A stretch of DNA of 52,883 bases from a candidate division WOR-1 bacterium RIFOXYB2_FULL_36_35 (GTDB lineage Bacteria; Margulisbacteria; WOR-1; XYC2-FULL-46-14; XYC2-FULL-37-10), in the NCBI GenBank assembly GCA_001771505.1, contig MEUA01000024.1:1-52883 (forward strand). The letters run 5' to 3'. The translations under genes were made by a program, and so were the position numbers. The notes below the pieces were generated by a model. It saw only the letters and a program-made list of their open reading frames with translations. It searched no databases and was not told the origin of the DNA. Below, piece by piece: positions 1 through 52,883 of the stretch; position 1 is the stretch's first letter, and the number at the start of each line of letters is the position of its first letter.

Positions 1-144
1 ATGCTTTAAGGCAAAATATAATAGAAAAAGTTTTCTTTTGTCTGAATGTTGGGTGAGGGCTGTTGTCTGTGATACATAAAAGAGAAAGTCAGGAAAGTCT
101 TAAAATTATGCGTGGTTGTTTCCGTACTGAATGCTACAAACTTC

Positions 145-1737
145 TTATCTCATCCCATAATTTACCAGGGTATTGCTCGGTTGTATTCCTATCGACCCTG
201 CTGAAACGGGGATGCCATCTGTCTCATCCTGGATTTCTTCAAAGAAGTTGTGAACATTATCTGGCAGTCTTCTAAAGGCTAAAGATCGTTTGCTGTCATG
301 AACAATTCTTGGGTTTATATTCCATCCTTTTAATGGGGTTATAACCGCGGTAGAACCCCATAAAAAATCTTTAAAACTTGAGGAGTCTAAATTATATGGT
401 ATTTGATTATATATCTCTTCTCCGTTTTTGTAACTTCGACATGCGTACGAAGGATCTAAACCGTTTAAACGATCCAGGTTTGTAACTATTATAGAGCCTA
501 CTTTCCCTCCTGAAGATTCAATCAAATATATTGCGTGTTTTAATCTTAAAAAATCAAACCACCCTGCCCTGAAAGGGCCGTAAAATGGGTTATCTCCGGT
601 GGGGTTGGAATCAAGCATCTTTCTGTAAATTTCAGGCGTTATTTTTCCTTGTAAATCTTTTTCTGTTATCTCAGGAACAAATGGGGCATAGGCATGCCGC
701 GAATCGTAAGCTCTTGTTACTCCAATGATCTCTATTTGATCAAGTGGGATTCCACTGTAGGTCTCGATTTGATTTGCTTCTGTATTTGTTTTTACTGTGT
801 AAGGATATGGGCCTCTTTCTTTTCCAAGCAGAGGGCTTTGTGATCCTTCAAATATTACAGAGGCCCCTTCATCAAAGGCCCTCTTTATATAGTCTTGTTT
901 TACAATATTTCTGTTTTTGATAAGTTTTTCAACTAAAGGTATAAGTTTCCTGAAAATTGAATCCACATCAAAAGCCTTTTCGTCAAAATGCTCGCGAGCT
1001 TGTGGGCAATCTTGCATAAGTGCGTAAGCTTCTTCCTTTTTTCTTTTAGCAATTCTTTTTATCTTGTTTTCTAATTCTTTATATTTCGATGTGTCTGATA
1101 ACGCGTCGACAACTTCTTTTATTGTTACGTTATCTCCTCTTTCTTTGTCTTCTATAGCATCTCCTGTTCCACGACCTATACTTCCATATTCATCAAGCAA
1201 AGAAATTCTTCTATGTGTCTCTTTTATTCTTCCAGATGATACGTTGTATCCGAACACAATCGATGTATCTTCGAAGATTTTAAAATTGTTTTCTAAGTCT
1301 TTGAGATTAAAATGTTGTTCTGTTCGGTCTATTTCGTTATAAAGCGCTTCCAGGTTGACAAGTTTTGCTAATACGCCTGTCACGCCGTAAACCAGCATTC
1401 CGGCAGGCAACTGGTTTAATACTTTGTCTTTTCCTGATAGTGTATATACTCTGTGGCCTGAAGATGTTGATGAATCACAAAAACGGCAGCATAAAACCGG
1501 TTTGTTGTCGGGCCTTAAATCTCTAACTCTTAAACATAAATTATATGTTTGCTGCCCTTTTGATTCATCTCCCCAGCCAATACCTATTATTGCGTGGGCG
1601 CTTCTTTCGACTATTATTGTCTTATCTCTGCCTATTAGAGCAACCCTTTGTACGAAAGGGATTCCCGGTATATTGCCACTCATCAGCGCCGGCAAATTTG
1701 TATCAGTTATTCTAAATCCTGTATATATTCGCGCCAT
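145..1737 (-). CDS. Divergent adenylosuccinate synthetase (PurA)-family protein
   Basis: The family joins IMP and aspartate using GTP to make adenylosuccinate in AMP synthesis. Family landmarks are visible in order: a GWGDESKGQ loop at residues 54-62 (canonical WGDEGKGK, with the catalytic Asp and the Lys kept), an SSGHR segment matching NAGHT with its catalytic His, GSIGRGTGDAIEDK matching GTTGRGIGPAYEDK, FEGSQSPLLGKERGPYPY matching the EGAQG...GTYPYVT block, TRAYDSR, a GWFDFLRLKHA block, and VTNLDRLNG near the usual TKLD guanine site. At 530 aa it is about 100 residues longer than E. coli PurA, mostly through an extra N-terminal ~45 residues. I chose the ATG at 1737 because AGGAG lies six bases upstream; a longer in-frame extension to 1785 has no such site. 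It is transcribed divergently from the large polysaccharide-like cluster. Family assignment is good; whether it is the housekeeping PurA or a paralogue with altered substrate is open. Confidence 0.75.
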   Translation of the reverse strand: MARIYTGFRITDTNLPALMSGNIPGIPFVQRVALIGRDKTIIVERSAHAIIGIGWGDESKGQQTYNLCLRVRDLRPDNKPVLCCRFCDSSTSSGHRVYTLSGKDKVLNQLPAGMLVYGVTGVLAKLVNLEALYNEIDRTEQHFNLKDLENNFKIFEDTSIVFGYNVSSGRIKETHRRISLLDEYGSIGRGTGDAIEDKERGDNVTIKEVVDALSDTSKYKELENKIKRIAKRKKEEAYALMQDCPQAREHFDEKAFDVDSIFRKLIPLVEKLIKNRNIVKQDYIKRAFDEGASVIFEGSQSPLLGKERGPYPYTVKTNTEANQIETYSGIPLDQIEIIGVTRAYDSRHAYAPFVPEITEKDLQGKITPEIYRKMLDSNPTGDNPFYGPFRAGWFDFLRLKHAIYLIESSGGKVGSIIVTNLDRLNGLDPSYACRSYKNGEEIYNQIPYNLDSSSFKDFLWGSTAVITPLKGWNINPRIVHDSKRSLAFRRLPDNVHNFFEEIQDETDGIPVSAGSIGIQPSNTLVNYGMR

Positions 1738-1829
1738 TTTTTTCTCCTGACTTTTTCCTTTCTGTTCCTTACGCCCAAAGGGCAAGGGGAGCCGAAAGTG
1801 AGGGTATGATCTTACTTAAGATTTTCCCA

Positions 1830-1835
1830 ATTATA
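1830..1835 (-). promoter_or_regulatory. Candidate -10 box for the PurA-like gene
   Basis: On the minus strand this reads TATAAT. It sits in a perfect 13-bp inverted repeat (TATATATCGAAAA at 1832-1844 against 1961-1973), so the divergent gene to the right has a similar TATATAT motif facing the other way. The -35 is weak, so this is tentative. It would give an 85-90 nt leader. Confidence 0.35.
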
Positions 1836-1862
1836 TATCGAAAAAAATAGATTGAAATTTCA

Positions 1863-1883
1863 CCCCGATTATCCTAATCGGGG
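1863..1883. repeat. Dispersed palindromic repeat, solo copy
   Basis: Palindrome of the form CCCCGATT-N5-AATCGGGG in the divergent intergenic region. The surrounding sequence extends the hairpin, with AATAGAT on the left and ATCTATT on the right (about 1846-1900). One member of the window-wide family. Confidence 0.85.
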
Positions 1884-2019
1884 TTCATCTATTTTTATTG
1901 AATTTTTATTGAAATTATATGAAATTCATAGCGATAACTTTATGAAATTTAGACTTAAAATTTTCGATATATATGTAGAGAAAGGAGGCGTCTTATCTCC
2001 TTAGAGAGGCGAATATACT

Positions 2020-5000
2020 ATGATTAATTTTATGACGCCAATTAAAACAAGGATTTCATCCCTTTTCGGGATAAACAGGGGACAGTTTTGCGCAGAATTT
2101 AAAACTCCAGAGAGTCGCTTAAATCAGCTTATAGCTGGAAATTCCGGACATGAACGAAATCTTCTTGAAGTCATGTACAGACAGGGAATTTACGATGGGG
2201 AGGCTAGAACTTTTGCCGGAGTGAAAGAGTCTGATTTTTCTATTAAACTTTCCGGGGCAAAATTGGGGGAGGTTTTTTTAGCATGGGGTTCTGAAGCCTA
2301 TTTTAACGAATCACAATCTGCTCAAACTATACTTCAATATTTTACAGGGATTGAGCGCAAAAAATCCATTTTTGAAGGGTTCTCAAATCTCCTCTGGAGT
2401 TTGGCGCCGCAAAATAGAGGGGAAAGAGCATATGCTCAATTTGCTTTGCGAACAAGCAGGACGCTTAAGGCGCTTTATTATTTGTCGACTGAATATACAA
2501 ACCATGAAGATGTTGTAGGAACAACAAAAAGACCGCGTGTTGATTTTTATGGCGATGGATCAGGGTCTCCTCGAGAAGTAAAACTCCTTCTTCAAAAAGG
2601 GTTTTTATCAGGAAGACTTGATAAAGACTTTTTTACTAATATGGCAGATCAGATGGAGAGCCTTGTTGAAACAGGGATGAGAGAATGTGTCTCTCTTTCA
2701 AAAGAGGAGATAACTCTTTATCACGACATTGCACAACTGATTCGTGATATGGCAGGACAAAGAAGAATTATAGATCACTCAGAAATTATATCTCTTATCT
2801 CAAGATTTGAAAATCTTCCTAAATTCGAACAATTTTCTGTTTCAAGAAGATACAGGCGTCTGCAAAAAAGATATAACAGGGTTTTAACGGAATTAAAAAA
2901 TGTTGTCAGTGCAACTGTTGCTGTTTTGGAATCAAAAAAAGCTTCTGAGGAATTTGCTGAAGAAGATTACATAAAAGCGCAGGAGCATCTTTTGAAATTC
3001 ACAAAACGTTCTATATTGAGCATTAAAGATTTAATGGGGGAGATCAGGCTTAAAGATAAGAATATTGCCCTTGGATTAAGATTAAACGCTGCCTTTTGGA
3101 TTGCATTTAGTACTTTTGGCTATATATCTTACAGGACTCAAATGATGACCAGTTCATGGTCGACAATAACAGCAACTGTTACTGTTTTTCTTGCAAATCT
3201 TTTTTTGATGTTGCCTGAAGTACTTTTAATTGGAATGGGATGCTGGTATCAAGGTTCTGTGTTTACAGGCGCCAAAAAAGTGTTTGTTGAAGGCTGGCAG
3301 CCGATGACAAGAGAGAGTTTATCTGATGAGCCTGCTCATAGGCCGTCGTTTGCTTATTTTCTTACTTTAGCGGGAGCTGATCCCTCTGCTGCCGAGCATA
3401 ATATAAAAGAGCATGCAAAAGCTTGCATGTGCTATGGTGAAAATTCGCAGGTGTTTGTAGCAGCGTTGTCTTCCATGGCGTTTCACTGGCTGGCTGAAAC
3501 AGGATATGTTAGGGAGGGGACAGAGATTTGCGCTAAATATGCAATGGTAAAAGAGATACTTAATGATGTTCAGGGGCTATCAAACCTTACTCGAAATGAT
3601 CTTGCGTCGGCAATTGTTTATGAACATGTTCCTGTTGATTCCCTTCATCAGAGGCCTTATGTAATTCAAAGATGTGCCGGTTTTGCAAGAGAACCTCACA
3701 GGCTTGCGGAATATAAAATTGGAGGGATAGGAAGATATCTTGCAGCTAGGTTTGCAGAAGAGAATAAAGAGAATCCTGCCGGGCTTTATCAGTTTAGTAT
3801 GACACATGAGGAGCTTGTCGACTGGCTTATTGGGGTTGACATTGATCCTGTTAAAGCTGATTCTATTGCGGCAGGGATGCTTTGGGATATTAACTCTTTG
3901 ATGCGATGGTCAACTATTGCCGGCTTTTTTGGGTTGATATTTAGAGGGAACGGTTTAACAGAAGAAGGAAATAGGAGATTAAGCGAGGCTATTCAGAATG
4001 AGTTTGGTCTTGCGCCTGATGATGCGGAAGGGGTAATTGCAAAAATTACAAATGCTGCTGAAAATATAAAAGTTTGCGCTGCCGAGGTTACGGGTAGACG
4101 AGATCTTACTCCTCATAGTAGAGGTGTAAGACTGAAAAAAAGAAGAGAAGCTTTTAACCTTGTGTATGAAGCGATGGCAGAGTTTGCAAAAAACGCAAGA
4201 ACTTATAGTATGATGCCGGGGACTTTGGGCAAAAGACTCCATCATATTGTTCAGGATAAGATGTTTTTCCAGAAAGGAGTAAGTTGGCAGCGAATATTAG
4301 CGAGGGAACTCCCTCTTGCAGGAACACTTTATGGTTTGTTTAAGCCTACAAAAAAAATTGCAGATGAGATTGCCCGCGGGGTAAATGATCTTTATAAAAT
4401 TTCAGGGCGCATAGAGGCTGACATAGAAAAAGAATCTGTTGTTTCATATGAAGAAGCTGAAGCGAGCGCGTGGTTCGAAAGAAGAGCCGAAATTTTAGAA
4501 GTTGTAACTCAAGTTGGAGCCAGATATGGTTTAACGCTTCAGGAGATTGATGATATTGCAAATGGGATTATTCCCAGCATAGAAAGTTTTTATGGATTTA
4601 AAAAAGTTGCGGCTTTTGAACTTGCAAATTTTATGGCTGATAAACTTTCTCAAAATCCAACTGCCTCTTTTGAAGATTTTCTTAAATTTGTTTTTCTCTT
4701 TCCCGGAGGAGATAACGCGGGAGGGGTAAATATTGGACTAGCTGTTATTTTAGGTTACGGCGCAATGGATCTTAATATAGATACTTCTTCTTTACTATTC
4801 AAAAATATCCAGGCGATTCTGGAAAGCACTGTTGATCCGAAAGAGGAGAGAGATAATCTCATAAAAGCGTTGCAGGTAAACTTTAGAGAGGCTCCGGTTG
4901 CCGGAATAACAGGAAGCGTCACTGCCTCTTTGCCTATAGCGACAGAGATTGTTGACAATTACATAAAATATCATGAAGAGACGATCGGAAAGATGAGAAA

Positions 5001-5088
5001 GGCATTTGATCTTATGAGAGATAATGTTCCGCCGAAAATAAGATTTAGCCTTGATTCTGACCGTGTCGGTGAGGAGGTTTGGATCTAA
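2020..5088 (+). CDS. Giant membrane protein, first gene of Bcs-like cluster
   Basis: 1022 aa, not recognised as a whole. The N-terminal 340 residues are helical and charged. Two strong membrane segments follow at about residues 350-372 and 385-410. Just after them, RPSFAYFLTLAGADPS... (about 445-490) has a beta-alpha-beta look reminiscent of the start of a processive GT2 domain after TM4 of BcsA, but no DDG motif is visible, so this is a weak resemblance. The remaining ~530 residues are mainly helical. The ATG at 2020 has GAGAGG about ten bases upstream. A stronger AAGGAGG lies further up (about 1982-1988) inside a potential hairpin with CTCCTT at 1997-2002. The stop overlaps the next ATG as TAATG, so the two products are probably made together. 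A synthase partner or scaffold for polysaccharide synthesis is an inference from context. Confidence 0.55.
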   Translation: MINFMTPIKTRISSLFGINRGQFCAEFKTPESRLNQLIAGNSGHERNLLEVMYRQGIYDGEARTFAGVKESDFSIKLSGAKLGEVFLAWGSEAYFNESQSAQTILQYFTGIERKKSIFEGFSNLLWSLAPQNRGERAYAQFALRTSRTLKALYYLSTEYTNHEDVVGTTKRPRVDFYGDGSGSPREVKLLLQKGFLSGRLDKDFFTNMADQMESLVETGMRECVSLSKEEITLYHDIAQLIRDMAGQRRIIDHSEIISLISRFENLPKFEQFSVSRRYRRLQKRYNRVLTELKNVVSATVAVLESKKASEEFAEEDYIKAQEHLLKFTKRSILSIKDLMGEIRLKDKNIALGLRLNAAFWIAFSTFGYISYRTQMMTSSWSTITATVTVFLANLFLMLPEVLLIGMGCWYQGSVFTGAKKVFVEGWQPMTRESLSDEPAHRPSFAYFLTLAGADPSAAEHNIKEHAKACMCYGENSQVFVAALSSMAFHWLAETGYVREGTEICAKYAMVKEILNDVQGLSNLTRNDLASAIVYEHVPVDSLHQRPYVIQRCAGFAREPHRLAEYKIGGIGRYLAARFAEENKENPAGLYQFSMTHEELVDWLIGVDIDPVKADSIAAGMLWDINSLMRWSTIAGFFGLIFRGNGLTEEGNRRLSEAIQNEFGLAPDDAEGVIAKITNAAENIKVCAAEVTGRRDLTPHSRGVRLKKRREAFNLVYEAMAEFAKNARTYSMMPGTLGKRLHHIVQDKMFFQKGVSWQRILARELPLAGTLYGLFKPTKKIADEIARGVNDLYKISGRIEADIEKESVVSYEEAEASAWFERRAEILEVVTQVGARYGLTLQEIDDIANGIIPSIESFYGFKKVAAFELANFMADKLSQNPTASFEDFLKFVFLFPGGDNAGGVNIGLAVILGYGAMDLNIDTSSLLFKNIQAILESTVDPKEERDNLIKALQVNFREAPVAGITGSVTASLPIATEIVDNYIKYHEETIGKMRKAFDLMRDNVPPKIRFSLDSDRVGEEVWI

Positions 5089-8000
5089 TGATATCTCCTA
5101 CTTCAAAAACTTGCATAAATTTAGGGGCTGTAAAAAAGGCAGCCACTACTATGGTCAAAAAGATTGGCAAGTATAGAGGGTTTGGCGCTAAGTCTAACCT
5201 TATTGCCTGCGGATATAAAGGCGGAACTGCTGCCGAGTTTGTTAGAGTCTGTTCTTTTGATGTTATAAGAAGTATGGTTCTTGAAAGAACTTTTGATATA
5301 AGAGATATTCCTCAGGAACTTATTACTGAAATCGCAAGCGAAATTTCATACGAAAAAGGGGAGTTGCCGGAAGAGATATCCCCTAAACGTTGTGATCCAA
5401 GGCATGTAGCAAGTATCATAACTAAAAAAGTTGTTGAAGGAAAAACAGCATCAAAAATAGCGGAAGACCTTTTTAATTACTGGGATATTGAAACCCCTTC
5501 TAAAAAGCTAAGAAAACATCTTTATAAAGTTGTAGAAGATGTAGAGTTTAGGGTTGCGATGGATGAAGTTGTGAAAAAGCTGGCGGAAGATGGCGAAAAA
5601 TGTGATGTCTTTGCTCTGGCTGCAAGCTTTAAAAGGCTTACCTATAAGCAGCGAAAGGCAATTGCCTTTCATACCGATCTTATTATGGGGCATATCAAAA
5701 AGGGATTAATCGTTGCAAAGAAAGATGATACAGGCACTCCTGTTGTAGTCCTTTCTGATATGGCAAAAAGAGATTGGGTCAAAGAGAATACATTTTTGGA
5801 GCATTATACAAAAAGTTTAAAAGGTTATTATAAAGACGGAAAATATTTGGGATACATTTTTAGTGATAAAGAAGAAGAGTTTCCTGTAGATCTTTTGGAA
5901 GAGATTAAAGATAAATTCGTATATTGGTACAAAATGCAGGGGGGAGAAGAAAAATCTCCTCAGGCATTTGTAAAACTTGTTTTGCGGCGCACGAAAGAAG
6001 GAAAATCTTCAAGCGCTATAGCAAAAGAGATTGTAGAGACGTGGGAGATTGAAGATAACGATAGCCAGACTTTAAAAGTGGCTCAAGGGCTTGTTGACGC
6101 GATAAGAAGACGTTCCTCTCTTGGCCTGTTTTTCCGTATTGCATCCTCTGCAGGAGAAGGGCTTAATGAATCTGTCGTTGCAAAAATAGGAGGGGTGGAT
6201 CAGAAGTTATATAATATAGTTGAAGGGCATATTAGCTCTCTTCAAGGGTTTTCGGATCAGGAAAAAACTGAAATAAAGGCTGTTGCTCTGGATATAAGGG
6301 GGATGTGGGAGGAGCTTGAGTATAAAGCATCAGCAGGGATCCTTGATATACACCGCAATGGAGATGGAATAAAATTTTATTTAGGAGAGTGTTTACTTCC
6401 GGGTGAGAGGGAAAAGGTTTTAGCTGATGTTCGATATTTTCAGCATTTAGTTATTACGAAAGAGCCTCGTACAGCTTCTCAATTTGCTGAATGGATAATA
6501 GCATGGGAAGATATTGCTGATTTTACAATACGAAAAGAGAATATGGGACAGGGGGATGTTAAACGATGCGGGTTGGCTACAGAGTTTAGAAAATTTGCGC
6601 CTGAAATTGAGAGGGCGTTTAAGGCTGTTAGCCTAGATATTGAAAAGTTTAGAGATGAAACATTGGCAAAGGGAGTTCCTGTTAAACGGGCTATTGAAAT
6701 TGTCGCAAAGCGAGCTGATGAGTTAATAAAGACAGAGCTTGATAAACAGCTTAAGCCGTCAAATAGGCTTAGAAATTATCTTGAGCTTCCCCTTCCTGAC
6801 GTTTTAGCTGATATTGTTGAAGTAAATGATGTCGATTACGATCCTAGCATAGAATCTTCAAAAAGGAAGGCGGAGCTTTTAGATCAACATACAGGGCTTG
6901 CAATGGTTGGGGACAGGCAGTTTGGTGGAGGGGAGGAGCGAAGCGCGGTTGCAGATGCGTTTCAAGGGCAGGGGACACCATATTTTAGCTGGGTTTTGGG
7001 GGATGCTTCTGCACGGAAAAAGCATGGGGTTGTTGCTTCTTATGGATCTTGTGTTGCTTACTCTCTTGCGGCTTATAGAAGAGAGGCTACAAAATATCTT
7101 CAATCTGTCCCTTATAAAGAGAATAAGCAACCTTTTGCAAGCTTATATGATAAATGGGGCAAGGGAATTACTGATGCTGTGCTATATGATACAGAAGGGA
7201 ACTATGCCAATAGTGCTGGACAGGTTGCCAGAGGGCTAGTTATTGCCGGCCGTCTTCCCGTAAGGCTCTCTTTTGGTTCACTTGCTGGTGCAGTAGATGT
7301 TGGATTGGCTTTCTCAAGTGTTCAAGTTACAGACTTGTTTCATTCTTTGGCTTTAAATGGATATATTCCAAAGAGGTTTATAAAAGATGTAGATAAAGAT
7401 GTTTTGATCTCCGGCTTGAAAAATATAGAGGGTCCGGATGTTCAGGATTCAGAAGAAGAGTCAGAGGATATTGCAGGGACACGCAAACCTCTTGAAGCTC
7501 TTCCTTTTCCATCTCAGCAGAGGATCTTTTTTCCTGCCTATGCATTTTATGAAAAATTCGAAATGACTCGTTGCAGTTGGCCAAAAGGGAACGCAAGAGA
7601 ATTAATGGATATAATGGCATTAAAAGCTCTTAAACCTGTTTACTGGGCTGGATGGAGCATTGCAAAACGCTTTAACTTCAGATTTGCCATTGGAGGATTA
7701 AATCCTCTGTTTAACAACCTCTTTATCCCTGGAATAGGGCCTATTGGAGCTCACTCTGAGAGTTTGGTTGGAGCGTATGTAACCGTCTTTTTAAGATGGC
7801 TTAGAGGGAATTTAAGAATTGCGGGGAAAGTTTTTAATACTCAAATGAACTTTTTTAGAGGGCTACAGTTTAAATCTTTGATAGTTCATTGGCTAACATA
7901 TGTTGCAAAAACCTGTTTGATGGTCATGCCGATATTGTACATACATCTTGACATCCCTTCTGTAATTATTAAAATGGATCCGAAACATTTTGCGACTTTT

Positions 8001-8579
8001 GGTTTGTTAGTTGCGTCAAATACATTGGGGCTTACAGCCGCTTATTTAATTAGCATGTGGGCGGTTTCCTCATTTAATAAAGGCAATAGAGGAGAAACAG
8101 GAAAGGGGCTGGCTCTCGATTATGTAGGTTTGGGGAAAGCGACAAAATCTGCTTATGAAGGAATTGTTTTAAGAGTATCGAGGGCTTTTAAAATATCTTC
8201 TAAAGGGGGAGAGGCTGTTGACCGGCTTCCTTTAAGAGATATGCCGCTTGAAATTCTTCTTTTTTCTTTAAACTTCTTGGCTCTTTATTCGTCAATGCAT
8301 TATTTCTTTGTAAATAATGGCGATCCTTCAATGTTTGGCGCGACTATATGGTCGACCATAAACCTAGGCTTTTTAGGATATGGTTTGAGAAAATTTAATT
8401 TTGGAGTTTATAACGAAGCTCCATGGGCTGGGGATGTTAAAGCTTTATGGGATTCTATAAGAGGCCCAAGAATAAGAGCCTCGGTTCCAACGGGATATAT
8501 TTATGATTCACTTAAAGATGAGGGGAGCAGAGAGGAAAGGATCGATGGAGATGAGGGATGGGAAAGGGAGATGTCATAA
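5088..8579 (+). CDS. Giant protein with degenerate GT2/cellulose-synthase-like domain
   Basis: 1163 aa. The N-terminal half has related helical units near residues 106-150 and 292-338 (EGK-T/S-A/S...IA...W-D/E-IE), perhaps a third near 525-565. From about 480 to 930 the order of features resembles processive GT2 synthases: an Arg/Asn/Gly-rich stretch (IRKENMGQGDVKRCG), a DVD at 581-583 followed by DP, GDRQF where synthases have VQTPQ, YGSCVAYSLAAYRRE, QVTDLFHSLALNGY at 746-759 where TED would be, and FLRWLRGNLRIA at 901-912 matching QxxRW. RGLQFKSLIVHWL and four membrane helices (about 934-955, 969-993, 1043-1065, 1070-1090) follow, as in BcsA TM5-8. The Glu of TED and the Gln of QxxRW are absent, about 140 residues separate those motifs, and no PilZ motif is seen. 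ATG 5088 overlaps the previous stop and follows GAGGAGG. The GT2 call is motif-based and needs a profile or structure test. Confidence 0.5.
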   Translation: MISPTSKTCINLGAVKKAATTMVKKIGKYRGFGAKSNLIACGYKGGTAAEFVRVCSFDVIRSMVLERTFDIRDIPQELITEIASEISYEKGELPEEISPKRCDPRHVASIITKKVVEGKTASKIAEDLFNYWDIETPSKKLRKHLYKVVEDVEFRVAMDEVVKKLAEDGEKCDVFALAASFKRLTYKQRKAIAFHTDLIMGHIKKGLIVAKKDDTGTPVVVLSDMAKRDWVKENTFLEHYTKSLKGYYKDGKYLGYIFSDKEEEFPVDLLEEIKDKFVYWYKMQGGEEKSPQAFVKLVLRRTKEGKSSSAIAKEIVETWEIEDNDSQTLKVAQGLVDAIRRRSSLGLFFRIASSAGEGLNESVVAKIGGVDQKLYNIVEGHISSLQGFSDQEKTEIKAVALDIRGMWEELEYKASAGILDIHRNGDGIKFYLGECLLPGEREKVLADVRYFQHLVITKEPRTASQFAEWIIAWEDIADFTIRKENMGQGDVKRCGLATEFRKFAPEIERAFKAVSLDIEKFRDETLAKGVPVKRAIEIVAKRADELIKTELDKQLKPSNRLRNYLELPLPDVLADIVEVNDVDYDPSIESSKRKAELLDQHTGLAMVGDRQFGGGEERSAVADAFQGQGTPYFSWVLGDASARKKHGVVASYGSCVAYSLAAYRREATKYLQSVPYKENKQPFASLYDKWGKGITDAVLYDTEGNYANSAGQVARGLVIAGRLPVRLSFGSLAGAVDVGLAFSSVQVTDLFHSLALNGYIPKRFIKDVDKDVLISGLKNIEGPDVQDSEEESEDIAGTRKPLEALPFPSQQRIFFPAYAFYEKFEMTRCSWPKGNARELMDIMALKALKPVYWAGWSIAKRFNFRFAIGGLNPLFNNLFIPGIGPIGAHSESLVGAYVTVFLRWLRGNLRIAGKVFNTQMNFFRGLQFKSLIVHWLTYVAKTCLMVMPILYIHLDIPSVIIKMDPKHFATFGLLVASNTLGLTAAYLISMWAVSSFNKGNRGETGKGLALDYVGLGKATKSAYEGIVLRVSRAFKISSKGGEAVDRLPLRDMPLEILLFSLNFLALYSSMHYFFVNNGDPSMFGATIWSTINLGFLGYGLRKFNFGVYNEAPWAGDVKALWDSIRGPRIRASVPTGYIYDSLKDEGSREERIDGDEGWEREMS

Positions 8580-8581
8580 AA

Positions 8582-11500
8582 ATGAGTTTTAGTAGATTTT
8601 TAAATCAAATAGATTTAGTAAGAAGAGTTAAGGGGATGCCTGTTTATACCCCTCCTACTTCTGTTTCTACAGGACCAACAAGAAGGAGCATTTTAAAGGC
8701 GGCAGGAATAGGTCTTGTTTTGACGGCGGCCGGAACTCCTTTTGTACCTTTTGTATTAGAAGAGTGTCAGGAACCCATTGAAGTAATAAGAACTTCTTCT
8801 TTTAACTCTATAGATAAAAACTTATTAATTGATGGTTGGTTTCGAGCGTATGAAACTCCTTTAAATTCTGAGGCTGGTTCACCTCTTTTTATCGTAGATC
8901 GTGAAAAAGATGTTGTCCCGTCTGAAAGTATGCACTGGGGGCTTGAAGCTGCCAGAATACGTCAGGATCAGGAAAAATTTGACCGATTTTTAAGCGGTAT
9001 TTTTGAAATGATGGAGAGAGGATTGCCTGCTTGGCAGGGATATATTGAGAATGGCAGATTTAATATTGCGAACTATGCTTCGGCTATGGATGCTGATGTT
9101 GGAATTGCAACCGAGCTTATAAAAGCCAGTGAACTTTGGGGATCTGAGGGAAGATTTAATTATGCCAAAATATCCAAGCAGTTTATAGATATGATTTGGA
9201 ATACTTATGTAAATACTAATGGGGTGTGCGCGACTCTTGCTCCTACTCCATATGATAAATCTACTAATGGTAGTTTTGTAAGAAATATAAGTTATGTTTC
9301 AATTGCTATGCTTGAGATGATTAAGGGGTTTGATGGCGACCATGATTGGGCGCTTGTAATAGAATGTGAACAGAAGATTCGTGAAGAGGTTCTTGCCGCA
9401 ACGAGTTATAAAGCGGGAAAAGATGAGACAGGAAAAGAGCTGACAACCGCGGACAATTTTTCTGATGGTCAATGGGAAAGGTATACGCATATACCTGATT
9501 TAATCGAAATTGTTCCAACAGTTTTTAATAAAGATGGTGAGCTTGTTAATAGATACGCTTTTTACACTCCGTCTGATGGAAGAAGCTTCCGGTTTGGGCG
9601 TGACGCGCTTAGAACTATTGTTCAAATAGCAATAGATGCCAGCTATTGCAGTGACCCTGTTTATAGAAAAAGAAATGTTGATTTAGCAAAAAGAATGTTG
9701 AAGGCTCTCTTCCCTAATCCTACTGATGAAAACGCAGTTAAGGGGATCGTTGATTCTATTGTATTTCATGGATATGATGGTTCTCCTGATGATTATAAAA
9801 ATGGGGGAGATGAAAAAAGAAGAGCAGATCAGGATGTTCTCTATGCGGCTTATGCGTCACTTGCTTATGCTGCAGGGTTTGATGATTTACATGCTATTCT
9901 CGCAAAACCTGCTGTTGCAAGATTAAATAAATCTCTCAAAAGTGGTTTTACCAGATTTTATTATCAAGAGAGCAGTATTTTAAGATCTGTTTGCATGGCT
10001 TGCGAGTCATTTTGGGTAAACCCTGCTTCTGTTTATGTTGAAGGAGAAAGTAAAGATATACAGTCTCTTCATATACATCGACCATTTATCCTTCATCATC
10101 TGCAAAATTTTCCTTTTTATAAGGGACCATTTAAAACGTGGTGGTCAAGGACTCCAGCAGAAAGGGCAATTTCTGATCTTATGGTTCTTGTTGACAGTAC
10201 AAAACACAATCTGACGTGGTATCAAAGGCCTTTTGTTTCTACAAAACTCTTATCTGCTGATGTGCATGAATTGCAAAGACTTATTGATTTGGGGGGGAAA
10301 TTAAAAGCTGTTCGTTTGATGGAAGGGGCATGGTTTAGATATGGAGAGGCATTAGAAAAGTCAGAACCTTGGAAGAATCCACTTGAAGTTTCGGCAGCTC
10401 TTTCAGGGTTGCAGGGGACTTTTAAAGATGGAGTTTTTTCTCCTTTTACGAGTGTTAGAATTGTTGCCAGAACCAGACGTTTGGCGGAAGCAAGGTGGGG
10501 AAGAGAGAACAGAAATCCTTTTATTGAGATAGGATTAGCTCAGGCATTTATTGATGTAAATAGAGATGAGTTTGTTAGGGATGGGTTGGAATTAGTAGAT
10601 AGGTTATTAAGTGATAGAGAAGCATACGGAGAAAAAGACAGCAGAAAGGGGAAAAAAGAAGTACTTATAAGGGCCTCAATGGTTTATGCTGAAGGATATC
10701 TTAAAGAAGCGGAATATGCCTGGAGAAACAACAGAGATTTGGCAGTTGTTGATGAACGCAGAAAAAAGAGTGAAGAATATTTGGCGAAAGCATTTGAAGA
10801 AGCAACCTCTCAGTTGAAAGAGCTTGAAACAACTTATAGTGGTTTAACTTTATTGCGTGATGGAACTGTTGACCAGAGAGAACCTATAGGCGAAGAATTT
10901 GAAAAGTTTGAAGGTTTTATCTCCTCTGTTTCTTTGCAACAGGCAGACCTTTCATATAGAATCGCGGAGTTGGAAGGCAGGGATTATGACAAAAGAATTG
11001 AAGACTATAAGAAAACGATCAGTTTTTGTTTTGATGTATTAAATTCTAAAGGATTAAATCCCGACTCTGCTCTTTCTTCTGTCTCTAAAATTATAAATGC
11101 TTATAATCGAATGGCTGTGCTTTCTAGAGATGAAGCAGAAGCGGCGGCGGACGAGAATAAATATCTTGGTTTGGCTGAAAAATATTTTAATGAAGCGAAA
11201 ATAGTTGTAGATATTGCTATTCCCGTTCTTGTGGATAGAAGGAGATTAAATGATCCTGATGGAGTCTTGAGAGGGATTAAAACTATTCTTGAAGGAAAAC
11301 CTGACGCATCATTTTTGGATATAGCAACCAGCGCTTTTTTTGAAAATGCAGAGAAGGTATTTATTAGAGAGCAATTATCTCAATTAAAGTTTAGAGTTTC
11401 AAGACTTGCTGTTTTAAACGAAATGACGGGAAATGATAAGCAGAAATTGCAGCAAATGGCGGAAGATGTTGATGAGATTATTCTTGCTTCCCCCTTTATG

Positions 11501-12862
11501 AGGGTTCGTTCGCATGTTGAAAGGATTTTAACTTTTTTAAATAGTGGGGATTACTTTCAAGCTCGGTTAGATTGCAGTATTATTGAGAGGGCAGTCAAAA
11601 CTGTTTCTAACGCTGTTAATACTCCTTCTGATATAGATAAAGATTTGATCGATTTTTCTTCGATTGCGAAATTTAGAACGTTAAGTTTTATGTCAAGAAA
11701 TATTTTAGCTTTGGCAAGTGCAAGGTTAGAGCAAAAAGATGCGATTATAAGAGATATAAAAGGAAACCTTGAGCATCTTTATCGGGACGAAATAGAAAAA
11801 GAAAAAGATTTGACAGTTGATGAAAAAGAATCTAAATTAAAAAAAATAACTGAAGTTGAAGTAAAAAAAATAATTGAAGCTGTTAATATATTATATCCTC
11901 AAGATGGAAGTTTAGTGAGGGATACTAACGTTTTAAATAGAGAGAGAAGGAAAATAGGGAAAATCTTTGAATCTTGTGTTGTTATTGTTGATGACTCTAC
12001 TCAAAAATGGTTTTTTTGGGAAGCTTTTAAAAGATTAGATAGCGGTGAATATTTAGCTGCCTCTCAAATATTTGAAAGAGGGGTTGAATATAATGCCATG
12101 CTGACGGGATACAAAAAAGAGCTTATTGAGGGAAAGAAGGAAAGAGTAGAAGAGGAATTGACTCTTTTAGCAAAAGTTAAAAATATTAGGGAGACAATTA
12201 AAGCAGGAAGAATTAGAGGCGGGGATCCTGTAGTAATTGCAGCTTCTTTGTATGAAGAGATACTTGACACTTTTGCGGATCAGAAAAATCCATATACTTC
12301 TGATTGGTTTAAAGAGATAGTGGGCGCATATGAGATAGTAGCTTGGGCTATGTTTAATTCAGGAGATATAGCGGGAAGGGAAGGATCTCTTACTATGATG
12401 AAAGAATTACTTAATGAGGATCATGCAGATAATCCGATTCATGGAAATAAACCCCAAGTTCCTAATTGGGGTAAAATTGCTCAAGATTTAATGACTTTAA
12501 TAAGAGATAAAGAAATTAGGGGTTCTATTAATCAGGTGTTGACAGAGCAGCCGTACGTGAGAATTCAAATTTTAGAAACAATTGGAGACATTTGTTCATC
12601 CAGAAGCATAGAGGGATATGAAAAAGTAGCAATTGAGTATTACGGAAAGGCCATGGGACTTTATGGCGTGACCTGGGAGAATTTGGATGCTTCTATTTTT
12701 TATGCTGAAGCAGAATCGATTGTTGATTTTAAAGATAATAATATGCGAAAGAGACTTAGAGATATAAAAAACAACAGGCCTAGTGAAATGGAAAGATTAA
12801 GAAGACTTTTGTATACAAGACATGGAATAGGAAATGGAGAAGAAATCCTTAAAAGCTTATAG
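8582..12862 (+). CDS. Tat-signal GH8-like glycosidase with long helical C-terminus
   Basis: 1426 aa. TRRSILKAAGIGLVL at residues 33-47 is a twin-arginine-type signal, so the product probably acts outside the inner membrane. Residues ~75-450 resemble glycoside hydrolase family 8 (endoglucanases such as BcsZ): VPSESMHWGL at 112-121 with Glu115 as candidate acid, FDRF...RGLPAWQ, AMDADVGIATELI at 168-180 matching the family ATDADL motif, then FVRNISYVSIAML like the NPSY segment. The remaining ~950 residues are helical and TPR-like with no recognised catalytic motif; a normal BcsZ is only about 350-400 aa, so this is a major expansion, possibly a periplasmic scaffold. I chose ATG 8582 (AGGGAG 12 bases upstream), three bases after the preceding stop. 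A degenerate palindromic repeat is read in frame near residue 1290. GH8 membership is fairly likely; activity is untested. Confidence 0.6.
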   Translation: MSFSRFLNQIDLVRRVKGMPVYTPPTSVSTGPTRRSILKAAGIGLVLTAAGTPFVPFVLEECQEPIEVIRTSSFNSIDKNLLIDGWFRAYETPLNSEAGSPLFIVDREKDVVPSESMHWGLEAARIRQDQEKFDRFLSGIFEMMERGLPAWQGYIENGRFNIANYASAMDADVGIATELIKASELWGSEGRFNYAKISKQFIDMIWNTYVNTNGVCATLAPTPYDKSTNGSFVRNISYVSIAMLEMIKGFDGDHDWALVIECEQKIREEVLAATSYKAGKDETGKELTTADNFSDGQWERYTHIPDLIEIVPTVFNKDGELVNRYAFYTPSDGRSFRFGRDALRTIVQIAIDASYCSDPVYRKRNVDLAKRMLKALFPNPTDENAVKGIVDSIVFHGYDGSPDDYKNGGDEKRRADQDVLYAAYASLAYAAGFDDLHAILAKPAVARLNKSLKSGFTRFYYQESSILRSVCMACESFWVNPASVYVEGESKDIQSLHIHRPFILHHLQNFPFYKGPFKTWWSRTPAERAISDLMVLVDSTKHNLTWYQRPFVSTKLLSADVHELQRLIDLGGKLKAVRLMEGAWFRYGEALEKSEPWKNPLEVSAALSGLQGTFKDGVFSPFTSVRIVARTRRLAEARWGRENRNPFIEIGLAQAFIDVNRDEFVRDGLELVDRLLSDREAYGEKDSRKGKKEVLIRASMVYAEGYLKEAEYAWRNNRDLAVVDERRKKSEEYLAKAFEEATSQLKELETTYSGLTLLRDGTVDQREPIGEEFEKFEGFISSVSLQQADLSYRIAELEGRDYDKRIEDYKKTISFCFDVLNSKGLNPDSALSSVSKIINAYNRMAVLSRDEAEAAADENKYLGLAEKYFNEAKIVVDIAIPVLVDRRRLNDPDGVLRGIKTILEGKPDASFLDIATSAFFENAEKVFIREQLSQLKFRVSRLAVLNEMTGNDKQKLQQMAEDVDEIILASPFMRVRSHVERILTFLNSGDYFQARLDCSIIERAVKTVSNAVNTPSDIDKDLIDFSSIAKFRTLSFMSRNILALASARLEQKDAIIRDIKGNLEHLYRDEIEKEKDLTVDEKESKLKKITEVEVKKIIEAVNILYPQDGSLVRDTNVLNRERRKIGKIFESCVVIVDDSTQKWFFWEAFKRLDSGEYLAASQIFERGVEYNAMLTGYKKELIEGKKERVEEELTLLAKVKNIRETIKAGRIRGGDPVVIAASLYEEILDTFADQKNPYTSDWFKEIVGAYEIVAWAMFNSGDIAGREGSLTMMKELLNEDHADNPIHGNKPQVPNWGKIAQDLMTLIRDKEIRGSINQVLTEQPYVRIQILETIGDICSSRSIEGYEKVAIEYYGKAMGLYGVTWENLDASIFYAEAESIVDFKDNNMRKRLRDIKNNRPSEMERLRRLLYTRHGIGNGEEILKSL
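12451..12472. repeat. Degenerate palindromic repeat inside CDS
   Basis: ACCCC...GGGGT palindrome whose arms drift from CCCCGATT/AATCGGGG to CCCCAAGTT/AATTGGGG. It is read in frame as KPQVPNWGK, the counterpart of the PRxxNRGE peptides encoded by intact copies in the next gene. The lack of a stop or frameshift argues for a tolerated old insertion. Confidence 0.6.
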
Positions 12863-12875
12863 GAGGTAAGGAGCA

Positions 12876-15800
12876 ATGGTTGAAGTTGTTAAACCGTTAA
12901 CAGGAATGCAATGCAAAGAGGCTGGTCTTCTTTCAAAGGAACAAGCTGAGACACAAGAAGACTTAGACTTTCTTTACAGATATGGTGGGAGTAGTGAAGT
13001 TACCCCTGAACAACAAAGAAGTAGTTATTTAGGCAACATAAACAGAGTCTTGTGTTTTTTGGATTCTGAAGTTGATAATAATCCCAAATTTAGAGTTGCC
13101 GCTATAAGATCTATTATAAGGTTGATGGAGTTATTAATTGATGAAGGACTTAAACTTCAAAAGAGTGATGATCCTAAGGATATTAAAAGAGCTAGAGAGA
13201 AGTATGAAGAAGCATTAGACATAATAAATGCGCTCGAGGGAAACCCTGTTGCTAGAAGTAATAGTGTGACAGAGGCTGCAATCCGATTAAAAAAAGCAAT
13301 AGAGACTAATCAAGAAGATTTTTATAAGATTATTCAAGGTGGAAAATTAAAATATTCTCTCGGGAATTATCAATTTAAAAAAGGGGAAATATACAAGGGG
13401 TTGGGAAATTATACACAAGCGCTTACGTGGTATGCATTATGTAAGGACAGTAAAATAGAATCTTGGGAAAGGTTTGACTATACATTATATGCAAAGATGT
13501 CATATCTGGAGGTTTTGGCTCAAACCAGAAAAGAAGGAAATACAACTATAAAACCTAATCCCGAAGAGATTCTTAGCTCCGCCAAATCTTTAAAAGAAGA
13601 GATAGATAAACTAAATTCTACAAAGGGAATTGTAGGTATAGATCCTTCTGTTTTTGAGCGAAAGAAAGAGGAATTGTTAAGACGCCCTCTTGAAGCATAT
13701 ATAACAGCTCTTATTGAGGCAGGAGAATATGATAAAGCGCAAGAAATTATTGATGCCATACAAAAGGGGGATACATCTGGGCTCGGAGATGTCCAAACTT
13801 TGGTTACTCCTGGAGCTACGGTTTCTGACACGAATTTTGCAAATGTTAAACTTTGGAATCTAGTTAATTTTAGTCCTTTAAAAACTGCAAATGATGTGGA
13901 GGATTTGTTAAAGAAAGTAGGAGATGTAAAAGATGCAGAAGAACGTCAAAAGATGCAAAATGCATTAATCAGGCGTTTTTGGAAAGAGAAATGGGTTGCA
14001 AAAGAAAACTGGGAAAACGGCAAAAATCCTGATGATACTATTTTTAATGATACAAAAAGGTGGGCGGATAGTTGTAAGCTTACAACGCTTAAAGGGGAGG
14101 TGGCTTGGGATCTACTAATCAGAGCGGCAACAATTTCTGATGTAAAAGACAAAAAGGCAGGTTGGGAGGGACGTGTTATAACTTTAGTCAACAGAGCTCT
14201 TGACTTGAAAGATAATGTTCAAAATAATAACAAAGCTAATTTTATGGGAAAGATTGTTTTACTGCTTGGAAACGCGGACGATTTACAGAGAGCTCTTGCG
14301 ATCGCAGTAGAGTGGAATTTATTTAAAGATGTTGTAGTCTTTCTGAAAGCTAAGATGAATAAGATTGCAAAAACAAAAGGGAAACAAGATCCTGAATATA
14401 TAAAAAATCAGAATGCTTTGATAGCGTTGCTTAAAATTTTAATTTCCGGTTATAAAAACATTAAAGATAATCCTGAATGGTTAGTATATATAGAAGATTT
14501 GAAGGGGGTTGTTTTTAATGGAGATGAAAAAGCAGATGAGAAACTAAATAAAATTTCTATCTCTAATTCTATATTAGATGATAATCTTTGGCTTGCGGCG
14601 GAACTTAGGGCTACTGGGGAAAAAAGAGCTCAGACATTAGCAGATAGAGAATATGTAATTTGTGAGAGGCAAACCCGAGAAGATATTGCAGGCCAAGATG
14701 CAAGAAGAAATATTCTTAATGAAAGCGCTTATAATCTTGCTCGTGCTTTAGAGGGAAAGGGGACTTTAGGGGATAATTTGGGGAATTTGCGTGAAGCAGG
14801 CTATATATTACAGGAACTTCTTTCTGATGCGCTTCCTCCTTCACTAAAAATATTTTCAAAATCTTCAACTTCTATAACAAGTGCAATTCGTGTTTTTACT
14901 CTTGAAGTTCTTAAAGGAGAGACAGAGGAAGACGCTCTTGAAAGATTAAATAAAATTAAAATAGAGGCATTGGGTCTCTTTATGCAAATTTTTGTAAAAG
15001 AGATATCCGCGTATCCAAAGGGCGAAAAAGCTGAAAAAATTCGATTGGCTTTGATTGCTTATAATCAAATAAAAGAAAATCCCAACTTGAAAAATGCTTT
15101 GGGTGTTGGGACAGAAGCACAAATATTTATATTGGCCGGAAAACCTGCTGAGGCTGCCGCCCTTATTTACGACGATTTGAAGAGCAACGGCTCTTCTTTT
15201 GATATCGAAGATCTCTCAAGAAGATCAAGTTTACTCAGCTGGGCGTATGAGGAGGAGGGGCGGAGATTAGAAAAAGATGGGAATTTTAAAGATGCGGCTA
15301 TATGGTTTATGAAATCCGCCCGTTTAAATGCGATACTTCTTACAAAAGAGGTTAATAGTTTAGAGGGTTATTCTTCTAATAGAAGATTTGACTCTCTATT
15401 TAGGAAAGTAGATCAGAAAAAAGAGCCTCATTTATATCTTTTCTATAAAAATAAAGCGCTGTTTGCGGAAAATTATCCTGAGGAGTTTTCAACAAAAGCT
15501 GTCCTCTATAAAGTTGGTGAAGCGTGTAATTTTGCTTCTGAACTTGGGCTTGCAATCCCTGCTTATAGATTAGCTTTAATGATTGCAGGAGAAGATACCC
15601 CTTTCGGGAAGAAAATAGAGCTTAGGATTATAAGCGCGTATGCGAAGAAGACAGAGAGTCTGTTAAAAGAGGCTGATGATTTTATTCTTGCAGGTCAAAG
15701 AGATGCGGCTATAAATATCTATCAGCAGATATTGAGCTTAAAAATAAATGGAGATGTTATAACTTCTCAAAAACTTATAGATAAATTAAATTATGTTAAG

Positions 15801-18719
15801 ACTTTGGATAATGCGATGGATAGAAAGGATATTACCCAGGAGTTGTTATCTTTAGCATGGCTTGCTATCAACATGGGAAAGGCTTGTGATGCTTTAAAGC
15901 AGAAGGAAGCGGCGCTCTCTTTTTATAAAATCGCAATCGATGCTGATGATGTCATCCTTACAGACATAGGATTATTAGCTTCTTTATCTGACGTTGATTA
16001 TGCTCCTTCTAAAGAGGAAATCATTCTGTCAAAAGGGGGACTATATCAATCTATCGGTTCTTTTGATGAGGCTATTACTGCTTTTGATGAAGCAATAGAA
16101 GTTGCCGAAAAAACTGATTCTTATAATTCTAGACTTGTTTTGACAAAGGCCAATCTTGGAAAAGGAGAGGTCCTTTTGGCACAATCTAAAAAGGCTGAAA
16201 AATCTTCTGACAGAAAGAGAGAGATCGATGCTGCATTTTATTGTATAAATTATGCTTTTGCCATATTGAAAGATATTGAACCCCGATTAGGCAATCGGGG
16301 TGAATTGCCATCTGGTGGGGATTTAAGAGTTTTAAACAGGCAGAAAGAACAATTAGTAAGCGATCTCTTCTGGGCTTTAAATGCTTATGCCGACTGGCAG
16401 AAGACTGACGATCCGCGTTTGAGAGATAAGCTTGTCCCTGCGGAGGCTGCTCTTTTAACTTTGATGAAAAGGATGGATGGAGGAGATATTTCAGTGTCAT
16501 CTTGGCCGGAAATAGTAAATTGGGCTAAAAATTTTGGATATTTAAATATAGAAGAAGTTTCCGGTTTTATTTCGGTAAATAGCGATGCGTTTAAATCTTA
16601 TTTAAAGAGTGGGAGTTTTAGGTTTAGCTATGTATCTGCCCTTGCGAGCTCAAAATTGTTTAAAGAGGCGTTGGATCAGTATGCCCTTGCGAAAAAGATG
16701 AGTGCGATTGACGGAGGACATGAAGCTAGATCTATCGGAGCTACCATCACAGTTGGGGATGTATTATGTTTTGAGGGAGGATTTTTTAAAGATGCTAAAC
16801 CTTTTTATGATCAGGCTCTTTTGCTTGTTGCAAGAGAGCTGGTTGAGAAATATAACAACAGCAATAAAGGAGCATTCTCTTTAGATTTGCCTGAAAACCT
16901 AGAAGATGTGGCAAATTTGTTGAAAAACAGAGTTTTACAGGATTTCTTGTGGAAGGAAGAAAACGCCGATTTACTTAAGAGCTATTTGAGTGTTTGTAGC
17001 GGAAGAGGAAAAATATATGTTGAATCAGGGAGGCTTAAAGAAGCTGTTTTTGAGTATAACAATGCCCTTGCTTTGTTTGATGAAAGAGATTTTTCAACGA
17101 TAGAAAAAGAGCTTGTTTCAATATATGTTTCATCTTTAATGAGTTTGGCAGGGATTTATGTTTATGAAACTAAAGGTCTTCTTATGAGAAAAAACCTTAA
17201 AAAAGCTATTGATTTATATGAGAAGGCTTATGTTTGTACGGAGCAATATTTAAAAGAAGAAATTGATGAGCCTTCTTTAAAAGCCTCTTCCCGTCTTGGA
17301 AGTGGCGATGCTCAAAGGCTTATAAATTTTGATTTTGTAAAAGCAGAAAATTTGTATCTTGAAGGGATTAATCTTTTAAAGCCTTTGTATGAGCGCGGTG
17401 AACTTGAATATAATGATAAAAAAACATTATCTCAACTCTATTTTGGATATGGAATGGCTTTATCAAAACAGAGAGGGAAAGGTGATGATCCCCGATTTCC
17501 TAATCGGGGTGAAGCTGCATATTATTTGCGACTTGCAAAGATAGTCCTTGAAAACGCTTCATCAAAACCTTATGACAAGGATCACTTTGTTATTTCAGAG
17601 CGCCTTGGAAAAGGGGACGGGGATATTGAGAAAAATAGAGAGGGCCTTTTAAGTTCTGCATCCGCGACTACTTATGTTAAGCAGAGTGGATATCAGGAAA
17701 ACATGGAAGGATACAGACCAGGCGGAAGATTGGAGTTTGTATACAAAAGACCCAGACTTAATATTGATGCCAGTATCGATTTTGCGCCCCCTATAACATC
17801 TCTTTTTGATGTTGTAGGGCCCTATGATGAAAAAGTTCCCCGTTTAACCTCTGGATATTTTAAAAATTTTCATGTCGGAATAAATTATGAAAATAATATG
17901 GTTAAAGGAGTTCCTGCTTTAAATCTTAGAGGGTCTATTTTAGGTGATATTCAGGTTTTACCAGGCAGAATTTACGGATATACCTGGTCGGAGAATTATG
18001 GAGCTTATGTTGATCCTGTGGCGCAAGACCAAAAGTTCCATTCGTTAAAACTTGGGCTTATCTTTGGCTTTGATTATAAAAAAGATATTTCTGAATCACT
18101 TCTTTTTATGGGAGGGTTGGACGCTGAGGGATATTTGGGGTGGTTTAATAAATCTCCTTATTATTTGTCAGCTGTGCAGACATTTGGGGAATTTGCAAAA
18201 GATAAAGTCTCTTATAACGGAGAAAATTTGTCTGTGGATGAGGCTTTAAGTGCGATAGATAGGGCTGTTACTCCTAAAATACAAGACAGAATATCCGGCA
18301 AGGTTGAACCTCATATTCAACTTTTGTACAGTGGGAAATTAACGGACAGCATTTATCTTGACACCTCTATAAGATTTGGAGGCGGTGTCGGATTAAAAAG
18401 CGATCCTGTTTATCCATTAATGGATATAGGTTTTGAAAATGATGAGGGTCTTGGCGTTACGAAATTACTGATAGGAGATACCCGTGACATGAGACTTTTT
18501 TACGGGTCTTTAGGCATAAGTCTTAATCCTAGATTTGGAAGTGATTATAAATTAAGTTTCCCTTTTTCAGTCAATGTCGACGTAGGCAACATATTTAATT
18601 TAAATAGCTCTTTAGGCTTGCGAAGAGGAAATCTTGAAGTTGACCTGCAGTTGAATCGTTATAAAGACAAAGATGTTCAAGATAATACTTTTGGGATAAA
18701 TTTTACTTCTTCTTTTTAA
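12876..18719 (+). CDS. TPR-rich protein with C-terminal outer-membrane barrel (BcsC-like)
   Basis: 1947 aa. Residues ~1-1580 contain many helical TPR-type repeats, for example GDKLKYSLGNYQFKKGEIYKGLGNY-like and FDEAITAFDEAIEVAE-like units. From ~1620 the sequence turns into alternating beta strands with many Gly, Asn and aromatic residues (GINYENN, LGLIFGFDYKKD, DTSIRFGGGVGL) and ends in ...FTSSF, with the terminal Phe typical of outer-membrane proteins. This TPR + barrel layout matches the cellulose exporter BcsC and related exporters (AlgK/E, PgaA). Following a GH8 gene strengthens the reading. Oddly, the N-terminus (MVEVVKPLTGMQ...) has no visible signal peptide although a barrel needs one, while the SD (AGGAGG/AAGGAG) clearly supports ATG 12876. 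Two palindromic repeats are read in frame near residues 1135 and 1538. Its stop TAA coincides with the edge of another repeat. Confidence 0.65.
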   Translation: MVEVVKPLTGMQCKEAGLLSKEQAETQEDLDFLYRYGGSSEVTPEQQRSSYLGNINRVLCFLDSEVDNNPKFRVAAIRSIIRLMELLIDEGLKLQKSDDPKDIKRAREKYEEALDIINALEGNPVARSNSVTEAAIRLKKAIETNQEDFYKIIQGGKLKYSLGNYQFKKGEIYKGLGNYTQALTWYALCKDSKIESWERFDYTLYAKMSYLEVLAQTRKEGNTTIKPNPEEILSSAKSLKEEIDKLNSTKGIVGIDPSVFERKKEELLRRPLEAYITALIEAGEYDKAQEIIDAIQKGDTSGLGDVQTLVTPGATVSDTNFANVKLWNLVNFSPLKTANDVEDLLKKVGDVKDAEERQKMQNALIRRFWKEKWVAKENWENGKNPDDTIFNDTKRWADSCKLTTLKGEVAWDLLIRAATISDVKDKKAGWEGRVITLVNRALDLKDNVQNNNKANFMGKIVLLLGNADDLQRALAIAVEWNLFKDVVVFLKAKMNKIAKTKGKQDPEYIKNQNALIALLKILISGYKNIKDNPEWLVYIEDLKGVVFNGDEKADEKLNKISISNSILDDNLWLAAELRATGEKRAQTLADREYVICERQTREDIAGQDARRNILNESAYNLARALEGKGTLGDNLGNLREAGYILQELLSDALPPSLKIFSKSSTSITSAIRVFTLEVLKGETEEDALERLNKIKIEALGLFMQIFVKEISAYPKGEKAEKIRLALIAYNQIKENPNLKNALGVGTEAQIFILAGKPAEAAALIYDDLKSNGSSFDIEDLSRRSSLLSWAYEEEGRRLEKDGNFKDAAIWFMKSARLNAILLTKEVNSLEGYSSNRRFDSLFRKVDQKKEPHLYLFYKNKALFAENYPEEFSTKAVLYKVGEACNFASELGLAIPAYRLALMIAGEDTPFGKKIELRIISAYAKKTESLLKEADDFILAGQRDAAINIYQQILSLKINGDVITSQKLIDKLNYVKTLDNAMDRKDITQELLSLAWLAINMGKACDALKQKEAALSFYKIAIDADDVILTDIGLLASLSDVDYAPSKEEIILSKGGLYQSIGSFDEAITAFDEAIEVAEKTDSYNSRLVLTKANLGKGEVLLAQSKKAEKSSDRKREIDAAFYCINYAFAILKDIEPRLGNRGELPSGGDLRVLNRQKEQLVSDLFWALNAYADWQKTDDPRLRDKLVPAEAALLTLMKRMDGGDISVSSWPEIVNWAKNFGYLNIEEVSGFISVNSDAFKSYLKSGSFRFSYVSALASSKLFKEALDQYALAKKMSAIDGGHEARSIGATITVGDVLCFEGGFFKDAKPFYDQALLLVARELVEKYNNSNKGAFSLDLPENLEDVANLLKNRVLQDFLWKEENADLLKSYLSVCSGRGKIYVESGRLKEAVFEYNNALALFDERDFSTIEKELVSIYVSSLMSLAGIYVYETKGLLMRKNLKKAIDLYEKAYVCTEQYLKEEIDEPSLKASSRLGSGDAQRLINFDFVKAENLYLEGINLLKPLYERGELEYNDKKTLSQLYFGYGMALSKQRGKGDDPRFPNRGEAAYYLRLAKIVLENASSKPYDKDHFVISERLGKGDGDIEKNREGLLSSASATTYVKQSGYQENMEGYRPGGRLEFVYKRPRLNIDASIDFAPPITSLFDVVGPYDEKVPRLTSGYFKNFHVGINYENNMVKGVPALNLRGSILGDIQVLPGRIYGYTWSENYGAYVDPVAQDQKFHSLKLGLIFGFDYKKDISESLLFMGGLDAEGYLGWFNKSPYYLSAVQTFGEFAKDKVSYNGENLSVDEALSAIDRAVTPKIQDRISGKVEPHIQLLYSGKLTDSIYLDTSIRFGGGVGLKSDPVYPLMDIGFENDEGLGVTKLLIGDTRDMRLFYGSLGISLNPRFGSDYKLSFPFSVNVDVGNIFNLNSSLGLRRGNLEVDLQLNRYKDKDVQDNTFGINFTSSF
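16281..16300. repeat. Palindromic repeat read in frame (PRLGNRGE)
   Basis: Perfect CCCCGATT-AGGC-AATCGGGG palindrome inside the TPR/barrel gene, translated without interruption as E-PRLGNRG-E between two helical units. Confidence 0.85.
17490..17509. repeat. Palindromic repeat read in frame (PRFPNRGE)
   Basis: Perfect CCCCGATT-TCCT-AATCGGGG palindrome inside the same gene, in the same reading frame as the copy at 16281 and again followed by GE, just before a helical YYLRLAK unit. Confidence 0.85.
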
Positions 18720-18764
18720 CCCCGAGTATGATAATCAGAGTTGATTCACCGTGAATAATCGGGG
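18716..18764. repeat. Composite repeat at 3' end of TPR/barrel gene
   Basis: Begins TTAACCCCGAG, with its TTAA containing the stop codon of the upstream gene, carries a decayed palindrome, and ends GTGAATAATCGGGG. It lacks the 51-bp core seen in longer copies. Confidence 0.7.
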
Positions 18765-18791
18765 GACTGTTGCATAATGGTCATTCCCGTG
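18765..18791. repeat. Fragment of a second repeat family (GTTGCATAAT end)
   Basis: The stretch reading GACTGTTGCATAATGG followed by TCATTCCCGTG matches the right terminus, in inverse orientation, of the 119-bp element at 49600-49718. No opposite end is seen nearby, so this is a one-ended remnant abutting the palindromic repeat. A GC-rich palindrome (about 18795-18810, containing CCTGCGGCAGG) follows it. Confidence 0.6.
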
Positions 18792-18820
18792 CCGTGCCTG
18801 CGGCAGGCAGAAAAGAGGGA

Positions 18821-18921
18821 AGCAATGTGCAAGTTTTTCATTTCTGATTACGATAAAATTTACAGCTTCTGGTGCAACATTGATGATATATCAGAAGCAA
18901 AAAGAGGTAGTAGAAACTACC
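18821..18921 (+). promoter_or_regulatory. Structured leader upstream of the C39-like protease gene
   Basis: Several complementary segments occur in about 100 bases: CAATGTGCA (18823-18831) with TGCAACATTG (18873-18882), GCTTCTG (18865-18871) with CAGAAGC (18892-18898), and a tight hairpin GGTAGT-AGAA-ACTACC (18906-18921) right before the ribosome-binding site. The first two interleave and could form a pseudoknot. No known riboswitch consensus is recognised. Confidence 0.35.
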
Positions 18922-18940
18922 CTTGAGAGGAGAGATTTAT

Positions 18941-19894
18941 ATGTTTGATAAATTTGGTTTTTTCTCTCCGGATGCTGTAAGTCTTGCGACTTCAAAAAAG
19001 ACCCCTCAAAAAAATTCAGATTCTAAGCTCTCTTTTATTGACTCCTTGAAAAATATAGCCGCATCAAAACAAAAAAGTGTAGATCATCCTTCTTTTTATT
19101 CCGACCAGAAAGATGTCAAACTAGAAGTTCCTAATTTACTTCAAGGACATAATCAATGCGGACCTACTTCACTTGCTATGATTTTAAATTATTACGGGAA
19201 GGATGTTTCAAATTATAAAAATATGTTTATAGGCGAAGATACTGTCGGGCATGGTCCCTATGCCTTGAGAAATAGAGCCTTAGAGCGTGGGATGAAGGTT
19301 TACGGCCATAATAACGCGTCAATAGAAGATCTTGTTAAAATGGTTGATATTGGCATCCCTCCTCTTGTTCTTGGTATTTATGGCGGCAAGCAGGTAGAGG
19401 GAGGGCCTTCTTTGGATAATTTTATAAAAAATTGTAATAATGCTCATTGGATGGTTGTTACAGGTTATAAAAAAGATGAAAATGGCAAAGTGACGCATAT
19501 TTACTTTAACAATCCTAATAAAAGTGAACCACAATGTTGGGAAGCGCAAAAATTTATTGATGAATTTTGGGATAAAAATATTATTCCTGGGGGACAACGT
19601 TTTTACATGGCTTTCGCACCCAAAAATGATTTTAGAAGTTCCGTATTAGATAAGAGTTTTCCAAGAGGAGATAAGTATTCGAGCGCTTTTGACAGAATTT
19701 TAAAAGCAATTAATAAAATGGAAAAAACTTTTTATGCCGCTGAAACTGTGTATGATAAAGTATTTGATGAAGAGACTCAGGAAAAAATAGAAGAAACTGT
19801 TAAGAATACTATTGATAAAGCAAAGCAGGCTAAAGAAAAAGTTCAGGAAAAAACGGCAAAGGTCAAAGATAAGATAAAAAACTTGTTTTCTTGA
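18941..19894 (+). CDS. C39-like papain-fold cysteine protease
   Basis: 317 aa. Residues ~63-200 fit the peptidase C39-like family: QCGPTSLAM with nucleophile Cys73, AHWMVVTGY with His169, and YFNNPNK at 188-194 in the place of the usual D/N-P third residue. The N-terminal 60 residues are polar with no signal peptide, which is odd for a family often exported or fused to transporters. The C-terminal ~60 residues are a highly charged Lys/Glu-rich helix (KAKQAKEKVQEKTAKVK). ATG 18941 is preceded by GAGAGGAGAG; an upstream in-frame TTG at 18923 is less likely. It lies 221 bases after the TPR/barrel gene on the same strand, so it may process a component of that system, but this is only inferred from position. 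Its stop lies at the degenerate left edge of a repeat element. Confidence 0.7.
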   Translation: MFDKFGFFSPDAVSLATSKKTPQKNSDSKLSFIDSLKNIAASKQKSVDHPSFYSDQKDVKLEVPNLLQGHNQCGPTSLAMILNYYGKDVSNYKNMFIGEDTVGHGPYALRNRALERGMKVYGHNNASIEDLVKMVDIGIPPLVLGIYGGKQVEGGPSLDNFIKNCNNAHWMVVTGYKKDENGKVTHIYFNNPNKSEPQCWEAQKFIDEFWDKNIIPGGQRFYMAFAPKNDFRSSVLDKSFPRGDKYSSAFDRILKAINKMEKTFYAAETVYDKVFDEETQEKIEETVKNTIDKAKQAKEKVQEKTAKVKDKIKNLFS

Positions 19895-19988
19895 TTATTC
19901 ATACTTGGGAAAATTTTCAACACTTTGCTAGAATTCTGTTCGTCTATGAACCCCGATTATCCTAATCGGGGTGAATAATCGGGGTTAA
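19893..19988. repeat. MITE-like element with 51-bp core
   Basis: Left edge GATTATTCATAC (CCCC decayed), a 51-bp core beginning CATACTTGGGAAAATTTTC and ending GTCTATGAA, then an intact CCCCGATT-N5-AATCGGGG palindrome at 19951-19971 and a right end TGAATAATCGGGGTTAA. The core is closely similar to that at 31006-31056 and to the reverse complement of the copy at 52712-52790. Confidence 0.8.
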
Positions 19989-20417
19989 AAGAGAATTTTT
20001 AATATCCGAATTTATTTTTTTAAGTAGAGTTTTAACTGTGTTTTGATGATCTTTTAAAAATAGACTTATCTTTTCCCATTTTATATCTAAATATTCATGA
20101 GCCAAAATGTTCCTTAATTTTGCGATTTGAACTAAATTATTAATTTCTTCGTTCGAGAGAGAAAGAACCTCTCCTCCTTTTTTCATGATATCTGCATAAC
20201 TGTCTGGCATTTCCAGCCTTTTTTCACTGATAGCTATTTTAATGGCATCTATTGTGGCATTAGCTATGTTTTCTATTATTTTTTCAACCAACCTGCGTGA
20301 ATTTTTATCATTTAAATATGTCTTATAATCAAGACTGCAAAAAGATTGAAGATCCGCAATTTCATTTTCAGCAAAATCGGTGATTGCTATTAATCTGTGC
20401 CTCGCGCTTTCATGCAT
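19962..20417 (-). CDS. hepT: HepT-like HEPN toxin
   Basis: 151 aa. HEPN-domain RNase toxin of the HepT/MntA system. The R-x4-H motif with the downstream Tyr is present as RNILAHEY (Arg102, His107, Tyr109); in studied systems the Tyr is AMPylated by the MntA partner to silence the toxin. Its start overlaps the end of mntA by eight bases (ATGCATGA), so the two are co-translated. The last residues (TPIIHPD) are encoded entirely by a palindromic repeat, and the stop codon lies inside it, so the native C-terminus was replaced or extended by the element. The family assignment is strong from the motif and the partner gene. Confidence 0.85.
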   Translation of the reverse strand: MHESARHRLIAITDFAENEIADLQSFCSLDYKTYLNDKNSRRLVEKIIENIANATIDAIKIAISEKRLEMPDSYADIMKKGGEVLSLSNEEINNLVQIAKLRNILAHEYLDIKWEKISLFLKDHQNTVKTLLKKINSDIKNSLLTPIIHPD

Positions 20418-20805
20418 ATTTTAACCCCTTTTTAATCATCCACATCTCCTTTAAATCTTCTTGGAAATCCAAGGCGTCAAAAGAGACATTAAGCATATAT
20501 TTTAAATATAAATCCCAATCTTTTATTACCAAAGATTTCCCCCTTATAGCCTGCCATCCAATCATCTCTTTTGCATTGTTTAAGGTCAGTAATTCGACAT
20601 CTTTTTTTGAAATATCTTGAAGTTTATCCCAGACATTGTCAACATCTTTGGATGAAAATCCTTCTTTGAAATATGCGCCTATATCAAGATCTGAATCCTT
20701 CAAATTTGTCCCATTGGCATAAGATCCGTACATGAATGCAAAAATTACTCTATCTTCTTTTGCCAAATAGTTGCTCAAGCGTTTTTTTATTTCTTCAGTG
20801 GTCAT
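20410..20805 (-). CDS. mntA: MntA-like nucleotidyltransferase antitoxin
   Basis: 131 aa. Minimal nucleotidyltransferase with the GSX10DXD signature: Gly27-Ser28 and Asp39/Asp41 in MYGSYANGTNLKDSDLDIG. In characterised pairs this protein transfers AMP to the HEPN toxin encoded next to it. It is first in a two-gene operon, with hepT following and overlapping. The ATG at 20805 has no SD and a TATAAT seven bases upstream, suggesting a leaderless message. Confidence 0.85.
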   Translation of the reverse strand: MTTEEIKKRLSNYLAKEDRVIFAFMYGSYANGTNLKDSDLDIGAYFKEGFSSKDVDNVWDKLQDISKKDVELLTLNNAKEMIGWQAIRGKSLVIKDWDLYLKYMLNVSFDALDFQEDLKEMWMIKKGLKYA

Positions 20806-20812
20806 TGCAGAA

Positions 20813-20818
20813 ATTATA
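20813..20818 (-). promoter_or_regulatory. -10 box (TATAAT) of the mntA-hepT operon
   Basis: Reads TATAAT on the minus strand, seven bases before the mntA ATG at 20805, so transcription would start at or next to the start codon. No clear -35. Confidence 0.5.
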
Positions 20819-20832
20819 GCATATTTTATAGA

Positions 20833-22185
20833 CTATAAACTTATCCTTGCCTCAATTCCAAAAAGGTCAGAATAAGCAGGGGCAGAGATTGCGATTACTC
20901 CGTCGGGGCTTGTTGTTTCTGATGGGACAGCATATCCTCTATAGAAGCTTCGCACTGAGAAAGTCGAAGATAGAGAAAATTTTAGCCCAATCTCTGTTGT
21001 CCATGTAGTTCCCAGATAATTTGCGCCGTATTCGAAATTGCCTGTCATTGCTGCGTCGGTTGTAAAATCCAAAACAACGCAATTGTTTAATTTCTGTGAA
21101 ATAGAAACTGCAATATCAGCCATACCATCAATTATTAACTTGTCAAACCCGTTAAGCGGGATGAATTCGTATTTGTCCAAAGTTGTGCGGTAACTGCTCC
21201 CAACTTTGTGGGTGGTAAGTTCAAAAGTTGTCGTATCATTTTCATATTTTCCGCTTGCTTTTATATATCTTCCCGATGAACTCATATTCCCAATGCCGAT
21301 TAAGAGTTGGCATGAGAGATTTTGCGAGAGGGAAGAGTTAATAGAGGCTTCCGCAAGGGAATCTTTTGTAGTTCCATTCCATAAATATCTCGGCCTTACG
21401 GAGACGGTAGTTTTTCCTAAAAGAGGGAGTTTCTTGTAAGTATAAGAGATGTTCCATGTAATCTCGTTTGAAGATGCCTCTCCCGTAAGAGAGGTCTTGT
21501 TGTTGTAATATTCAACGGCGATATCAAGGTTTTGGAAATATGTCTGCGTGTGGAAAGAATTTTTCTTGCGTTGTATCACCGTGTAATCGTAAGAGGGGAG
21601 GATTCCTGTTGCGTCGCGATGAATGATCTTATCAGACCCGATCGTTGCTGTGTAGTTTATCCCCCCTCCTTTTACATTTGTCTCTATATCGATTAAATCG
21701 GTTGATATTTCGTGTGTGGTTCCGCCGAATCCTGCGTCGACTGTATCGAGATCGATTTTAAAATTCCCGCTTTGGCCTATGGTTTTAAATAATGATCCTC
21801 TCATTCTGTAATTAAAAAGGGAACCTTTGTTTAATATCTCCTGATTAAAACTTCCTGAAAATACTAATTGATCAGGATTCTCTGCTTTATATTTTTCTGT
21901 GTAGAATTCTGTTTTTAACTCAGATAAAATTCTATTAATCTTCTCTCTTTCCTCTGTTTTGGAGGATACAAGATTTAGCAATAAAGAAGCAGCCTCATAT
22001 CTTGTGATAGCGTTGTCTCCGCGGAATGTTCCGTCAGGATACCCATTTGTTATATTTTCTTTAAGCAGTTTGTAAACATATTCTGTTGCGAAATGATCAA
22101 CTGGCATATCTTTAAATTTTTGATATTTGGCAAATGAAGGATTATAAATAATGAGCAATATTAGCAGCGATATCAAATACCGCAT
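20833..22185 (-). CDS. SLH-domain outer-membrane porin-like protein
   Basis: 450 aa. A hydrophobic signal peptide (residues 1-19, ending SFA) is followed by one SLH domain (about 21-66, with GYPDGTFRGDNAITRYEAA), a short helical segment (75-100), and beta-rich sequence to the C-terminus (...FGIEARISL). This layout is that of Omp-alpha/SLH porins, which bind peptidoglycan or its polymers through SLH and sit in the outer membrane. The ATG at 22185 has AAGGAG ten bases upstream and lies inside the end of the preceding glycosyltransferase gene (44-base overlap), so the two are probably co-transcribed. Substrate is unknown. Confidence 0.75.
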   Translation of the reverse strand: MRYLISLLILLIIYNPSFAKYQKFKDMPVDHFATEYVYKLLKENITNGYPDGTFRGDNAITRYEAASLLLNLVSSKTEEREKINRILSELKTEFYTEKYKAENPDQLVFSGSFNQEILNKGSLFNYRMRGSLFKTIGQSGNFKIDLDTVDAGFGGTTHEISTDLIDIETNVKGGGINYTATIGSDKIIHRDATGILPSYDYTVIQRKKNSFHTQTYFQNLDIAVEYYNNKTSLTGEASSNEITWNISYTYKKLPLLGKTTVSVRPRYLWNGTTKDSLAEASINSSLSQNLSCQLLIGIGNMSSSGRYIKASGKYENDTTTFELTTHKVGSSYRTTLDKYEFIPLNGFDKLIIDGMADIAVSISQKLNNCVVLDFTTDAAMTGNFEYGANYLGTTWTTEIGLKFSLSSTFSVRSFYRGYAVPSETTSPDGVIAISAPAYSDLFGIEARISL

Positions 22186-23260
22186 TTTTATTTTTTCTCC
22201 TTTTTATATTGTTTACGATCTTTGTATAACTTGATGGAATTTGTAGCTCTTTTATTGTTTTTACAATTTTTTCGGGGTCTTTTTGGATATAGCCCAAATT
22301 ATTTTCTTTTACAAATTGTATATTTCCCTCTTCTTGTCCCGGAAGCCATGAAGTTATAATCATCGGGATGCTAATTGCGATTGCTTCAGCTATTGCTCCT
22401 GGTCCCCCTTTTGTGATTATAATATCTGATTGTGCCATGATTTTGGGGACATGGTCTGTAAATCCATATATTTTTGTTGGAATTCTTGTTTTTGAAGTCT
22501 CTTTTTCTAGTTTTTCTTTGAGTTTTTTGTTTCTTCCCGCGATAACTATTAGTTGCCCTTTTATTTTTGAATAATTTATTGCTTGTACGATTTTATGGAT
22601 GCCACCTGCTCCTTCGCCTCCTCCCATAATTAAAATCGTAAATAAGTTAGGGTCTAGGCCCTCTTTTTCTCTTAAAATTTTCTTATTTTGCTGATTTTTG
22701 GTGAATTTTGGGTCGACGGGTAGACCGATTACCTTCCCCTTGTAACTTGGCAGGCCATATTCTATTGCAAATTCTTTGGCTTCTTTAGTTGCAAAGATAT
22801 ATAAATCAGGGTCAGGAGTTACCCATGCCCTGTGTATAGTAACGGGATCCATAACCATTACTATAAATGGTATTTTTTTGTTCAATTCTTTTAACGCTTG
22901 AACTGTTAAATGGTTTACTAGCGGATGGACAGAGACTATTACATTAGGCTTTTTCTCTTTGATTAGTTTTGTTAGTTCTTTTAAAATGAGCGGTTTTGCG
23001 ATTTTTTCTAATTGTTCAAGCCTTTTTTTATTGTTGAGAAAATAGTATAAGGCGCCCCATAATTGAGGGGTGTAATTTATTACGGGAGAATACATTTTGG
23101 CAAAAATATTTAAAAAGCCGCTGCATTCTGCGAAGACATCCACCATTTCTTGTGAATACTTTCCGGGATACAATTCTTCTATGGCGTTTATCAAAGATTT
23201 GGCTCCGGCCCTGTGCCCGCCACCTGTGTCAGAAAAAAGATATAGTATTTTCTTTTTCAT
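22142..23260 (-). CDS. MGDG-synthase-like glycosyltransferase (GT28 type)
   Basis: 372 aa. Starts MKKKILYLFSDTGGGHRAGA, the nucleotide-sugar/lipid glycosyltransferase opening of monogalactosyldiacylglycerol synthase and processive diacylglycerol glucosyltransferases. The C-terminal half has the GT28-type donor site (LIMGGGEGAGGI, then ITKGGPGAIAEAIAISIPMI). It probably transfers a sugar to a diacylglycerol-type lipid at the inner membrane face. The epimerase upstream could supply the sugar nucleotide, an inference from proximity. Acceptor and sugar cannot be told from sequence. Confidence 0.8.
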   Translation of the reverse strand: MKKKILYLFSDTGGGHRAGAKSLINAIEELYPGKYSQEMVDVFAECSGFLNIFAKMYSPVINYTPQLWGALYYFLNNKKRLEQLEKIAKPLILKELTKLIKEKKPNVIVSVHPLVNHLTVQALKELNKKIPFIVMVMDPVTIHRAWVTPDPDLYIFATKEAKEFAIEYGLPSYKGKVIGLPVDPKFTKNQQNKKILREKEGLDPNLFTILIMGGGEGAGGIHKIVQAINYSKIKGQLIVIAGRNKKLKEKLEKETSKTRIPTKIYGFTDHVPKIMAQSDIIITKGGPGAIAEAIAISIPMIITSWLPGQEEGNIQFVKENNLGYIQKDPEKIVKTIKELQIPSSYTKIVNNIKRRKNKNAVFDIAANIAHYL

Positions 23261-23280
23261 ATGTTTATTAGAATACCAGG

Positions 23281-23349
23281 TTATCAGAATATCTGCCTGC
23301 CGGCAGGTAAGAAGAAGAATTCAAACCATCAGAGTGTTCTGATATTCTG
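23281..23349. repeat. Inverted repeat between glycosyltransferase and epimerase genes
   Basis: CAGAATATC (23285-23293) is complementary to GATATTCTG (23341-23349), with a CCTGCCGGCAGG palindrome between them. The right arm encodes the last residues of the epimerase (QNIRTL), so the element reaches into the gene end. Confidence 0.5.
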
Positions 23350-24267
23350 TTTTTCCTTATACCAGTGCAAAGTCAATTCTAAGCCTTTTCTGATATCAAC
23401 CTCAGCTTTCCAGCCGAGCTCCCTCTCTGCTTTTTTGCAGTTTAAAACGCTTCGAAACAGCTCTCCCGCGCGTGGAGACGCATATATTGCTTCACCTGTA
23501 AAGTTCAATAATTCTTTTAGATGTTTAAAAAGTTCATTGACTGAGATTCCGATCCCTCTTCCTATATTATATGTTGTATTATCCCCTTTTTTAAGGGCTA
23601 TAAGGTTTATCTGCGCCACATCTTTGACAAAGAGATAATCTCTTAATTGTTTTCCGTCCCCATAAATGGTAGGAATTTCCCCCTTCAGCATTTTGCCGCA
23701 GAATATCGCGTTGACCCCTGCTTCTCCCAGAGGGTCTTGCCTAGGTCCGTAGACATTTCCATATCTTAAAACCGTATAATTTAATCCGTAATTTACATGA
23801 TAAGCATATAGATAAAGTTCTCCCGCGCGCTTTGTTATGGCATAGGGGGAGATAGGCTCCTGGGGATGTCCTTCGTCGGCCCCGTCTTTCTCCTTTATTT
23901 CACCGTATATAGCCCCTCCTGTTGATGAAAAAAGGAGTTTTTTTGCTTTAGTTTTTACCGCGGTTTCCAGAATATTTAGCATTCCAAGTTCATTTACTTC
24001 TGCGTTAAAAACAGGATCAGAGAGCGATTTTCTTACATCAATTTGGGCGGCTATATGGTTTATGACATCGGGGCTGAATGAAGAGATTATATCGTGGACT
24101 TTTTTATCTCTTATGTCGATCTTTTCAAAGTTTGCTTTTGTATTTAAGTTCTCTTCTTTTCCCGTTGAGAGGTTATCAATTATTAGTACTTCGTGTCCGG
24201 CTTCAACATAAGTATCTACGACATTTGAACCTATAAACCCTGCTCCGCCTGTGACTACTATTTTCAT
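23329..24267 (-). CDS. NAD-dependent sugar-nucleotide epimerase (GalE-like SDR)
   Basis: 312 aa, typical for an extended short-chain dehydrogenase. The Rossmann motif GGAGFIG (7-13), the DNLSTG acidic loop (31-36), the SSTGGAIYGE serine region (114-123) and the catalytic Tyr142/Lys146 in PYAITK are all present. It most resembles UDP-glucose/UDP-GlcNAc 4-epimerases. Together with the glycosyltransferase downstream it may provide galactose-type donors. The ATG at 24267 has no SD, and a TAGAAT box lies seven bases upstream. Confidence 0.8.
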   Translation of the reverse strand: MKIVVTGGAGFIGSNVVDTYVEAGHEVLIIDNLSTGKEENLNTKANFEKIDIRDKKVHDIISSFSPDVINHIAAQIDVRKSLSDPVFNAEVNELGMLNILETAVKTKAKKLLFSSTGGAIYGEIKEKDGADEGHPQEPISPYAITKRAGELYLYAYHVNYGLNYTVLRYGNVYGPRQDPLGEAGVNAIFCGKMLKGEIPTIYGDGKQLRDYLFVKDVAQINLIALKKGDNTTYNIGRGIGISVNELFKHLKELLNFTGEAIYASPRAGELFRSVLNCKKAERELGWKAEVDIRKGLELTLHWYKEKQNIRTL

Positions 24268-24274
24268 AGGAGCT

Positions 24275-24280
24275 ATTCTA
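24275..24280 (-). promoter_or_regulatory. -10-like box (TAGAAT) before the epimerase
   Basis: TAGAAT on the minus strand, seven bases before the ATG at 24267. Same spacing as the TATAAT boxes of other first genes. No convincing -35. Confidence 0.4.
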
Positions 24281-24289
24281 GCATATTAT

Positions 24290-25558
24290 CTATTGTTCGT
24301 GCACGTATGGTGCGACTTTTTTTAAGACTTTATTTGTGATACGACCTGTCATCGAAAAAGCTACAGCAAAGCTTAAACATCCCAGAGTTGTACTAAAAGC
24401 GCTTTCATTTCCCATAAGTCCGATTATCTCTCTATATGCAAAAATTCCTGTGCCTAATTTAGCTGTTTGAGTTGTCATATACCTTAAGATATGTTTTGCT
24501 TTTATTTCAAAAGGATTATCTTTAAAAAAATATCTGAATATATGCAAGTATTTTTGATTAATATTATCTAATTTGATTTGTGCCTCTGTTTTTAATGTTT
24601 TTTTTGCAAATAAATAGTAGGCAAATATATAAGCAAATAGAGCAGGCATTAAAAATCTGTAAAATTGCCACTCTTCTTTAGGCTGAAGAAGGGTAAGGGC
24701 ATTTTTCGAAGCTCTCCATTCTTTATATGGGGTTACAGGGGGGTATGCTGATGCTAATACGTATGGCCAGTCGCTTGAAAATCTTTGATGATCTATATGA
24801 TGGCCCAATTCATGCGAAAAGGCGAAAGGTTCGTTGGTAAAAACAACGACTGTTTGGGTCATGGAATTATAATAATCCTTGCGGCCGAGTTCACTATATA
24901 ATTCACCGCTCAACGTGGAGAATAATCCGAGAGTCATCCTTGAGAAAAAACCATTTCTTGCTTTTACTTGCGGATCAGTAAATAATCTTCCTGTATCTTC
25001 AAGTATTGCATTATGGTTGATTCTTGCCGTCAGATTTTTCAGCTCTTTATGCGATTCTAGCGTAGTAAGTAACGCTCCTGTTTGCACAGCGTCTAATCCT
25101 GCGCCTAAATCTAAATCCCAAAAATATAATTTGTCAGGCAATGAAAAAATATATTTCCCAAGATAGCTTGATAAAAAAGAAGACTCTTCTTTAATTAAAG
25201 AATATCTCCCTGTTTTTATTGTGAAGCTTGAACTTAGGTCTATATCACTTGTCTTTACTATTTGAGGGGAGGTGATTTTTATTTGATCCCCTCCTGGAGT
25301 ATTAAATTCTGCCTGAGAGACGCTTATTGTTTCAGGAAGTACATAATCATCTATTTTTGGAATTGACGACGGGGTTGAAAAAGCATACCATCCCGCAAGA
25401 GCTGCGGCTACGGCTAATCTTTTAATGGTTCTTTTTGCTCCTGGGGTTAAAGGTTCTTGATAGCTTATAGGTTTTTTTGTTGGTCGATGATAATTAAATT
25501 TGCCGGACAACTCCATCTGTTCCATTCTTCCTATATAATCTATTTTTCTGCCAAACAT
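24290..25558 (-). CDS. Membrane-anchored HExxH metalloprotease-like protein
   Basis: 422 aa. An N-terminal hydrophobic helix at about 46-62 is followed by a soluble part holding SHELGHHIDH, i.e. a zinc-binding HExxH with His249, Glu250 and His253. Two or three hydrophobic helices follow in the C-terminal 150 residues (around MPALFAYIFAYYLF and ESAFSTTLGCLSFAVAF). The layout suggests a membrane protease; the third zinc ligand is not obvious and I do not recognise the family. AAGGAGG precedes ATG 25558. The gene lies in a minus-strand run with the unknown and MBL-fold genes upstream. Confidence 0.6.
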   Translation of the reverse strand: MFGRKIDYIGRMEQMELSGKFNYHRPTKKPISYQEPLTPGAKRTIKRLAVAAALAGWYAFSTPSSIPKIDDYVLPETISVSQAEFNTPGGDQIKITSPQIVKTSDIDLSSSFTIKTGRYSLIKEESSFLSSYLGKYIFSLPDKLYFWDLDLGAGLDAVQTGALLTTLESHKELKNLTARINHNAILEDTGRLFTDPQVKARNGFFSRMTLGLFSTLSGELYSELGRKDYYNSMTQTVVVFTNEPFAFSHELGHHIDHQRFSSDWPYVLASAYPPVTPYKEWRASKNALTLLQPKEEWQFYRFLMPALFAYIFAYYLFAKKTLKTEAQIKLDNINQKYLHIFRYFFKDNPFEIKAKHILRYMTTQTAKLGTGIFAYREIIGLMGNESAFSTTLGCLSFAVAFSMTGRITNKVLKKVAPYVHEQ

Positions 25559-25581
25559 TGTAATCCTCCTTAATTATTAGC

Positions 25582-25621
25582 TTAACCTCGATTATTCATT
25601 CCGATTAGGATAATCGGGGGT
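25582..25621. repeat. Palindromic repeat at 3' end of the 228-aa gene
   Basis: TTAACCTCGATTATTCATT followed by CCGATTA...TAATCGGGG. On the minus strand it encodes the last residues (TPDYPNRNE) and the stop of the upstream gene. Confidence 0.75.
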
Positions 25622-26278
25622 AAGCATTTCATTTATAAAATCCATAAAAGTTTTTCCGCTGAGAGCTTTTTGTTCTTTTGCAGCTTCATAAACGGTTATA
25701 GTTTTTTTCAAAACCGATAATATCTTTTTCAGTTTATATGTTTCATCGCTCTCTTTCATTATATCGGCAAGTATTTTCAAACTTTCTTCCTCATCATAAT
25801 GTTGGGCTAGTATTATTTTGATTTTCCTTGCAGATCTTAGATATGGCGCAATTCCTTCTGTTGTAACCGTTTCTCTTGATAACGTAAACTCTGTTTCTAT
25901 TGAATATTTGGTGAAATTAAGAGGATCTTTTCCTATGGAGAGGGATGTCTTCCCATCCATTTGATTCGCACAAAAAAGCCTTTTTTTGCCGGAAATAATT
26001 CCAATTTTAAATCTACAGCCGTTAGCATCTATTTTATAATCTTGATAAGGAGGCTCTCTTCTGATTAAAAAATTCCCTTGGGAAGTTGTAAGCCCCGATA
26101 GATAATCTCTCCCAAGCAATTTGGAGCCTTTTTCCGCGATAGGACTTATTATGTCAGAGATAGATTTTAAAAGATTTGAGATCGGATATCCTATTATCTG
26201 ATGAGGCTTGGTAATAGGAGCTTGTCCTCTTAGTATAATTTTTCCGATACTGCTTTCTATAGGATTTAATATGCGCAT
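25592..26278 (-). CDS. Hypothetical protein, repeat-derived C-terminus
   Basis: 228 aa; I do not recognise it. It has no signal peptide or membrane helix. The middle part has short beta-like segments (GCRFKIGIISGKKRLFCANQ), and the last 90 residues are helical and charged (YDEEESLKILADIMKESDETYKLKKIL). The final nine residues, TPDYPNRNE, and the stop are supplied by a palindromic repeat. No clear SD precedes ATG 26278; the gene follows the MBL-fold gene by 42 bases on the same strand. Confidence 0.5.
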   Translation of the reverse strand: MRILNPIESSIGKIILRGQAPITKPHQIIGYPISNLLKSISDIISPIAEKGSKLLGRDYLSGLTTSQGNFLIRREPPYQDYKIDANGCRFKIGIISGKKRLFCANQMDGKTSLSIGKDPLNFTKYSIETEFTLSRETVTTEGIAPYLRSARKIKIILAQHYDEEESLKILADIMKESDETYKLKKILSVLKKTITVYEAAKEQKALSGKTFMDFINEMLTPDYPNRNE

Positions 26279-26320
26279 ATTTTTTAATCATCGAAAGATC
26301 GGAAAGTAAATTTCATGAAA

Positions 26321-27847
26321 TTACCCGTTGAATCTGTATTTTAACAATTCAGGGTTATTTTCATCAACAAAAATAGATTGATAGGGGAAGAAGACATTAG
26401 TATCTGAGTCTCTGATTGTTAAATCCTGCAGTTTTATTTCCAAATTGACATCGGCAGGAATTACTCTGAAATAGTTATTAGACTCTTTTGCCGCCATAGG
26501 GTGTGCCCACTTTTCAATAATATGGCTTATAACCTCTCGTTTTCCTGAAAATTCCTCTCCGAATTCGGTTAAGATTGCAAGAAGCGGCTTCCCCAGCCTC
26601 GCCTCTTTTAACATGTTTATGCAGCCTAACATACCAAGATGCTGGGATAAATATTTTCCCTCTTCTTTTTCAATAGATCCTATGTTTAGAAGAAGAATCT
26701 GGCACTCCTTATAATGATATCCTATTCCGGTTTCATATCGTGTGTCGCCTGTAATTCCTATGTGAAGATATTCGCCGTTTTTGTTTTGTAAGGAGGTATG
26801 AAGGACAAGCCCTACTGAAGATTCCTGGCTTGTCCACAATTCTGTGTGATATGCCGGTTTTATGCTAATTGTGAATCCATATTTTGATTCAAGAGACTCT
26901 CCCCCGACCTCTGTTAAATGATTTCCCGGCACCAGCATTTTAAAATTGATCTCTTTATTGCCAAAAAGGTCGGTTGCAGAGAGTAGCCCGTGGAATTTAA
27001 GAAGCACCCCTGCGGATCCGAAAACATCTAAAACCTTTGATCTTTTCTGGTGGTTATGATCATTGTATTTTGCAAGAAGAGATAATATCCCTTCAACACT
27101 CTCTGTATGATCATCATGGTCATGGGTTATTATTATCGCGTCAATATCAACAATCGAAAGCCCAATACTCCGAAAAATATCAAGAAAATCGTATCCGGGA
27201 TCAATTGCTATCCCTTTTATTTCACCTCTTTTATTCCTCAGACTTAGAAAATATCCTCCTCCCTGGGAAATCCCGCCCGAGAAAAGAGGGGAGGAAGAAT
27301 TCCATTTATGTATGGTTCTTATGACGTTTGCTCCGATTTTATATTCCAGCTGCCTGTCAGTGTTTAAATCTCTTATGAGTTTGTCTTGGTTTTTTCTTAT
27401 AATTTCTCTTGTAGGGAAAATTGTCTCTTCCATGTAATCCAGGGCTTTTAAGGCTTGCGAGTTGTGGCTTTTTATATGTTGGTCAAACTGATATGAAGAG
27501 GTAAAATCTTCATAGGCTTCCTTAAAACGTCCCTGGAGAAATCTGCTTATCCCTCTGTAGTATGCTGCAATGCCAAAATTGTCATGATGATGCTTTAGCT
27601 TTTTGAATAAAAGATCATAAATTGTTTCCGCTTCTTTGTATAAATTTTCATTTATGCAAATGAAACCTATTAAATGCCACGGTTTAGGAGAAAACTCTTT
27701 ATCATGTTTAATATTGTCGAGTGTTTTTAATATCTCATTAAGATGCTTTTTTATCCATTCTTGACGAGTATAAGACGGGATTTTGTTTAAATTTTCCCAG
27801 CTTTCCCATCTTTTTTCATCTAAGTGAATTTTTAAAAGTTGAAACAT
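26321..27847 (-). CDS. TPR + metallo-beta-lactamase-fold hydrolase
   Basis: 508 aa. Residues ~50-145 are helical TPR-like (YKEAETIYDLLFKKL, FKEAYEDFTSSYQFD). From ~175 a metallo-beta-lactamase fold follows, with THDHDDH (His242, His244, Asp246, His247), the YHTELW histidine, GITGDTRYE with the metal-bridging Asp, and a late SQHLGM histidine. Such enzymes hydrolyse phosphodiesters, thioesters or similar; the substrate is not evident. It heads the minus-strand run toward the metalloprotease and glycosyltransferase genes. A TATAAT sits only two bases before the listed ATG, so a slightly later start or an alternative promoter is possible. Confidence 0.7.
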   Translation of the reverse strand: MFQLLKIHLDEKRWESWENLNKIPSYTRQEWIKKHLNEILKTLDNIKHDKEFSPKPWHLIGFICINENLYKEAETIYDLLFKKLKHHHDNFGIAAYYRGISRFLQGRFKEAYEDFTSSYQFDQHIKSHNSQALKALDYMEETIFPTREIIRKNQDKLIRDLNTDRQLEYKIGANVIRTIHKWNSSSPLFSGGISQGGGYFLSLRNKRGEIKGIAIDPGYDFLDIFRSIGLSIVDIDAIIITHDHDDHTESVEGILSLLAKYNDHNHQKRSKVLDVFGSAGVLLKFHGLLSATDLFGNKEINFKMLVPGNHLTEVGGESLESKYGFTISIKPAYHTELWTSQESSVGLVLHTSLQNKNGEYLHIGITGDTRYETGIGYHYKECQILLLNIGSIEKEEGKYLSQHLGMLGCINMLKEARLGKPLLAILTEFGEEFSGKREVISHIIEKWAHPMAAKESNNYFRVIPADVNLEIKLQDLTIRDSDTNVFFPYQSIFVDENNPELLKYRFNG

Positions 27848-27902
27848 CTATTATATTTGAATTTTAACAGAATGAGGTATTATGAGCAATGCGGAAATAA
27901 CA

Positions 27903-29129
27903 TTACAACTTCCATGTGGCTCCGACTATTTGAGTCCTATTAAATAAACCTCCAAGATACGCGTAATCGATAATTAATTGGTTTATCATAATACTGGTGC
28001 CTGCTGTTTTATTCTCATCGAACATGCCTGCCCTTAAAGCAAGTCCGGGAAAAGGTTTGCATTCCATTCCATAATGGTATGTTTGTCCGTTTGTAAAGAT
28101 ATTGTGAGTGTCCGCTGATATGGTTAACATATCTATCGGGTTTAAAGCTATCCCTAAATTAATAACCGGTTCGTATCTTATGCTTGTTCCGTTTTCAAAT
28201 TGAACATCGGTAGTCAAAATCTCTTTTGCTGTTGCGCCAAGAGCAAGATTATCAGTTGGCCTTATTATAATCCCAAGGTCAAGCCCCCCGCCCAGACCGT
28301 CTAGTGAAGTAGATGGTATTTTTATATGATACAGATTAAGATTTACTCCAAGCGCAACTCTTTGTTCGTAAGCTGTTGCGAGAGAAAATGTGTAAAAATC
28401 CGTATTTTGATCGAGCAGAGAATTTTTATCCGTTAAAAAAGATAGTCCTGCCGCGAACTGAGCTTTGCCATAAGAGATTTTTTCTTTGCGAATTTCAGGT
28501 TCATCCCAATATGTTGGCCTTTTATAATTTCTTTGATACCAAGGATAGTAAACAGGCCCCCAATAAATTTTGGGAGTTACAGTTGTTGCTATTGCATTCC
28601 CCGCAGCGCCTATTGCGCTTGTTGTTGAATCAAGCGCTGATGTAATTGTTTTTTCGACGGCATTTTCTGCTTTTTCCTTTACATCTTCTGTCTGTTCTGT
28701 TCCTCCTTCTTCTAGGACATCTTTTGAAACAGCTTCTTCCTTTGTATGTTTTTCTTCTTTTCTGTCCCAGTTTTTTTTGATAATTCCTTGATTAGACAGA
28801 TATTTTGCTCCGTTATAAGCTAAAAGAGATATTGCTCCCACTCCAATTATCCATGCAAAAGGGTTTAGTTCTGTTTCAAAGCACATTTTAATAGCTGCCA
28901 GGTTTTCTCCTATTATTTGGTTTCTGTTATTTACAAGCGTTGTTCCATAAATATCCACGCCGGGATTAATTGCAAAGCCTGCAGGGTTCCAGTAAGCGGC
29001 ATTTGTATCATTTGAGATTGAGGTAAAAGCTCCTCCCATTCCCATTGGCCGCGCGCCATACAAAGCAAGAGCTGCGGTCGAGGTAAAGAAAAAGAGAGTC
29101 AATATAGAAATAATCGTATTAATTTTCAT
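27903..29129 (-). CDS. TraF/PorV-like outer-membrane protein
   Basis: 408 aa. Signal peptide at residues 1-23 (ends AALA). The mature start GARPMGMGGAFTSISNDTNAAYWNPAGFA is the hallmark opening of the FadL/PorV/TraF-like outer-membrane barrel group. An internal Glu/Lys/Thr-rich stretch (about 118-180) interrupts the barrel. The rest is beta-rich, with the family-like TDNLALGATAKEIL and LALRAGMFDENKTAGTSI, ending VGATWKL. PorV members shuttle type IX secretion substrates, and the subtilase in this window has a Por-like tail, but a functional link is only suggestive. Confidence 0.65.
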   Translation of the reverse strand: MKINTIISILTLFFFTSTAALALYGARPMGMGGAFTSISNDTNAAYWNPAGFAINPGVDIYGTTLVNNRNQIIGENLAAIKMCFETELNPFAWIIGVGAISLLAYNGAKYLSNQGIIKKNWDRKEEKHTKEEAVSKDVLEEGGTEQTEDVKEKAENAVEKTITSALDSTTSAIGAAGNAIATTVTPKIYWGPVYYPWYQRNYKRPTYWDEPEIRKEKISYGKAQFAAGLSFLTDKNSLLDQNTDFYTFSLATAYEQRVALGVNLNLYHIKIPSTSLDGLGGGLDLGIIIRPTDNLALGATAKEILTTDVQFENGTSIRYEPVINLGIALNPIDMLTISADTHNIFTNGQTYHYGMECKPFPGLALRAGMFDENKTAGTSIMINQLIIDYAYLGGLFNRTQIVGATWKL

Positions 29130-29162
29130 GAAATTCTTTATGAAGATTTTATCAAATCAGTA

Positions 29163-29191
29163 TTGCCAATACAAGGACTCAATGCTAAACT
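29163..29191 (+). promoter_or_regulatory. Sigma-70-type promoter of the Yip1-like gene
   Basis: TTGCCA at 29163-29168 and TAAACT at 29186-29191 with a 17-bp spacer. The predicted start is about six bases before the ATG at 29204, leaving no room for an SD. Confidence 0.55.
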
Positions 29192-29203
29192 TTCCTAAGT
29201 AGT

Positions 29204-29788
29204 ATGAAAAAAACATTTTTTCGAGCTGTTGATTTATTGATTAAACCTGAAGCTGCCTGGGCAGAAATTGCTTCCGAGTCTCATGGTACAAAAGAGATAG
29301 TTCTCTTTGCTTTAATCATAGTATGTTTTCCGGCTTTAGCCATGTTTATAGGGTATGTTTTTGTCGGTTTGCCAATGGATTACGGCTATGCCAGGATGCC
29401 CGTCAATGGGGCTGTTTTGGCCTCCGTTATTTTTTATGTTTTGTCATTGCTTGCTGTTTTTGCGGTTGCTTTTATGATAAGTATGTTTTGTCGCCATTTT
29501 AAAGTTGAAGGAGAATGGACTGATTGTTTTAAATTAGCTGTTTATTCTGCCACGGCTCCATTTTTAACTGGTGGATTTTATGTTTTTCCCGTGGTGAGTT
29601 TTTTGAAAATAATCGGATTTTATGGGGTTATAACTTTATTTTCCGGCTTACCCATAATTTTAAAAATACCTAAAGAAAAAGAGCTCTATTTTGTTGTGAA
29701 TATTATTGTATTTGCGATTATTATTATGGTTGTTTTTTTTGGCCTAGTCGATTACTTTTTGGCTCCCATATCTTCGGGAATATTGTGA
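29204..29788 (+). CDS. Yip1-family integral membrane protein
   Basis: 194 aa. Short amphipathic N-terminus with the family-typical RAVDLLIKPEAAWAEIASE, then five hydrophobic helices with PMDYGYAR and SATAPFLTGGFY loop motifs. Bacterial Yip1/DUF1282-type proteins have no settled function. It is a single plus-strand gene between the minus-strand porin-like gene and hisG. Confidence 0.7.
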   Translation: MKKTFFRAVDLLIKPEAAWAEIASESHGTKEIVLFALIIVCFPALAMFIGYVFVGLPMDYGYARMPVNGAVLASVIFYVLSLLAVFAVAFMISMFCRHFKVEGEWTDCFKLAVYSATAPFLTGGFYVFPVVSFLKIIGFYGVITLFSGLPIILKIPKEKELYFVVNIIVFAIIIMVVFFGLVDYFLAPISSGIL

Positions 29789-29799
29789 TCGCTTCGACT

Positions 29800-29817
29800 G
29801 TGAATAATCGGGGTTAA
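29800..29817. repeat. Right-end half of palindromic repeat at hisG stop
   Basis: GTGAATAATCGGGGTTAA, with the TTAA containing the hisG stop codon. It lies between two convergent genes. Confidence 0.65.
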
Positions 29818-30686
29818 TATATAACTTTATTTAAAGGATATTCAACAATCCCTGAAGCTCCTGCTCTTTTAAGTTTTGGAATAAGCTCTCTTACGATGCT
29901 TTCTTCTATTATTGTATCTACATCAACCCAGTTTTTGTCTGACAAGCTTGAAATTGTTGGTGTTTGAAGCGCCGGCAGAAGGGATAGTATTGTTTTTAGT
30001 TTGTGTGCGGGAACATTTAGTTTTATCCCGACTTTTGTTTCCGCGTTAAGAGCCCCCTGAAGAAGCATAAGCAGATTATCAAGTTTTTGTTTTTTTGAGG
30101 GGTCTTTTAGTGTTTCTTTATTGCTTATGACAACAGTGTTTGATTCAAGAAGGGTTTCTATTATTTTTAAATTGTTTGCCTTAAGAGAGGATCCTGTTTC
30201 TGTAAGTTCAACTATCGCATCTGCGAGTTCCGGCGGTTTTGCTTCGGTTGCTCCCCATGAATATTCTACGATCGCTTTGACTTTGTTTTTTGCAAGATAT
30301 TTTTTTACAAAACTAACAAGTTCAGTCGCGATTCTTTTTCCCTGAAGATCTTTTAGTCCCTTTATTTTTGAATCATTGGGAACTGCCAGTACCCATCTTA
30401 CTTTTCGAAGCCCGTGTTTCGCATAAATTAAATCGGCTACTTTTGTTACTTTTTTCCCAGACTCCATAACCCAGTCGATTCCAGTAATTCCCGCATCTAA
30501 AATTCCCTCTTCAACATATCTCGGCATCTCCTGGGCGCGGATAAGCATACATTCTATTTCAGGGTCATCAATTTGAGGATAATAAGAGCGAGAACTCAGC
30601 TTAATTGTGAACCCGGCTTTTTTAAATAAATAGATTGTTGTCTCTTGCAGAGAACCTTTTGGAATACCAAGCTTTAATAATGGCAT
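29814..30686 (-). CDS. hisG: ATP phosphoribosyltransferase, long form (HisG)
   Basis: 290 aa, the length of HisG long forms that carry the C-terminal regulatory domain. It catalyses the first step of histidine synthesis (ATP + PRPP to phosphoribosyl-ATP). Visible landmarks are [10 protein letters not shown] at the N-terminus, the [10 protein letters not shown] segment, and the PPi/PRPP loop region around [18 protein letters not shown]. The C-terminal ~75 residues ([20 protein letters not shown]...) form the ACT-like domain that binds histidine for feedback control in this class. Strong SD (GGGAGG) before ATG 30686. It stands alone, with no other his gene in view. Confidence 0.92.
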
Positions 30687-30801
30687 TAGTTTTTCCTCCC
30701 TTTACTCGGATATCTTAACCATTTAATTACAAGCCTTTGGCTTAAAGGGTTAAGGTATTGGATTTTAGTCGATCATATTGTAGCATTCATATTGTAGCAT
30801 T

Positions 30802-30905
30802 TTAACCCCGATTATTCACCCCGATTAGGATGATTGGGGTTCACGCCAGAATCAATAACTAATAAATTGTCAAGCATTACTTACGGTATGAATAATCGGG
30901 GTTAA
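30802..30905. repeat. MITE-like element, diverged 51-bp core
   Basis: Begins TTAACCCCGATTATTCA and ends TGAATAATCGGGGTTAA. It contains an internal palindrome (30819-30839, CCCCGATTA...TGATTGGGG) and a core that in reverse complement starts CATACCG and ends GTGAA. The core is also 51 bases long but diverged from the other copies. Confidence 0.7.
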
Positions 30906-30976
30906 ATGAAGTTTATGAAAGTATTTTTGAAATTCAGCAACATTTTTTCGATAAATAATATATATATAAAGGAAAT

Positions 30977-31065
30977 TTACCCCGATTAGGAAATCGGGGT
31001 TCATACCTGGGGAAATTTCCAACACTCTGATAGAATTCTGTTTGTCTATGAATAATTGGGGTTAA
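30977..31065. repeat. MITE-like element with 51-bp core
   Basis: Contains a perfect CCCCGATT-AGGA-AATCGGGG (30980-30999), then the 51-bp core CATACCTGGGGAAATTTCC...GTCTATGAA, then AATAATTGGGGTTAA. The core is nearly identical to that at 19902-19952. Confidence 0.8.
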
Positions 31066-31114
31066 TTAAAAAATTACTAATGTCTAATCATATAATAAGT
31101 TATGGAGGATAATC

Positions 31115-31888
31115 ATGGGTGTTTCTAGCCTTTCTGTCGGTGATACCCTTATTTCGAATAGATATACACAAAGAGAAATTGGCGTGCCTGTTCGGAGCAG
31201 AATAATAAAAACTGGGACTTCGTTGCCTCTAAAAAAACTTTGTGAATATGGCGGGCAGACAACAATTCTTGGCAGGGTAGAAATTCCATATAATATTATT
31301 TTAAATTTTGTCAGAGAAAAGTGTCTTAATAATGAAGATGTAAGAATTTTAGATGTTGGAATAGCGGCTAATATTCGTGATGCTAAAACGAGGGGTGTAA
31401 CGACAAGAGATATGGCGTGGAGATTTATTAAAAAAGGATATTTAACCGTGAGTGTGCATGGATTGGATGCTAATTTAGATTTTCTTGAGGAGATGGTCTA
31501 TTCTGAAATTGATATGCCTCCGCAATATCCACCATTTAATCTTCCAAATTTAACATATATAGAGGCAGACGCTACAAAAACTTTAGGGCTTTCAGAGAGA
31601 TCGGTGGATGTGGTTTTTTGTGGAAATGCCGTTGTATACATATATGAACAAGGGGGGATGGGCGCTATAGATAATTTTCTTGGCAATGTAAGATCAGTTT
31701 TAAAAGATGGAGGATTGTTTTTAAGTAACATTGCTTTTACTGAAATAGCAGACGGGGATTATCGACGATTTATCAAAAGAGACAATACCCAATGCATAGT
31801 TGATGACTCTTATTATTTGGATTTATTGGAATTTGCAAGAAAACGGAATGAGGCTAGGCATTTATGGGATATGTATCATTTAGGATAA
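31115..31888 (+). CDS. Class I SAM-dependent methyltransferase-like protein
   Basis: 257 aa. A Rossmann methyltransferase pattern is visible: ILDVGIAANI (motif I region, about 88-97), YIEADATKTLGL (acidic residue after strand 3), VDVVFCGNAVVYI (motif II) and VRSVLKDGGLFLSNIAF (motif III). The first 80 residues are unlike typical family members. Substrate unknown. Good SD (GGAGG) before ATG 31115. It lies isolated between repeat elements and the toxin-antitoxin-like block. Confidence 0.65.
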   Translation: MGVSSLSVGDTLISNRYTQREIGVPVRSRIIKTGTSLPLKKLCEYGGQTTILGRVEIPYNIILNFVREKCLNNEDVRILDVGIAANIRDAKTRGVTTRDMAWRFIKKGYLTVSVHGLDANLDFLEEMVYSEIDMPPQYPPFNLPNLTYIEADATKTLGLSERSVDVVFCGNAVVYIYEQGGMGAIDNFLGNVRSVLKDGGLFLSNIAFTEIADGDYRRFIKRDNTQCIVDDSYYLDLLEFARKRNEARHLWDMYHLG

Positions 31889-31993
31889 ATTCATTCTTTT
31901 TTTGTCGATAATTTCTTGGGAGGATTTTGTAATGTTAATAGATGGACATCAAAGCATTGTTGGATATATGAGGCAAGCATGGTTTGATTGCTA

Positions 31994-32032
31994 AAATTGC
32001 AATTCCTCTCCATTTCTGCTAAAATTTAAAAA
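31994..32032 (+). promoter_or_regulatory. Duplicated promoter, copy 1
   Basis: TTGCAA (31997-32002), 17-bp spacer, TAAAAT (32020-32025). The whole 39 bases are identical to 33390-33428 before fabH. Here it drives the small gene at 32049. Confidence 0.7.
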
Positions 32033-32048
32033 ATTGAGGTTGTTTATA

Positions 32049-32255
32049 GTGACAAAAAGTTTTAAATCCTACTTAAAATTTAGTGATCAAAAATACAGAG
32101 ATAAGTATTTAGTTTTTGCAAAAGGAAAATTTTTTAAAGCTGGTAAAAATCTTCTGAAGATTCTTCAAGAGTTCAAGAAAAAACATCCAAAAGAAACCCC
32201 TTTTATAGCAAAACCGCTTGGTCAGGGCAATTATGTTTTTCATGATTACTTTTAA
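32049..32255 (+). CDS. Small basic protein paired with retropepsin-like gene
   Basis: 68 aa, Lys/Phe-rich (KSFKSYLKFSDQKYRDKYLVFAKGKFF...). I do not recognise it. GTG 32049 is chosen because GAGGT lies eight bases upstream, just after the predicted transcription start; in-frame TTGs at 32034 and 32040 are alternatives. Its 3' end overlaps the start of the protease gene by about 20 bases, so the two are translationally coupled. Confidence 0.5.
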   Translation: MTKSFKSYLKFSDQKYRDKYLVFAKGKFFKAGKNLLKILQEFKKKHPKETPFIAKPLGQGNYVFHDYF

Positions 32256-32673
32256 TTACAGGAAAGAGAAAAATAGTCTTGGTGGAATTATCTTTCGTCC
32301 TGTAGCAGATGTTGTTTTGCAATCAAATATTGGCGCTGTTGAAGTCGGGATGTATATAGATTCGGGTGCGGATGTATCATTAATTCCTTTATCAATTGGC
32401 TTAGCCTTAGGATTTTCTCAAAAAGCTCATGAGATTAAAGAGATGAAAGGTATCTCGAGTGAACCAATCCCTTATGTCCTTAAAAAAGTTAATTTTATTT
32501 TTAACAACTTCAAAATCGAGGCAGAGATTGCATGGGCTCTTATAGAAGAAATTCCGATTTTATTAGGCAGAAAAGATATTTTTACAAGATTTAAAATAAT
32601 ATTTGATGAATCAAAAAAGAAAATTCTATTTAAGCCAGTGCCTGTTGTCTTAACGGCTCATGGAGCGTATTGA
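32233..32673 (+). CDS. Retropepsin-like aspartyl protease
   Basis: About 146 aa, the size of a single-lobe clan AA protease monomer. The catalytic motif is YIDSGADVSLIP with Asp43 in D-S-G-A, and the second conserved element ILLGRKDIFTRF matches the ILGRD-type strand-helix near the C-terminus of the family. Such proteases act as homodimers. No signal peptide or membrane helix is seen. Start is uncertain: ATG 32233 and ATG 32242 are both possible. It overlaps the small basic gene upstream, which suggests a two-gene cassette of unknown job. Confidence 0.65.
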   Translation: MFFMITFNYRKEKNSLGGIIFRPVADVVLQSNIGAVEVGMYIDSGADVSLIPLSIGLALGFSQKAHEIKEMKGISSEPIPYVLKKVNFIFNNFKIEAEIAWALIEEIPILLGRKDIFTRFKIIFDESKKKILFKPVPVVLTAHGAY

Positions 32674-32675
32674 AT

Positions 32676-32845
32676 ATGGTTGACACGCAAAAAACACCTT
32701 TATATGCAAAACCTTTAATAAGATTTGATTCTGATTGTTTTTCTCCTGAAATATTTAAAAAAGCTAAAATATGTCATATAAAGAAGAGATACAAAACAGC
32801 ATAAAGAATATATTGAACAAAGCAGATGAATTAGCCGTTTCTTAA
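32676..32845 (+). pseudogene. Possible frameshifted small gene
   Basis: A 42-codon frame starting at ATG 32676 (MVDTQKTPLYAKPLIRFDS...) runs into a different frame reading MSYKEEIQNSIKNILNKADELAVS (32771-32845), which looks like a natural helical C-terminus. One frameshift near 32770 would join them into a ~56-aa protein. No RBS is clear. Low confidence. Confidence 0.3.
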
Positions 32846-32852
32846 TAAAAAA

Positions 32853-32881
32853 TTGCAATTCTTTGTCTGGTTTGGTAAAAT
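32853..32881 (+). promoter_or_regulatory. Promoter of the antitoxin gene
   Basis: TTGCAA (32853-32858), 17-bp spacer, TAAAAT (32876-32881): same boxes and spacing as the 39-bp duplicated promoter but with a different spacer sequence. Confidence 0.6.
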
Positions 32882-32906
32882 GATTTTGTAAAAAGAGGTG
32901 TTTATT

Positions 32907-33143
32907 ATGCCAAAAGTTGAAGAAAAATTTAGAGTTATTCATTTGACGAGACCAACTGTCATTGAAGAACCGATGGTTTTAATTTCTATCGAAGAATATG
33001 AAGAGTTGCTTGAAGATGCAGAAATCGCAAAAAGTAAGACTTTAACAAAAGAAATTGAGCAAGCCAGAAAAAATTTCAAAAAAGGGAAAGGCATCTTGTT
33101 GGAAGATGCAATAAAGTCAGTTGAAAAACATCAAACTAGATAA
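32907..33143 (+). CDS. Phd/YefM-type antitoxin
   Basis: 78 aa. The central MVLISIEEYEELLED resembles the Phd/YefM antitoxin core in which a strand leads into a helix, followed by a charged, probably disordered C-terminus that would wrap the toxin. ATG 32907 with AAGAGG upstream fits. The toxin-coding frame begins within its last codons (TTG 33121), the usual overlap for RelE/ParE modules. Because that toxin is broken, this antitoxin is now an orphan. Confidence 0.65.
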   Translation: MPKVEEKFRVIHLTRPTVIEEPMVLISIEEYEELLEDAEIAKSKTLTKEIEQARKNFKKGKGILLEDAIKSVEKHQTR

Positions 33144-33375
33144 AAAAGCCTAAAAAAATCTTGCCAAATTATTCCACAGCGATAAACACATCTATTTTAA
33201 ACTTAAGGAAGCCTTATTTTCTTTAGCGAAGGCTCCTTTCCCTGGAAAACCTTTGGTGGGGGATAAAAAGGGTTGTTTTAGAATTAGAGTTGGTGATTAT
33301 CGTATAATATACGAAATTGCCGGAGATGAAATCTGGATAATTAAAATAGGACATCGTAAAGATGTTTATAGATAA
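33121..33375 (+). pseudogene. RelE/ParE-family toxin with in-frame nonsense codon
   Basis: An 84-codon frame ending ...FRIRVGDYRIIYEIAGDEIWIIKIGHRKDVYR is a clear RelE/ParE toxin C-terminus (YRIIYE and IGHRKDVYR are diagnostic). Reading back in frame, it aligns to the family through KNLAKLFHSDKHIYFKLKEALFSLAKAPFPGKPLVGD. Codon 11 is TAA (33151-33153), where relatives usually have Glu or Lys in SKKAEKNL. There is no ATG, GTG or TTG between that stop and codon ~42. The upstream piece (TTG 33121, KNIKLDKKA) is in frame and overlaps the antitoxin. The toxin is therefore probably inactivated by a single substitution; sequencing error is possible. Confidence 0.7.
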
Positions 33376-33389
33376 AATTTCTTTTTGTC

Positions 33390-33428
33390 AAATTGCAATT
33401 CCTCTCCATTTCTGCTAAAATTTAAAAA
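33390..33428 (+). promoter_or_regulatory. Duplicated promoter, copy 2 (fabH operon)
   Basis: TTGCAA (33393-33398), 17-bp spacer, TAAAAT (33416-33421), in a 39-base block identical to 31994-32032. Predicted start ~33428, giving an 18-nt leader without SD before fabH. Confidence 0.7.
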
Positions 33429-33445
33429 CATTTTCGTTTTAAATC

Positions 33446-34411
33446 ATGAGAGCAAAAATTATAGGCACAGGATCCTATCTTCCTGAAAAAATTGTGACAA
33501 ATGATGACCTTTCAAAGATGGTTGAAACTTCAGATGAATGGATTACAACCCGTACAGGCATAAAGGCGCGGAGAGTTACGGATTACGGAACAACAACTTC
33601 AGATTTAGCTGTAAATGCGGCTAAAAAAGCTATTGAATCATCTGGAATTAATCCTTTAGAATTAGATTTTATTATAGTGGCAACCTGTACTCCTGATACT
33701 CTTTTTCCGTCTGTTGCTTGTATTCTTCAAGATAGACTTGGCGCAAAAAATGCAGGCGCCCTTGATGTTTCTGCTGCCTGTTCAGGGTTTAATTTTGCAT
33801 TGGCAACCGCTGCAAGTTTTATAGAATCCGGCAAATATAAAAATATTCTTGTCGTTGGCGCTGATACTTTAACAAAATATCTTGATTGGCAGGACAGAAA
33901 CACTTGTGTCCTTTTTGGAGATGGGGCGGGGGCTGTTGTTCTCCAAGCGACGGAAGAGGATTGTGGGATATTAAGCAGTTATCTGAAAGCAAAGGGGGAG
34001 GGGGGACAGTTTCTTGTTATGCCGGGAGGGGGATCTAAAGATCCTGAACTTAGAAATAGCAGATTTATTAACATGAATGGCAAAGAGGTTTTTAAATTTG
34101 CGGTTAAAGCTCTTGAAGAGTCTGTTGTTGAGGCCTTGAAACTTGCCCACCTTGAGCTTGAAGATATAGATTTTTTAATTCCTCATCAGGCAAATATCAG
34201 GATAATAGATCATGTCTTAAAGAAATTTAACTTGCCAAAAGATAAAGTTTATGTTAATTTGCAGAATTACGGGAACACGTCGGCAGCTTCTGTCTCGATA
34301 GCACTTGACGAAGCTGTTAAAATAAATAAAATTAAAAAAGGCGACATAGTTGTCCTTTCTGGCTTTGGAGCCGGACTTACGTATGCCGCCAATGTTTTAA
34401 AATGGGGGTAG
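33446..34411 (+). CDS. fabH: 3-oxoacyl-ACP synthase III (FabH)
   Basis: 321 aa. It condenses acetyl-CoA (or branched acyl-CoA) with malonyl-ACP to start type II fatty-acid synthesis. The catalytic triad is in place: Cys112 in SAACSGF, His247 in IPHQAN and Asn277 in NYGNTSA, with the family start MRAKIIGTGSYLPEKIVTN. First gene of the fab/etf operon; the leader is short and no SD is seen. The next gene starts six bases after its stop. Confidence 0.95.
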   Translation: MRAKIIGTGSYLPEKIVTNDDLSKMVETSDEWITTRTGIKARRVTDYGTTTSDLAVNAAKKAIESSGINPLELDFIIVATCTPDTLFPSVACILQDRLGAKNAGALDVSAACSGFNFALATAASFIESGKYKNILVVGADTLTKYLDWQDRNTCVLFGDGAGAVVLQATEEDCGILSSYLKAKGEGGQFLVMPGGGSKDPELRNSRFINMNGKEVFKFAVKALEESVVEALKLAHLELEDIDFLIPHQANIRIIDHVLKKFNLPKDKVYVNLQNYGNTSAASVSIALDEAVKINKIKKGDIVVLSGFGAGLTYAANVLKWG

Positions 34412-34417
34412 TATAAA

Positions 34418-35575
34418 ATGTTGGATTATGGTTTTACAGAAGAACAGATAATGGTTAGAGAATTGGTGAGAAAAATAGCGCTTGAAAAGGTGTTGCCTGT
34501 TAGGGCGGAGCTTGATGAGAAAGGGATATTCCCGAAAGATATTTTAAAAGTTTTGTCGGATGCGGATCTTTGCGGTTTATATGTTCCTGAAGAGTACGGA
34601 GGGTTCGGGCAGGATATACTCTCCTTTTGTATTGCGACAGAAGAATTGAGTCGAGTATGTGGCGGAGTTGGCGTTACCTTTGCAGCTTCGGCTCTTGGAG
34701 CTAGTCCAATTTTGCTCTTTGGAACCGAAGAACAAAAGAAAAAATATATGCCAGAGATTGCTAAGGGGACCAAACTTGCCGCTTTTGGTTTGACAGAAGC
34801 AAATGCCGGTTCAGATGCCGGAGGGATTGAAACCACAGCCGTAAAAGATGGGGATTATTATATTTTAAATGGAACAAAGCAGTGGATAACAAATGGGGGG
34901 GAGGCGGATACTTATACTGTTGTTGCGATGACAGATAAGAAAAAAGGCGCTCGTGGAGCAACGGCTTTTATCTTGGAAAAAGGGACTCCTGGTTTTGATT
35001 TTGGTAAAAAAGAAGATAAGATGGGAATCCGCTGTTCCGCAACTCGTGAGCTGGTTTTCCAAAACTGTAAAATCAACAAAGAGCAGATTTTAGGCAAAGA
35101 AGGGATGGGTTTTATAGTTGCTATGAAGACCCTTGATATGACTCGACCTGGAATAGGCGCTCAAGCTGTTGGGATTGCTCAAGGAGCGCTTGATGAGGCT
35201 GTTAAATATGCGAAAGAGAGAATTCAATTTGGCAGACCGATTATCGCTCTTCAGGCAATTCAGCATATGCTTGCTGATATGGCTACGCGTATAGAGGCTT
35301 CTCGTGCTTTGGTTTACAGTGTTGCAAAAGCCATGAATAATGGGGCAAAGGATTTTACAAAAGAGGCTAGTATGGCAAAGCTTTTTGCTTCTGATACTGC
35401 GATGTATGTTACGACTGAAGCAGTTCAAATTTTGGGCGGGTACGGATATATGAAAGAATATCCTGTTGAAAAAATGATGCGAGATGCAAAAATTACTCAG
35501 ATATACGAAGGGACCAATCAGATACAGAGAAATCAAATAGGATTGGCTTTGATTAAAGAGAGTGCTAGGAGATAG
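34418..35575 (+). CDS. Acyl-CoA dehydrogenase (Bcd/CarC-like)
   Basis: 385 aa, normal length for short-chain acyl-CoA dehydrogenases. FAD-contact motifs FGLTEANAGSDAGG and YEGTNQIQRNQIG are present, the latter including the catalytic Glu of short-chain members. It carries electrons to or from an electron-transfer flavoprotein. Being followed by etfB and a ferredoxin-fused etfA, it is a good candidate for the enoyl-CoA-reducing subunit of an electron-bifurcating complex (like butyryl-CoA or caffeyl-CoA reductase). SD GGGGG(T) overlaps the end of fabH. Confidence 0.88.
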   Translation: MLDYGFTEEQIMVRELVRKIALEKVLPVRAELDEKGIFPKDILKVLSDADLCGLYVPEEYGGFGQDILSFCIATEELSRVCGGVGVTFAASALGASPILLFGTEEQKKKYMPEIAKGTKLAAFGLTEANAGSDAGGIETTAVKDGDYYILNGTKQWITNGGEADTYTVVAMTDKKKGARGATAFILEKGTPGFDFGKKEDKMGIRCSATRELVFQNCKINKEQILGKEGMGFIVAMKTLDMTRPGIGAQAVGIAQGALDEAVKYAKERIQFGRPIIALQAIQHMLADMATRIEASRALVYSVAKAMNNGAKDFTKEASMAKLFASDTAMYVTTEAVQILGGYGYMKEYPVEKMMRDAKITQIYEGTNQIQRNQIGLALIKESARR

Positions 35576-35589
35576 ATATTACATTCCGA

Positions 35590-35665
35590 GTATAGCGAGG
35601 TTGTGTCTTCCAATGTTTTGCTTCGCTAGATGTTTCATTTTGTTCAGCATGACAAAATCTAAAGC
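35590..35665. repeat. Possible dispersed repeat between acyl-CoA dehydrogenase and etfB
   Basis: In reverse complement it starts TGTCATGCTGAAC and ends near CTCGGAAT, the look of short genome-dispersed repeats found in many bacteria. Only one copy is seen in the window, so the call is tentative. Confidence 0.3.
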
Positions 35666-35678
35666 TTAGAGGGAATAA

Positions 35679-36464
35679 ATGGACATTATAGTATGTATTA
35701 AACAGGTTCCTGATACGACAGAGGTTAAAATTAATCCTGAAACAAATACTTTAGTTCGTGAAGGGGTTCCTTCTATAATAAACCCTTTTGACGAAAACGC
35801 AGTTGAAGAGGCGCTTCGTCTACGCGAAAAAAATGGGGGGAAGGTGACTGTTATTACAATGGGGCCCCCACAGGCGAAAGAGGCGTTAAAACAGGTTATT
35901 GCCATGGGTGTTGACGAGGTCATTTTGGTTTCAGATAGAGCTTTTGCTGGATCTGATACATGGGCTACTTCTTATACTTTAGCTCAAGCCATAAAGAAAA
36001 TCGGAAAATTTGATCTTATTTTTTGTGGCAAACAGGCAATTGATGGGGATACCGCTCAAGTTGGGCCTGGAATTGCAGAATGGCTTAATATTTCTCAAGT
36101 TACTTTTGCAGTGAAGATTGAGCTTACAGGGACTACTATTAAGGTTGAAAGGCTTCTTGAAGAGTTAAATGAGGTGGTCATAGCCCCTCTTCCTTGTTTG
36201 CTTACAGTTGTTAAACAGATAAACGAACCAAGGGTCCCATCTCTCAAGGGGATGATGAAAGCTAAAAAAGCTGAAATCAAAACATTAAGCGCCGCAGATA
36301 TAGGAGCAGACATTCAAAAGACAGGGCTTAATGGCTCTCCTACCAGAGTTGTAAAAATATTTACACCTCCGCAAAAAGGGAGTGGAGAGATAATTTCAGG
36401 CGAAACGACAGAAGAGATAGTTTCTAATGTTGTGGCAAAACTTCAAGAGAGGAAACTTGTCTGA
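35679..36464 (+). CDS. etfB: Electron-transfer flavoprotein beta subunit
   Basis: 261 aa. Starts MDIIVCIKQVPDTTEVKI, the standard EtfB opening, with the nucleotide loop segment DLIFCGKQAIDGDTAQVGP. In bifurcating Etfs this subunit binds the FAD that oxidises NADH and splits electrons. SD GAGGG before ATG 35679. Its stop overlaps the etfA start as TGATG. Confidence 0.92.
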   Translation: MDIIVCIKQVPDTTEVKINPETNTLVREGVPSIINPFDENAVEEALRLREKNGGKVTVITMGPPQAKEALKQVIAMGVDEVILVSDRAFAGSDTWATSYTLAQAIKKIGKFDLIFCGKQAIDGDTAQVGPGIAEWLNISQVTFAVKIELTGTTIKVERLLEELNEVVIAPLPCLLTVVKQINEPRVPSLKGMMKAKKAEIKTLSAADIGADIQKTGLNGSPTRVVKIFTPPQKGSGEIISGETTEEIVSNVVAKLQERKLV

Positions 36465-37669
36465 TGGGAATAAAAGTCTTACTTGATAAATGTATAGGAT
36501 GTACTCTTTGTGTTAAAGCTTGTCCTTTTGCTGCAATTAGTATGCAGGACAAAAAAGCTGTGATTGATCTTAATACGTGTACTCTTTGCGGCGCTTGTCT
36601 TCCTGTTTGTAAGTTTAATGCCATAGAACTTGAAAAAAAAGAAGCTGTTTCAGGTACTATTGATAAAAGTTCTTATAAGAACATATGGGTTTTTGTTGAA
36701 CATCATGAGGGAGATGTCCATCCTGTATCTTATGAGTTGCTTACAGAAGGAAGAAAACTTGCGGAGGATTTAAACTGTGAGGTTGCGGCAGTTTTGCTTG
36801 GAGATGATGCTATAGAAAAAGAGATTGACACTCTTTTTTCTTACGGCGCTGATAAAGTTTACTTGTCGACACATTCAGAGTTTAAAGAATATAGAACAGC
36901 TCCCTATTCCAGAACAGTTACAGAGATGATAAAAAAATTTAAGCCGGAGATATTTTTGATTGGAGCTACAACTACGGGCAGGGATTTAGCTGCCAGGTTG
37001 GCAATTAGAGTAAATGCCGGGCTTACCGCGGATTGTACCGGGTTATCGATTGATATGCAACAAAAAATTTTAAATCAGACACGTCCCGCGTTTGGCGGTA
37101 ATATTATGGCTACAATCATATCTCCAAACCACAGACCTCAGATGGCAACGGTTAGGCCGAAAGTTTTTAAAAGGGTCAAGATTCAGGGGGCAAGCGCCAG
37201 GGGGGAACTTATCAAGTTTGATCCTGTGATAAATCAAGAGGATTTAGCCGTTAAGATTTTAGAGGCCATAAAAGATGAAAGCGCCAAGGTGAATCTTCAA
37301 GAGGCAGAAATTATTGTTTCTGGCGGGCGAGGTATTTGTGACCCTAAAAATTTTAAATTGATTGAGGAACTTGCAAGTTGTCTTTCTGGCGCTGTTGGGG
37401 CATCTCGTGCAACTGTTGATGCCGGATGGATTTCTGCTCATCATCAAGTGGGACAGACAGGGAAAACCGTTGCTCCAAAGGTTTATATAGCATGTGGTAT
37501 TTCAGGTAAAATTCAACATTTAGTAGGGATGCAAGGGTCAGATACCATTATAGCTATAAACAAAGATCCTGATGCTCCAATCTTTAAAGTTGCGACATAT
37601 GGAATAATTGGAGATTGTTTAGAAATAATTCCGGCTCTTATAAAAAAGATTAAGGAGATTAAAGGTTGA
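36464..37669 (+). CDS. etfA: EtfA with N-terminal 2[4Fe-4S] ferredoxin domain
   Basis: 401 aa. Residues 7-60 are a bacterial-type ferredoxin: CIGCTLCVKACP and CTLCGACLPVCK give eight cysteines for two [4Fe-4S] clusters. The rest is EtfA, with the FAD-binding C-terminus GASRATVDAGW...HQVGQTGKTVAPKVYIACGISGKIQH...INKDPDAPIF. Ferredoxin-fused EtfA subunits are known from caffeyl-CoA reductase (CarE) and lactate dehydrogenase (LctC) of Acetobacterium, both electron-bifurcating. This implies ferredoxin reduction coupled to acyl-CoA reduction. The stop overlaps the fabD start. Confidence 0.92.
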   Translation: MGIKVLLDKCIGCTLCVKACPFAAISMQDKKAVIDLNTCTLCGACLPVCKFNAIELEKKEAVSGTIDKSSYKNIWVFVEHHEGDVHPVSYELLTEGRKLAEDLNCEVAAVLLGDDAIEKEIDTLFSYGADKVYLSTHSEFKEYRTAPYSRTVTEMIKKFKPEIFLIGATTTGRDLAARLAIRVNAGLTADCTGLSIDMQQKILNQTRPAFGGNIMATIISPNHRPQMATVRPKVFKRVKIQGASARGELIKFDPVINQEDLAVKILEAIKDESAKVNLQEAEIIVSGGRGICDPKNFKLIEELASCLSGAVGASRATVDAGWISAHHQVGQTGKTVAPKVYIACGISGKIQHLVGMQGSDTIIAINKDPDAPIFKVATYGIIGDCLEIIPALIKKIKEIKG

Positions 37670-38568
37670 AAACCGCGTTTATATTCCCTGGGCAGGGGAG
37701 CCAGCTTGTAGGTATGGGAAAAGGGTTTGCGGAGGCTCTTTTAGACCAAGCAAATGAAGTTTTAGGAATTGACTTAAAAAGGATCTGTTTTGAAGGTTCC
37801 CAAGAGGAACTTAAAAAGACAGAGATAAGCCAACCTGCAATATTGACAGTAAGCATAGCTGCTTTTGATATTTTAAAAAGCAAAAATATAAAACCTGATT
37901 ATGTTGCAGGGCATTCTCTTGGAGAATATTCTGCTTTGGTTGCAGCTGAATCTATCAACTTCAAGGATGCGGTTAGACTGGTTTACTTGAGAGGAAAGTT
38001 TATGCAGGAGGCTGTTCCTATAGGACAAGGGGCTATGGCGGCTATTTTGATGCTTGATAAAGAACAAATCAAAGAATGTTGCGATAAAGCAAAAGATAAA
38101 GGCGTTGTTCAAATAGCAAATTTTAATGCTCCGGGCCAGATTGTGATATCAGGAGAGAGAGAGGCTGTTTTAGCTGCTTCTGCTTTTTGTAAAGAAGCGG
38201 GGGCAAAAAGAATAATTCCTCTTGCTGTTTCTGCCCCGTTTCATAGTATTTTAATGCAAAAGGCGGCGGATAAGTTGAAAATAGAGCTTGATAAAATAAA
38301 TATAAAAGATGCTAATGTCCCTCTTGTTTCTAATATTGATGCGGAGCCTGTTACGTCTGCCTTAAAAATAAAAGAAAATTTATACAGTCAAGTGGTGGGA
38401 TCTGTTTTGTGGGAGGATTCTGTCAAAAAAATGGTCTCTCTTGGAGTTGAAAAATTTATTGAAGTTGGTCCGGGTAATGTATTGTGCGGACTGGTTAAAA
38501 AGATTGATCCTACTTTGGTTAGGGTTCAAAATTTTGAATCCGTACTACTAGAAGGCTTTGGGAGGTAA
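37666..38568 (+). CDS. fabD: Malonyl-CoA:ACP transacylase (FabD)
   Basis: 300 aa. Transfers malonyl from CoA to ACP. Starts KTAFIFPGQGSQLVGMG; the nucleophile is Ser84 in GHSLGEYSAL, with the His in SAPFHS completing the dyad. TTG 37666 is supported as start by AAGGAG eight bases upstream and a four-base overlap with the etfA stop. fabG begins two bases after its stop. Confidence 0.93.
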   Translation: MKTAFIFPGQGSQLVGMGKGFAEALLDQANEVLGIDLKRICFEGSQEELKKTEISQPAILTVSIAAFDILKSKNIKPDYVAGHSLGEYSALVAAESINFKDAVRLVYLRGKFMQEAVPIGQGAMAAILMLDKEQIKECCDKAKDKGVVQIANFNAPGQIVISGEREAVLAASAFCKEAGAKRIIPLAVSAPFHSILMQKAADKLKIELDKINIKDANVPLVSNIDAEPVTSALKIKENLYSQVVGSVLWEDSVKKMVSLGVEKFIEVGPGNVLCGLVKKIDPTLVRVQNFESVLLEGFGR

Positions 38569-38570
38569 TT

Positions 38571-39317
38571 ATGAAATTAAAAGATAAAGTAGCTTTTGTT
38601 ACAGGGGCTGCCCAGGGGATTGGAAAGTCTATTGCGGAAGCTTTGGCGAGAGAAGGGGCGGATATCATAGTTTCTGATATCAACCTTGAACTTGCGGTGC
38701 AAACTGCCGCTGAGATAGAAAAAATCGGGGTTAAAACAATGGCGCTTAAAACAAATGTTTCCGATTTTTGTGACGTTGAAAACGGAGTTGAGCAATCAGT
38801 TAAACAGATGGGGAAAATTGATATTCTTGTAAATAATGCTGGCATTACGCGGGATACATTGCTTATGAGAATGAAAAAAGAGGATTGGGACGCAGTGATC
38901 AATGTAAACTTAACTGGTGTTTTTAATTGCACTAAAATTATTTCTGCTTTGATGATTAAGCAACGTTCTGGTAAAATAGTCAGTATTGCGTCTATTGTTG
39001 GAGAGATGGGGAATGTGGGACAGACAAATTATGCTGCTGCCAAAGCAGGGGTTATTGGGATGACAAAGACAGTGGCTCGGGAGCTAGCTTCAAGAGGTAT
39101 TTGCGTAAACGCTGTAGCTCCGGGATTTATTCAAACGGCAATGACAGACAAGCTTAGCGAAGATGTTAAAAATAAAATGGTCGAAGTTATTCCATTAAAG
39201 AGAATGGGAACGCCTACAGAAGTTGCAAAGGCTGTCTTGTTTTTAGCTGGGCCTGATTCAGATTATATTACGGGCCAAATCATCAATGTTAACGGTGGAA
39301 TGCTAATGAATACCTGA
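38571..39317 (+). CDS. fabG: 3-oxoacyl-ACP reductase (FabG)
   Basis: 248 aa. Reduces 3-oxoacyl-ACP with NADPH. Short-chain dehydrogenase motifs: TGAAQGIG cofactor loop, NNAGITRD, SIASIVGEMGN with the Ser, YAAAKAG with Tyr and Lys, and the C-terminal GQIINVNGGM typical of FabG. SD GGGAGG before ATG. Confidence 0.95.
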   Translation: MKLKDKVAFVTGAAQGIGKSIAEALAREGADIIVSDINLELAVQTAAEIEKIGVKTMALKTNVSDFCDVENGVEQSVKQMGKIDILVNNAGITRDTLLMRMKKEDWDAVINVNLTGVFNCTKIISALMIKQRSGKIVSIASIVGEMGNVGQTNYAAAKAGVIGMTKTVARELASRGICVNAVAPGFIQTAMTDKLSEDVKNKMVEVIPLKRMGTPTEVAKAVLFLAGPDSDYITGQIINVNGGMLMNT

Positions 39318-39320
39318 TAA

Positions 39321-39368
39321 AGTGTACAGTGAACAGTAAAAACAAGAAATAGCTTACTACTGTACACT
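39321..39368 (+). promoter_or_regulatory. Inverted repeat before acpP
   Basis: AGTGTACAGT (39321-39330) and ACTGTACACT (39359-39368) are perfect 10-bp complements separated by 28 bases, and AACTGTAAAC-like variants follow. It could be a hairpin that adjusts acpP expression within the operon or a small repeat insertion. Confidence 0.5.
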
Positions 39369-39414
39369 GTAAACAATAAACTGTAAACTTATTACAAAAA
39401 AGGAGGAAAAGTAA

Positions 39415-39657
39415 ATGAACGAGAATGAAGTGTTAGAAAAGGTAAAAAAGGTAGTTGTAGAACAGTTGGGAGTTTCTGAGGCGGAGGCAAAAAAGGAGTC
39501 TTCCTATGTTGATGATTTAGGAGCTGATTCTTTGGATACGGTAGAATTGGTAATGGCATTGGAAGAGGCTTTTGGTACTGAAATCCCCGATGAAGATGCT
39601 GAAAAGATTAAAACGGTTGGGGATACGGTAACTTATATAATGTCACATCAAAAATAA
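39415..39657 (+). CDS. acpP: Acyl carrier protein
   Basis: 80 aa, acidic. Ser39 in [17 protein letters not shown] is the phosphopantetheine attachment site. Strong SD (AAAGGAGG). Carries the growing acyl chain for the surrounding Fab enzymes. Confidence 0.97.
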
Positions 39658-39679
39658 ATTTTAATAAGGTTATAATTAT

Positions 39680-40636
39680 TTGAAATTACCTCAATTAAAA
39701 ATAGGAGATTTAATCGCGCAGGTGCCGATTATTCAGGGGGGGATGGCAGTTAGGATTTCCACGGGAAATTTGGCAGGTGCTGTTGCTGCAGCACAAGGGA
39801 TAGGTGTAATTGGCGCTTCAGGGATGACTTTTGATGAATTGGCAGATGAAATAAGGATTGCAAGAAAGAAAGCTTTAGATGGTATTATCGCCATAAATAT
39901 TATGTTTGCTGCTCGTGAGTTTTTGGGGATTGTAAATACAGCAATAAAAGAAAAGATTGACTTTATAATTACAGGAGCCGGATTTTCTAGAGATATTTTT
40001 AGAATAGGCCGTGAAAAAAATATTCCCATTGTTCCTATAGTATCTAGCGCTAAGCTTGCTAAACTTGCCGAAAAGAGCGGAGCGTCCGCGGTTATTGTTG
40101 AAGGGAAAGAGGCTGGCGGACATCTTGGAACTGATAGATCGATATTTGATATTCTTCCGGAAATTTTAAAAGCAGTGAAGATTCCTGTTATTGCTGCAGG
40201 GGGATTGGTAACAGGGGAACTTATTGCAAAAGCTTTTAGAATGGGTGCTTCTGGCGTACAGCTTGCTACAAGGTTTGTTTTATCAGAAGAGTGTAATGCT
40301 TCTTTGCCTTTCAAAAAAAGATACCAGGATGCCAGAGAAGAGGATGTTGTTTTAATTGAATCGCCGGTTGGTATGCCTGGTAGGGCTTTGCGTACCCCTT
40401 TTGTAGATGAAATTATATCTGGGACCGCGCCAAAACCTGTTGGTTGTGACTATTGCTTGAAAAATTGTTCTCTGAAATATTGCATAATACAAGCATTAAT
40501 CCGTTCTCAAAAGGGTGACATTGACAATGGAATTGTTTTTTCCGGTGAAAAGGTTTGGCAGTTAAAAGATCGTAGAATTAAGCCGGCTAAAGAGATAATG
40601 AATGATATTATTTCCGAAATCGAGGAGGTCCCTTGA
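39680..40636 (+). CDS. fabK: FMN-dependent enoyl-ACP reductase (FabK) family
   Basis: 318 aa. TIM-barrel flavoprotein of the FabK/nitronate monooxygenase group: PIIQGGMAVRIS at the start, VEGKEAGGHLG, and AAGGLVTGELIAKAFRMGASGVQLATRFVLSEEC for FMN phosphate binding. FabK reduces enoyl-ACP in the last step of each elongation cycle, and no fabI is nearby. The C-terminal part has clustered cysteines (CDYCLKNCSLKYC), possibly a metal or Fe-S site. TTG 39680 is the likely start, with a TAAGG about ten bases before. Its end overlaps fabF (TGATG). Confidence 0.85.
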   Translation: MKLPQLKIGDLIAQVPIIQGGMAVRISTGNLAGAVAAAQGIGVIGASGMTFDELADEIRIARKKALDGIIAINIMFAAREFLGIVNTAIKEKIDFIITGAGFSRDIFRIGREKNIPIVPIVSSAKLAKLAEKSGASAVIVEGKEAGGHLGTDRSIFDILPEILKAVKIPVIAAGGLVTGELIAKAFRMGASGVQLATRFVLSEECNASLPFKKRYQDAREEDVVLIESPVGMPGRALRTPFVDEIISGTAPKPVGCDYCLKNCSLKYCIIQALIRSQKGDIDNGIVFSGEKVWQLKDRRIKPAKEIMNDIISEIEEVP

Positions 40637-41880
40637 TGGAGAAAAGAGTTGTTGTAACGGGGTTGGGAATTGTTTCTCCTATTGGTTTGAACGTGGATGA
40701 ACACTTTACAAATCTTGTTAAAGGAAAAAGTGGCATTGGCAAAATAGACCGTTTTGACGTCTCTTCTTTTTCTTGTCATATAGCGGGCTTAGTGAAGGGA
40801 TTTGATCCTTCTTTATATATGGATAGAAAAGAGGCAAAAAAAATTGTTAATTTTATTAAATATGCAATAGCAGCTGCAAAGATGGCTTTTTCTGATTCTG
40901 CATTCTCAATAAATGAGAGCAATGCTGATCGTGTGGGTGTTATTATCGGTTCTGGAATTGGTGGTATTGAATTTTTAGAAGAGCAGGTTAATGTTTTGAG
41001 AGATAAGGGGCCAAGCCGACTCTCACCATTTACTGTTCCTTATATGATAACAAACATGGCAGCGGGTTTGGTCTCTATACATCTTGGAGCTAAAGGGCCA
41101 AACAGTTGTGTTGTGACAGCTTGCGCTTCAGGGACCCATTGTATTGGTGATTCCTATAGAATATTGCAAAGAGGAGATGCTGATGTCATGATTGCCGGCG
41201 GAGCTGAGTGTGCTATTTCTCCTATTGGAATTGGTAGTTTTGCTGCGGCAAGAGCTCTTTCTACTTCTTTTAACGCTGATCCGGAAAAGGCTTCTCGTCC
41301 TTTTGACAAAAAAAGAGATGGTTTTGTTATGGGAGAAGGGTCAGGAATCGTTATATTGGAAGAGTTGGAACATGCCAAAGCGCGCGCTGCTAAAATTTAT
41401 GCTGAAATTGTGGGCTACGGAATGAGTGGAGACGCAAATCATATAACGGCTCCAGCGCCTGGTGGGGAGGGGGCTGTACGAGCTATGCTTATTGCATTAA
41501 AAGATGCTAAGCTTAATCCTTCTGATGTTGATTATATAAATGCTCATGGAACATCTACAAAGCTAAATGATGAGTATGAGACAATGGCTATTAAAACGGC
41601 GTTTGGCGAACATGCAAAAAAAGTAGCAATCAGTTCCAATAAATCTATGACAGGTCATCTTTTGGGGGCTGCGGGAGCCATTGAAGCAGTTTCTACTGTT
41701 TTATCTATTGTTAATGATATTGCGCCTCCTACCATTAATCAGGAAGAAGCTGATCCTATTTGTGATTTGGATTATGTTCCAAATGTTGCTAGACAAATGA
41801 AAATTAATGTTGCGATTTCAAATTCACTTGGATTTGGCGGGCATAACGCTGTTATAGCTTTCAAAAAATATAAAGCGTAG
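40636..41880 (+). CDS. fabF: 3-oxoacyl-ACP synthase II (FabF)
   Basis: 414 aa. Elongating condensing enzyme. Cys163 in VTACASGTHC, His in NAHGTSTKLND and His in NKSMTGHLLGAAG form the Cys-His-His triad; the family GFGGHNA near the C-terminus is present. GAGGAGG supports ATG 40636, which overlaps the fabK stop. Last gene of the operon. Confidence 0.96.
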   Translation: MEKRVVVTGLGIVSPIGLNVDEHFTNLVKGKSGIGKIDRFDVSSFSCHIAGLVKGFDPSLYMDRKEAKKIVNFIKYAIAAAKMAFSDSAFSINESNADRVGVIIGSGIGGIEFLEEQVNVLRDKGPSRLSPFTVPYMITNMAAGLVSIHLGAKGPNSCVVTACASGTHCIGDSYRILQRGDADVMIAGGAECAISPIGIGSFAAARALSTSFNADPEKASRPFDKKRDGFVMGEGSGIVILEELEHAKARAAKIYAEIVGYGMSGDANHITAPAPGGEGAVRAMLIALKDAKLNPSDVDYINAHGTSTKLNDEYETMAIKTAFGEHAKKVAISSNKSMTGHLLGAAGAIEAVSTVLSIVNDIAPPTINQEEADPICDLDYVPNVARQMKINVAISNSLGFGGHNAVIAFKKYKA

Positions 41881-41909
41881 AAAATCAATTTTGCTGCAAA
41901 ACTTTTTGT

Positions 41910-41938
41910 TTGTAATCTTTTCTGTCAAAAGTTATAAT
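41910..41938 (+). promoter_or_regulatory. Promoter of the repeat/barrel surface protein
   Basis: TTGTAA (41910-41915), 17-bp spacer, TATAAT (41933-41938), nine bases before the ATG at 41948. The mRNA would have almost no leader. Confidence 0.5.
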
Positions 41939-41947
41939 TCTCCTGTA

Positions 41948-44900
41948 ATGAAAATAAAAATTATTATTATAGGAGCGCTTTTAATTTCATTCTTTTTATT
42001 ATTAGGAAGCGCTTACGCAGATCAATTCCCCAAAATAGATGTTTTTGGGTATAAAAAATGGCAGTATAAAGAGGTGAGTGTAACTCCCCGTTCTAATTAC
42101 TTTCTTGGCGTTACTCTTTTGGGTGGGGGATCTTCCAATCTAACAGGAGGGCCTTGGCAAGAGAGTTTGCAACTGAAAATAGTTGGGCAGCTCAATGAAA
42201 AATTATCCGTGGCTTATGATGTTGAACAGCAACCTGAAACTCCGGATACTTACAATGTTAAAGTTAATTATGATGATAAGCATGAATTAACCTTCGGTGA
42301 TTTTACTACCAGTTTTTCGGGAAATGAATTTGCCTCAGCCACAAAATTTTTAAATGGTGTAATGGTTACTTCAAAAGGCAAAAATTATGATTTTATTGCC
42401 GTCCCTTCTGCGAAACTTAAAAGTCAAATTCAACCGCTTACGTCTCAGATAGGAAATAATACTACAGGACCATATAGCTTGGGGCATGGTTCAATTGTTG
42501 AAAATTCTGAATACGTTGAACTAAATGGTATTGCTTTGGCTAGAGGTAAAGATTATTTGATCAATTATTTTGAGGGTAAAATTACATTCACAAAAATATT
42601 GACAACAACGGATACATTTAAATATAGTTATGAATATACTAATATTTTAGACCTTTTTTTCCCTTCGTTATCAAAAAAAGATTTTTTAGGGCTTCAAGGT
42701 AGAGTGATTTTGGATTCTTCATCATCATCAAAAGGTGATAGCGAACCACAACCCGTAGAAAAAGGGACTAATGAAATTTTTCCGACGACATCAAGAAATT
42801 TTACTGGACACGATTCTCCCCTTATTGATTTGTCAACTAGCGAAGCATTATCTGGCACAGAGGAAGTAAATGAAAATGAAATTTCAGATGAGATTTTGGA
42901 GGATGAATCGGTCGGAAAATATCAATTAAAAAATTTCCCCGTTGTTCAGTTTTCCGAAGCATTATTTTTTAAAGGTAGATTACTCGCTAAAAATGAAGAT
43001 TATAATATTGACTATAGTAAAGGAAGCATTGTTTTGATTCTTCCTGAATTGCCAGATGATTCCTCCCGATTAGAGGTTTCTTATTCATATTATAAAACAG
43101 AAAAGACAACTGATAACATTTCGGGCAATGGAGGAAGAGGTCCTTATTCCCTGCTTAATCAGCCTATAGTTCCTAACTCAGAGAAAGTTTATGTAAATGA
43201 ACGATTTGTCATTCGTGATTTTGATTATTATTTAGATAATGAAACAGGAAAGATAACTTTTAATTATAATGTTTCAAATACTTCAAATATAAGAACTTTA
43301 TATTCTTATATAGTGAGAGAAGTTCCAACTCTTTCGTATCCGGATAAAAATCCGAAATCTGCGACAATCGGTTTTACTTACCTTAAGGAATCGGCACAAA
43401 AAAGCACAAGCTCTATTACTGCAACAGATGTCCAAACTTTCAGGTGGTCGGATATTGCAAGTAATGAGTCTACCATATATCTTTCTAAATTCCCGATTTT
43501 GTCAACACAAGAAGGTGGAATTCTTACGGTTTCTGTTGGCAATCAAACCTTGGTTTACGGTATAGATTATGTTATTCCTACTATTGAAGTTGCGGCTTCC
43601 GGAAATGCGCTTACTATTCCTTCCACAAAACTTGCATTTATAAATGATCCATCTGATATATCAAACGGTTACTATACAGGGACAATAAAAATGTTGACTT
43701 CCTTTAATTCTACTGCCGAGGTTTCTGTTACTTATACTTATTATAAAAATGTTATTGGGAGGTTTACCGGGACAGGGGATGGCAGCCGAGGCCCTTATTA
43801 TCTTACAGGTTATAGAAATGTTATTCCAGGCTCAGAACATGTTGACGTATGGATTACAGGATCACAGACGAAAGATAATTATGTAAGAAATAGTAGTACT
43901 ACTGAGGCCAATGGAAATTATTCAATAAATTATACAAGTGGAAGTCCCTCTATTATGTTTAACCAGCCATTGGATACTACAAAGAGTTTTGACGTGTATT
44001 TTCAGTATGTTGCTCAACAGTCTGATGTAAGCAGCGATATTTCTCAGGATCTTATAGGTTTTGATGCCGATGTCAAGTTTGGTGAAATTTTGCAAATGAC
44101 GACTAATTATGCTCAAACTAATAATGACAAGGTTATAAGTTCTGTTTCAACAACGGAAGCTTTCTCTTTTAGCTCTACTGTAAATAGAGTTGTTTTAAGT
44201 TTTAAGCCGGTTATTGAAGGAAGTGATAATGTTTATATCAATCAAAAGCTTGTAAACAGAGATGGCGACTACTTTATAGATTATACTTCAGGAACAATAA
44301 CCTTTTATAGCATTTCTTTGGGGACTCAGGATTCTGTAACAGTTGATTATAAGTATCAATCTCAAGGAGGAATTCAAGAAGGGATAACATCCAAAATTGA
44401 CAAGGCTTATAAGTATGGAATTAAAAGTAAAATTGGAAAGATCTCTTTGGCGTACAACAATAAAAACATAGGGTTTGATTTCAGTCCCCTTGGGAGTACT
44501 GCTATTGGAGTTGGCTCAAATTATCAGGATTTTGCTGTTCAGCTTGAACCTTTGTCCAGTGATTTTAAAGCGGATTATTCTTATCGGGAGACGAACAATC
44601 CTATAGGCGCTTCCCGTTCCGCTTACACTCACAATTATGAGAGACTTTATAACACATCATTTACACCTTTTGGATGGGCAGGGATTGCTTTTGTAAATAG
44701 GAATCAGGAAGTTCGGGGTGATCCTGTTGATATTAATAAACCTTTAAGCGCTGACAGTTCATTAAATTCTTATTCTTTAAGCGTGGCGCCGAAAGAATAC
44801 AGAATGGGATTGTTAAGAATTACTCATAAGTATGATGGGCAAAAGACTTTTTCAAAAGACAGGCTGAATTTTTCAAAAGGAGATACGACGTATGGACATG

Positions 44901-46033
44901 TAAGTTATGGTTTTGGTTTTACTGATCGTATAAAGGCATCTACAGATTTTCAATTATCAGAGCCAAAGATCATTAATACTCAAACTTCTGAGGTTGTAAC
45001 ATCATGGAAAACCATAAGAGATTTAAGTTATGATATATCTATCGATCTACCCTTCCCGAAAATACAAAAAATGACAACGTATGCTAAACAGCTTGATCAT
45101 GAAGAGATAACGCATGCGCCAAGCGCCGAAAGTAAAATTAAAACTAAAAATACTACATATCATATAGATTTGAACCCCACAACAATTATTAATACAAGTT
45201 ATGATTATAACAGGCAAGAAACTCCCTCTCTTGTAGTTCAGGGCAAAAACCCGAAAGATGAAAAGTTGTCAACCAGTATAAAAATTGATCCTTATTCTTA
45301 TTTATCCACTAAATGGTTTTATACAGAAGACCACACTGTTCATGAGACAGGGGTGGAGAGTAGAGGCAATTCCAATACTTATAATGCCACTTGGATTCCT
45401 ATTTCTTTTAATAATTTCAAACTTAATTCAAATTATACCTGGTATGGGAGTAAAGCTATTACTCCTTCAGGGACTTTTGAGGTTGCGACAGACAATCGTT
45501 CCTTTATTCAAGATTATACATTGACAATAAACCCTGCGCCTCAGATTTCTTTAGTTCCGGGATTTGTTTATGAAGATTATTTTAATGCGACTTCCACTGC
45601 AACCTCTGAACTTAAGACAAATAATCAGACCGTAAAATGTTCTCTTGCTTTTACGCCCATAGACAAGCTTGTTTTGGATGCGGAATACAATCTAAAAGTT
45701 ACTACTAATATTACTGATAATCAAAATCGCCACAAGAGTTGGTCAAAAATAACTTCCAAGTACAGAGCTTTTTCTTGGGGTGAGTTGGTTCATACGCTGG
45801 AAGATGAACATAATCAGGGTGAGGTTCAAGCGGGGGGGGCTTTTCCCGAAACAGATTATTTAAAAACAATAAACACCTGGAGCTTTAATTTTAATGTTCC
45901 CCAGGAAAATCCAATTCTAAGCAGTGTAATTTTTACTGCTTCTTATAAAACAGTAAGCTTTGAAAATAAAATAAAACCTAGCGATAATCTTAATGCGAGT
46001 TCCGCCAGTTTTGATTTTACCTTGAGTTTTTAA
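41948..46033 (+). CDS. Large secreted repeat protein with barrel-like C-terminus
   Basis: 1361 aa. A signal peptide (residues 1-24, ending SAYA) follows ATG 41948; the longer in-frame extension upstream lacks sense as a leader. From ~155 to ~800 there are about six related beta-rich modules built on a pattern of GPYxL...V..xSExVxVNxxxLxRxxDYxIDYxxGxIxF (for example LVNRDGDYFIDYTSGTITF), spaced 60-110 residues apart. Such DYxIDYxxGxI units occur in giant surface proteins and in SprA-type outer-membrane proteins. The last ~550 residues alternate like barrel strands and end in FDFTLSF, with a terminal Phe. It may be an outer-membrane surface or secretion-related protein. The stop TAA coincides with the edge of a palindromic repeat. 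The exact family is not recognised. Confidence 0.6.
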   Translation: MKIKIIIIGALLISFFLLLGSAYADQFPKIDVFGYKKWQYKEVSVTPRSNYFLGVTLLGGGSSNLTGGPWQESLQLKIVGQLNEKLSVAYDVEQQPETPDTYNVKVNYDDKHELTFGDFTTSFSGNEFASATKFLNGVMVTSKGKNYDFIAVPSAKLKSQIQPLTSQIGNNTTGPYSLGHGSIVENSEYVELNGIALARGKDYLINYFEGKITFTKILTTTDTFKYSYEYTNILDLFFPSLSKKDFLGLQGRVILDSSSSSKGDSEPQPVEKGTNEIFPTTSRNFTGHDSPLIDLSTSEALSGTEEVNENEISDEILEDESVGKYQLKNFPVVQFSEALFFKGRLLAKNEDYNIDYSKGSIVLILPELPDDSSRLEVSYSYYKTEKTTDNISGNGGRGPYSLLNQPIVPNSEKVYVNERFVIRDFDYYLDNETGKITFNYNVSNTSNIRTLYSYIVREVPTLSYPDKNPKSATIGFTYLKESAQKSTSSITATDVQTFRWSDIASNESTIYLSKFPILSTQEGGILTVSVGNQTLVYGIDYVIPTIEVAASGNALTIPSTKLAFINDPSDISNGYYTGTIKMLTSFNSTAEVSVTYTYYKNVIGRFTGTGDGSRGPYYLTGYRNVIPGSEHVDVWITGSQTKDNYVRNSSTTEANGNYSINYTSGSPSIMFNQPLDTTKSFDVYFQYVAQQSDVSSDISQDLIGFDADVKFGEILQMTTNYAQTNNDKVISSVSTTEAFSFSSTVNRVVLSFKPVIEGSDNVYINQKLVNRDGDYFIDYTSGTITFYSISLGTQDSVTVDYKYQSQGGIQEGITSKIDKAYKYGIKSKIGKISLAYNNKNIGFDFSPLGSTAIGVGSNYQDFAVQLEPLSSDFKADYSYRETNNPIGASRSAYTHNYERLYNTSFTPFGWAGIAFVNRNQEVRGDPVDINKPLSADSSLNSYSLSVAPKEYRMGLLRITHKYDGQKTFSKDRLNFSKGDTTYGHVSYGFGFTDRIKASTDFQLSEPKIINTQTSEVVTSWKTIRDLSYDISIDLPFPKIQKMTTYAKQLDHEEITHAPSAESKIKTKNTTYHIDLNPTTIINTSYDYNRQETPSLVVQGKNPKDEKLSTSIKIDPYSYLSTKWFYTEDHTVHETGVESRGNSNTYNATWIPISFNNFKLNSNYTWYGSKAITPSGTFEVATDNRSFIQDYTLTINPAPQISLVPGFVYEDYFNATSTATSELKTNNQTVKCSLAFTPIDKLVLDAEYNLKVTTNITDNQNRHKSWSKITSKYRAFSWGELVHTLEDEHNQGEVQAGGAFPETDYLKTINTWSFNFNVPQENPILSSVIFTASYKTVSFENKIKPSDNLNASSASFDFTLSF

Positions 46034-46058
46034 CCCCGATTATAATAATCGGGGTTAA
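46030..46058. repeat. Palindromic repeat between convergent genes
   Basis: TTAA-CCCCGATT-N5-AATCGGGG-TTAA filling the whole gap between the surface protein stop and the subtilase stop. Its left TTAA contains the surface-protein stop. It could act as a bidirectional terminator. Confidence 0.8.
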
Positions 46059-46059
46059 G

Positions 46060-48267
46060 TTATCTTATAACAATTATCCGACCTGAACCTAAAATTTTAT
46101 TATTTGAAGTTATCTTATATAAATAAACGCCATTACCGACTGTGGCGCCAAACGGATCATGCCCATTCCATGTTACTAAATTCTCTCCGGCTTTTCCTCC
46201 GTTTTGACCGCTCTGAAAAGTTTGTTTATAAACCAGTTCACCGCTTATATTGAGAATATAAAGTGAAGTCTGAAAATTGTTAGACAGGTTATAGTATATA
46301 AATGTTTCGTTTTGTGTTTTTGGGTTGAAAGGATTGGGACTTGGTTGTGAAAAACCTTGTATTTCAATAGAGGGTGTCGTTGTCGATGTAATATTAACAT
46401 CTATTGTCTCAGAATTTTCACGACCGGATTTATCTGCGACAGTCAACTTTAGTTTGTATAATCCTGATAAACCTATGGTATTCCAATCTCCCAATATGTT
46501 ATTTGATTTTTGGGTCGTTGATGAGGATATGTTAATAAAACTTGTATCTTGGGATTTGGCATAAGAGAGAGTATAGTAGTTAAAATTTATATCCGTCGCA
46601 ATACCTAAAATAGTAACGACATCGTTTATTGCTGCGTTGTTTTCAGGCGAGGTTATTTTAGCTTTTGGTTCGGTATTGTCTATGTTGATTGTTATAGAGG
46701 CTTCCGAGGAGAGTTGTGATTGGCTTTGAGATGTTAATTTGATTATGTAGGGACCGTCTTCCTTTGTAGTTGTATCAAAAGTTCCTAATATTCCGGAATC
46801 TACACTTTGCACCCCTTCATAAAAGGTTTCAAATGTCGCGGGATTTGTTCCAGATCCTATTTGCAGTTGATATCTTGAGAAATCTGTACTTGTTGCGGTT
46901 CCTTTTATTTGTATAGAGCTATGTACATAGCTTGTATTTTCAGGTTGAGTGATTCTAGCGATTGGCAAACCTAAGGCTAAGGCTGCATTTATTCTTCCAT
47001 ATCCTAAAAGATTCGCGTAAGAAGGATTGAGGCTGTCTATATTTATACATGAATTCTCAATCTGGTATCTGACATTTTCTTGTGACATTGAAGGTTTTTT
47101 TGAAAGGATAAGAGCTGCTAATGCCGCAACATGGGGGGCTGCCATGGAAGTTCCGCCTTGGTTTGCATAATTGTTTGATTTCCATGTGCTAACAATATCT
47201 GTTCCCGGTGCGCATACATCAATCCACTCTCCGTAGTTTGATGCTGATAAAGGAGTGTCTGTTCCCCAATGTCCTACCAAATCATTTTGATCTGTAGCGG
47301 CAACTGCTATAACATAATCGTCATATCCTGCAGGATAGAATCTGCTGCTCTTATTTTCATTTCCAGCGGCTGCTACTAATATACATCCTCTTGAATAAGC
47401 ATTTATAATAGTATCTTTTAAGTCGTCATCGTCATATTCAATGCCAAAACTCATGCTTATTATTTTAGCTCCGTTACTTGCCGCGTATTCTATTCCTCTT
47501 GAAGCATTAAGTAATGAACCATAGCCGCCCACACCCATTATTTTAACGGCCATGATTTTACAACCCCAATTTAGTCCTGCCACCCCTTTATCATTATTGG
47601 TGATGGCGCCTATAACGCCTGCTACATGTGTTCCGTGGCCGTTGTCATCTATTGGGTCGCTATCGTTGTTTTCATAGTCATAGCCTAAAATTATTTTGCC
47701 TGACAGATCTTCGTGATTATAATCTATTCCTGTATCTGCTACCGCAACAATAATTGAAGAATCTCCTGTAGTTATATCCCAGGCTGCTTCTGCGCTGATT
47801 TTTGACATATTCCACTGATAAGTGTTATAGAGAGAATCGTTTGGAGTTATAAAAGCTTTTATAATATGATTTGGATGGGCATATTCTACTTCGGAAAGTT
47901 TTTTTAATTCAGAGATAACCTGTTCTACACTATTTTCTGTGGGGAATTTTATTAAGAATATCGAGGAGAGATCCGGAATTTTAATCTGTTTGCCTGAAAT
48001 AACTTTGTAAGTCTGGATCGGTGTTTTTGCATCTGGAAAGCCTTTTTCTATGCTTTTTACTTTCAGTGAAGATAGAATGTTTTTTAACACTTTTGATTTT
48101 ACTGAAACAGAGTTTACAGATGAAATGTTAATACCGGAAGGAATAGTAATAGTATTACTCTTGAATTTTACAATTACTTCTCCGGAAATATATGTTGTGG
48201 AAGAAAAGCAAGCTGAAGGTAAAATTAAAAGAATGATAAAGGTTAATAATTTGAATATATTTTTCAT
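46060..48267 (-). CDS. Secreted subtilase (S8) with FlgD/Por-type C-terminal tail
   Basis: 735 aa. A signal peptide (about 1-22; LPSAC may also be a lipobox-like site) is followed by an inhibitor I9-like propeptide (25-140). The S8 catalytic domain shows Asp178 in VADTGID, His211 in GHGTHVAG, Asn303 in the oxyanion hole (AGNEN) and Ser374 in GGTSMAAPH. Beta-sandwich domains follow (about 430-620). The last ~90 residues (PNPFNPKT...ISGELVYKQ...VTWNGHDPFGATVGNGVYLYKI) are the FlgD-Ig/Por-secretion-like tail found on type IX-type cargo and other candidate-phylum secreted proteins. Export to the cell surface is likely. Convergent with the surface protein gene. Confidence 0.88.
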   Translation of the reverse strand: MKNIFKLLTFIILLILPSACFSSTTYISGEVIVKFKSNTITIPSGINISSVNSVSVKSKVLKNILSSLKVKSIEKGFPDAKTPIQTYKVISGKQIKIPDLSSIFLIKFPTENSVEQVISELKKLSEVEYAHPNHIIKAFITPNDSLYNTYQWNMSKISAEAAWDITTGDSSIIVAVADTGIDYNHEDLSGKIILGYDYENNDSDPIDDNGHGTHVAGVIGAITNNDKGVAGLNWGCKIMAVKIMGVGGYGSLLNASRGIEYAASNGAKIISMSFGIEYDDDDLKDTIINAYSRGCILVAAAGNENKSSRFYPAGYDDYVIAVAATDQNDLVGHWGTDTPLSASNYGEWIDVCAPGTDIVSTWKSNNYANQGGTSMAAPHVAALAALILSKKPSMSQENVRYQIENSCINIDSLNPSYANLLGYGRINAALALGLPIARITQPENTSYVHSSIQIKGTATSTDFSRYQLQIGSGTNPATFETFYEGVQSVDSGILGTFDTTTKEDGPYIIKLTSQSQSQLSSEASITINIDNTEPKAKITSPENNAAINDVVTILGIATDINFNYYTLSYAKSQDTSFINISSSTTQKSNNILGDWNTIGLSGLYKLKLTVADKSGRENSETIDVNITSTTTPSIEIQGFSQPSPNPFNPKTQNETFIYYNLSNNFQTSLYILNISGELVYKQTFQSGQNGGKAGENLVTWNGHDPFGATVGNGVYLYKITSNNKILGSGRIIVIR

Positions 48268-48290
48268 GATATCAATTAAAAGTATATCAT

Positions 48291-48362
48291 AAACCCCGAT
48301 TATTCACCCCAATTATGATAATCGGGGTTAGTTTCTGGGTTTACCGTGGATAATCGGAGTAA
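48291..48362. repeat. Composite palindromic repeat
   Basis: AACCCCGATTATTCA, then CCCCAATT-ATGAT-AATCGGGG, then a short stretch and GTGGATAATCGGAGTAAAT. Lies between the divergent subtilase and aminotransferase genes and abuts the promoter of the latter. Confidence 0.65.
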
Positions 48363-48368
48363 ATAGTG

Positions 48369-48374
48369 TATAAT
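48369..48374 (+). promoter_or_regulatory. -10 box (TATAAT) of class III aminotransferase
   Basis: TATAAT six bases before ATG 48381; no SD. The repeat immediately upstream occupies the -35 region. Confidence 0.5.
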
Positions 48375-48380
48375 ATTTTA

Positions 48381-49568
48381 ATGTCGATGCTTGAAAATTT
48401 CAAAGAATATACTTCGCCTGTTCTTGGACGTTACTTTGATGATTTTGAAGTAACATCAGGAAAAGGTTGTTATTTATATGATATTAACGGAAAACAGTAT
48501 ATAGATTTTGCCTCTGGCATTGCCACTTGTTCTGTTGGGTACTGTCATCCAAAAGTTGTAAAAGCTGCTATTGATCAGACTAAAAAATTAATTCATACAT
48601 GTATTGGCGTTGCTATTTATGAGCCTTATATTGATTTGGGTAAAATTATCCGATCTATAACTTCAATCTCCGAATCTCAAGTTTTTTGTTGTCAAAGTGG
48701 AAGTGAGGCAGTTGAAGCTGCGATTAAACTTGTAAGATATGCCACAAAAAAACCAGGGCTTATAGCTTTTGAAGGGGCTTTTCATGGAAGAACACTTGGG
48801 GCTTTGTCCCTTACCACATCAAAGATGAAGTATCGTGAAGGGTATGAACCTCTTTTGCCTGAAACGTATATTTCTTCTTTAGATTTGGATTCTGTTAAAA
48901 AATTAATTAATGAACATCAAATTGCCGGCATTATAGTAGAACCTATAATGGGGGAGGGGGGATATAAAGTTATCTCTTCGGATTTTTTGCAAGGGTTACG
49001 AAAACTTTGTGACCAGAGCGGGGTTTTATTAATTGCAGATGAGGTACAGTCTGGGATTGGGCGGACCGGTAGATGGTTTGCGTTTGAGTATGCAGGGATA
49101 GTTCCTGATGTTATAGTTTTGGCAAAAGGGATTGCGTCCGGATTTCCCCTAGGAGTGTGCGTGGCGTCTAAAGATTTAATGTCAAAATGGTCTCCAGGGG
49201 CTCACGGATCGACCTTTGGTGGGAATCCTGTTTGTTGCGCGGCCGCGGTTGCCACAATTAATGTTATAAAAGAAAAAGGCCTGCTTGGAAAAGCAGAGAA
49301 ACTTGGAAAATATTTGATTAAGAGGCTTGAGAAACTAAAAAATAAATATTCTCAGATAAAAGATGTTAGGGGGATAGGGCTTATGGTTGGGGTGGATTTT
49401 GGGGATAATACGGTTGTTAAAAAGATCATGAACTTTTGCCTGGAAAAAGGTTTAGTTTTGATATCTACCGGTGGGGATGGGACTGTTATTAGATTTGTAC
49501 CGTCCCTTATTATTAAAAAACCTCAGATTGATAAAGCTCTCGAAATATTTGAGCTAAGTTTACAATAA
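48381..49568 (+). CDS. Class III PLP aminotransferase (GabT/ArgD-like)
   Basis: 395 aa. Motifs: CQSGSEAVEAAIKLVRYAT (PLP phosphate loop), FEGAFHGRTLGALSLT, ADEVQSGIGRTGRWFAFEYAG (Asp binding the pyridine N) and LAKGIASGFPLG with the Schiff-base Lys. This subgroup includes 4-aminobutyrate and acetylornithine aminotransferases; which applies cannot be settled by motifs. ATG 48381 is favoured over the in-frame GTG at 48366, because the latter lies before the -10 box. Confidence 0.85.
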   Translation: MSMLENFKEYTSPVLGRYFDDFEVTSGKGCYLYDINGKQYIDFASGIATCSVGYCHPKVVKAAIDQTKKLIHTCIGVAIYEPYIDLGKIIRSITSISESQVFCCQSGSEAVEAAIKLVRYATKKPGLIAFEGAFHGRTLGALSLTTSKMKYREGYEPLLPETYISSLDLDSVKKLINEHQIAGIIVEPIMGEGGYKVISSDFLQGLRKLCDQSGVLLIADEVQSGIGRTGRWFAFEYAGIVPDVIVLAKGIASGFPLGVCVASKDLMSKWSPGAHGSTFGGNPVCCAAAVATINVIKEKGLLGKAEKLGKYLIKRLEKLKNKYSQIKDVRGIGLMVGVDFGDNTVVKKIMNFCLEKGLVLISTGGDGTVIRFVPSLIIKKPQIDKALEIFELSLQ

Positions 49569-49576
49569 TTCCTCTG

Positions 49577-49750
49577 AACCCCGATTATTCATACATCGAG
49601 GGCTTGTTGCATAATAGCGGTTTTTGCAATTTGTCATCCCCGCGAAAGCGGGGATCCATCTTGTTTTCTGAGAAATAGATTCCCGTTTTCACGGGAATGA
49701 CCATTATGCAACAGACCCATCGAGTAAACCCCGATTGTCATAATCGGGGT
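49577..49750. repeat. Palindromic element interrupted by a second MITE
   Basis: Left end AACCCCGATTATTCATAC, right end AACCCCGATT-GTCAT-AATCGGGGT. The 119-bp element at 49600-49718 has jumped into it. The right end reaches to within ~35 bases of the next gene's start. Confidence 0.75.
49600..49718. mobile_element. 119-bp MITE with GTTGCATAAT termini and 5-bp target duplication
   Basis: Terminal inverted repeats GGGCTTGTTGCATAAT and, from the other side, GGGTCTGTTGCATAAT. It is flanked by ATCGA on both sides (49595-49599 and 49719-49723). The interior has two near-complementary CCCCGC-type hairpins (TCATCCCCGCGAAAGCGGGG, and TTCCCGTTTTCACGGGAA). No ORF. The termini resemble IS5-like ends, but no transposase is here to confirm. 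Confidence 0.8.
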
Positions 49751-49784
49751 GAAATTTCTAATAGTTGAGATCGAAAGATTTTAT

Positions 49785-50522
49785 ATGGATATTACTTATA
49801 ATTTGCGTCAGCTTGACCCTGTAAGAATGTTATCTGGAGGGAGAGTTGGCAGAGTTCTTTTTTGTACCAAGAAAAATAAAAATTGTTTTGGCCAAGTAGT
49901 ATTTAAAACCGTAATAAGAACTACTGTATCAATTGATGCCAGAAATTTAAGAGAAAACAGAGAAGATGGCGAAGAATATCGGGGAAAAGTTTATTTTGAA
50001 ATAAAAAGAGAAATTCTTAAAGAAATAGAAGGAAATTCTTTGTTAGTATCAAAGTTACAAAAGATTAAATTTGCAGTAGGGCAAGATTTTGTAGATGATG
50101 AGAAAAGAGGATTTGCTTATGAAGGATTTTTAGTGGGAGGAGAGTGGGTTGAAAAGGCTTATGATCTTGACGGATTGATTCATAAAAAAGAGACCCAACA
50201 ATTTTTCTGGAGCTGTTTGTCTTTTGTTTTTTTGACGGTTTTAGCTCCGGACGAGAAATATTGCTATAATGATTTTTTTAGACAGTTTCGGGGGAGAGCT
50301 TTAGGATGGGGAAGACAAAGGCAGTGTGGGGTTTTATTTATAAAAGGTATGGGAATCCAAAGATTCAGCAATGTTTATAAGTCAATAAGCTTGATTGCGA
50401 GGAGAATCTCAGCGCCAAAAACAGGTTTTACGGGAGGTCATGGCACAGGAGAATTTATGGACGGATTGTTTGTGTGGATACGAAAAAATCTTAGAGAGTC
50501 GGAGAAGTCGAGATTAAATTAG
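49785..50522 (+). CDS. Hypothetical protein
   Basis: 245 aa from ATG 49785; I do not recognise it. There is no signal peptide. Mixed charged sequence with one hydrophobic stretch (FFWSCLSFVFLTVLA, about 145-160) and an Arg/Gly-rich segment (RQFRGRALGWGRQRQCG). The in-frame GTG further upstream would lie inside the palindromic repeat and is unlikely. dapL starts 20 bases after its stop but has its own -10 box. Confidence 0.5.
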   Translation: MDITYNLRQLDPVRMLSGGRVGRVLFCTKKNKNCFGQVVFKTVIRTTVSIDARNLRENREDGEEYRGKVYFEIKREILKEIEGNSLLVSKLQKIKFAVGQDFVDDEKRGFAYEGFLVGGEWVEKAYDLDGLIHKKETQQFFWSCLSFVFLTVLAPDEKYCYNDFFRQFRGRALGWGRQRQCGVLFIKGMGIQRFSNVYKSISLIARRISAPKTGFTGGHGTGEFMDGLFVWIRKNLRESEKSRLN

Positions 50523-50530
50523 CCTTATGT

Positions 50531-50536
50531 TATAAT
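50531..50536 (+). promoter_or_regulatory. -10 box (TATAAT) of dapL
   Basis: TATAAT six bases before the dapL ATG, no SD, so a leaderless transcript is predicted. The -35 is weak. Confidence 0.5.
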
Positions 50537-50542
50537 TAATTC

Positions 50543-51703
50543 ATGCGTAAATCAAAACGTTTAGACAAAATACCGCCATATTTATTTGTTAAAATCGAAG
50601 AAAAAAAAGCAGAGCTTATCGCAAAAGGGATAGATATCATCGATTTTGGGATCGGGGATCCCGACCTCCCCACACCAGACCACATTTTTGAAAAGATGCA
50701 TGAGGTTTTAGAAACAAAGGAATCCGCAAATTATCCGAGTACAAAAGGAGAGCTCTCTTTCCGTAAAGCTGTTGCAACCTGGTACAAAAAACGTTTTAAC
50801 GTTGAGCTTAATCCAAACAATGAAGTATGCTCTCTCATAGGTTCAAAAGAGGGCCTTGCACATCTTACATTTGCTTTTATTGATAGAGGTGATATCTCTT
50901 TGGTTCCTGATCCTGCTTATCCTGTTTATGGTATATCAACCACACTGGCGGGTGGAGAAACTTATAATTTGCCTCTTACAAAGGAGAATCACTTTTTGCC
51001 TGATTTAGAATCTATTCCAGACGATGTCATTAAAAAAGCCAAAATTTTATATGTGAACTACCCAAACAACCCGACGGGGGCGGTCGCAGATAAAGCATTT
51101 TTTGAGGAGGCTGTTGAGTTTTGCAAAAAGAATAATTTACTCCTTGTCTCCGATCTTGCTTATTCAGAAATGGGGTATGATGGATTTCAACCGATGAGCG
51201 CTCTTGAAATATCAGGGGCAAAAGATGTAACTATAGAATTCCATTCGCTCTCAAAGACTTACAATATGACAGGCTGGCGAATCGGGATGGCGGTTGGGAA
51301 TAAAGAGGCTGTACAAACTTTGGCGACAATAAAATCAAATATTGATAGCGGGGTATTTAAAGCAATCCAATTTGCGGCGATAGAGGCTTTAAGCGGATCT
51401 CAAAATTGTGTTGTGGCAAATAATGAAATATTTAGAGAACGGAGAGATGTTTTATTTGAGGGGCTTAAATCTTTGGGGTTTGATTTTCCAAAACCAAAAG
51501 CTACTTTTTATATGTGGGTTCCCACTCCAAAGGGGGAGACATCTGCATTTTTTTCTGAAAAGCTTTTAGAAAAATGTGGCATTCTTGTAGTTCCCGGAAT
51601 AGGGTATGGAGCTTCAGGAGAAGGATATGTACGGTTTGCTATTACTCTGCCTAAAGAGAGAATTTCTCTTGCCATTAAAAGGATGAAGGAGCAAGGGATC
51701 TAA
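50543..51703 (+). CDS. dapL: LL-diaminopimelate aminotransferase (DapL)
   Basis: 386 aa. Class I/II PLP aminotransferase with MRKSKRLDKIPPYLFVKIEEKK, FGIGDPDLPTP, NYPNNPTGAVAD and HSLSKTYNMTGWR (Lys238 binds PLP), all matching DapL. It converts tetrahydrodipicolinate to LL-diaminopimelate in one step for lysine and peptidoglycan synthesis. Other close class I aminotransferases share much of this, so a small doubt remains. An intrinsic terminator follows directly. Confidence 0.88.
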   Translation: MRKSKRLDKIPPYLFVKIEEKKAELIAKGIDIIDFGIGDPDLPTPDHIFEKMHEVLETKESANYPSTKGELSFRKAVATWYKKRFNVELNPNNEVCSLIGSKEGLAHLTFAFIDRGDISLVPDPAYPVYGISTTLAGGETYNLPLTKENHFLPDLESIPDDVIKKAKILYVNYPNNPTGAVADKAFFEEAVEFCKKNNLLLVSDLAYSEMGYDGFQPMSALEISGAKDVTIEFHSLSKTYNMTGWRIGMAVGNKEAVQTLATIKSNIDSGVFKAIQFAAIEALSGSQNCVVANNEIFRERRDVLFEGLKSLGFDFPKPKATFYMWVPTPKGETSAFFSEKLLEKCGILVVPGIGYGASGEGYVRFAITLPKERISLAIKRMKEQGI

Positions 51704-51715
51704 GTATAACAAAAA

Positions 51716-51739
51716 AGCCCGAACAGGCTCGGGCTTTTT
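51716..51739 (+). terminator. Intrinsic terminator after dapL
   Basis: Stem AGCCCGA/TCGGGCT around an ACAGGC loop, followed by a T-run. The only classic stem plus T-tract terminator clearly seen in the window; other gene ends carry palindromic repeats instead. Confidence 0.9.
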
Positions 51740-51798
51740 ATTCTCTTCCCAACGGTCTAATATTTTCTATATATATATCGTACAATTTTGATAGGAAT

Positions 51799-51827
51799 TT
51801 CACATTATCTTGGAATTCTTCTATAAT
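51799..51827 (+). promoter_or_regulatory. Promoter of ispH
   Basis: TTCACA (51799-51804), 17-bp spacer, TATAAT (51822-51827). The ATG at 51835 is seven bases after the -10, so transcription would begin at the start codon. Confidence 0.65.
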
Positions 51828-51834
51828 GATACAT

Positions 51835-52701
51835 ATGCAAATTTTAATGGCTGAATACGCGGGATTTTGTGAAGGGGTGGAGAGGGCTTATCGAATAGCT
51901 CTTGAGCAGACAAAAACCCACAAACAAATCTTTATGCTTGGCAATCTAGTACACAATACTCAAGTTGTCAGGAAATTCGAAGAACTAGGAGCCAGAATTG
52001 TAAAAGCTGTTTCTGAAATCCCTCAAGGGACGGACGGAATTATTATTATTTCAGCGCATGGGGTTTCTCCTTTGGTTTACGACGAAATTAACAAGAAAGG
52101 GCTCGAACTTGTTGATACGACTTGCCCTTGGGTAAAAAATGCCCAAAAACTATCCAAGAATCTTGCTGAAAAAGGAATACAGGTTATAGTTGTAGGAGAC
52201 AAGAACCATCCTGAAGTTAAAGGGATTGTTGCATGGTCGGGAGGGAGAGCGCTGGTGGTTGAGGAGCCGGAAGATTTGGCCTCTATAAAACTTGCCGGCA
52301 AGGTTGGCGTTATTGCTCAAACAACCCAATCTGAAGCAAATTTTGACAAAGTGGTAGAAGAACTTAAAGAAAAGACAAAAGATATTATTATCCATAAAAC
52401 GATATGCGGAGCGACAAGCAAAAGGCAAAAGGCGGCGATTGATATTGCCAAAAAAGTTGATCTGATGCTTGTTATTGGTGATCTCAAAAGCGCTAATACA
52501 AACAGGTTGACGGAGCTCTGCAAAAAAACAGGGGCAGAAACGCATCAAATCCAAACGGCTTTGGAATTGGATGGCAAGTGGCTGGCAGGGAAAGCTAAAA
52601 TTGGCATTACCGCAGGAGCCTCAACCCCCGATTGGGTGATTGATGAAGTGATCAAGAACTTAGGGAATCAAGAAAATTTGCTATTGCATAACTGCAATTA
52701 A
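51835..52701 (+). CDS. ispH: 4-hydroxy-3-methylbut-2-enyl diphosphate reductase (IspH)
   Basis: 288 aa. Fe-S enzyme, last step of the MEP isoprenoid pathway, making IPP and DMAPP. The three cluster cysteines are Cys12 (GFCEGV), Cys97 (DTTCPWV) and Cys191 (TICGAT); His40, His75 and His125 are at the substrate-binding positions, and QTTQSEA carries the conserved Thr. The family SSNS is KSANT here. ATG 51835 is chosen because family members begin MxILLA...GFC and the ATG at 51826 overlaps the -10 box. Confidence 0.95.
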   Translation: MQILMAEYAGFCEGVERAYRIALEQTKTHKQIFMLGNLVHNTQVVRKFEELGARIVKAVSEIPQGTDGIIIISAHGVSPLVYDEINKKGLELVDTTCPWVKNAQKLSKNLAEKGIQVIVVGDKNHPEVKGIVAWSGGRALVVEEPEDLASIKLAGKVGVIAQTTQSEANFDKVVEELKEKTKDIIIHKTICGATSKRQKAAIDIAKKVDLMLVIGDLKSANTNRLTELCKKTGAETHQIQTALELDGKWLAGKAKIGITAGASTPDWVIDEVIKNLGNQENLLLHNCN

Positions 52702-52711
52702 CATGAATAAC

Positions 52712-52790
52712 TTAACCCCGATTATTCATAGACTAACAAAATTTTAACAGTCTATTGGAAAATTCCTTAGGTATGAATAATCGGGGTTAA
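52712..52790. repeat. Complete 79-bp MITE-like element
   Basis: Perfect 19-bp terminal inverted repeats (TTAACCCCGATTATTCATA on both ends). The reverse complement of the interior is a 51-bp core starting CATACCTAAGGAATTTTCC and ending GTCTATGAA, homologous to the copies at 19893 and 30977. No coding capacity. Confidence 0.85.
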
Positions 52791-52883
52791 CAACATAAAA
52801 TAATGACTTTGTGAATTTTCCATCCTGGATTTCTCTGCCCTCACCCAATCTTGAAATAGTTTGAGAACTGGTAGGCATTTCAC

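Follow-up and report, generated by a model that had tools for sequence, protein, structure and literature searches.

Two identical 39-bp sequences bracket a 1.4-kb block of accessory genes directly upstream of fabH in a candidate division WOR-1 bacterium, and the question raised by this locus is how such genes came to be placed between two copies of what resembles the promoter of a fatty-acid synthesis operon. To our knowledge, how toxin-antitoxin (TA) genes get into chromosomes when no plasmid, phage, or integron is involved is not well understood. We analyzed the complete stretch of 52,883 nucleotides that contains the block (hereafter the window) and compared it with related genomes. All coordinates refer to the window, and fabH as well as all features of the block and its edges are on the + strand. 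A preceding sequence-only reading had proposed that recombination between the two outer repeats would precisely delete the block and leave the operon with a promoter.

The first copy of the repeat (P1, 31994–32032) and the second copy (P3, 33390–33428), which precedes fabH as that reading had stated, form an exact direct repeat (39 of 39 positions in a sequence comparison). Direct repeats reached at most 17 bases when the region 31500–34000 was simulated 300 times with a first-order Markov model, compared to the 39 bases observed. In P1, a putative −35 box (TTGCAA, 31997–32002) is separated by a 17-bp spacer from an extended −10 element (TGCTAAAAT, with TAAAAT at 32020–32025), which reads TGC TAAAAT in the 39-bp repeat, and a perfect palindrome of 10 bases (AATTGCAATT, 31995–32004) contains the −35 region. 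The corresponding candidate boxes of P3, the predicted fabH promoter, are located at 33393–33398 (−35) and 33416–33421 (−10). A third putative promoter (P2, 32851–32881) has the same palindrome and extended −10 element and another spacer. The description of this promoter, placed near 32853, as sharing the boxes only was accurate, as all 18 of 18 box positions (AATTGCAATT, TG, and TAAAAT) are kept and the spacer is largely different. That P2 belongs to the pattern had been missed by the sequence-only reading: each cassette of the block starts with a promoter copy. The next well-supported start codon, the GTG of the first gene in the block, follows 16 nt after the P1 repeat; the ATG of the antitoxin gene is located 25 nt after the P2 box and the ATG of fabH 17 nt after the P3 repeat.

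When up to three mismatches were allowed, the 39-mer was found at only two sites, P1 and P3, in the genome (67 contigs, 1.95 Mb, draft). A looser pattern consisting of ATTGCAATT, 12–14 bases, and TGNTAAAAT had exactly three matches in the genome, at P1 (31996), P2 (32852), and P3 (33392). Across 57 genomes, the 31-base box pattern occurred with zero mismatches three times in the window genome (G000) and once in the genome G002, where it precedes fabH. A promoter element that is common throughout the genome can be ruled out, because the 39-mer is restricted to two sites and the box pattern to three; the repeat is a local duplication, as had been supposed.

Pfam searches and a predicted fold confirmed the gene content of the block that had been read from the sequence, i.e., a small basic gene, a retropepsin-like gene, and a TA pair with a broken toxin gene. 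The small basic gene (32049–32255, GTG start) is DUF5678-like (Pfam PF18929, E = 9e-4, below the gathering cut-off); nothing relevant on DUF5678 was found in the literature searched. The neighboring gene (about 32242–32673) encodes a retropepsin-like aspartic protease with the motifs DSGAD and LLGR. Its Pfam assignment is weak and is supported by the predicted fold, since the AlphaFold2 model is confident (pLDDT 88.7) and its best matches in the PDB are retropepsins (5c9f, E = 1.8e-5). In an alignment of 13 relatives (A1), the D and G of DSGAD and LGR are invariant. Based on the D-T/S-G motif and the modeled fold, the gene product would thus be classified as retropepsin-like. It also matched the candidate model PDC-M52B of PADLOC (E = 2.4e-9), as did 6 of the 13 protease relatives (best E = 2.2e-13), whereas no PADLOC model was matched by the DUF5678-like partner at E = 0.1. 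Of the PADLOC phage-defence candidate PDC-M52, component B was the one matched, by the retropepsin-like protein. No match to the protease was found in plasmids, phages, and viral contigs, ruling out its mobile carriage by known plasmids or phages.

The second cassette comprises an intact Phd/YefM-like antitoxin gene (32907–33143; Pfam PF02604, E = 0.0024; NCBIfam YefM, E = 3.7e-4; both under the cut-off), which is 57% identical to a gene in G018:C67, and a broken toxin gene of the ParE/RelE family (33130–33375). The toxin frame matched PF05016 over its full length (33130–33369; 55.9 bits versus a cut-off of 23) across a single in-frame TAA (33151–33153), and the part 3′ of this stop codon still matched PF05016 with E = 5.2e-13. 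The antitoxin-toxin gene pair and the ParE family score above the Pfam cut-off are thus like type II systems of the ParDE, RelBE, or YefM-YoeB kind, whereas the stop-interrupted toxin gene and an antitoxin far from the cut-offs of these families are unlike them. Elsewhere in the window, a nucleotidyltransferase-HEPN pair resembling a TA system (19962–20805, − strand, named by eye) has no bracketing repeat (best score 9).

A stretch with short broken frames between the two cassettes (32670–32850) had been taken for a decayed gene; its three + strand frames yielded nothing better than E = 0.39 against the loci of relatives compared. At the left junction, a frame of 20 codons preceded by GGAGG (31932–31994, read from the sequence) ends with the first base of P1. 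It is possibly a truncated gene, and it had no relative in the loci compared. Neither a transposase nor an integrase frame was detected in the block based on the list of open reading frames and a Pfam scan, and the inverted repeats found in a repeat comparison of the block were chance-like ones only. The window also contains a dispersed MITE- or REPIN-like element of about 80–105 bases with 17-base inverted ends (TTAACCCCGATTATTCA ... TGAATAATCGGGGTTAA) at 30803–30906 and 52712–52791, with further ends near 18753, 19973, 29802, 31064, 48294, and 49579. This element was present in three other samples of the same genome (L192–L194) and absent from the stretches sampled in G001 and in G002.

The gene fabH (33446–34411; ACP_syn_III families), which is displaced by the block, is the first gene of an operon extending to about 41880. 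A scan of genome contigs for fabH retrieved nothing close (best 61% identity). The operon (33446–41880) includes genes for an acyl-CoA dehydrogenase and for both electron-transfer flavoproteins among the genes of fatty-acid synthesis. Its gene order is conserved in G002, a member of another genus of the same family with a FabH of 79% identity. In G002, an efflux-protein-like gene is followed by one promoter and then by fabH, without any block; the palindrome and the extended −10 element of this promoter match exactly and its spacer has diverged. In most of the class relatives inspected, a plsX-like gene ends directly 5′ of fabH (gene names assigned by eye). The single promoter with exact boxes in front of fabH in G002 indicates that the element is the fabH promoter of this lineage and that P1 and P2 are additions, and the 39-bp element is therefore likely to be a promoter of the fatty-acid operon, in agreement with the earlier proposal. 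Of the deleted form that the sequence-only reading had suggested looking for in relatives, G002 provides the single copy and the absence of the block. As the gene upstream of fabH differs between the two genera, G002 counts as a relative with one copy but does not represent a clean empty site.

The closest relatives of the DUF5678-protease pair separate the coding sequences from the promoter. At G002:C59, the two proteins are 75% (DUF5678) and 80% (protease) identical to the pair in the window, and the pair at G005:C4 is also close (60% identity for the DUF5678-like protein). Homology at the DNA level starts at the start codon (32050) for G002:C59 and at the ribosome binding site (RBS; 32043) for G005, which indicates that the promoter is local and that the coding pair travels. 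The pair at G002:C59 is located between two 48-base repeats (96% identity) which consist of the 3′ end of a tRNA-His gene and downstream sequence, and the pair in G005 between two exact 20-base repeats, the second of which precedes the next gene. In G005, a DUF5678-protease pair is situated inside the corresponding fabH gene cluster.

Repeats bracketing cassettes of these types were then scored across related genomes in 300-base flanks with ungapped scoring, using a threshold of at least 18 that was picked after the scores were known. Protease loci were found at 18 places in 31 genomes of the class and at one more in the phylum; three loci at contig ends were dropped, resulting in 16 units. 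The 31 class genomes also contributed 29 ParE units, and 346 masked units served as controls, replacing an earlier set of 332 units that still held protease loci. The threshold was reached by 7 of the 16 DUF5678-retropepsin units and by 5 of the 29 ParE toxin-antitoxin units, compared to 4 of the 346 control units; 9 of 16 and 24 of 29 units, respectively, were without such a repeat. These counts come from a small number of loci in genomes that are all drafts, with mechanically called genes and starts and with several gene names assigned by eye. Fisher’s tests against the controls gave p = 2e-8 for the protease units (7/16) and p = 1e-4 for the ParE units (5/26, three units at loci of the protease set having been dropped). 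One protease unit (G018:C40) lies between repeats of another origin, which were judged by eye to be the template and variable repeats that belong to a diversity-generating retroelement (DGR), and the counts are thus also given without this locus (6/15, p = 3e-7). The best-scoring control was a YefM-YoeB-like unit (named by eye) that the mask had missed, with a 51-bp bracket containing TATAAT. The protease unit of the window is not among the seven, as its 300-bp flanks include only P2 and score 13; the whole block scores 39.

This recurrence around other TA-like cassettes in related genomes had also been missed by the sequence-only reading. At G023:C54, two unrelated antitoxin-ParE pairs each follow the same 58 bp (3 differences), comprising a promoter and an RBS; the repeats end 0 and 1 base 5′ of the ATG, and the second copy starts 4 bases past the stop codon of the first toxin gene. 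At G001:C21, the same 35 bp (1 difference), again a promoter and an RBS ending at the ATG, stand before an antitoxin-ParE pair as well as before a HicB-HicA-like pair. At G002:C9, a DUF5678-protease pair, an AbrB-RelE-like pair, and a queE-like gene each come after a copy of one promoter, and a 77-base remnant of a DUF5678 gene lies 5′ of the last copy. The window genome itself has a second such locus (G000:C42), where a DUF5678-protease pair and then an antitoxin-RelE pair are both behind copies of one promoter, the spacers of which differ like those of P2 and P1/P3. Arrays of at least two cassettes were found at G002:C9, G023:C54, and G003:C89. For 6 of 11 repeat pairs, both copies are followed within 45 bases, on the same strand, by the start codon of a frame of at least 50 codons (one of the six depends on TTG starts). 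The repeats of 13 loci share no common sequence beyond short −10-like words. One attachment site shared by all loci can be ruled out, as the repeats are unrelated from locus to locus.

Repeats other than promoters occurred at some loci: G018:C63 (coding sequence), G018:C73 (5′ end of a larB-like gene), G002:C59 (3′ end of tRNA-His), and G018:C40 (DGR). The repeat at G018:C63 (L186) is exact over 27 bases (1406–1432 and 2181–2207 in the numbering of L159) and is found in the 3′ ends of two unrelated genes flanking a DUF5678-protease pair, one of them serine-recombinase-like (by eye). At G018:C73 (L190; approximately 1185–1204 and 1869–1888), a larB-like gene is found in full behind the DUF5678-protease pair, and its start is present a second time, as a short truncated copy, before the pair. 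At G018:C40 (L181; about 1171–3216), the pair lies between the apparent variable and template repeats of the diversity-generating retroelement, which includes a reverse transcriptase (by eye).

We consider it rather probable that the block consists of TA-like cassettes which were inserted at the fabH promoter with a long target duplication. One or two coding cassettes, the DUF5678-retropepsin pair and the Phd/YefM-like antitoxin with its ParE toxin, would have entered at the fabH promoter; the inserted DNA would have carried little or no promoter of its own, and the duplicated target would have been the promoter. One promoter copy would then drive the cassette, while the displaced fatty-acid operon would keep another. 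We infer insertion as the cause of the duplication, and likewise the agent and the order of events; template switching during repair or illegitimate recombination is a guess at a possible agent. Since the same arrangement is found around other TA-like cassettes in relatives, insertion with promoter duplication becomes the more likely account, and deletion a possible consequence only. Unequal crossing-over between the copies would permit the tandem gain as well as the clean loss of cassettes. The block deletion by recombination between P1 and P3 that had been put forward earlier fits these data and has the standing of a proposal.

The three promoter copies constrain the history of the block. 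The identity of P1 and P3 must be recent, or the two copies must have been kept equal, and neither one simple event nor a simple stepwise insertion predicts this identity together with the divergence of P2. In alignments with P3, the spacers of P2 and of the G002 promoter had about equal numbers of matches, near background. The spacer of P2 is thus as diverged as that of the G002 promoter, suggesting that P2 is an old copy or that selection has acted on its boxes alone. The identity of P1 and P3 next to a different P2 would be explained by recombination between the two outer copies, which would also allow a clean loss. Accordingly, the locus could be an old array (promoter-cassette-promoter-cassette-promoter-fabH) in which P1 and P3 are kept identical by recombination, either through repeated tandem gain and loss or through excision of the whole block and its re-entry via P1 and P3, so that the block would be unstable today. 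This would account for the divergence of P2, which is about as large as that of the promoter in G002, and multi-cassette arrays are known from the three loci named above. However, 39 bp is short for homologous recombination and the identity of P1 and P3 may simply be recent, and we regard such an old array as doubtful.

A regulator of fatty-acid synthesis that binds the palindrome AATTGCAATT, with selection having placed its operator before several genes, appears less probable still. Although their spacers differ, P2, P3, and the fabH promoter of G002 agree in all 10 bases of the palindrome and in the extended −10 element, and shared regulation may explain the survival of the boxes of P2. Yet it leaves the identity of spacer and flank over the 39 bp of P1 and P3 unexplained, and no regulon is visible, as no further site in the genome has the pattern.

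Cassettes moved by site-specific recombination, in a system of the integron or Xer/dif type that would use the repeat as its attachment site, are very unlikely. Arrays of small TA genes between near-identical repeats do resemble integron cassettes, and in chromosomal integron arrays with TA cassettes, near-identical repeats likewise alternate with small accessory cassettes. The attC sites of integrons are hairpins that are common to the array system and located behind the gene. In contrast, the repeats described here stand before the gene as promoters and are not related from one locus to the next, sharing only a −10-like box, with no common attC-type sites, and the block contains no integrase frame. 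Chance or an assembly artefact, conceivable for a draft genome in 67 contigs, is hardly credible given the maximum of 17 bases in the simulations, the intact relatives of the cassettes at other loci, and similar arrangements in other genomes.

The proposed insertion at the fabH promoter with a long target duplication has its nearest counterpart in restriction-modification (RM) systems. Reportedly, Nobusato et al. in 2000 and Furuta et al. in 2010 dealt with the insertion of RM genes with long target duplication. In two articles, this form of insertion is described for RM genes (PMC3874152, PMC3031569), and direct-repeat flanked forms are stated to be able to amplify through unequal crossing-over (PMC3031569). 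Like these inserts, the loci described here contain addiction-type units with no transposase and with long site-specific repeats of variable length. Unlike them, the cargo is a ParE-type TA pair and a DUF5678-retropepsin pair instead of RM genes, and the repeats are shorter (about 20–58 bp), several of them being promoters directly before start codons. Because the cargo is not RM, the block would represent a variant that works like long target duplication and not a described case; what is new compared to described cases is the cargo and a duplicated target that is often a promoter, the edge of which lies close to the start codon. Insertion sequences and composite transposons differ from the block, which has no transposase, no terminal inverted repeats, and no short target duplication. 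No description of a promoter-duplicating TA insertion was found in the literature searched, the coverage of which is thin for subscription journals.

The recurrence of an insert with a duplicated promoter around TA-like genes suggests a shared way of settling in genomes. A more far-reaching version, which we put forward tentatively and hold to be improbable as a whole, is that a specific route in this class places promoterless TA-like cassettes between a promoter and its start codon and copies the promoter, leaving one copy each to the cassette and to the displaced gene. Arrays would then grow and shrink via the repeats, and at fabH the accessory genes would have been wired to the control of fatty-acid synthesis. 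With the promoter duplicated, expression would be possible for the newcomer as well as for the displaced gene, and this anatomy would explain how a newcomer could be expressed immediately without silencing the gene it displaces. A coding-only cassette between two copies of a host promoter would thus be a searchable footprint for the entry of such genes and for their precise loss.
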